34,589 nucleotides of DNA from Akkermansiaceae bacterium. Its GTDB lineage: Bacteria; Verrucomicrobiota; Verrucomicrobiia; Verrucomicrobiales; Akkermansiaceae. Made by a program: the position numbers and the translations under genes. Location of the stretch: the NCBI GenBank assembly GCA_903908495.1, contig CAIVSK010000056.1:1-34589 (forward strand), in the 5' to 3' direction. Positions within the stretch are counted from its first letter, which is position 1. Each line of letters starts with the position of its first letter. The notes under the pieces are model-generated. The model was not told where the DNA came from, made no database searches, and was given only the letters and a program-made list of their open reading frames with translations. This document shows positions 1 through 34,589 of this stretch, piece after piece.

Positions 1-1015
1 CGTCCAACAGATTTCCCGGCGAGCCGTGGGCCTGGTTGCGGATGATGCCGCCTTTCGATTTTGCCCACTCATGCCAGCGTTGGAGGTAGGCGAGGTGGAG
101 TTCGCCGAGTGTCTCACGGTAGTCGGCGCGGACCCGGGCAACCGTGTCTGCATCCCCGAGCCCGGCGAAGGCGGGAAGCTCGTCGCGGAGGTCATAGCCT
201 CGGGCGCTGAGGAAAATTGCAAATAGCGCGGGCGTCCAATCAGCGGCGTAGTATTCGAACGAATCGTGGAATTGGGCCCGCGGCATCGGCGCGGTGAAGT
301 TGCCGAAGGCCGCCTCGAAGGGTGCCAGGTAGCGGGTCATGGCCGCCGCGGAAAACGGATCCAGCACGTTGCCCTCGCCGCCGGGTGCCGCGCGTTTGAC
401 TTTCTGGATCGGCGATTTCGAGAAAACCCCGATGATCTCCCAGCTTCCGGCCGGGGGCAGCCAGTCGAGATGGCCGTGCTCCGCTAGAGAAGTTAGATCG
501 ATTGCCGCGCCGCTCTCCGGATAGGCGCGCAGGCATTGGAGGCTGCCCGCGGGCAGCGTGAGTTTGATGCGGGTGCCGCCGCTGGCCTGCCGCCGCAGCA
601 GCGTGAGGCCGGCGGAGGCGATGTCCGGGCTCACTTGGGGCCCGCCGAAGGGCCAGCCGGTGCCGGTGGTCATGTCCACGCCAAGACCCAGGCGTTTGGC
701 TTCTGTGGTGGTGTGGGCGAGCATGGCCATCCACGGTGGGGAAAGGAACTGCAGGTCGCGGGCCTCGGTGCCAAGCGCACCGTAGATCGGACAGATCTCC
801 ACCCCGCCGAGCCCGTTGCTGGCAAAGTCCTCGAGTTGGCGGCTGAGGTTTGGCTTGTCCACGGCGCTGCCCAGCCACCACCAGCGGGTCCATGGCTTGT
901 TAGTGGCGGTGACGGCGGGCCAGCCCGCTGGATCCGCCGGAAAATCCGCGGCAGCGCTCATGCCGGTGAGGCATGACAGGAGAATCGGAAGAACCTTGCA
1001 GCTAGATGGCAACAT
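1..1015 (-). CDS. GH106-like alpha-L-rhamnosidase, N-terminal part (gene runs off the left edge)
   Basis: The frame is open from an ATG at 1015 to the window edge, giving 338 visible residues with no stop. The first ~22 residues are a Sec-type signal peptide (hydrophobic core, then SAAA before an Asp). After it come blocks I know from the bacterial glycoside hydrolase 106 family: a TRWWW segment, a GGVEICPIYG segment, a LSPPWM segment and a GTGWPFGGP segment at about residues 25-120. Known members remove alpha-L-rhamnose from rhamnogalacturonan and similar glycans. The enzyme is probably periplasmic or exported. It is divergent from the GH28-like gene at 1128, with 112 bases between the starts, so the two may be co-regulated. 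The catalytic residues lie beyond the edge, so activity cannot be judged. Family call is strong, substrate is inferred. Confidence 0.88.
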   Translation of the reverse strand, partial: MLPSSCKVLPILLSCLTGMSAAADFPADPAGWPAVTATNKPWTRWWWLGSAVDKPNLSRQLEDFASNGLGGVEICPIYGALGTEARDLQFLSPPWMAMLAHTTTEAKRLGLGVDMTTGTGWPFGGPQVSPDIASAGLTLLRRQASGGTRIKLTLPAGSLQCLRAYPESGAAIDLTSLAEHGHLDWLPPAGSWEIIGVFSKSPIQKVKRAAPGGEGNVLDPFSAAAMTRYLAPFEAAFGNFTAPMPRAQFHDSFEYYAADWTPALFAIFLSARGYDLRDELPAFAGLGDADTVARVRADYRETLGELHLAYLQRWHEWAKSKGGIIRNQAHGSPGNLLD

Positions 1016-1057
1016 GAAATAGACGCCCACATTACCCGCTGCCGCCCATGATTTCTG

Positions 1058-1073
1058 TAACCCAGACGGGTTA
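1058..1073. promoter_or_regulatory. Perfect inverted repeat TAACCC-AGAC-GGGTTA, candidate operator
   Basis: Two perfect 6-base arms are separated by 4 bases, about midway between the divergent GH106-like (start 1015) and GH28-like (start 1128) genes. Position and symmetry suit a dimeric regulator acting on both genes, but a short RNA hairpin or chance is possible. No regulator gene is visible nearby. Confidence 0.4.
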
Positions 1074-1127
1074 TGCCAATCCGATGACGGCCGCGAGTAC
1101 CATGCCCTGTCCGATCCACCCCACCCA

Positions 1128-2504
1128 ATGAACCCGCTCCGCCGCTTGCGTCTCGCTTCCACCCTCGCCGCACTGGCCTGCCTGCCCGTGGCCGGTTCGG
1201 AGGGCGGCGAGTTGGGCCATTATCTGATCACGGATTTCGGGGCAGTCACTGACGCAAAGTCCATCAACACGGCGGCAATCCAGAGCACCATCGACCGCGC
1301 CGCCGCCGCGGGCGGAGGCCGGGTGGAAATCCCCGCCGGCAACTTCCGCAGCGGTTCCATTTTCCTGAAGCCGGGCGTCGAGCTCTATCTGGCCAAAGAC
1401 GCCGTGCTGTTAGGATCGAACCAAATCGAGGACTATCCGAAGCGCCAGACCCGCATCGAGGGCCATTTTGAGACGTGGCGGATGGCGCTGATCAACGCCG
1501 AGCAGATGGATCATGTCCGCATCGGCGGCCAGGGCACTCTCGACGGCAATGGCATCGTGTTTTGGGCGCAGTTCTGGCAGCGCCGCAGGGAGAATCCCAA
1601 ATGCACCAATCTCGAAGTTGAGCGGCCGCGCCTGATGTTTGTCGATCGTTGCAAGGACGTGCGCATCGAAGGCATCTCGCTCCGCTATTCGGGGTTTTGG
1701 AACCTCCATCTCTATCGTTGCAGCGAGGTGCTCATCGAGGGCCTCACCATCACCTCCCCGACCCGCCACACCCAGCACCGGAGTTACCTCAGCGACGCGC
1801 GCCTCAAGCAAATGCGGGACGATGCCCGCGGCGGCCACGCGCCAGTGCAAGACAACATCCTCGGCCCCAGCACCGATGGCATTGATATCGACAGCTCCCA
1901 GCAGGTCACCGTGCGCAAATGCTATATCTCGGTCAATGACGACAACATCGCGCTCAAAGGCAGCAAGGGCCCGCTGGCGGACCACGACCCGGACAGTCCG
2001 CCGGTCCGGGATATTCTCATCGAGGACTGCGAATTCGGTGATGGCAATGGCATGGTCACCTGCGGCAGCGAGGCCACCGATGTCCGCAACGTGACGGTGA
2101 GAAATTGCCGGATCTCCGGCGATGCCACGCTGCTGACCCTCAAACTGCGGCCCGACACGCCGCAGCATTACGAGAATATCCTCATCGACGGCGTCAAACT
2201 GTCAGGCGGTCAGGCCCGCTTGCTCAACGTCGCTCCATGGACCCAGTTCTTCGACCTGCAAGGCCACGCCCCGCCGCTGCGCAGCGTCAGCCACGTGACC
2301 CTCCGCAACGTCACCGGCGAGTGCCTCGCCTTGGGCAAGTTGCGCGCAAATCCAGGTGACACCCTGCGCGACATCACGTTCGAAAACATCGATCTCAAGC
2401 TCGCCGACACCCGCTTCGACCTCGGCACCGTGGCCGACATCACCACCAAGAATTTCCTGGCAAACGGCCAGCCCTACCAAATTCCCGCCGCCGCCAAGCC
2501 CTAG
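1128..2504 (+). CDS. Secreted GH28-family (polygalacturonase-like) beta-helix protein with altered catalytic motifs
   Basis: A 458-residue protein with a signal peptide (~residues 1-23) and a right-handed beta-helix of the GH28 type. The start of the mature part (ITDFGAV, residues 34-40, then an AIQ-type helix) and the SGFWNLH block (188-194) are standard for the family. Catalytic motif I (STDGIDIDSS, 248-257) and the Asp pair (NDDNIAL, 270-276) are intact. The usual GHG motif reads GNG (306-308) and the usual R-x-K reads T-L-K (337-339), so the family His and Arg are missing. GH28 enzymes hydrolyse galacturonan or rhamnogalacturonan backbones. Together with the divergent GH106-like gene this suggests pectin side-chain and backbone use. 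Activity may be changed or lost. No Shine-Dalgarno is evident ahead of the ATG. Confidence 0.9.
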   Translation: MNPLRRLRLASTLAALACLPVAGSEGGELGHYLITDFGAVTDAKSINTAAIQSTIDRAAAAGGGRVEIPAGNFRSGSIFLKPGVELYLAKDAVLLGSNQIEDYPKRQTRIEGHFETWRMALINAEQMDHVRIGGQGTLDGNGIVFWAQFWQRRRENPKCTNLEVERPRLMFVDRCKDVRIEGISLRYSGFWNLHLYRCSEVLIEGLTITSPTRHTQHRSYLSDARLKQMRDDARGGHAPVQDNILGPSTDGIDIDSSQQVTVRKCYISVNDDNIALKGSKGPLADHDPDSPPVRDILIEDCEFGDGNGMVTCGSEATDVRNVTVRNCRISGDATLLTLKLRPDTPQHYENILIDGVKLSGGQARLLNVAPWTQFFDLQGHAPPLRSVSHVTLRNVTGECLALGKLRANPGDTLRDITFENIDLKLADTRFDLGTVADITTKNFLANGQPYQIPAAAKP

Positions 2505-2564
2505 CGAAAGTTTTCCGGCGATTGGTGTAACCTTTTTGCGGCTGGCGGCGTCTTCCTGAGTGTT

Positions 2565-3047
2565 ATGACAACCCTCAAATGGACCCATTGGGCCGTCGGC
2601 CTCATCGCCACGGCAGCACTCAGCACCGCACTCGTCACCGCCGCCGACCGCGGGGGCGATTCACCGGTTGCCAGAATCCGCGACGGCATCCATGCCAGGC
2701 TCGTCGCACTCGGCATCACCGGCGAGCAGCGGGAACAAATCCGCGCCGTGTTGCGCGAATTCAAGCCGACCGTCCAACCGATGGTCACGAAGTGCATCCA
2801 GGAACGCCGCGCATTGCGCGAAATCATCCAGGCCACGCCGGTCAACGAGGCCGCCATTCGCGCCCAGTCGGCCAAGGTCGCCGCCGCCGAAGCCGATATC
2901 GCCGTCGCCCGCGGCCGGATCGTGGAAAAAATCCGCCCGGTTCTAACTGCCGAACAATTGCAGGCGGTCCGCCGCCTCGAGGAGGGTGCCTATGCCCGCA
3001 TTGACGAGAGCCTCGGCCGTCTCGCCCGATGGATCGACGGAAATTGA
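2565..3047 (+). CDS. Small periplasmic Spy/CpxP-like protein
   Basis: 160 residues with an N-terminal signal peptide (hydrophobic to about residue 26, ending near VTAAD). The mature part is nearly all helical and carries two LTxxQ-like motifs (GITGEQREQI near residues 49-58 and LTAEQLQAV near 126-134), the hallmark of the Spy/CpxP/CnrX fold. Members are periplasmic chaperones or metal/envelope-stress sensors, often working with CpxA-type kinases. The gene begins 60 bases after the GH28-like stop, so it could be co-transcribed, although the functions look unrelated. A CpxAR-like two-component pair sits about 29 kb away in the same window; any link is speculation. Confidence 0.72.
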   Translation: MTTLKWTHWAVGLIATAALSTALVTAADRGGDSPVARIRDGIHARLVALGITGEQREQIRAVLREFKPTVQPMVTKCIQERRALREIIQATPVNEAAIRAQSAKVAAAEADIAVARGRIVEKIRPVLTAEQLQAVRRLEEGAYARIDESLGRLARWIDGN

Positions 3048-3219
3048 ATCGTTGTGACCCTCACAGTCCTCGATGAGATCCGGCCGCAGCGCGTGGTCTT
3101 TCATCTATCCACACGGCAAGCGCAGCCTCGCCCTGGCGGAGGGTTGGCTTCCGCGACGCTCGTCCAGAAATATTGAAAATTGTTGGACGGATGCTGGGCG
3201 GGTGGCTACCCTGCTGCAA

Positions 3220-4830
3220 ATGAAAACGTCATCCTTGGTTTTGCGGGTTCTTGCTGCCACCTTTATCGCGAGCGCCAGTGTTCATGGCCAGAAAGCCGAG
3301 TTGGCCACCCAATTGGTTCAGATCCGCGAACTCCTCAAACCGGCGGATGCGGATTCGGCCGAGGTCAAGCGCGCCAAAGCCACGCTGCAAGGTTGGCAGA
3401 CTGCCTGGCAGAACTTGTTGGATACAGACCAGTTGGCCGGTTTCTCCGAGTATGGAATGAGAAACCTTGGCGCGGACGAGCTTGCCGCCATCCCCGATCT
3501 CGCCACCAAGATCGCCGCGTTCAATAACAGCGTGAAGGAGGAAATCGCACGCCGGGAAGCCGCCAGAATCGCCGAGGCCGAGGCATTATTGGCACGAGTC
3601 GGCGACAACCTCAAGAGTGCGAAAAAGGCCGAGGACCTGGATTCCCTGGTGCTGGCGTTGAGCAAAAACAAAATCTCCGAATCCGGCAGAAACCCCAAGC
3701 TCTCCGCTCTCTCCCGCGATTTGCAGGGCGCAGCGCAAATCGTGGTCTATTGGCAGGACTATCTGATTGCCGAGGAGACCGGCAACAGCCAGACGAGCCA
3801 CAGCAAGCTCGAATCAATCTCCTCGCAGCTGGGTTCCAACCCGGTTCTGCCGCGCTCACTCGTTCTCCGCTTGCTCAATCCTCAAGGACTGCAACCGGCT
3901 GCGGCTAAAGACGGCGGCAAAGCCCAGTCACGAATCTCCCTTGACGAAATCCAGACCAAACTAACCGACTCAGGCGATAGCGCGGGCGCCCTTGCCGCGC
4001 TCAAGGCTTTGCCCCTGGGCCAGTTCAGCAACTCCGACGACGGCTACCTGAAGCGTGCCGTGCAAGCCGTCGAAGACCTGCGCAAACTGGAACCCGCCAT
4101 GGCGGAGTCTGAGGTGTTCGCCAACATCCGCACGATTCAACAGAGCGGCCAAAATCAAAACCGCTATTTGCTGGCCCGCGCCATCGATCAAATCGCCTTG
4201 AACGCCATCGCCCGCAGCTATGGCATCGAGGTGCCCTCAGCGAAGGTTGCTTCGGCGCGCAATGTTCTCGAGACGATGGCGATGAGCGCCAAGGATAAGC
4301 AGGACTGGCCGCAACTGCGCCGAGTGACCAACTCGCTCGAAGGACTGGGAACAACCGAATACACATCGGGGGTCCCCAAGCGAAGCTACGACTTGAAGAT
4401 CCTTGCCTTGCTGGAACTGGGCAAGGCGGCGGAACAACGCAATGATCTCGATGCGGCCGCCTCGGCCTATCTTGAAGCCTCGGGCATCGACGGACAATTT
4501 CTCCAACGGGAGCTGGGTTATAGCAAGCTGGCCGCCCTCAAGGAGAAGGCCCCGGACAAGGTCGCGGCATTGATAGCGAAGGCGGAGGAAAGCCGGCAAC
4601 GCGCGGAAGCGGCCCGCTACGCCGCAGAAATCGAGTCGCGCACCCAGATGATGTCAAATCGTGGGATGCCCTACGAGCGCCTGCGCAGCAAGGAGGAACT
4701 AGCAGCACTGCGGCCGATGATCCAGGAAGTGGTCGCCGAATTCCTCAAGGAAAAGCGGACTGACTTGCTGAAGACGCCCGACCCCGCGACCCAACCCAAG
4801 GATGAATCCGGTCGCAAGACCGGGCAATGA
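3220..4830 (+). CDS. Secreted helical protein of unknown function
   Basis: I chose the ATG at 3220 because it opens a clean signal peptide (MKTSSLVL... ending near VHGQ, about residue 24). The frame extends upstream to 3073 but that extension is Arg-rich and not signal-like. The 536-residue product is mostly predicted helix, with Ala/Lys/Glu-rich stretches (about residues 95-145 and 455-490) that could form coiled coils, and a TPR-like pair near 410-450 (LELGKAAEQRNDLDAAASAYLEASG). The C-terminus is charged and disordered. I recognise no catalytic motif or known family. Its stop is followed 145 bases later by the giant CotH/LTD gene, which has its own promoter-like sequence, so the two are probably separate units. 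Confidence 0.8.
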   Translation: MKTSSLVLRVLAATFIASASVHGQKAELATQLVQIRELLKPADADSAEVKRAKATLQGWQTAWQNLLDTDQLAGFSEYGMRNLGADELAAIPDLATKIAAFNNSVKEEIARREAARIAEAEALLARVGDNLKSAKKAEDLDSLVLALSKNKISESGRNPKLSALSRDLQGAAQIVVYWQDYLIAEETGNSQTSHSKLESISSQLGSNPVLPRSLVLRLLNPQGLQPAAAKDGGKAQSRISLDEIQTKLTDSGDSAGALAALKALPLGQFSNSDDGYLKRAVQAVEDLRKLEPAMAESEVFANIRTIQQSGQNQNRYLLARAIDQIALNAIARSYGIEVPSAKVASARNVLETMAMSAKDKQDWPQLRRVTNSLEGLGTTEYTSGVPKRSYDLKILALLELGKAAEQRNDLDAAASAYLEASGIDGQFLQRELGYSKLAALKEKAPDKVAALIAKAEESRQRAEAARYAAEIESRTQMMSNRGMPYERLRSKEELAALRPMIQEVVAEFLKEKRTDLLKTPDPATQPKDESGRKTGQ

Positions 4831-4898
4831 TAGCGCTTGTCGCAGGCGGTTCGTTCTTCCGCGCTTGACGCAAGGTCCCATCTTTCGGCAGCTGGGGA

Positions 4899-4928
4899 TT
4901 GACAAATGCGGGCCCTGGTCCTCAAAAT
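4899..4928 (+). promoter_or_regulatory. Sigma-70-like promoter candidate for the giant CotH/LTD gene
   Basis: A perfect TTGACA (4899-4904) is followed after 18 bases by CAAAAT (4923-4928), which matches four of six positions of the -10 consensus. It lies in the 145-base gap before the ATG at 4976 and gives a plausible 5' leader of about 40 bases. The -10 element is weak. Confidence 0.4.
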
Positions 4929-4975
4929 TCCTGTACCCAAATCCGGCGCCCGCCGGTCTTTGGTTTACACCCCCA

Positions 4976-7900
4976 ATGAAGCTTAGACTCCTCGTCACTT
5001 GCCTCGTGTTTCTGGTCTCCGTCGCAATCTCCGCGGCACAATCCATCACCATCAGCGAATTCGCCGCTTCTAACCAGAGTGGGTTGAAGGATGAAGACGG
5101 CGATGTTGGAGATTGGATCGAGATTTTCAACTCCGACGCCGTGAGCGTGAACCTGTCCGGGTGGCGCCTGACGGATGACTCGGGTGATTTGAGCAAGTGG
5201 GTTTTTCCCGCCGTGACCCTCGATCCCAAGGGGTTCATGGTCGTTTTCGCGTCGTCAAAAAACCGCGTCAACCCGATCCAACCGTTGCACACCAACTTCA
5301 AGCTGAGTGCAGGCGGTGGTTACCTTGGGCTGGTCAGGCCCGATGGCTCGGTGGCCTCCGAGTTCAATCCCTATCCGGCGCAATACATCGATAAGTCGTT
5401 CGGCTATCTGCAGAGCGTCTCGACCACCACCCTGATCGCGCCCGGTGCCGCACTGAAATGGCTCGTGCCCACCAGTTCCGTGCCCAGCGATGCAACCTGG
5501 AGCTCGCGGGCTTTCGGCGACAGCGGTTGGACCAGCGGCTACAACGGCGTCGGTTTCCAGATGCTCGTGAATGGCTGGGCGTTGAAGACCTACTTTGCCA
5601 ACCAGACCATTCCGTCACTCACCCAGGCGGAAGCGGTCATCAGCACGCCCTCGCTGCAATCCAGCATGGTGCCCGCCAATCACCCCGTGGTTAACTTCAA
5701 CGACAGTAGCTCAGCGGGCAATTACGGCGCGGAAAACCCGCCGCCGGCGCTTGCCGGCGGCAATCATGACCATTTTGTCGTCGAGGCCATCGGCACCATC
5801 AGTGTGACCGCGGCGATGGCCGGGGTTTGGTCGTTTTGTGTCACCAGCGACGACGGTTGCTCACTGCAAATCCGGCCCAAGGGCACAACGACATATACGA
5901 CGGTTCTGAGTTATGCCGGCTTGCGCGGAATGAGTGATTCGGTCGGAAAATACACCCTCAGCACCGGGCAATACGAACTCCGCGCTGTCATTTTCGAAAA
6001 CGAAGGCGGCGCCGGCGGCGAGGTCAGCGCGTTCAAGGGGACCAACACCGCCTGGAGCACCGGCTTCAAATTGATCGGCGATACCGCCAATGGCGGGCTC
6101 GCCGTGAAGTCGGTCTCGGTCGGTGCCAGCGACTACAACGCATATGTCGGTGCCAATGCCAGCACACAGGCCGCGATGTACGACGCTGCCCCGCAGCGTT
6201 CTTCGTGCTACATCCGCCTTCCATTCACCAATCCGGGCGGGCTTGCCTCGCTCACGATGCCGATCCGCTATGATGACGGGTTCGTCGCCTATCTCAATGG
6301 CGTCGAAGTCGCGCGCCGCAACGCCCCCGCCGGATCCGTCACGGATGCCACGACGGCCACCGGCGACCGGCTCCCGATCCAAGCACTTACCCCGGAAAAC
6401 ATCGATCTCACCGCTAGATTAGGCCTGCTTGTCGCAGGATCCGGCAATGTGCTCGCGATTCACGGCTTGAATGAATCCGCCGCCAGCCCGGATTTCCTCG
6501 TCAGGGCTGAACTCAACCAATTCACAGTGAGCGTCAGCCCTACGGCGACCTATTTCACCACTGCCACACCGGGCAGCATGAATACCGCTGCTGTCTATAA
6601 CAAGCTCGCCCCGGTCACCATCACCGGTGCCGCGAGGGGCTTTTATAAAGCGCCCCAGGTGGTGGCTCTCGCCACCGGCACCGCCGCCGCCACCATCCGC
6701 TACACTCTGGACGGTTCTTCACCTTGCCAACTCGATGTGGAGGGAAACGTCCTGCGCGATGGCGGCAATAACGCCATCCCGTCGCCAACCAGCGGCGTCT
6801 ATGCCGCGCCGTTGACCATCAGCACGACCACCGTGCTGCGTTACGCCGCATTCAAGAGCGGCTCCGACCCGAGCGATTCGGTCACCCAAACCTATATCTT
6901 CACCGCCGACGTGAAAAACCAGTCGCTCACCGGCGCGGCCCCCGTGATCACCAATCCACCGGGCGCATCCCCGGCTCTAACCACCTGGCCGTCCACTGCC
7001 GCCAGCGGTCAGGTGCTGAACTATGGCATGGATCCAAACGTCGTTGGCGTCGCTCCCTACAACGCTACCATCGAGAACGACCTCAAGGCAATCCCCAGTT
7101 TTTCCATCGTCACGGACAACAGTTCGCTCTTCGACGCCGCCACCGGCATGTACGTCAATCCCGGCGACGACAGCATCGCATGGGAGCGGGCGGGTTCACT
7201 CGAGTTGATCTATCCGGATGGTTCGAGCGGCTTCCAGGCCAACTGCGGTCTCCGCATGCGCGGGGGATTCAGCCGCTCCACCGACAATCCCAAGCACGCG
7301 TTCCGCATCTTCTTCCGCGACCAATACGGGCCCGGCAAACTGAAGTTCCCGTTTTTCGGCAACGATGCCACGGCGGCGACCGAGTTCAGCAAATTTGACA
7401 TCCGCTGTTCCCAGAACTACTCGTGGTCGTTCCAAGGCGACGCCGGCAACGGCTTGTATTTCCGCGACGAATTCAACCGCCAGTCGCAGCTCGACATGGG
7501 CCAGTTGAGCAGCCACACCGCGTTCTTTCATCTCTATGTCAACGGCCAGTACTGGGGCCTCTTCAATATAGACGAACGGCCGGAGGCAAATTTCGCAGCT
7601 TCCTATCTCGGCGGCTCTTCGAGTGACTATGACACGATCAAGGTCGCGCCGGACAATGGCTACACGATCTACGCAACGGATGGCGACATGGCCGCCTGGA
7701 CCAGCCTTTGGCAGCAGGCCGACAGCGGGTTGGCCGCAGGCAACTCCGAAACCACCAATAACCCTGTCTACCAGAAGATTGTCGGCAACAACCCCAACGG
7801 CACCCCCAATCCCGCCTATCCGGTGCTGGTGGATCCGGCGAACATGATCGATTACTGCATCATGGTCTACTGGGGCGGCAACCTCGACGCCGCTATCTCG

Positions 7901-10900
7901 AATTTCCTCGGCAACAATGAGCCTAACAACTGGTTCGGGTTCCGTGACCACACCGGGGCGCACGGCGGCTTCCGATTCGTGCTTCACGACTCCGAGCACA
8001 CCCTGCTCAATGTCAATGAGGACCGCACCGGCCCGTGGGCGGCCGGAAGTACCGCGGCGCAGGGGAGTTCGGCCCTTTCGTATTCGAGTCCCCAGTATAT
8101 CTTCCAGCAATGCATCTACGCACAGGAGTTCAAGATGCTCTTTGCCGACCGCGTTTTCAAACACTTCAACTACGCCGGTGCACTGACGCCCGTGGGCGCG
8201 ACGACCCGCTTTGACAAGCTCAAGGCGCAAATTGACCGGGCGATTGTTGGCGAGTCCGCGCGTTGGGGCGATGCCAAAGTCGAGCCGCCCATCAACCGCG
8301 ACACGAACTGGGTCACCTGCGTCAACAGTGTCCGCAGCAGTTTTCTGCCGTCGCGCACTTCGGTGGTGCTCCAACAGTTCCGCAACAAGGGCTGGTATCC
8401 AGCCATCGACCCGCCGCTGTGGGGCGTGCGCGGCGGCACTGTGGTTGCCGGTTCCGCGACCACGCTTGCGCTCGTCTCTGGACAAAGCGGCACCATCTAC
8501 TACACGACGGACGGCAGCGATCCGCGGCAATACAACTCCAGCACCGGACTGGGGGATGTCCGCAGCACCGCGCTCGTGTACTCCGGACCGCTCACCATCG
8601 ATGCATCCAAGCTGATCCGCACGCGGGTGAAAAGCGGCAACACGTGGAGCGCGATCGACGAGGCGGCCTTTTACACGACGCAGAATTTCACCGGCCTGGC
8701 CATTACCGAGATCAACTACAACCCGCTGCCTAACGGGCTGACATCGGGTGACGAGTTCGAGTTTCTGGAACTCAAGAACACGACTGCCAATCCGATGGAT
8801 CTGGGTGGGCTGAACTTCACCGCCGGGATTACTTATACATTTCCTAGCGGCACGATCCTCGCGCCGGGTGCCTTCTATGTGCTGGCGCGCAACGCCACGC
8901 AATTCCACAGCCGTTACCCGTCCCTGACGCCCAACGGCATCTACACCGGCAAGCTCGATAATGGCGGCGAAACACTCACGATCTCCGGCCCGAGCGGCGG
9001 CACCATTCTATCCGTGGATTATTCTGACAATCCGCCCTGGCCGGCGGCGGCGGATGGCAACGGTTACTCGCTCGTCCCCATTACCACGATTTACAATTCG
9101 CAAGACGGGCACCACTGGCGTGCCAGCGCGAACACCGGCGGGTCCCCCGGTGCCGATGATCCTGCGGTGAGTATCCCGGGCATTCTGATCAATGAAGCAT
9201 TAACCAACTCGGCCAGCGGGCTGACCGACGCCATCGAACTCTTCAACCCGACTCCTACCGCGGTGAATATCGGCGAGTGGTGGCTGAGTGACGATCGGAA
9301 CACGCCGAAGAAGTTCCGCATTCCGGCCGGGACGATGATCGCCGCGGGTGGCTTCGTTTCATTCAATGAGACGCAATTCAATGCCACTCCCGGCGTGGCC
9401 CCTGCTTTCGCGCTGAGCTCAACCGGCGATGACGTCTATCTGTTTTCCGGCAGCGCGGGTGGCGGCCTGACCGGCTACAGCCACGGATTCAGCTTTGGGG
9501 CGGCCGAGCAGAACGTGACGTTCGGACGCTACGTCAACAGTGTGGGTGAAGAGCAGTTCCCCCGGCAAACCGATGCCACGTTCGACGCCCCCAACAGCGG
9601 CCCGCGGGTGGGTCCGCTGGTGATCAACGAAGTCATGTATTTCCCCTATCCGGGATTCGATAGATATGTCGAAATCAAGAACGTCAGCGATATGGCCGTG
9701 AATTTGTACGACCCCGCGAATCCGGCGAACACGTGGAAAATCAGCGGCCTCGGTTACGTTTTTCCAACGGGACGGTCAATTCCGGCCGGGGCCCTCGCAC
9801 TGGTCGTGCCAATTGATCCGGCAACCTTCCGCTCGAAGTACGGCGTGCCGGCGGCGGTGCAGATTTTCGGGCCTTGGCCCGGCACCCTGCAGGGTAACGG
9901 CGAGCGCCTGTCGCTGGAAATGCCGGATTTGCCCGTCATGCAGGCTGGCGTGAGCGTCGTGCCTTACGACGTCATCGATAGCGTCCGCTATAACGACAAA
10001 CTGCCGTGGCCGGTTGCGGCGGCGGGCGGCGGCCCGTCGCTCCAACGGATCGATTCCAGCGCGTACGCGGACGATCCTGCGAATTGGTTCGCCAGCGGCG
10101 CAAGCCCGGGACTCTCTAACATGGCCAATCAAACACCCTCGGTCGCGCTCACCGCCCCGGCAGGCGGCTTGACTTACGCAGTCCCGGCGACGGTCAATTT
10201 CGCGGCCACCGCAGGTGACGCCGACGGCTTGATCGTGAAAGTCGAATTCTTCGTCGATGGCGGAAAAGTCGGTGAAGCGACCAGTGCGCCCTATACATTT
10301 GCCTGGAGCGCAACCGGAGGCGTGCATGCCTGCACTGCGGTGGCCATTGACAACAGCCTCGGGGTGGCGAGCAGCGCGCCGCGTACCATCTATGTCACCA
10401 CTCCTGTGAGCCAGGGATTGAAAGGCCAGTATTTTGTGGGAGCGGAAAACTTCACCAGCGGCTTGGCCGGTGAGCGCATCGATCCGGGGGTCAATTTTTC
10501 CGTCAACGGGAACTGGCCGCTCAACGCCGGATTTCCGGGCATCGGCAATGAATACTATTCCGTGCGCTGGACGGGCCAGGTGTGCCCCCCGACCAGCGGC
10601 ACCTACACATTCTATATCAACTCCGATGACGGCTCATTCCTCTATCTGAATGACGTGCGGGTCATCGATGACGGCAGCTACCACGGTGACACTGAACTCA
10701 GCTACAGCACGGATCTAACGGCTGGGCAGTTGTCCAGGATCCGGATGGACATGTTCCAGGGCGGCGGCGGTGCCACCGCGCAGCTGTCATGGTCCGGCCC
10801 GGGTATTGCCAAGCAGATCATCCCGCAGAGCGCGCTCTATCCGGACAGTGCGCCGATCATCATCAGGCAACCCACAGGCCTGGCACGTGAGCAGGGGACC

Positions 10901-11491
10901 GGTGCCACGCTTGCTGCCTTTGCGTCCGGCCTCAACAATACCTATCAATGGCTCAAGAATGGCACCGTCATTGCTGGTGCCACGGGTGCCAGTTATACGA
11001 TCGGTCATGTGCTGGCGACGGATGCCGCGCAGTATTCCTGTATCGTGTCCAACGGCAGCGGTTTCGCCGCCACCAGCACCGTGACTCTCGCCGCGACTTT
11101 CACCGATAGTGATGGTGATGGCATGCAGGACTCGTGGGAAATCGCCCACGGCTTCAATCCCAACGAGCCCGCCGATGCGACGCTCGACAGCGACGGCGAC
11201 GGCATGACCAACCTGCAGGAATTCCTCGCCGGCACCGACCCCCGGGATTCCAACAGCAGGCTCACTGCCACTGCCACGCGCAACGGCCTGAACCAAGTGG
11301 TGATCCATTTCACCGCGCAGCCCTACGTCGCCTACACCCTGCAGTTCAAGAATGATCTCACCGACGCGGCTTGGACCAAGCTCGGCGATATTGACGCCGC
11401 AGACAGCTTGCGCAAGGTGGACATTGCCGACACCACAGGGTCCGCCGGCAGCAAGCGCTTCTACCGTGTCGTCACCCCCAGGGAACCGTAG
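4976..11491 (+). CDS. Giant secreted CotH-kinase / lamin-tail / PA14 multidomain protein
   Basis: 2171 residues. The ATG at 4976 opens a good signal peptide (to about residue 21, ISAAQ); the frame continues upstream but that part is not signal-like. Approximate domain order: LTD 1 (22-140); a jelly-roll-like segment (160-200); a PA14-like domain (220-370); a second carbohydrate-binding-like segment (405-505); chitobiase C-terminal-like domain (558-642); CotH domain (about 740-1090); second chitobiase-like domain (1150-1232); LTD 2-4 (about 1239-1358, 1400-1528, 1545-1692); bacterial Ig (1720-1807); PA14 (1812-1955); Ig (1959-2038); two thrombospondin-3-like DSDGDGM repeats (2042-2088); and a verrucomicrobial-style C-terminal beta domain. 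CotH proteins are secretory-pathway kinases. The block usually carrying WDxD reads HDSE here (D1005, E1007). No PEP-CTERM or other sorting signal is visible. Probable role: cell-surface or extracellular binding; function unproven. Confidence 0.9.
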   Translation: MKLRLLVTCLVFLVSVAISAAQSITISEFAASNQSGLKDEDGDVGDWIEIFNSDAVSVNLSGWRLTDDSGDLSKWVFPAVTLDPKGFMVVFASSKNRVNPIQPLHTNFKLSAGGGYLGLVRPDGSVASEFNPYPAQYIDKSFGYLQSVSTTTLIAPGAALKWLVPTSSVPSDATWSSRAFGDSGWTSGYNGVGFQMLVNGWALKTYFANQTIPSLTQAEAVISTPSLQSSMVPANHPVVNFNDSSSAGNYGAENPPPALAGGNHDHFVVEAIGTISVTAAMAGVWSFCVTSDDGCSLQIRPKGTTTYTTVLSYAGLRGMSDSVGKYTLSTGQYELRAVIFENEGGAGGEVSAFKGTNTAWSTGFKLIGDTANGGLAVKSVSVGASDYNAYVGANASTQAAMYDAAPQRSSCYIRLPFTNPGGLASLTMPIRYDDGFVAYLNGVEVARRNAPAGSVTDATTATGDRLPIQALTPENIDLTARLGLLVAGSGNVLAIHGLNESAASPDFLVRAELNQFTVSVSPTATYFTTATPGSMNTAAVYNKLAPVTITGAARGFYKAPQVVALATGTAAATIRYTLDGSSPCQLDVEGNVLRDGGNNAIPSPTSGVYAAPLTISTTTVLRYAAFKSGSDPSDSVTQTYIFTADVKNQSLTGAAPVITNPPGASPALTTWPSTAASGQVLNYGMDPNVVGVAPYNATIENDLKAIPSFSIVTDNSSLFDAATGMYVNPGDDSIAWERAGSLELIYPDGSSGFQANCGLRMRGGFSRSTDNPKHAFRIFFRDQYGPGKLKFPFFGNDATAATEFSKFDIRCSQNYSWSFQGDAGNGLYFRDEFNRQSQLDMGQLSSHTAFFHLYVNGQYWGLFNIDERPEANFAASYLGGSSSDYDTIKVAPDNGYTIYATDGDMAAWTSLWQQADSGLAAGNSETTNNPVYQKIVGNNPNGTPNPAYPVLVDPANMIDYCIMVYWGGNLDAAISNFLGNNEPNNWFGFRDHTGAHGGFRFVLHDSEHTLLNVNEDRTGPWAAGSTAAQGSSALSYSSPQYIFQQCIYAQEFKMLFADRVFKHFNYAGALTPVGATTRFDKLKAQIDRAIVGESARWGDAKVEPPINRDTNWVTCVNSVRSSFLPSRTSVVLQQFRNKGWYPAIDPPLWGVRGGTVVAGSATTLALVSGQSGTIYYTTDGSDPRQYNSSTGLGDVRSTALVYSGPLTIDASKLIRTRVKSGNTWSAIDEAAFYTTQNFTGLAITEINYNPLPNGLTSGDEFEFLELKNTTANPMDLGGLNFTAGITYTFPSGTILAPGAFYVLARNATQFHSRYPSLTPNGIYTGKLDNGGETLTISGPSGGTILSVDYSDNPPWPAAADGNGYSLVPITTIYNSQDGHHWRASANTGGSPGADDPAVSIPGILINEALTNSASGLTDAIELFNPTPTAVNIGEWWLSDDRNTPKKFRIPAGTMIAAGGFVSFNETQFNATPGVAPAFALSSTGDDVYLFSGSAGGGLTGYSHGFSFGAAEQNVTFGRYVNSVGEEQFPRQTDATFDAPNSGPRVGPLVINEVMYFPYPGFDRYVEIKNVSDMAVNLYDPANPANTWKISGLGYVFPTGRSIPAGALALVVPIDPATFRSKYGVPAAVQIFGPWPGTLQGNGERLSLEMPDLPVMQAGVSVVPYDVIDSVRYNDKLPWPVAAAGGGPSLQRIDSSAYADDPANWFASGASPGLSNMANQTPSVALTAPAGGLTYAVPATVNFAATAGDADGLIVKVEFFVDGGKVGEATSAPYTFAWSATGGVHACTAVAIDNSLGVASSAPRTIYVTTPVSQGLKGQYFVGAENFTSGLAGERIDPGVNFSVNGNWPLNAGFPGIGNEYYSVRWTGQVCPPTSGTYTFYINSDDGSFLYLNDVRVIDDGSYHGDTELSYSTDLTAGQLSRIRMDMFQGGGGATAQLSWSGPGIAKQIIPQSALYPDSAPIIIRQPTGLAREQGTGATLAAFASGLNNTYQWLKNGTVIAGATGASYTIGHVLATDAAQYSCIVSNGSGFAATSTVTLAATFTDSDGDGMQDSWEIAHGFNPNEPADATLDSDGDGMTNLQEFLAGTDPRDSNSRLTATATRNGLNQVVIHFTAQPYVAYTLQFKNDLTDAAWTKLGDIDAADSLRKVDIADTTGSAGSKRFYRVVTPREP

Positions 11492-11493
11492 CG

Positions 11494-11520
11494 CCGGCCG
11501 GTCCCGCGCGGGCCGGCCGG
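11494..11520 (+). terminator. Strong GC hairpin after the giant gene
   Basis: CCGGCC (11494-11499) pairs with GGCCGG (11515-11520), and the stem continues inward for five more pairs including one G-U, leaving a 5-base loop. It starts 3 bases after the stop. There is no U-run, so it could be a weak terminator or an RNA-stabilising hairpin. A second imperfect hairpin (GTGAA/TTCAC arms, 11545-11573) lies between here and the convergent gene end and could serve the minus strand. Confidence 0.5.
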
Positions 11521-11592
11521 GAAAGATGGGGATCTGCAGGAGGGGTGAAAGCAGGACCCGCGAGCGCCTTCACGCAGGTGCTGCAAGGTGTT

Positions 11593-12498
11593 TCAGACGC
11601 TGCAAATGCCGACGGCCTGTTTGAGGCTGGCGAGCTTGTCCGGCCGTTTCGGGATGAACTCCTGGGCGACGAAGCCGGTGTAGCCGGTATCGGCGATGGC
11701 GCGCATGATGGCCGGATAGTTCAGCTCCTGGGTGTCGTCGATTTCATTGCGGCCGGGAACCCCGCCGGTGTGGTAGTGGGCGAACCAGCGGTGGTGATCG
11801 CGGATGGTGTGGATCACGTCGCCCTCCATGATTTGCATGTGATAGATATCATACAGCAAACCAAAGTGGGCGCTGTCCAACTTCTTGCACAATTCCACGC
11901 CCCATGCGCTGTGGTCGCACATGTAGTCGGTGTGATCCACCTTGCTGTTGAGCAATTCCATCACCAGCTTGAGGCCGAGTTGTTCGGCCAGCGGCAACAA
12001 GCGCTTGAGGCCGGTGACGCAATTATCGAGGCCCTGGCTGTCAGTCATGCCGTCGCGGTTGCCGGAGAAACAGATGACATTTTTGGCGCCGACGGCGGCG
12101 GCGGCCTTGAGGTGGGGTTCGTAAGCGGCGACGAGTGCGTCGTGATGTTCGAGGCGGTTGAAGGCCTTGGCGATGGTGCCAACCTTGTCGCCGGTGGCGG
12201 TGGTGCCCACCGGATTGGAGACCATCGCGCAGGTGAGGCCGTGCTTTTCGAGGATGGCAAAATCGCCAGGCATGAGCAGGTCGATGGATTTGAGGCCGAT
12301 GTCCTTGCCGGCGACGCAGAGGTCTTCGAGCGAAATGCTGCCGTAGCACCATTTGCAGGCCGAATGGTTGATGCGGGTGCCGGGCGCGGCGGCTGCGATC
12401 GCGGCATCGGCGGCGCCGAGGCGGCTGGTCAGGGAGGCGGCGATGGCGCCGATGGCAGCGGATTTTCCAGTGGTCATAAGAAACGAGCGGCGGTGCAT
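11593..12498 (-). CDS. Tat-exported sugar isomerase, hydroxypyruvate-isomerase-like TIM barrel
   Basis: 301 residues. The N-terminus (MHRRSFLMTT, then a hydrophobic Ala-rich stretch to about residue 30) is a twin-arginine signal. The rest is an AP-endonuclease-2/xylose-isomerase-like TIM barrel. Motifs match the Hyi-type subfamily: E181 in VMELLNSK, YDIYHMQ (216-222), HYHTGGVPGR (241-250) and QEF (279-281), so the acidic and His metal ligands are present. Classical Hyi interconverts hydroxypyruvate and tartronate semialdehyde in the cytosol. Exported versions are common in Verrucomicrobiota and Planctomycetota and their substrates are largely unknown. It is convergent with the giant CotH/LTD gene, with about 100 bases and two hairpins between them. 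Confidence 0.85.
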   Translation of the reverse strand: MHRRSFLMTTGKSAAIGAIAASLTSRLGAADAAIAAAAPGTRINHSACKWCYGSISLEDLCVAGKDIGLKSIDLLMPGDFAILEKHGLTCAMVSNPVGTTATGDKVGTIAKAFNRLEHHDALVAAYEPHLKAAAAVGAKNVICFSGNRDGMTDSQGLDNCVTGLKRLLPLAEQLGLKLVMELLNSKVDHTDYMCDHSAWGVELCKKLDSAHFGLLYDIYHMQIMEGDVIHTIRDHHRWFAHYHTGGVPGRNEIDDTQELNYPAIMRAIADTGYTGFVAQEFIPKRPDKLASLKQAVGICSV

Positions 12499-12672
12499 GG
12501 AGTTGAATACGACACAAGCGGCGGGAACATTTCAAGCTTCAAAATTCACGCTGACTTTAGCAATTGAAAGAATCAGCAATTCAGGCATGCCCCAGCGATG
12601 GATTTGCGCATGCCAAGTGACAATGAGCCCTGAAATGGCGAACCCAACACCGCCGACCCACCCCCTGGTCTT

Positions 12673-13104
12673 ATGCCCGCGAAAAGGAAAATTCCGGCCT
12701 CGTCCACACCCGTCAGCCTTTCCGGTCTTCTCGTCCCCGAAAAAATCGCGCCCCTCGTCCACTATCTTCGACACGAAAAGGTCATACTCGATTCAGATCT
12801 CGCGGAGCTTTATGGAGTGGAAACCCGATCCATCAACCAAGCCGCGTAGCGAAATTCTGAACGGTTTCCCACGGATTTTCTGTTCCAACTCACTGAGGGT
12901 GAGTTCGAAAGTTTGAAATCACAACCAGTGATGTCAAAAAATCCGGAGGCCTCTTTAAGATCTCAAACTGTGATCTTAAAGCGCGGCCAACATCGAAAAT
13001 ACCTCCCCTAGGCCTTCACCGAGCAAGGCGTCGCCATGCCCTCCACGGTCCTGCGCTCACTCCGTACCGTCCAAGTCAACATCGCCATCAAGAAGCCGAC
13101 GTGA
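12673..13104 (+). pseudogene. ORF6N-domain DNA-binding protein, inactivated by two in-frame TAG codons
   Basis: Reading from the ATG at 12673 gives an ORF6N domain: a LVPEKIAPLVHYLR start, the LDSDLAELYGVETRSINQA segment, RFPTDFLFQLTE, then AFTEQGVAM and VQVNIAI. These are characteristic of ORF6N proteins (phage-related or chromosomal DNA-binding proteins). The frame is kept throughout but broken by TAG at 12847-12849, where the family normally has Lys or Arg, and by TAG at 13009-13011, where the family has the Tyr of YLPYAF. It ends at a TGA (13102-13104) soon after the NIAI segment, so the C-terminal part is lost as well. It lies between the isomerase and SulP genes, both on the other strand. 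The first 174 bases of the gap (12499-12672) show no gene and probably hold the isomerase promoter. Confidence 0.82.
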
Positions 13105-13146
13105 CTTACCGCCGCCTGCATAGCCACCAAAACCGGCCCTAGCCGG

Positions 13147-15018
13147 CTATTTCTTGCTGGGATCGTAGAAGATGCGGATATCGGCCTTGTCGGTGCCGAG
13201 GAGTTGCTGGGCGCGTTTGAGGGCGTCGCGGGTGGAGATGTTGGGATTGCTGGGGGAGTTGAGGAACAAGTTGCTTTCGCCGGCATCGCGGTTGCAGCCG
13301 GCTTGGAGGGTGTCGAGAATGCCGGATTTTTTAAGGACGCGATAGACTTCGCCGGTGGCGCCGGACACCAGCAGCGCGAGGTTTTTTTCCCGCATGAAAA
13401 GTATCAGGTCTTCCAGGGCCATGACGCTGGTGGCGTCCAGATGACGGGCGTTTTTGAGCCGCAGGATGATCACCTTGAGCAGTGGATCGGCGATGGTCCG
13501 CTGGATCTGCGTGCGAAACAATTCGGCCGCCCCGAAAAATAGATCTCCTTCGACGTGGACGATGGAGATGGCCGGGATCGGGCGTTTGCGCTTTTCGCCC
13601 ATTTCCCGCAGTTCGCCCACTTCATTGAACTCATACTCGATGAGGTAGGGGCGGCTGGCCTTGCGCAGAAACAAGGTGATGGAAATGGCCACCCCGACGA
13701 AAATCGCCACATGCAGCGGGGCCAGCAGGGTGCACAGGAACGTGATGACCAGCACGCTGGCATCGTCACCCGTCGAGCGCAGGCAGATCTTGATGTGGCG
13801 GGCGTTGAACAGCGAGCAGGACTGCCCGATGATCAGCGCGGCCAATCCCGCTCGCGGCAGGTAATCGATCAGCGGCACCCCCCAACCGACCGACGCCGCT
13901 ATCAGGATCGCGAACACCAAGGTGTAAAACCCACAGAACATCGAGGCAAAGCGGGTGACCGCGCCGGACTCGTGATTGAGCATCGAGCGGTTGAGCGAGC
14001 CGGATGCGGGCATGCCGCCGCCCAGCGCGCTGGCCAGATTGGCCATGCCGACGCTGAACATGTCCTGATTGACGTCGGCGCGCTCCTCGGTGCGTGCGGT
14101 CAGGGTCTTGGACATCAGGGTGTTTTCCAGCGAGGCCAGAAAGGCGATGGCCAGCGCCACACCTAACAAAGTGGATATGTCGTTGAAAATCCCCTCGTGG
14201 AAAAGCCGCGGCAGCTTGGGTGTTAGATCAGCGAAGCCAAAGGTGACAAATGTTTCCGCATGGGCGAAGGGCGGGATGCCAAAGCGGATCAGCGGGCCGA
14301 ACACCGCCGACGATAACAGCAGGGACAGCGCGAAGGCGGGCCACTTGGGTTGCCATTTGCGCATGGCCGCGTATACCGCCAGCGTCGTTATGCCAATGAC
14401 CAGGGCGATCCAATCGGTGTGGGGAAGCGCCTTGATCAAGGCGATGAGCAATGTCGCGAAGCTGGTGGAGGCATGGTTATCGACGAGCCGGTCCAAGCCC
14501 AACATCGGGATGAGTTGGTTGGTCATGATCAGCACCGCCGCACCCGCGATGTAACCGACCAGCACGCTGCGCGAAACGTATTGCAGCAAGTCGGCCACCC
14601 GCAACAACGCCCCGGCCACCGCGATCAAGCCCACCATCAAGGTCAGCAACATCACCAGTTCGTTGGCCCGCCCGGCCAGCGCCGGATTGACCGCGAAAAA
14701 GCTGAACAGCATGAAGGCGGTGGCGTTGGTGGTGCCCAGAATCGTGTAGCGCGACCCTGCGAACAACGGCGCCACAATCGCGGCGATGACCGAACACAGG
14801 ATGCCGTAAACAATGGGCAGGCCGGCGATGGTCGCATGCGCAATGGCCTGCGGCAGCGCCAGCATCGTCACGTTGGCAGCCGCACGGGCATCGCGGAGGA
14901 ACTTGCCCGGGGTGTAGCGTTGCAGGGTGCCGATGAATGGCAGCGGGCGGACATGCTCGGCCGCGAAAAACTTCCGCGTGTTCTGCAGCGCCTTGCCGAG
15001 GTTGCGCCGCAGGCTCAT
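13147..15018 (-). CDS. SulP/SLC26-family anion transporter with C-terminal STAS domain
   Basis: 623 residues from the ATG at 15018. About residues 45-420 contain the many hydrophobic segments of a SulP permease, including the N-terminal ALPQAIAHATIAGLPIVYGI stretch and a conserved central GMANLASALGGGMPASGSLNRS block. A STAS domain follows (about 460-565; LDATSVMALEDL marks the conserved loop). The last ~50 residues are a soluble tail. The family moves sulfate, bicarbonate or other anions across the inner membrane; the substrate cannot be read from sequence. I chose 15018 because the preceding small ORF ends in an ATGA overlap there. An in-frame start at 15072 would add 18 residues unlike the family. 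The stop is TAG. Confidence 0.88.
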   Translation of the reverse strand: MSLRRNLGKALQNTRKFFAAEHVRPLPFIGTLQRYTPGKFLRDARAAANVTMLALPQAIAHATIAGLPIVYGILCSVIAAIVAPLFAGSRYTILGTTNATAFMLFSFFAVNPALAGRANELVMLLTLMVGLIAVAGALLRVADLLQYVSRSVLVGYIAGAAVLIMTNQLIPMLGLDRLVDNHASTSFATLLIALIKALPHTDWIALVIGITTLAVYAAMRKWQPKWPAFALSLLLSSAVFGPLIRFGIPPFAHAETFVTFGFADLTPKLPRLFHEGIFNDISTLLGVALAIAFLASLENTLMSKTLTARTEERADVNQDMFSVGMANLASALGGGMPASGSLNRSMLNHESGAVTRFASMFCGFYTLVFAILIAASVGWGVPLIDYLPRAGLAALIIGQSCSLFNARHIKICLRSTGDDASVLVITFLCTLLAPLHVAIFVGVAISITLFLRKASRPYLIEYEFNEVGELREMGEKRKRPIPAISIVHVEGDLFFGAAELFRTQIQRTIADPLLKVIILRLKNARHLDATSVMALEDLILFMREKNLALLVSGATGEVYRVLKKSGILDTLQAGCNRDAGESNLFLNSPSNPNISTRDALKRAQQLLGTDKADIRIFYDPSKK

Positions 15019-15149
15019 GGCTGGCTCGTCCCGCCTCCTCGGGTCGGCTCGGGACGCTTGCCTGACATCCATTCCAATCCCGTCAACCCCACCGCAAACA
15101 GCGTGCCAGACAGCACGTGTCGTCCGATGAAGCGGGCAGAAATTCGCAT
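15015..15149 (-). CDS. Hypothetical 44-residue protein coupled to the SulP gene
   Basis: ATG at 15149, stop TGA at 15017-15015, so the stop overlaps the SulP ATG in an ATGA of 4 bases. The product begins MRISARFIGRHVLSG, has one hydrophobic stretch (about residues 12-28) that could cross the membrane, and ends in a Gly/Pro/Arg-rich tail. The tight overlap suggests translational coupling or a leader peptide for the transporter. I know no family. A chance ORF is possible at this length in GC-rich DNA. The DUF2721 gene ends 49 bases upstream. Confidence 0.45.
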   Translation of the reverse strand: MRISARFIGRHVLSGTLFAVGLTGLEWMSGKRPEPTRGGGTSQP

Positions 15150-15198
15150 GGTGTGGCCCTAGTTTGGCGGGGTAATCCCTCCATGTCCAGACGGGAGG

Positions 15199-15594
15199 CT
15201 AGGTTTTATCCTCCACTGCATTGAGCAATATCCGCAGCGCGCCGCCGGAAATGGACACCTCATAGACGAGGCACGCGAGTGACACGGCCATGAGGAACAA
15301 GGCGCCCAGGAAGGCGGCGACGGCGGCAACATTCCAACCGAACATGACGCTGACCATGGCTAACACGCACAGCAGGAGGCTCACCGCGCCGAACATCTGC
15401 ATGGCCCGGATCAGGGTGAGGCGGCGGCGCAGATTGTTGATTTGGGCGCTCAGCAGGGCATCGCCCTTTTCCAACCAATCCCGGTGCAGGTGGCGAATGA
15501 GCGCCGCAAGATGCAAAAACCGATTGGTGTACGACAAAAATAACAGGCTGATGGCAGGAAACAACAGCGCGGGAGTGGAAACCTCAAGTGTCAT
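15199..15594 (-). CDS. DUF2721 family membrane protein
   Basis: 131 residues from the ATG at 15594. The start (TPALLFPAISLLFLSYTNRFL) is the typical DUF2721 opening. A cytoplasmic-looking Arg-rich linker follows (LRRRLTLIR), then two further hydrophobic segments (about residues 62-85 and 87-110), giving about three membrane spans. Members are small inner-membrane proteins of unknown function. A GTG at 15612 in the same frame overlaps the upstream ABC stop as GTGA and would add six residues. The family match favours the ATG, but the overlap pattern, shared with two other gene pairs in this window, makes the GTG possible. Probably in one operon with the ABC exporter. Confidence 0.82.
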   Translation of the reverse strand: MTLEVSTPALLFPAISLLFLSYTNRFLHLAALIRHLHRDWLEKGDALLSAQINNLRRRLTLIRAMQMFGAVSLLLCVLAMVSVMFGWNVAAVAAFLGALFLMAVSLACLVYEVSISGGALRILLNAVEDKT

Positions 15595-15608
15595 GGCTGG
15601 AAAAAATA

Positions 15609-17381
15609 TCACAGCAATTGGCTATCCACCAGAAACCGATAGGTGCCGGTCTGCGCGATGAGTTCGTCGTGGGTGCCGCTCTCGACGATGCGCCCGTGAT
15701 TGAACACCAGCAAGCGGTCGGCATGGCGCACGGTGGACAAGCGGTGCGCGATGACCAGACTGGTGCGGCCTTCCATCAGCCGCTCCAGCGCCTCGTTGAC
15801 CAGGCGCTCGCTCTCGGCATCCAGCGACGAGGTGGCCTCGTCTAACAACAATATCCGCGGGTTGGCCAGAATCGCGCGGGCGATGGCGACGCGCTGGCGC
15901 TGGCCGCCGGAGAGTTTGGTGCCGCGGGGGCCGACGACGGTATCGTAGCCTTGGGGCAGGGCGGTGATGAAGTCGTGGGCGTTGGCCTGTTGGGCGGCGA
16001 TGTGGATATCATCCAACGAGGCGCCGGGTTTGCCATACTCGATGTTTTCGCGGATCGAGCCGCCGAACAACATGACTTCTTGCGGGACGATGGCGATTTG
16101 CGAGCGGATCGCTTTGAGCGCGAGGCTGGGAGCGGCGCGGTTGTCGAAGGTGATCTGGCCGCTTTCCGGCGCGTTGAAGCCGAGGATCAGCGAAAACACG
16201 GTCGATTTGCCCGCGCCGGACGGGCCGACGAGCGCGATGCGCTGGCCGGGTTGGATGTCGAAGCTCAGGTCGCTGAGCACTTGGACATCGGGCCGCGACG
16301 GGTAGCGGAAGCAGAGGTTCTCGAAGGCGAGCGAGCCGGAAAGTTTGGCGAAGGCATCGCCGTCGCTGCGTTCCGGCTGGGTGTTGAGCAATTCGCGCAG
16401 CCGCTCGGTGGCACCGGTGGTTTGCTGGATTTGCGAGATGATCTCCGGAAACGACCCGAGCGAGGCACCGACAAAAATGGAAAACAAGACGAAGGCGGAG
16501 AAATTGGTCATGTTGATCTCGTGGTTGGCCAGCATGCGGGCCCCGTGCCAGACGACAAAGGTGATGGTGCCAAACAGAGCCAGAATGATGAACGAGAGGA
16601 ACGAAGCGCGGAATTTAGCGCCTTTGAGGGTCACCGCCAGGAACCGTTGCAGCGCGGAATCGTAGCGAGTGCCCTCGAATGGCTCGTTGGTGAAGGACTT
16701 GACGTCGGCGATGCCTTGCACGGTTTCCTCGATGACGGTGCCGGCATCGGCCAGCGAGTCTTGCGCGAGTTTCGAGTGGTGGCGGACCTTCTTACCGAAC
16801 AAGGCGATGGCGAGCACCACCAACGGCACGCTGCCCAGCATGATCAGCGAGAGTTTCCACGAGGCGATGAAAATGACGATGATGCCGCCGATGAGCACCA
16901 CCGTTTGGCGGACAGCTTGCGGGATGGTGGTCAGCAGCGTTTCGCGGACCACTCCGAGGTCGGCGGAAATCCGGGTACTCAGCGCGCCGGCGCGTTGTTC
17001 CTGGAAAAACGGCATCGGCAAGCGCACCAAATGGGCAAATAAATCCCGCCGCAGCCGGTTCAGCGCACTCTCGCCGGCCCGAATGAACCCCTGCACCCGG
17101 AAAAACCCGATGAACGCCTGCAAGGCCAACGCCGCCACCAGCTTGAGCACGATCGCATTGGATTTTGCCAAAACTTCCAGCGGGTCGAGCGTCTGCGGCG
17201 TGCGCAGGGCATCCACCGGATTGCCGATCAATTCCTTGAGAAACCAAGGAAATGCCAGTGACAAGCCCGCCGTGACGAAGAGCGCCACCAGCGACGGCAC
17301 AAACACGGCCTTTTCTTGCATGAGGAAGCCCCAGATCCATTTATTCGAGGAAATCGGCTTGGCGGAGATCGGTTCTGGCAT
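15609..17381 (-). CDS. ABC exporter, fused membrane and ATPase domains (MsbA/ABCB type)
   Basis: 590 residues, the usual half-transporter length. The membrane domain (about residues 25-320) has six hydrophobic segments and the coupling regions of type-I exporters. The ATPase domain has Walker A GPSGAGKST (about 386-394), the LSGGQRQRV signature (about 490-498), Walker B ILLLDEATSSLD (about 512-523) and the H-loop IAHRLST (about 543-549), all intact. It should work as a homodimer in the inner membrane. Lipid A precursors, lipids or drugs are typical substrates; nothing here decides among them. It is first in a minus-strand run with the DUF2721, small-ORF and SulP genes. It is divergent from rsfS, 102 bases away. 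Confidence 0.9.
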   Translation of the reverse strand: MPEPISAKPISSNKWIWGFLMQEKAVFVPSLVALFVTAGLSLAFPWFLKELIGNPVDALRTPQTLDPLEVLAKSNAIVLKLVAALALQAFIGFFRVQGFIRAGESALNRLRRDLFAHLVRLPMPFFQEQRAGALSTRISADLGVVRETLLTTIPQAVRQTVVLIGGIIVIFIASWKLSLIMLGSVPLVVLAIALFGKKVRHHSKLAQDSLADAGTVIEETVQGIADVKSFTNEPFEGTRYDSALQRFLAVTLKGAKFRASFLSFIILALFGTITFVVWHGARMLANHEINMTNFSAFVLFSIFVGASLGSFPEIISQIQQTTGATERLRELLNTQPERSDGDAFAKLSGSLAFENLCFRYPSRPDVQVLSDLSFDIQPGQRIALVGPSGAGKSTVFSLILGFNAPESGQITFDNRAAPSLALKAIRSQIAIVPQEVMLFGGSIRENIEYGKPGASLDDIHIAAQQANAHDFITALPQGYDTVVGPRGTKLSGGQRQRVAIARAILANPRILLLDEATSSLDAESERLVNEALERLMEGRTSLVIAHRLSTVRHADRLLVFNHGRIVESGTHDELIAQTGTYRFLVDSQLL

Positions 17382-17459
17382 GCCTTAGGGGAAGCCATGA
17401 ATGGCCCGGAGTCAATCGCCGGATGAATTTTGTTGGTAGTGAGGGCATTGTCGGCTACA

Positions 17460-17472
17460 GTGGGCTTCCCAC
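17460..17472 (+). promoter_or_regulatory. Hairpin GTGGG-CTT-CCCAC in the rsfS leader
   Basis: A perfect 5-bp stem with a 3-base loop lies 11 bases before the rsfS ATG (17484). A GGGG (17475-17478) five bases ahead of the ATG may act as a ribosome-binding site. Most of the 3' half of this hairpin (GGCTTCCC) is also the inverse of GGGAAGCC near 17389, at the other end of the divergent gap. Confidence 0.35.
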
Positions 17473-17483
17473 ATGGGGTAATT

Positions 17484-17888
17484 ATGGCGATCCAAGGAGC
17501 ACTACTGGCACAGGCCTGCGCGAAAGCGGCCGACGAAATGCAGGCGGAAAACATCCGCGTCTGGGACATGCGCGGCGTGTCCAGCCTCACCGATTTCATG
17601 GTCGTGTGCGCCGGCTCATCCATGCCCCACCTGCGCGCCATCCTGCGCGATGTCTCCGGCTTGGTCCTGGAATGGCATGGCCAACGCCCGGCCAATTCCG
17701 AAGGCAAGGCCGACACCCGCTGGGTCGTGCTGGATTATATCGACGTGATGGTTCACGTGATGCACCAGGAAATGCGCGACCACTACGGCCTCGAGGAGCT
17801 GTGGGCCAATGCCAAGGAAATCCCCTGGCAGGAGACCCTCGCCGAGGTCACCATCGCCGAATCGCCCGTGACCACCACCCGTCACTGA
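17484..17888 (+). CDS. rsfS: Ribosomal silencing factor RsfS (Iojap/DUF143)
   Basis: 134 residues from the ATG at 17484; a TTG at 17430 would add 18 residues not typical of the family. The sequence follows the RsfS pattern: an N-terminal helix, the DMRGVSSLTDFMVVCAGSS strand-turn block (about residues 28-46), a VVLDYIDVMVHVM block (about 80-92), and the closing RDHYGLEELWANA motif (about 97-109). RsfS binds L14 (uL14) on the 50S subunit and blocks joining of subunits when nutrients are short. The gene is often next to nadD or rlmH, but neither is nearby here. It is divergent from the ABC exporter, and a GC-rich hairpin begins right at its stop. Confidence 0.92.
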   Translation: MAIQGALLAQACAKAADEMQAENIRVWDMRGVSSLTDFMVVCAGSSMPHLRAILRDVSGLVLEWHGQRPANSEGKADTRWVVLDYIDVMVHVMHQEMRDHYGLEELWANAKEIPWQETLAEVTIAESPVTTTRH

Positions 17889-18050
17889 CAGGTGGCTCGC
17901 GGCCACCCGCTGTCTCGCGGAGCGCTTCTAAACAGGAAAACAGGCTTCCAGCCTGCGAGGGAAGACAGCGCGTCCCGCCTGTCAGCCAATGCAACGACAG
18001 GCTAGACGCCCGTCGTCCATGACAGGCAGGATTCCTATCCACCTGCTAAA
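17887..18050. repeat. Cluster of GACAG-bordered hairpins (REP-like intergenic element)
   Basis: Successive units: 17887-17914 (GACA/TGTC outer arms with perfect GGTGGC/GCCACC inner arms, 17891-17907); 17941-17955 (CAGGCT-TCC-AGCCTG); 17964-17983 (GACAG/CTGTC); about 17995-18017 (ACGAC/GTCGT); and about 18021-18046, again starting GACAGG, with GGAT/ATCC inside. The first unit may also terminate rsfS. The rest of this 306-base gap up to 18194 has one more imperfect hairpin (about 18076-18103) and no gene that I can support. Confidence 0.55.
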
Positions 18051-18194
18051 CTAGCCAGGTGAAGCACCAGTCGCAACCGGTCCGCCACGGAGCGGTCGCA
18101 AGGAGCGCCTGAAGGTGGCCCGCGGTTTGCTATGGGATCGGGCGTGGCTTTGTCCGGAGGTCTCGCCTATATTTCCCACCGCTACCCATTTCCC

Positions 18195-21100
18195 ATGCAC
18201 AGCCACCCATCATCGGCCACTCCTTCGCGCGTCCCGCCGCATCTCATCGCCCACATCAACGTCAAACTCGCCCTCCTCGGCTGCCAACCGGTACCGCTGG
18301 CCGGCGACCGCGAGTTCGCTGAAATCGCCGCCGCAATGGCCGCCCAGTCGCGCGAAAAAGACCGCCTGCTCGGCCAACACCTGTGCCCCGCCGACCAGCG
18401 CATCCAAAATTTCCTCCACGACTACCTGCAGGAAATTCCCGCCCCCAAACTGCCGGCGCATACCTTCACGCTGGACCGCGCCGGGCTCGCCCGGGTGCTG
18501 TCGCTGCCGGTGGATCGCGATGATTTCGCCTCCGACATCATCAATTCCTACCGGGTCAAACAAGGGGTCCTGCACAACCCGAAAAGCGATCGGCGCACCA
18601 CCGCCGGGATTTTTCACATCACCGAAGGCGGCTTGCCGATCCCCGACGACAAGCTCGCCGTGCCGAAAATCACCTTCGCCAAGCTCCTCCAGCACGCGCT
18701 CGCTCCGCCCGGTGACTTGCTGCGTTTGCCGTTTACATCGACCCAGCCGCAGCCCGCGGAATGCTTTGTTTCGCTGCTCATCCGGCCGCTCGTGTGCCCG
18801 GAAGTTGCCGGTTTCACCGCCGCCAAGACGATGGAGATCCGCTTGTTCGTACCCGGCAATCTGGTGAGTAACCTCGATTTCGTCGAGGCCATTTTCGCCA
18901 ATGGCGGCGACCCGCTGCTGCCGCACAACGACGCGGCGCTCGACACCGAGCATTGGAGCGGCCACACCGGCTGCATCATCCTCGCCCCCCACCTCACCCG
19001 CGTGACCAAGCGTGCGGTCGGCCTGCCACACGTCACGCAGGCGAGCGAGCGGCAGCGCCGCGACGGCATGTGCTGGACCACCGGGGACGAATGTTACAAC
19101 GACGGCAACGCCTTCAAGCTCACCGTCCGCGACGAAACCGGCGTCATCGTCACCCTCATCGCCGACAACTATTTCGGCTACTGCAAAAAGGAGGTGAAGA
19201 CCCAGTTGAGCTATGCGGCGAATTTGTTCGGCCTCGTCGAGGAAGAACATGCCGGCGGCGCGCTCGTGTTCCAGAGCTTTGACCTGGGGGAGGAATTCAG
19301 CGGCGAGACCCACGTCCGGCAGCTGGGCCACCACTTCGAGGAAATGGTCGCACAGTTTGGCGAGCTCATGGACGTCCAGCCGGACGGCTACGCGCTGGAC
19401 AAGAAATTTCCGTCCATCGTGTACGTTCCGCACAACGCGTTCTTCGATTTGCACGCCCAGGAGGTATCGTGGAAAAATGCCACCGGTGCCCATCGCATCC
19501 GGCTGTCCCCGGCCAAAACCTACGTCCGCCCGTCCGGCTACAAGGTCCGCATGGAAAAGCCGCCCGGCCACGGCCGCCAGTGGCGCCTCGTCGGCACCGT
19601 CGCCGAGGGCACGTTTTGTCACAAACCGTGCACGGTTTCCGGCGGCGGCAAATCGGAGATTTCCAAGAGCATCACCGATGCCATCCTCACCGGCCCGGTC
19701 TTCGTCGCCGATCTGAAGGCGGATTTCGACCGCGTCGAGCAACTCATCAGCCGCGATTATGCCGGCCGCTTCGCCGACCCGGCCCGCGTCGATACCCGCG
19801 CCGTGCTCTCACCCGAGCGCTCGCTCGGCTCGGTCATCAAATTGCTCACCCCCGACGAGCAGGACTACACCGCGGCCTACGGTGACTGGCTCGCCAGCGT
19901 GCCGCAGCACGTCAAGGAGCTCGTTTTCGTCGTCAAACGCTACTACCAGCCGGAATGGGGCACCCACTGGCGCGAGCACTTCAGCGTCGACATCATCAAC
20001 GGCACCCCCGGCAACGAACTCAAATGCGACAACCGCAAACTCGTCACCACCTACCTGCGCGTCGGCTTCGAGGCGGATGGTGCCTGGCGCACCTTCGGGC
20101 TGCGCAAGGATTTTCATCCGGCCGTCAAGGTCCAGATGGAGGATGACATCACCGCTTCCACGGTGGTCCCGGCCGCGGCATTGCAGCATCTGCCCACGGG
20201 CACCGACCCCGGGCTATCGCTCAAGTTCGTGCAAAATTGTGAGCAGCGCCTGTTCCAGCGCCCCGACGATGCGATCCACCGCGGCTACGACAAACAGGCC
20301 GAAGAGGATTTCGTCCAACCCGATAATTTCTTCTCCAACTACGAGCCGCTCACCCCCGCCGACGCCCGCGACATGGTCGCAGACGCGCTCGGCTTCCACC
20401 AATTCACCCCGCCGATGCAGCAATTCGTACTCGCCGCCGCCGATGCCGCCGCGCCCGGATTCTTCGTCTGCAGCGCCAACCCGCGCCTCGTCGACGGCTC
20501 CCCGACGAAAAATCCGCGCTACCTCCAGCAACGGCCGGACCGGTTGCGCGCCGACGAGACGTATCTGGCGGAAATCGCCGCCCGCCTGCGCCGCCGCGTG
20601 CCGCTGGCACATCCGTTGCACACGCCTGTCACCGCGGTGCTGCCCGGACGCCGCAATAATCCGCCGGATGTGGGCGTGCGACCGCTCGCCTGCTACAATC
20701 CGATTCACTATTTTGAATTGCCGGAATTGTTCATGGAGGTGATTTGCAGCATGACCGGAAAATCCCCGTCCACCACCGGCGCGGGTTCCGAGGGCGCGCT
20801 GACCAAGGGCCCGTTCAACGCGCTGCCACCCATCATCGACCTCAACACCGCCCTCGTGTCGTTCATCCTCACCGGCCACCAAGCCTTCGTCACCGCCGCC
20901 GGTTACGTCGGACCGCAGTTGCGCGTGGACCACGACGTAAGCTTGATCGTGCCGGAAGTCTGGTGCCGCCTGTCCCCCCACGAACGCGACCCGCAGTTCC
21001 TCATCGCCAACCGGTTTCTGGAAAAATGCGCGGACTTCGACCACGACGGCCAGCGCGTGCTCGCCAGCCGCCTCGGCTGGCGCATCAACAGCCGCTTCGT

Positions 21101-21629
21101 CCATGCCTTCTTCGGCCGCGTCTTCAACCACCCGCAAGCCGTCTTCACCGAGGCCATGCTCAAACCCGAATTGCAGGACCCCACCATTTTCGCCGACGGC
21201 ATGGACAACATCGTCGCCACCCAAAAGCGCGTCGCCAAAATGTATGTCGACGACGGCAGCATCGCCCAGGCCTGTCCGCCGCTGCAGGCGCTGCTGCACA
21301 TCATGCTCGACGACGCCTGGGACGGCAAAGGCCTCGACCATCCCGAGTTTCGCGCCCTCTTCACCCGTCAGCACCTGCTGGCCAGCCCGTGGTACGCCGC
21401 CCGCCTCGCCGCCAAACAGCAGGTCGACCGCGCGCTGTGGGCCCGCCACGTCGCCTCCCTCACCCAGTTCCTGCGCCGCCCCAACTACGCCGACGTCGCC
21501 GACAGCCTCCACCTCGCCGAGCGCCTGCACGCCGCCCACGCCACCCTGGCTGCTCTCTCCGCGCCCGATTACGCCCGTCAGCTCGTCGGCACCCTCGGTG
21601 CCGAGCCCATTGCCAATTACCTCGGCTGA
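18195..21629 (+). CDS. Large cytosolic protein, probable PPi-type phosphoenolpyruvate carboxykinase
   Basis: 1144 residues, no signal peptide and no membrane segment. The ATG at 18195 (MHSHPSS) is preferred to 18132, whose extra 21 residues look non-coding. Two glycine-rich blocks stand out: CHKPCTVSGGGKSEISKS (about residues 475-492) and TGKSPSTTGAGSEGALTKGP (about 854-873), followed by DLNTALVSFILTG. The length and these blocks match my memory of the pyrophosphate-dependent PEPCK family first identified in Entamoeba and Propionibacterium (about 1100-1200 residues, unrelated to ATP/GTP PEPCK). That enzyme interconverts PEP + CO2 + Pi with oxaloacetate + PPi. The match is from memory and not aligned. 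The gene stands alone, between the hairpin cluster and tRNA-Ser. Coding call is firm, function moderate. Confidence 0.65.
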   Translation: MHSHPSSATPSRVPPHLIAHINVKLALLGCQPVPLAGDREFAEIAAAMAAQSREKDRLLGQHLCPADQRIQNFLHDYLQEIPAPKLPAHTFTLDRAGLARVLSLPVDRDDFASDIINSYRVKQGVLHNPKSDRRTTAGIFHITEGGLPIPDDKLAVPKITFAKLLQHALAPPGDLLRLPFTSTQPQPAECFVSLLIRPLVCPEVAGFTAAKTMEIRLFVPGNLVSNLDFVEAIFANGGDPLLPHNDAALDTEHWSGHTGCIILAPHLTRVTKRAVGLPHVTQASERQRRDGMCWTTGDECYNDGNAFKLTVRDETGVIVTLIADNYFGYCKKEVKTQLSYAANLFGLVEEEHAGGALVFQSFDLGEEFSGETHVRQLGHHFEEMVAQFGELMDVQPDGYALDKKFPSIVYVPHNAFFDLHAQEVSWKNATGAHRIRLSPAKTYVRPSGYKVRMEKPPGHGRQWRLVGTVAEGTFCHKPCTVSGGGKSEISKSITDAILTGPVFVADLKADFDRVEQLISRDYAGRFADPARVDTRAVLSPERSLGSVIKLLTPDEQDYTAAYGDWLASVPQHVKELVFVVKRYYQPEWGTHWREHFSVDIINGTPGNELKCDNRKLVTTYLRVGFEADGAWRTFGLRKDFHPAVKVQMEDDITASTVVPAAALQHLPTGTDPGLSLKFVQNCEQRLFQRPDDAIHRGYDKQAEEDFVQPDNFFSNYEPLTPADARDMVADALGFHQFTPPMQQFVLAAADAAAPGFFVCSANPRLVDGSPTKNPRYLQQRPDRLRADETYLAEIAARLRRRVPLAHPLHTPVTAVLPGRRNNPPDVGVRPLACYNPIHYFELPELFMEVICSMTGKSPSTTGAGSEGALTKGPFNALPPIIDLNTALVSFILTGHQAFVTAAGYVGPQLRVDHDVSLIVPEVWCRLSPHERDPQFLIANRFLEKCADFDHDGQRVLASRLGWRINSRFVHAFFGRVFNHPQAVFTEAMLKPELQDPTIFADGMDNIVATQKRVAKMYVDDGSIAQACPPLQALLHIMLDDAWDGKGLDHPEFRALFTRQHLLASPWYAARLAAKQQVDRALWARHVASLTQFLRRPNYADVADSLHLAERLHAAHATLAALSAPDYARQLVGTLGAEPIANYLG

Positions 21630-21704
21630 TCCCATCCCGCCCCCTTGGCGCTCAATTTATCTGAAAATCGGAATTGCCAAAGCCCCCCCCAACCTCTAGC
21701 TTAC

Positions 21705-21717
21705 GCGCTCGAAGCGC
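21705..21717 (+). other. Hairpin GCGCT-CGA-AGCGC in the tRNA-Ser leader
   Basis: A perfect 5-bp stem with a 3-base loop ends two bases before the tRNA 5' end. It could assist processing or be chance. A run of eight C (21683-21690) lies just upstream. Confidence 0.3.
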
Positions 21718-21719
21718 AA

Positions 21720-21806
21720 GGACAGGTGTCAGAGTGGTCTAATGAGCACGCTTGGAAAGCGTGTGTGGGTGTAAGCTCACCGAGGGTTCGAATCCCTCCC
21801 TGTCCG
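21720..21806 (+). tRNA. tRNA-Ser, anticodon GGA
   Basis: An 87-base type-II tRNA. The acceptor stem is GGACAGG with CCTGTCC. The anticodon stem CACGC/GCGTG encloses the loop TTGGAAA, giving anticodon GGA, which reads UCC and UCU. A long variable arm (stem GTGGG with CTCAC) is typical of tRNA-Ser. The T stem GAGGG/CCCTC surrounds TTCGAAT. The discriminator is G and CCA is not encoded. tRNA-Ser genes are common phage and island attachment sites, and an integrase-like fragment follows directly. Confidence 0.95.
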
Positions 21807-21926
21807 CTCTCGGGTTCGGAACAAGTTGCATTCGAATCATTATCAACGACTTGTGAAGAAAGCGAGGGGGCTGGAGTCCCGATTTCACACAAAATTCCAC
21901 ACAAGTTGACGCGAACGCCGGGGTCT

Positions 21927-22028
21927 ATGAACGCCCCCGGGAAACGCAGCAGCAGAGTGGTGGAAATCGGCAACGGCCCGTCCCGTGTCCGCATCTACAC
22001 GATTAAGCGCAAGGACGGATATCCGCAA
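21927..22028 (+). pseudogene. Possible N-terminal remnant of a tyrosine recombinase
   Basis: From an ATG at 21927, about 34 residues (including VVEIGNGPSRVRIYTIKRKDGYP) resemble the opening strand of phage-type integrases in this group of bacteria, where an SAM-like arm-binding domain would follow. After GYPQ the likeness stops, and the frame runs on without family features into the 3' end of the Kelch gene. It starts 120 bases after tRNA-Ser on the same strand, which is where an integrase sits in an integrated element. This is a short match from memory, so a chance likeness cannot be excluded. The gap 21807-21926 has nothing else that I can name. Confidence 0.35.
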
Positions 22029-22092
22029 GAACGAGGATTGCCCCCGATATTGCGGCGCACGGGTCATCATGGCGGATTTTCCGGCGGGGTTG

Positions 22093-25000
22093 CTATTTTT
22101 CCACCTGCAGCCGCATGAAACGTTGCGGAGAGTCGGCGATGAGCACGTCGTCCCTCACGGTTACCAACCAGTATGTGCCCATGTCAACCCGCCCGGCTTC
22201 CACCACTGCCGGGGACCACGAGCCGGCACTCATGTCGGCACTGGCCTCCACAAAGATAGTGATATCGGTGGCTTGTTTGTTCAAGCGGTAGGTCAGGGTT
22301 AGATAGCCGCCTTGCTGGTCGGCGGTGGGCAATCCGCCGGCATCCGGGGTCTTGGGATCGAGCGCCAGTGCGTACTCCATCAGGTTGACGATGCCATCCT
22401 GATCGGGGTCGGCACTGTCGCCACTGATTGCGGGATTGGCCAGCTCGGCCGTGCTGAAATGGGCCGCCTTCCAAATATCATAGGGCGGGGGATCCACTCC
22501 GGCAATTTTAATGATCGCCGATGTACCGGGGATGCCATTGACGAAAACCGTCACCAGTGCGTGGCCTTGGGGGAAACCCGCGGTGATCGAAGCGGAGGCG
22601 AACGCGCTGGCCGACCAACTGGTCGGTTGCAGCACGCTGGTCAGTCCGCTGTCCAGCATGCGCACCTGGACCACCGGCAGATCGCTCGCCGAATTCTGGG
22701 ACCCGTTGCCACCGGAGGCACTGGACAGCCCGCGGAATTGCGTGCCGGTTAGAGCCAGGGTGGTCCCTGGCACCAGCGAGGCCGGGGCGCTGGTGATGAC
22801 CGGTTGGGATGCCGCGGCGAAGCCGAGGCCGACGTCATAGGTTTCCCCGCTGCTCAATGCGCCGGCACTGCCGCTGCCGCCAAGCGCGAGCACCCGGCCG
22901 GTGGCCAGCAGGGTGGCGCTGTGCGAGCTGCGGGCCGTGCCAAGCACCCCGCTGTTTTGCCACATGCCGGTGGTCGGATCAAACAACTCAGCCGTGGCGG
23001 AAACCCCGCCGCCGGTGCTGCTGCCGCCGCTGATGAGCACCTTGCCGTTGGGCAGCAAGCAGGCGGTATGATAGGCGCGGGCAAGCCCGAGTGGAGTCGT
23101 GGTCGCCGTCCACGTCCCGCTCGCGGGATTATATAGCTGAGTGCTGTTGAGATAGGTGGTGCCATTGACGCCGCCGGCCACCAGCACCGAGCCGCCGGGC
23201 AGCAGCGTGATGGTTTGGCCTTTGCGGGCACCGGTCAAGCTTCCGGTGGCGCTCCACGCCCCGGTGGTGGGATTGTATAACTCGGCAGTGGCGAGTGTAC
23301 CGCCAGTCCCTTCACCGCCGGCAACCAGCACCTTGCCATTGGTTAGGATGGTCGCGGATTGGGCGTCGCGCGCTGCCAGCAATGAGCCGGTGGCCGTCCA
23401 CAGGCCGGTGAGGGGGTCATAGATTTCCGTGCTCGCCAGCGGGCCGCCGGTGTCCAAGCCGCCGGCGATGAGCACCCTGCCGTCGGCTAACAGGGTGGCG
23501 GTATGGAGAAAGCGAGCGCTGTTCATGGTGCCGGCAGGAACCCACAATCCGAGAGTGGGATTGTAAAGTTCCGCGCTGGCGAGGACTGTGCCATTCTGGC
23601 CGCCGGTGACCAGAACCCAGCCGCTTTTCAGCAGTGTGGCGGTGTGGTCGCGGCGGGTGACAAGCAGGGTGGCACCGGGCACCCATGTGGCGGTGGCCGG
23701 ATTGTGGATCTCGCTGCTGGCGAAGGTGTTGGTGCCGTCCCAGCCGCCGGCCGCGAGCAGGCGGCCATCCGGCAGCAAGGTGGCGGTGTGATGGGTGCGG
23801 GGGCTGCCCGCCGGGGCGGTGGCCGTCCAGCTGCCAAGCGCGCAATCATATAACTCCACACTCCCGAGGTTGGTGCCGCTGTATCCACCGGCCACCAGCA
23901 GTTTGCCATTGGCCAGCAGGGTGGCGGTGTGATCTTGGCGTTTGGCAATCAGAGAGCCGGTTACTGTTGCCCAGGCCCCGCTCGCCCCGCTCGCCGGATT
24001 GTAGACGTCCGCTTTGGCGATCGTGCTGGGCAGGCCTGAAACCAAACCGTAGCCGCCGGTAAGAATCACCCTGCCATTGGGAAGGAGGGTGGCGGTGTGA
24101 AGGTAGCGCGGGGTGGTCAGCGCGCCGGCCGCGCTCCAGATCTGGGTGGTGGGATCAAACAACTCGGCATTGGGGGAGGTGGTGGTGCCGGTCGAGCCAC
24201 CTGCAACGAGCACCTTCCCGTTAGGCAGCAACGTCACGGTGTGATAGTAGCGGGCTGTGGCGAGAGCTCCCGTTGTTAGCGTCCACGTCCCGGTGGCAGG
24301 ATCAAACACCTCGGAGGCAGCCAGAGGGGCGGACGAGCCGAAGGCGCCGGGGTATCCCATCCCGCCACACACCATGACCTTGCCACCCACCAAGAGAGTG
24401 GCGGCATGGTAGTAGCGGGTGTTCTTCATGGCCGCCGTCGCGGTCCAGGCATTGGTTGCCGGATCATACAACTCCGAACTTGATAGGAAGGCCGTGCCCT
24501 GGATTTGTCCGCCGGTCACCAGGACCTTGCCGTTGGCCAGTAACGTCGCGGTGTGATTGATGCGCGCCGTCGTCATGGTTCCGCCCGTGGTCCATTTTTC
24601 GGTGACCGGATCATACAACTCGGCGGAGGCAAAGGTGATGGGATTGCCACCGCCGGTGATCAAGACCTTGCCGTTGGCAAGCAGTGTGGCCGTATGGCTG
24701 AAACGGGCCGAGATCATTGAGCCGGTGGGAGTCCACACTCCCGTGGCAGGATCATATAACTCCGCGGTGTTGAGTGCCGCGCCGAGCATGCCGCCGGCCA
24801 CCAGGATTTTGCCATTGTTCAACAAGGTGGCGGATTGGTAGCGGCGGGTTCCGCTCATTGCCGTGGCATTGGTAAACGACGTCGCTGCACTCAGCAGCAA
24901 GGTGCCCGTGCCACTGCCGGTGTAGCTCGGATCTGTGATGGTCGCCAACACCGTGTAGCTGCCGATCGCTGTCGGCGGCGTGGTCGAGGTGGGGTAGACG

Positions 25001-27567
25001 GTCGTTCCGATCCCGGTGTAAGTAAGCGTCACCGCCAGCCCCGCCGGGGTTGTGGTGGCCGTCACGCTTTTCGTCGCCCCATCCACCGCTTGCGACAGGC
25101 CGCTGAGAACGACGCTGGCGGGCGCCTTCGCGATTTGCGTTAGAATGGCGTTAGGGATGCCATTGACGGTCACGGTGAGGATGGCGGTACCGGCTGGCAA
25201 GCCGACCAAGGGTGCGGTGGTGAACGCGGTATCCGTCCAGCCGGTGGTGGCGGGCATCACGCTGCGGCCGCTTTCAACGCTGAACAATTGCACGCTGGGG
25301 AAGTTGGCGGGTGCGTCTTGGGTGGTGCCCGACGCGCCGCTGGAGATGCCGCGGAAGCGCGCGCCGGTGAGCGCCAATCCGCTGCCTAACATCACGCTGG
25401 ACGCCGGTGGATTGATCTGCGGCTGCCACCCGCTTTGATAGCCGCGCCCGCTGTCAAACAACTCGGCGCTCGGTTGATAGACCGTGCCGTTCACCCCGCC
25501 CGCGATGAACACCCGGCCATTCGTCAGCAAGGTGGCCGTGGGGCTTTTGCGCAAATTTCCCAGCGTGGCTGAGGCCGTCCAGCCCGCCGTGGCCGGATCA
25601 TACACCTCGGTGGTGGCCAGCGCAGCGCTGCCATTGCTTCCTCCTGCTACCAGCACCCTGCCGGTGGGCAGCAGCGTGGCGGCATGGGCGCTGCGGCCAT
25701 CGGCGAGCGCGCCGACGGGAGTCCACAGCCCGCTGGCCGGATCATACAACTCGCAGCTTGCTAGATAGTTGGTTCCCGCCAAGCCGCCGGCCACCAGCAC
25801 CTTGCCATTGGGCAGGAGGGTGGCGCTGTGCCCGCTGCGGCCGGTGGTGAGCGATGCGGTGGCAGCCCACAGGCCGGTGCCGGGGTCAAACAACTCCGCG
25901 CTGGTAAGGGCGGCACCTGCCGCGGTGCGGCCGCCGACCACCAGCACCTTGCCGGTGGCCAGAAGGGTGGCGCTGTGGGCCATCCGCGCGGTGGCCAGGG
26001 CACCGGTGCCCGTCCAGGTGCCGCTGGACGGGTTGTAGATTTCGGCGGCGGCGATGGCGGCGGCGGCGGTTTGGCCGGCCGCGACGAGGATCTTGCCATC
26101 GGGCAGGACCGTGGCGGTGTGGAGTTCGCGGGTACCCGCCATGGCTGCGGTGCTGGTCCATGCTCCTGTACCCGGGTCGTACATTTCCGCAGTCGCGAGG
26201 GTGGCGGCTCCGCTGTTGCCGCCAGCCACCAGCACCTTGCCGGTTTGGAGCTGGCTGAGGCTGTGCAAGTAACGCGCGGCGGACATCGGGCTGCCAGCCG
26301 TGGCGGTGCCGGCGGCTGGATCGTAAAGATTGACGGAGGCGAGAGCCGCGCCGTTGAAGCCGCCCGCCACCAGCACCTTGCCATTGGCCAGCAGGGCTGC
26401 AGCGTGTTGTGCGCGAGGCAGCGTGAGGGGGCCGGTTGCGACGGTGAAGGCGGTGTTCGTGTCTAAAACCTCCGTGGTGGCCAGCGAGATGGCGCTGGTG
26501 TCGTTCCAGCCGCCCGTGATCACGAGCTTGCCGCTGGGCAGGAGGGTGGTGGTGTGGGTCAGCCGGGCGCTCGCTAGTGCGCCGAGCGGCGTCCAGGTGG
26601 CGCTGAGGTAATCAAATTGCTCGGCACTGGCGATTGTGCCGCTGGTGCTGCTAAACCCACCGGTGACCAGCAGCTCGCCATTGGGCAAGAGGTTGGCGCT
26701 GTGCGAAAAGCGGCCGGTGGTAGGGGCTGCCGTGGCCGTCCAGGTTTCCGTGCCCGGATCAAACAACTGCGCGCTAACCAGCGCCGTGGCGTCATCGGTT
26801 TTGCCGCCAACCACCAGCACCGTGCCATCGGGCAGCAGGCTGGCGGTATGGTAGAAGGCGGGCGCGGCGAGCGTGCCGGCACCGCTCCATGTGCCGGTGG
26901 CCGGGTCGAAAATCTCCGCGCGGGCGGTGCCGACGTCAGGCTCGCTTTCCCCACCAACGACGAGCACTTTGCCGTTGGCCAGCAAGGTGGCGGTGTGGTC
27001 AAAGCTGGCTGTGGCCAGGGACCCGGTGGTTGTCCAGACGCCGCTGGCCGGGTCAAAAATCTCCGCGCTGGGGGTGACGCCGTTGTCGGTGAAGCCGCCG
27101 GCGACGAGCACCTTGCCGTCGGCCAGCAAGGTGGCGGTGAACGAGTCGCGGCCCGTGGTCATGGCACCGGTGGCCGTCCAGGTGGCGCTGACCGGGTCAA
27201 ACAGGGCGGCGCTGGCGAGGGATGCCGAGCCGGCGAAGCCGCCGGCCACCAGCACCTTGCCATTGAGCAGCGCGGTGGACGTGTGCCAATAGCGGGCTGC
27301 GCTGAGCGGTGCCGCCGCCGTCCATTTCTGGGTGGCAGGATCAAACATCTCGGTGCTGGCCAGCGCGGTGTTGGCCGTATTGCGGCCCCCGCTTACCAAC
27401 ACCTTGCCGGTGGCCAGCAGGGTCATGGTGTGGGAATCCCGGCCGGTGGCCAGCGGTCCGGCGGTGCCCCAGGTCACAGCTTCCAAGGGTTGCAGGCCGA
27501 CAAGGCTGCATGCAAGGGCCGGCCAAGCCATGGACCAACGACGAAAAAACTGGGAGAATTTGCTCAT
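22093..27567 (-). CDS. Giant secreted Kelch-repeat protein (28 repeats)
   Basis: 1824 residues from the ATG at 27567, which opens a signal peptide (to about residue 30); the upstream extension is not signal-like. I count 28 Kelch-like repeats of about 49 residues, each with R-x-x-HTATLL-x-x-GKVLVAGG, then an ASAELYDP and a G-x-W-x-x-x-G element. They form two blocks of 14 (about residues 35-709 and 902-1584), which suits two seven-bladed propellers per block. Each block is followed by a related domain containing LALTGxxFRG and ending in VNGIP. After the first of these is an MBG-like immunoglobulin-type segment. The C-terminus has a DPDQDG calcium-type motif (about 1703) and a beta domain. Likely extracellular or surface binding. 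The gene is divergent from rph; the stop is TAG. Confidence 0.92.
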   Translation of the reverse strand: MSKFSQFFRRWSMAWPALACSLVGLQPLEAVTWGTAGPLATGRDSHTMTLLATGKVLVSGGRNTANTALASTEMFDPATQKWTAAAPLSAARYWHTSTALLNGKVLVAGGFAGSASLASAALFDPVSATWTATGAMTTGRDSFTATLLADGKVLVAGGFTDNGVTPSAEIFDPASGVWTTTGSLATASFDHTATLLANGKVLVVGGESEPDVGTARAEIFDPATGTWSGAGTLAAPAFYHTASLLPDGTVLVVGGKTDDATALVSAQLFDPGTETWTATAAPTTGRFSHSANLLPNGELLVTGGFSSTSGTIASAEQFDYLSATWTPLGALASARLTHTTTLLPSGKLVITGGWNDTSAISLATTEVLDTNTAFTVATGPLTLPRAQHAAALLANGKVLVAGGFNGAALASVNLYDPAAGTATAGSPMSAARYLHSLSQLQTGKVLVAGGNSGAATLATAEMYDPGTGAWTSTAAMAGTRELHTATVLPDGKILVAAGQTAAAAIAAAEIYNPSSGTWTGTGALATARMAHSATLLATGKVLVVGGRTAAGAALTSAELFDPGTGLWAATASLTTGRSGHSATLLPNGKVLVAGGLAGTNYLASCELYDPASGLWTPVGALADGRSAHAATLLPTGRVLVAGGSNGSAALATTEVYDPATAGWTASATLGNLRKSPTATLLTNGRVFIAGGVNGTVYQPSAELFDSGRGYQSGWQPQINPPASSVMLGSGLALTGARFRGISSGASGTTQDAPANFPSVQLFSVESGRSVMPATTGWTDTAFTTAPLVGLPAGTAILTVTVNGIPNAILTQIAKAPASVVLSGLSQAVDGATKSVTATTTPAGLAVTLTYTGIGTTVYPTSTTPPTAIGSYTVLATITDPSYTGSGTGTLLLSAATSFTNATAMSGTRRYQSATLLNNGKILVAGGMLGAALNTAELYDPATGVWTPTGSMISARFSHTATLLANGKVLITGGGNPITFASAELYDPVTEKWTTGGTMTTARINHTATLLANGKVLVTGGQIQGTAFLSSSELYDPATNAWTATAAMKNTRYYHAATLLVGGKVMVCGGMGYPGAFGSSAPLAASEVFDPATGTWTLTTGALATARYYHTVTLLPNGKVLVAGGSTGTTTSPNAELFDPTTQIWSAAGALTTPRYLHTATLLPNGRVILTGGYGLVSGLPSTIAKADVYNPASGASGAWATVTGSLIAKRQDHTATLLANGKLLVAGGYSGTNLGSVELYDCALGSWTATAPAGSPRTHHTATLLPDGRLLAAGGWDGTNTFASSEIHNPATATWVPGATLLVTRRDHTATLLKSGWVLVTGGQNGTVLASAELYNPTLGLWVPAGTMNSARFLHTATLLADGRVLIAGGLDTGGPLASTEIYDPLTGLWTATGSLLAARDAQSATILTNGKVLVAGGEGTGGTLATAELYNPTTGAWSATGSLTGARKGQTITLLPGGSVLVAGGVNGTTYLNSTQLYNPASGTWTATTTPLGLARAYHTACLLPNGKVLISGGSSTGGGVSATAELFDPTTGMWQNSGVLGTARSSHSATLLATGRVLALGGSGSAGALSSGETYDVGLGFAAASQPVITSAPASLVPGTTLALTGTQFRGLSSASGGNGSQNSASDLPVVQVRMLDSGLTSVLQPTSWSASAFASASITAGFPQGHALVTVFVNGIPGTSAIIKIAGVDPPPYDIWKAAHFSTAELANPAISGDSADPDQDGIVNLMEYALALDPKTPDAGGLPTADQQGGYLTLTYRLNKQATDITIFVEASADMSAGSWSPAVVEAGRVDMGTYWLVTVRDDVLIADSPQRFMRLQVEK
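22805..24864 (-). repeat. Kelch repeat block 2 (14 units of about 147 bases)
   Basis: Fourteen consecutive units inside the Kelch gene, visible in DNA as recurring ACCAGCACCTTGCC-like strings on the plus strand. Units 4 and 6 of this block are longer than the others because of loop insertions. Confidence 0.85.
25435..27462 (-). repeat. Kelch repeat block 1 (14 units of about 147 bases)
   Basis: Fourteen units of similar length to block 2, followed like block 2 by a domain with the LALTGxxFRG motif. The same order and count suggest a duplication of a whole 14-repeat module. Confidence 0.85.
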
Positions 27568-27743
27568 GATAGGAGGGGGATGGTTGAATACCCGTAGCGG
27601 ATCCATTTTTAGGGTTGCGCACCCGATTTTCCAGCTTCTTTTCACATTTCCACCGTGATCCGGGATTTTCCCAAACGCGCATGCCCCGCAGGGTTTGATT
27701 GATCCGCGCTTGCACTGCACGCGGCGGTGGAATTCACTCCGCC

Positions 27744-28523
27744 ATGACTCGCCCCGACGGACGCCAAGCCGACCAACTCCGCAATATCTCCTTCATCCCC
27801 AATGTGGCCGCCCATGCCACCGGCTCGGTGCTGGTGTCCTTTGGCAATACCCGCGTGATTTGCTCGGCCACGGTGGAGGACGACGTGCCGCGCTGGATGC
27901 GGGCCCAACGGGTGGAAGGCGGCTGGCTCACTGCCGAGTATTCGATGCTGCCTTATTCGACCCTCGACCGCAAACCCCGCGATATCTCGCGCGGCAAACT
28001 CGATGGCCGCTCATCCGAGATCCAGCGCCTGATCGGTCGCGCGTTGCGCGCCGTCATCGACCTCAAAAAACTCGGCCAGCGCACGCTCTGGATCGACTGT
28101 GACGTCCTCCAAGCCGATGGCGGCACCCGCACCGCCTCCATCACCGGTGGCTGCGTGGCGGTGGCCATCGCCTTCAACCGCCTGTTCGCCGCAGGCAAAA
28201 TCCGCGATTTCCCCTTGAAAAAGCTCGTCGCTGCGGTGTCCGCCGGGGTGGTGGACGGCGTGCCACTGCTGGATTTGAACTACCCTGAGGACAAGGCCGC
28301 CGCGGTCGATTTCAACGTGGTGATGACGGAAGCCGCCGAGTTCGTGGAAGTCCAGGGCAGCGGTGAGGAATCGGTGTTCTCCGCCGCTGAAATGACGGCC
28401 ATGCTGGACTTGTCCCGCAATGGCATTGCCCAACTCATCACTCTGCAAAAGCAGGCCATCCTCGCCGCCGACCGCGCCGGTCCAGCCGACCTCGCCGGCC
28501 TCGCCGCCGCCTTCGGCCAGTAA
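27744..28523 (+). CDS. rph: Ribonuclease PH
   Basis: 259 residues from the ATG at 27744 (MTRPDGRQ), where the family's R-x-DGR opening sits; an ATG at 27699 would add 15 residues. Conserved segments are in order: GNTRVICSATVED (about residues 34-46), GWLTAEYSMLPYST (about 59-72), the SEIQRLIGRALRAV block (about 91-104), and DCDVLQADGGTRTASITGG (about 118-136), which includes the phosphate-binding Arg of GTRT. RNase PH is a phosphorolytic 3'-5' exonuclease that trims tRNA precursors and acts as a hexamer in the cytosol. It is divergent from the Kelch gene, sharing a 176-base gap. The rdgB partner often seen beside it is absent. Confidence 0.95.
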   Translation: MTRPDGRQADQLRNISFIPNVAAHATGSVLVSFGNTRVICSATVEDDVPRWMRAQRVEGGWLTAEYSMLPYSTLDRKPRDISRGKLDGRSSEIQRLIGRALRAVIDLKKLGQRTLWIDCDVLQADGGTRTASITGGCVAVAIAFNRLFAAGKIRDFPLKKLVAAVSAGVVDGVPLLDLNYPEDKAAAVDFNVVMTEAAEFVEVQGSGEESVFSAAEMTAMLDLSRNGIAQLITLQKQAILAADRAGPADLAGLAAAFGQ

Positions 28524-28525
28524 CG

Positions 28526-28701
28526 CCCGGAGCGGGGGGGCGGGGCACTGTACCCCCGTCCATGCCAAGCGCAGGAGCCAGCCGCCAAGGACAGGGGCGA
28601 TCTCCGAATCGCCCGAGACCATGAAGGGGGCAATGGAAAGCAGTCAGCCACCACGCATTGGCTCCCCATGGGCCACGGCGGATTTGAGTCCCGGAGCGGG
28701 G
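28526..28701. repeat. Direct repeat CCCGGAGCGGGG in the rph-uxs gap
   Basis: The 12-mer CCCGGAGCGGGG occurs at 28526-28537 and 28690-28701. Each copy is followed within a few bases by a CACTG-GTACC-like string. The second copy also lies in a GTCCC/GGGAC hairpin (28688-28703). No gene is supported in this 279-base gap (28524-28802). Confidence 0.4.
28595..28614 (+). terminator. Hairpin GGGCGAT-CTCCGA-ATCGCCC downstream of rph
   Basis: A perfect 7-bp stem with a 6-base loop lies 72 bases after the rph stop, in the convergent gap before uxs. It lacks a U-run, so termination is possible but unproven. Confidence 0.4.
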
Positions 28702-28802
28702 ACACTGGTACCGAGTGAAAAAAACGCGCCGTCAGCTAAGCATTGGGGTACGACAGCCCAGGGCAACCACCGATCAATCTGACTCAGCGCATTGCCTCCG
28801 CC

Positions 28803-29741
28803 TCACAGAGTGGCTGTGAAGTACTCGATGGTCTTGATGAGCCCCTCCTTCAATTGGACCTTGGGTTCCCAATCCAGCTCCTTTTTTGCCAGATCGATGT
28901 TTGGCTGGCGTTGCATGGGATCGTCAGAGGGCAATGGCAAGCGGATGATTCTCGACTTTGAACCGGTCAGCTCGATCACCAGTTCCGCCAACTGCAGAAT
29001 GGTGAACTCGTGCGGATTGCCGATGTTGACCGGTCCCCGGAACGTTTCCGGCGATGCCATCATGCGCACCATCCCCTCGATCAGATCGTCCACATATTGA
29101 AAACTCCTGGTCTGCAGCCCGTCCCCGTACATGGTGATGTCCTTGCCCTGCAATGCCTGAACTATGAAATTCGAAACCACCCTGCCGTCATTCGGATGCA
29201 TCCGTGGCCCGTAGGTATTGAAAATCCGGATGATCTTGATCCTGACGTTGTTCTGCTTGTGGTAGTTGACGAACAAGGTTTCGGCGGAGCGCTTGCCTTC
29301 ATCATAACAGGACCGTTCCCCGATGGGATTGACGTGTCCCCAGTAGGCCTCCGTCTGCGGGTGAATCTGCGGATCCCCGTATACCTCACTGGTTGATGCC
29401 TGCAAAATCTTGGCTCTGACGCGCTTGGCCAGCCCCAGCATATTGATCGCCCCCATCACCGAGGTTTTCATCGTCTTGATGGGATTGTACTGGTAATGGA
29501 CCGGGGATGCCGGACACGCCAGATTGTAGATCTCATCAACTTCAACATAAAACGGGTTCGTCACATCGTGCCGGATGAGTTCGAAATACGGATTGGCCAG
29601 CAAATGGACAATGTTTTGCTTTTGACCGGTGAAATAATTATCCAGGCAAATGACGTCATTGCCATCCTTGAGCAATCTCTCACACAGATGAGATCCCACA
29701 AATCCGGCTCCTCCGGTGACTAACACTTTTCGCTTGATCAT
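28803..29741 (-). CDS. uxs: UDP-glucuronate decarboxylase (UDP-xylose synthase)
   Basis: 312 residues, a short-chain dehydrogenase of the extended type. The NAD-binding GGAGFVG sits at residues 10-16. The catalytic triad is visible as T117/S118 in STSE and Y146-x-x-x-K150 (YDEGK). The PASP (77-80) and NTYGPRM blocks fit the UXS subgroup. The enzyme oxidises UDP-glucuronate at C4, decarboxylates and reduces it to UDP-xylose. It starts 30 bases after the ugd stop, so the two form an operon that takes UDP-glucose to UDP-xylose, a donor for surface or secreted polysaccharide. A related epimerase role cannot be excluded, but the neighbour makes UXS most likely. Confidence 0.9.
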
Positions 29742-29771
29742 TGGTTGGGTCGTTGGTTTTCGGGGGTGGTC

Positions 29772-31097
29772 CTATTTTGTCGTGTCAATGCCAATACAGA
29801 AATAATCAATTTCCTGGCGCTTCATCTCGGCGATTTCATAGATGTTTCTTCCATCAAAGATGGCCGGTTTGTTCATCAATTTCTTGACGATCTTGAAATT
29901 CGGGAATCTGAACTCGGGCCATTCGGTGACGAGCAGCAGACAATCGGCATCAATCAAGGCGTCATATTGATCATCGGCGTAAGAGATCGTGTCTCCGAGG
30001 TGATGGGTGGCCTCCTTCATTGCCACCGGATCGTAGGCTCTCACCTTGGCCCCGGCTTCCAGCAACTGTTTTGCAATCACGATGGATGGCGCCTCCCGCA
30101 TGTCGTCGGTTTGCGGCTTGAACGACAAGCCCCACATCGCAATCAACTTGTCCTTCAGGTCGCCGTTGAAATAGTTGAACACCTTGTTGAAAAGCACGGA
30201 TTTCTGGTCCTGATTGACTTCTTCCACGGCCCGCAGCACCCGCAATTTGTAGTCGAATTCGTCGGCCGTATGAATCAATGCCTTCACATCCTTCGGAAAA
30301 CAGGATCCACCGTAGCCGATGCCCGGATAGATGAACTTATTGCCGATGCGGGAATCCGAGCCGATCCCCTTGCGAACCATGTTGATATCGGCACCCACCA
30401 ATTCGCACAGATTGGCAATGTCGTTCATGAAGCTGATTTTGGTCGCGAGCATCGCGTTGGCCGCATATTTGGTCATTTCGGCCGAGGCGATATCCATGAA
30501 AATAATCGGATGACCGTTCAGCGTGAATGGCTTGTAGAGGCTTTTCATCAACTCCTCAGCCCGTGGGGAATCCAGGCCCACAACAATCCGGTCCGGTTTG
30601 AGGAAATCATCAATCGCCGCACCTTCCTTGAGGAATTCGGGATTGGACGCGACATCAAAGGCAATATCGACGCCTCTCTTATCTAATTCTTCCTGCAGCG
30701 CCTTGCGGGCCTTGCCGGCGGTTCCTACCGGGACCGTGCTCTTGGTGACGATCAACAAATAATCCTTCATGTTTCGTCCGCACTCGCGGGCTACACTCAA
30801 AACGTACTGCAGATCAGCGCTGCCGTTCTTGTCCGGCGGGGTGCCAACGGCCGTAAACACGACCTCGCAGTCCACCAGTGCCTCGGCCAGCGAGGTGGTG
30901 AAATTCAAGCGGCCTTTTTTCATGTTGCGGATGACCATCTCTTCGAGGCCGGGCTCAAAGATCGGGATAATGCCCTGGCTCAAATTCTCGATCTTCTTCA
31001 GGTCGATATCAACGCAGGTCACTTCAATCCCGACCTCCGCAAAACAGGCCCCGGTGACCAGACCCACATATCCGCTTCCTACTATGGCAACTTTCAT
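29772..31097 (-). CDS. ugd: UDP-glucose 6-dehydrogenase
   Basis: 441 residues, normal for the family. The N-terminal Rossmann motif is GSGYVGLVTGACFAEVG (7-23). The catalytic Cys is C266 in GGSCFPKD, with the dimer-forming central helix and the C-terminal UDP-binding domain (GLSFKPQTDDMREAPS) also clear. It oxidises UDP-glucose twice with NAD+ to UDP-glucuronate, which is the substrate of the UXS encoded just downstream. The start is the ATG at 31097. A 364-base leader without genes precedes it. No other polysaccharide genes are nearby, so the pair may supply nucleotide sugars to glycosyltransferases elsewhere. Confidence 0.95.
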   Translation of the reverse strand: MKVAIVGSGYVGLVTGACFAEVGIEVTCVDIDLKKIENLSQGIIPIFEPGLEEMVIRNMKKGRLNFTTSLAEALVDCEVVFTAVGTPPDKNGSADLQYVLSVARECGRNMKDYLLIVTKSTVPVGTAGKARKALQEELDKRGVDIAFDVASNPEFLKEGAAIDDFLKPDRIVVGLDSPRAEELMKSLYKPFTLNGHPIIFMDIASAEMTKYAANAMLATKISFMNDIANLCELVGADINMVRKGIGSDSRIGNKFIYPGIGYGGSCFPKDVKALIHTADEFDYKLRVLRAVEEVNQDQKSVLFNKVFNYFNGDLKDKLIAMWGLSFKPQTDDMREAPSIVIAKQLLEAGAKVRAYDPVAMKEATHHLGDTISYADDQYDALIDADCLLLVTEWPEFRFPNFKIVKKLMNKPAIFDGRNIYEIAEMKRQEIDYFCIGIDTTK

Positions 31098-31461
31098 CTT
31101 ATAATGGCTTTTTTATTGGTTGTTAGAAATTGGTGTGAAATGGCGGCTCAGGCTGGCGCGCAGTTGAGGGCGGGTCACGCCAAACTGAAAAAAGGGGGCT
31201 GCGGCTCGCAGCGGATTGCGGGTGCCGGCTCGGCCGGGCATGGGCGAAGCGAGGGTCGTGCTGGCGTGCCCGGCTGCCAATTCTTCAGAGGTCTCCTCGG
31301 CGGGGCTGATGGCCGCAACTCGCGTGCCGCCGCCCAGCCACACCGCTGCGGCGGGGCTGCGGGTTGGGAAACGTTGGGGGTGGGTCAGCGCGTGCATGGC
31401 GCCCAGCCTAGACCATCCCGGCCGACTAAGCAAGTGGCGCATCGCCCCCGCAGCGCCCGCC
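31098..31461. other. Gene-free 364-base stretch ahead of ugd, with hairpins and repeat-like sequence
   Basis: No coding region that I can support. A perfect 8-bp inverted repeat GCCGGGCA/TGCCCGGC lies at 31233-31240 and 31267-31274. The 30 bases just before the ugd ATG are AT-rich, unlike the rest. A 109-codon open frame (31113-31442, minus) lacks family features. The stretch may be a repeat-derived leader of ugd. Confidence 0.4.
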
Positions 31462-31998
31462 CTATTTTGGCTCGATAACGATGGCGTGCTCGTCGTAGCG
31501 GGCCTTGGCGTTGGCCTGGGACATCAAATACTTCATGACGGCGGAGGCCGGCAGGCTCTTCAAGTTGAGCGACAGCTTGCTCGCGGCCAGCTTGCCGTCC
31601 GGGTCTTGGATCACAAAATTGCCGGCCACCGAGCCCTTGGATTCTTTCTCGATGACCAGATTGAGGAGATCCAACGCCTCTTGGAGGGTGGCACCGTCCA
31701 GATGGAACACCGGCACCATGACGCTGCCAAACTTTGCCTCGCGGCCCTTGGCTGCAATTTTCGGCCCGTTCAGTTCCAGCTCCTTGAGGCGGTAGCGGCA
31801 GTTGGCGAGCCCGGGGTTGAGCTGCAAGGCTTTGGTGTAGGCACTGCGGGCGCTTGCCACATCGCCGGCTTCCTCCGCCGCGATGCCCTTGGCGTAGTAG
31901 GCATCCGCCGATTGGGCCGGGGGCGGGGCGGGTGCAGCTGGCGGGGCGGCGAACGCTGCGGTGGCTGCGGCAACGACCAAAAACAGGATTTTTTGCAT
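31462..31998 (-). CDS. Secreted protein with TPR and secretin-N-like (STN) domain
   Basis: 178 residues from the ATG at 31998, which opens a signal peptide (MQKILFLVV... to about residue 18); an upstream start at 32046 would spoil it. A Pro/Ala linker is followed by a TPR-like hairpin (AYYAKGIAAEEAGDVASARSAYTKALQLNP, about residues 33-62). Residues about 88-178 resemble the short N domain of secretins and TonB receptors: FHLDGATLQEALDLL, a hydrophobic strand, then SLNLKSLPASAVMKYL and a closing AIVIEP strand. It is periplasmic and may bind another protein or a secretion pore. It is divergent from the response-regulator gene, sharing the gap that holds a possible OmpR-type site. Confidence 0.75.
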   Translation of the reverse strand: MQKILFLVVAAATAAFAAPPAAPAPPPAQSADAYYAKGIAAEEAGDVASARSAYTKALQLNPGLANCRYRLKELELNGPKIAAKGREAKFGSVMVPVFHLDGATLQEALDLLNLVIEKESKGSVAGNFVIQDPDGKLAASKLSLNLKSLPASAVMKYLMSQANAKARYDEHAIVIEPK

Positions 31999-32060
31999 GG
32001 TATTGAGGGTTAGAACCGCAGCACGCTGCCATGCGTTCAGGCTCAAAGCAACGGGAAAAT

Positions 32061-32077
32061 GTTAAGTTTATGTAAAT
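32061..32077 (+). promoter_or_regulatory. Candidate OmpR/CpxR-type site, GTTAAG-N5-GTAAAT
   Basis: Two similar hexamers, GTTAAG (32061-32066) and GTAAAT (32072-32077), are spaced 11 bases start to start, about one helical turn. This resembles CpxR-type tandem sites (GTAAA-N5-GTAAA) and stands out as AT-rich in a GC-rich region. It lies between the divergent STN-like gene (start 31998) and the regulator gene (start 32106), so autoregulation is plausible. Confidence 0.42.
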
Positions 32078-32105
32078 CCTATGGGCGCTCGGCGCGCGGA
32101 ATGCT

Positions 32106-32849
32106 ATGCCTCTCCCACCGATGCAACATCCAGGAAATCGCCGTCTGCTAGTGGTCGATGACGACCGCAAACTCGCGGGTCTCATCCGCGACTATCTCAG
32201 CCCGCTGGGCTATGAGGTTGAGTTGCGGCATAACGGACCGGACGGCTTGGCGGAAGCGCTCGCCAGCCCCTACGAGGCGGTGATTCTGGATGTAATGATG
32301 CCGGGCATGGACGGCTTTGCGGTGTTGCGCGAACTGCGCAAGACCTCCGACGTGCCGGTGCTCATGCTCACCGCGCTGGGCGACGAGGCCGATCGCATCG
32401 TCGGCCTGGAAATCGGCGCCGATGACTATCTCCCCAAAACCTTCTCCTCCCGCGAACTGCTTGCCCGTCTGCGCGCCGTCACCCGCCGCGCCCGCAGTTC
32501 AGCAGCCGCCAGCCCTGCCCCGCGCGAACTCACTGCCGGAGAGTTGCGCGTGTGCGAGGAAACCCACACCGCCAGCATGGGCGACGTCGCGCTCGATCTA
32601 ACCACCCTGGAGTTTGCCATTCTGACCTCCCTCCTTAAGTCCAAGGGCCGGGTCAAGACCCGCGAACGGCTCATCGAGGAAGTATCCGAACGCCGCTTCG
32701 ACGTCTTTGACCGCTCGATCGACGTGCACGTGTCCTCGTTGCGCAAAAAACTCGGGGACGATGCAAAATGTCCGCGCTTCATCCACACCATCCGCGGCAT
32801 CGGCTACTCGCTGCACGAGCCGGAGAGCCAGCCACCCCACTTGTCATGA
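32106..32849 (+). CDS. OmpR-family response regulator (CpxR-like)
   Basis: 247 residues. The receiver domain (about 12-128) has the acidic pair D18/D19, the phospho-acceptor D62 in LDVMMPG, T89 and K111. The conserved Pro after that Lys is Thr here (DYLPKTF). A winged-helix DNA-binding domain follows (about 145-240), with the [28 protein letters not shown] and TIRGIGY blocks. It should be phosphorylated by the kinase encoded next, and then bind tandem DNA sites. The ATG at 32106 is used; another at 32121 would remove five residues. Its stop overlaps the kinase ATG as ATGA, so the pair is translationally coupled. Confidence 0.93.
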
Positions 32850-34408
32850 AATCCCGCTTGCACGCGTCGCTGCTGGTAAAGGTGTTGGGTTGGTTGCTGT
32901 TGCACCTGCTGGTGCTGCTCGTCGCGTTTGTTGGTTTTGTGGCCTGGCAGTTGGGGCTCGGGCTCGATTCGCTGCTCAGCGGTGCCGCCGGGGAGCGCTT
33001 GCGGGCCTTTGGCGATGCCGCGCAGGCAGTCATGTGCGACAAGATCCCCAGCGAATGGAATCAAGCACTGCTGCCCCTGGCCACCGCCAAAAATGTCGCC
33101 GCTGCCATCTACGATCCGGCGTTTCCCAAGCAATTCCCCCTCGCAATCCCGGCCAATGTGATCCGCCGCGCCAATGACGCGTTGCCGCCGCCGGGTCCCG
33201 CACAAGGCCCGGAAGCTCGCCGCGGGCCACCATTGGACCGCCTTAACGGTCCGCCCGAGGGACGCGGCCCGCCGGAAGTTCGCAACCCACCCCGCCCGGA
33301 GACGGTGCCACCGACGGATCAGGCGGCCAGGGACCTGTTGGAGCACTCGCCGCCTGCGCGCGCCGTGTTTCTGTTGCGTGGCGACGGAGGCAATGGCTAC
33401 TGGGCGGGGGTTCATCTCTCTTTTCCCGGCCGCCGTGGGGAACCGATGCATCACCACCTGTTGCTCATCCGGGCCGCCCAATTGGATGGTTCCGGCATGT
33501 TCTTTGATATCAAACCCTGGCTGTGGGGCGGCCTCGGCGTGCTGGCCCTGAGCCTGGCGTTTTGGACCCCATTCATCCTTGGCATCACCCGCTACCTCCA
33601 CCGCCTGACCGTCGCCACCGAGGGAATTGCCGCTGGCAATTTCGAAGTCGCCCTGCCGCGCCGGGGCCACGATGAGCTCGCTGACCTCGGTCACGCCATC
33701 CAGGCCATGGCGGCCCGTCTCGATTTGCTGATCTCCGGCCAGAAGCGCTTCCTCGGCGATGCCGCTCACGAACTTTGCGCTCCACTCGCCCGCCTTCGCA
33801 CTGGCCTGGGCATCCTGGAAATGAAACTCGGCGACAATCTACAGCCGAATCTCGCCGCGATCGACGCGGAAGCCGCCGAGCTCGCCACCCTCATTGAGGA
33901 AATCCTCGCCTTCTCCCGTGCCAAAAACCGGCCCGCACAGCTCCAGGTAGTTTCGTTGGACCGGCTTGTGCGTGAAGTCGCAGCGCGTGAAGGTGCTAAT
34001 CTTCAGCTCTCATTCGAGATCCCGCCACTGCTTCATGTCAGCGCGGATCCCGCCCTCCTCACCCGGGCCATTGCCAATGTGTTGCGCAACGCCGCCATTC
34101 ACGCCGGCCCCGCCGCTCATGTTGTCATTGTTGCCTCCGTCTCCTCCGATGCCGTCACCCTAACCATTGCCGATGACGGCCCAGGCGTGCCCCCGGCCGA
34201 ACTCGTGCGGCTGTTTGAGCCGTTCTATCGGCCCGACCGCTCCCGCAGCCGCGATACCGGTGGCAGCGGCCTCGGCCTCGCCATCGTGCGCAGCTCCATC
34301 GAAGCCTGTGGCGGCGCCGCCAGCGCTTCCCTGCCGGCCGGCGGCGGGTTCGCCGTCACCCTGTCTCTGCCTGTCAGTGCTCCTCCCGTCAGGTCGGCTG
34401 ATCTTTGA
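32846..34408 (+). CDS. Membrane sensor histidine kinase (CpxA-like)
   Basis: 520 residues from the ATG at 32846, which overlaps the regulator stop by 4 bases; the frame continues upstream but that part repeats regulator coding. TM1 is at about residues 10-34 and TM2 at about 226-250, enclosing a periplasmic sensor region with a long Pro/Gly/Arg-rich stretch (about 112-165). HAMP follows (about 250-300). The dimerisation and phosphotransfer domain has H308 in [14 protein letters not shown], where the family usually reads SHELRSPL. The ATPase domain has the N box (around N415), DDGPGVP (443-449) and [10 protein letters not shown]. It autophosphorylates on His and passes phosphate to the upstream regulator. 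The signal is unknown. Confidence 0.92.
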
Positions 34409-34589
34409 TTGGCAGCCCCTGCGCGAGCCAATGTGTGGAGTGCGGCGGGAAGGGGCGGAGCCCGCCACGCCGCTTTGGCTCAAGCGGCAGCGTGCCGACC
34501 TTCCCTTCAGGCGCAACCCGTCTCGCGAATCGGCATCGCTCAAGCCGACAACATGGCATCGTGTTGACGGCGCGGCCCGGATGGAGCCC
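34409..34589. repeat. Intergenic hairpin-rich sequence at the right edge
   Basis: No gene is supported after the kinase stop. A GGCGGG/CCCGCC hairpin (34444-34449 with 34461-34466) lies in a stretch running from about 34432 that looks like a dispersed intergenic repeat of Verrucomicrobiota, but no second copy occurs in this window. The next gene would start beyond the edge. Confidence 0.3.

Follow-up and report, generated by a model that had tools for sequence, protein, structure and literature searches.

A large Kelch protein of an Akkermansiaceae bacterium with two modules of fourteen repeats, each ending in a galactose-oxidase-like E-set domain

A contig of 34,589 nucleotides from an Akkermansiaceae bacterium, hereafter called the window, carries on its minus strand a gene (22093-27567) with Kelch repeats in two blocks. 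Two questions arise from this arrangement: how does such a chain fold, and are its two halves copies of each other? A first-pass annotation, made from the letters of the DNA, had proposed 14 + 14 repeats that close into four seven-bladed propellers and had ascribed them to the duplication of a whole module. The features discussed here are the following, with their basis in brackets.

22093..27567, minus strand: whole gene, 1,824 aa (ORF, repeat segmentation, start kept in 6/6 orthologues)
27478..27567, minus strand: likely N-terminal signal peptide, aa 1-30 (judged by eye)
26422..27447, minus strand: block 1 repeats 1-7, aa 41-382, putative first seven-bladed propeller (repeat coordinates, model; closure inferred)
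25426..26421, minus strand: block 1 repeats 8-14, aa 383-714, predicted second propeller, galactose-oxidase type (repeats, model superposition)
25153..25449, minus strand: E1, galactose-oxidase-like E-set, aa 707-805 (E1/E2 homology, model superposition)
24880..25119, minus strand: MBG_3 linker domain, aa 817-896 (Pfam)
23806..24852, minus strand: block 2 repeats 1-7, aa 906-1254, putative third propeller (repeat coordinates, model)
22807..23805, minus strand: block 2 repeats 8-14, aa 1255-1587, predicted fourth propeller, galactose-oxidase type (repeats, model superposition)
22525..22839, minus strand: E2, second E-set, aa 1577-1681 (E1/E2 homology, model superposition)
22096..22506, minus strand: C-terminal domain of 137 aa; D-x-D-x-D-G-like loop, last residues RFMRLQVEK (recurrence within the own genome)

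The gene is intact and reads from an ATG at 27567 to a stop codon at 22093-22095. Starting instead from a GTG at 27720 would lengthen the ORF; the position of the ATG is conserved in all six orthologues inspected, and two of the six have an in-frame stop within 30 codons upstream. The stretch immediately 5′ of the ATG (27568-27660) is similar among several orthologues, yet its frames differ (e.g. K-R-S-W-K-I versus a frame-shifted form), so that the site may hold a conserved element, either untranslated or a promoter.

Segmentation of the product gave exactly 28 repeats of 44-56 aa, as had been counted in the first-pass annotation, with block 1 at aa 41-714 and block 2 at aa 906-1587. Several repeats score above the Pfam gathering threshold, and the total is far above chance (Kelch_4: E 4.6e-157, 510.4 bits, cut-off 21.6; Kelch_1: E 5.8e-156, 505.7 bits, cut-off 20.1). 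A Pfam match to RAMA was discounted, as it sits within the Kelch repeats. The domains behind the two blocks, recognised earlier by a shared LALTGxxFRG motif and the ending VNGIP, are indeed homologous (38% identity across 101 aa, two-sequence BLASTP E 1e-16); neither E1 nor E2 has a match of its own in the Pfam scan. The linker between the blocks is likewise present and contains an MBG_3 domain (PF18887; 70.4 bits, cut-off 25, E 1.4e-19). The computed order of the protein is therefore 14 Kelch repeats, the E-set-like E1, MBG, 14 Kelch repeats, the E-set-like E2 and a C-terminal domain of about 137 aa, the last being absent from the earlier description.

In a search of 195 related genomes, 23 matched at E<=1e-30, own genome included. 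In seven genomes of the same genus the gene lies nearly full-length on one contig, with 55-67% identity, and in an eighth (G026) it is split across two contigs. The plan of fourteen repeats, E-set, fourteen repeats, E-set (14-E-14-E) is found in 7/7 complete orthologues; in one of the orthologues (G038) the one-piece match stops at residue 1703 and the frame continues 494 residues past the second E-set. Going by isolate names, we read the Akkermansiaceae relatives as freshwater organisms. In a named collection, 97 stretches were found to encode relatives, and the best 80 of these were used and gave 77 loci. Further relatives carry a single 14-E module, one array of 7, gapped arrays of 7, or 21 or 28 repeats, and single 14-E modules occur in the same order and phylum as well as in other families and phyla. 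Judged by these sequence comparisons, fourteen repeats together with the E-set are an inherited unit. The own genome encodes a second Kelch protein (L003, on G000:C57) with 14 repeats of a different subfamily (RYNPTTNTWT type). No description of a bacterial module of 14 Kelch repeats plus E-set was found in the literature searched, most subscription journals lying outside it. A Kelch-like protein is mentioned for a giant cable bacterium, which in the part of the publication available has no bearing on the ring or duplication question (PMC10580974).

The proposed duplication came with the expectation that repeat n of block 1 pairs with repeat n of block 2. A comparison within the one sequence shows no such pairing: the mean identity at the same position is 0.450 versus 0.441 after permutation (p 0.20, aa), and the p values are 0.60 at the nucleotide level and 0.81 for the third codon position. 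Clustering by neighbour, named in the annotation as the opposing outcome, was not found either, adjacent repeats (lag 1) showing no excess similarity on the single sequence. The comparison of repeat i with repeat i+7 was equally negative in block 1, block 2 and the single modules (p 0.26, 0.30 and 0.15). With profiles from eight orthologous sequences, from which the common Kelch profile had been removed, a weak in-register signal emerged (z 2.98, p 0.003). It is the best of 14 shifts and is carried by repeats 11, 12 and 14; leaving out repeat 14 raises p to 0.018, and leaving out repeat 12 as well raises it to 0.077. The control of this test, the window protein versus one orthologue (L019), gave z 13.5 with the own position best in 21/28 repeats, the alignment itself being in register. 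Register tests on the module alignment resulted in z 3.26 for block 1 versus block 2, 4.03 for block 1 versus single modules, 4.88 for block 2 versus single modules and 2.46 for single modules among themselves (0.75 without repeat 14); these values lean positive, since the alignment was made in register, and we rely on the orthologue-profile test instead.

For the origin of the two halves, the chances are about even that two already separate 14-E paralogues were joined in an ancestor of the genus. The existence of single 14-E modules in the order, the phylum and beyond is consistent with such a fusion, and so are the identities: block 1 and block 2 of one gene share 45.7% on average (8 genes, 42.9-49.3%), no more than the 46.6% found among 14 single modules, one of which (L021) is followed by another array of seven. 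The single modules are 40.0-48.7% identical to block 1 and 41.6-50.6% to block 2, and five of the fourteen are closer than 45.7% to block 1, eight to block 2. In the module trees block 1 (9 rows) and block 2 (8 rows) each form one clade, with support of 100/100 and 100/99 in the careful tree, so the split between the blocks predates the split of the orthologues. The two clades are unjoined in the careful tree, where 0% of 200 bootstrap trees part both blocks from the single modules by one branch. However, the deep branches of this tree are without support (59/81), the placement of the blocks relative to the single modules differs between trees, and a clade of both blocks survives the AU test (p 0.32), being neither shown nor rejected. 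In a tree of the E-sets each block is again one clade, and the deep forks are not settled.

A tandem duplication within the gene, in which one ancestral 14-E module gave rise to a second copy before the orthologues split and MBG came to lie between the copies, has in our judgement slightly less than an even chance. It agrees with the identical module order and register of the two halves, with the positional signal in the orthologue profiles and with the outcome of the AU test, and one tree, built without three long rows, places block 1 and block 2 together with a support of just 26. Against it stand the within-gene identity, which is not above that among single modules, the single modules that are nearer to either block, the bootstrap trees and the missing pairing on the single sequence. 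Thus the 14-E module named in the annotation does exist as a unit, occurring singly elsewhere, whereas the 46% identity of the halves and the AU test do not establish its view of them as mutual copies.

The fold of both blocks was predicted with AlphaFold2, giving a mean pLDDT of 91.0 and a pTM of 0.86 for block 1 with E1 (21-row alignment) and of 90.6 and 0.90 for block 2 with E2 (18-row alignment). For both models, ranks 1-25 of VIA-align 2 are galactose oxidases and AA5 relatives, and ranks 1-24 of both lists have Z 34.7-41.4 and rmsd 2.3-2.8 with 396-433 residues aligned. The top row is 9g43_A in each case, with Z 41.4 for block 1 and Z 37.6 for block 2 (rmsd 2.5, 414 aligned, model residues 356-801). 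For block 1, repeats 8-14 and the E-set match the galactose-oxidase propeller and E-set across 396-422 residues in ranks 1-24; an example is 1gof, of which residues 155-639 superpose on model residues 341-786 (Z 39.1, rmsd 2.7, 414 aligned). In the predicted structures, repeats 8-14 of both blocks therefore form a seven-bladed Kelch propeller followed by a galactose-oxidase-like E-set. No row aligned to repeats 1-7 of block 1; by subtraction and by the number of repeats, we infer that the N-terminal strand and repeats 1-7 would make up the other seven-bladed ring. The aligned part starts towards the end of repeat 7, so that the ring of repeats 8-14 appears to borrow its first strand there, and repeat 14, the last of each block, is without a W-strand. 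For block 2, most galactose oxidase rows start at model residues 1-5, and as the mean pLDDT of these residues is 48, a strand exchange at the start of this module is uncertain. A fold search of block 2 against viral structures yielded mainly Kelch-like and unnamed proteins among the matches listed.

The prediction of two seven-bladed propellers per half, and hence four per protein, is well supported by the models of repeats 8-14 and by the arrays of related proteins, which come in sevens; for repeats 1-7 the closed ring is putative. To this extent the propeller proposal of the annotation holds.

Repeat numbers in relatives, a comparison that the annotation had suggested, were counted in a census of 160 loci, limited to ORFs of at least 250 aa and arrays of at least 3 hits; identical ORFs were removed, and 9 arrays running into the end of a contig or locus were excluded. 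The initial count, based on a narrow Kelch model, yielded arrays of 5 (1), 6 (2), 7 (75), 12 (1), 13 (1), 14 (34), 15 (5), 18 (1), 21 (4) and 28 (1). Individual inspection of the hits of 15 ORFs after this count revealed false hits within E-sets, split hits and repeats that had been missed. A second model was then made from 996 repeats; looser counting added arrays of 8, and final hits had to span the core strand. The 128 complete arrays then comprised 5 (1), 6 (2), 7 (74), 8 (2), 14 (43), 18 (1), 21 (4) and 28 (1) repeats. In both arrays of 8 (L083 and L093) the eighth hit, with 3.3 and 2.8 bits, precedes the array and was set aside, and in L154 a gap of 78 residues was taken as one undetected repeat. 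With L083 and L093 taken as 7, 124 of the 128 arrays have 7, 14, 21 or 28 repeats, in a sample that is biased because its loci were found by likeness to the window protein and in which arrays from the same protein or from orthologues do not count as independent. Excluding the window gene and its orthologues, 107/111 arrays are multiples of seven. The arrays come from 12 named phyla plus other relatives, and 10 phyla show multiples of seven only. Myxococcota have one array of 6 and one of 18 alongside 16 fitting arrays, Elusimicrobiota one of 5 and one fitting, and the fourth exception, with 6 repeats, is from the same order as the window organism (exceptions: L034, 6; L061, 18; L092, 6; L116, 5). 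Two separate arrays of seven are carried by 5 proteins. In the Myxococcota loci L051-L054 and L058, 21 repeats, or 28 in Corallococcus praedator (L058), stand in one run, and an E-set was not detected. Since related arrays nearly always number 7, 14, 21 or 28, what is conserved seems to be the complete ring.

A different partition of the fourteen repeats, e.g. 6+8 or a single large ring, is very improbable: the blade numbers of highly repetitive propellers form a continuum and an array of 15 blades was predicted as 7+8, as far as the available part of that study goes (PMC9218822), but the match of block 1 to galactose oxidase, the near-absence of arrays outside the multiples of seven and the proteins with two separated arrays of seven argue against it. 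According to the same partial text, the 14 blades of WRAP give two propellers of seven blades each, and the histogram of WD40 blade numbers peaks at 7 and 14 (PMC9218822). WRAP and other highly repetitive propellers have near-alike blades and occur in intermediate numbers, in the portions of the sources at hand (PMC9218822, PMC6805158), whereas the repeats of the window protein, with a mean identity of 44% at the aa and 57% at the nt level, lack the highly similar blades of recently amplified propellers, and intermediates are rare. The present arrays show almost nothing of the blade-number continuum as described in the accessible part of PMC9218822.

The galactose oxidases and related AA5 radical copper oxidases (1gof, 9g43, GlxA 4unm) likewise consist of a seven-bladed Kelch propeller and a following E-set; the window protein adds seven preceding repeats and has the whole arrangement twice. 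Galactose oxidase requires a Cys-Tyr cofactor and His ligands, one His being in the E-set. Across the eight orthologous sequences neither E1 nor E2 contains an invariant His, and repeats 8-14 lack an invariant Cys in both blocks; activity as a copper oxidase is therefore unlikely. That the protein is a radical copper oxidase of the galactose oxidase or GlxA type with additional propellers is hardly credible, for although the models match the AA5 fold and the GlxA equivalog NF052501 is hit with 273.7 bits (cut-off 800), the conservation of the orthologues speaks against both the ligand and the cofactor. Going by this conservation, the enzyme-like module seems to have lost its chemistry. Among 15 scanned E-sets one, from Chloroflexota (L057), matches the galactose-oxidase-like E-set model PF09118 (E 2.8e-4, 21.6 bits, below the cut-off of 25, profile 1-99/100); E1 and E2 of the window protein do not. 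A search of the E-set alignment against PDB sequences gave no match (best E 0.52), and other PDB sequence searches listed only Keap1, KLHL and designed Kelch chains among the matches. The Kelch domains of Keap1 and KLHL proteins are of the repeat type of the window protein, but their alignment is limited to about 280 residues, corresponding roughly to repeats 8-13, and no BTB domain is among the Pfam matches of the window protein.

The C-terminal domain (about 135-137 aa) has a conserved W, a D-x-D-x-D-G-like loop and an end like R-F-x-R-L-x-V, and with the window copy included, 89 places of the own genome match it at E<=1e-3. Of 30 loci inspected, one has no stop inside the locus and two are the same place; at 28 distinct places, including that of the window, the protein ends within 14 residues of the point that corresponds to the domain end in the window protein. 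A profile of 17 copies found matches in 113/118 related genomes (E<=1e-5, with scoring limited to 35 candidates per genome). All Pfam and NCBIfam matches of ten copies fell below the cut-off; they were weak ones such as TSP3_bac and Amuc_1099. The domain ends many large proteins and is a candidate sorting or anchoring domain. The most first-look candidates for it among the genomes listed (594) were obtained in G054, a genome of the same genus with 12.6 Mb and 6% contamination. Bacterial MBG-domain proteins share the MBG_3 domain, and MBG-like stretches adjoin this type of C-terminal domain at several other sites in the own genome; the window protein differs in using a single MBG as spacer between Kelch modules. 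At the N-terminus, most orthologue rows have a basic start, a hydrophobic stretch and an A-Q-A-like end, which by eye is likely a signal peptide. The protein is apparently exported.

Upstream of the Kelch gene and divergent from it lies the gene of ribonuclease PH (rph, 27744-28523, plus strand). It adjoins the orthologue in three loci (L042, L044, L048) and was not found within the 5-kb flanks in three others (L043, L046, L047), so that the neighbourhood gives no function. An ORF at 28011-28622 (minus strand) was rejected as a conserved neighbour, as it is antisense to ribonuclease PH. Elsewhere in the window, an ORF of 1,165 aa (18132-21629, plus strand) without Pfam match at E<=0.001 lies near a tRNA-Ser(GGA) gene (21720-21807), and 4802-11491 (plus strand) encodes a protein of 2,229 aa with lamin-tail, CotH kinase, PA14, Ig-like and TSP3 parts.

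We consider it fairly probable that the gene product is an exported, probably surface-displayed and non-catalytic binding scaffold that consists of two modules of one kind. In each module one seven-bladed Kelch propeller would lead straight into another, which bears a galactose-oxidase-type E-set. The second ring would borrow its first strand from the last repeat of the first ring, with the block ending in the repeat that lacks the W-strand, and repeats would be held in sevens because every ring has to close. The Ig-like MBG spacer would link both modules, the C-terminal domain common to dozens of proteins of this genome would close the chain, and the four rings may present several faces for protein or glycan ligands.

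The fold and the repeat type are already known; the arrangement of these known parts is new, and the feature is real and well conserved. Unusual are the near-strict sevens among divergent repeats across 12 named phyla and the double-propeller galactose oxidase architecture, predicted twice within one protein. It is an evenly balanced proposition that we deal with a widespread bacterial family of non-catalytic galactose oxidase cousins, in which propeller, propeller and E-set form a fixed block, arrays change by whole rings (7, 14, 21, 28) and not by blades, and the need to close the ring strictly filters the number of repeats, in contrast to the continuum of highly repetitive propellers. If the sevens hold in an unbiased sample, these proteins would provide a clean natural set for comparing propeller evolution by single blades and by whole rings, and if the proposed role is true, the gene would point to a large candidate binding protein in a group known without cultivation.
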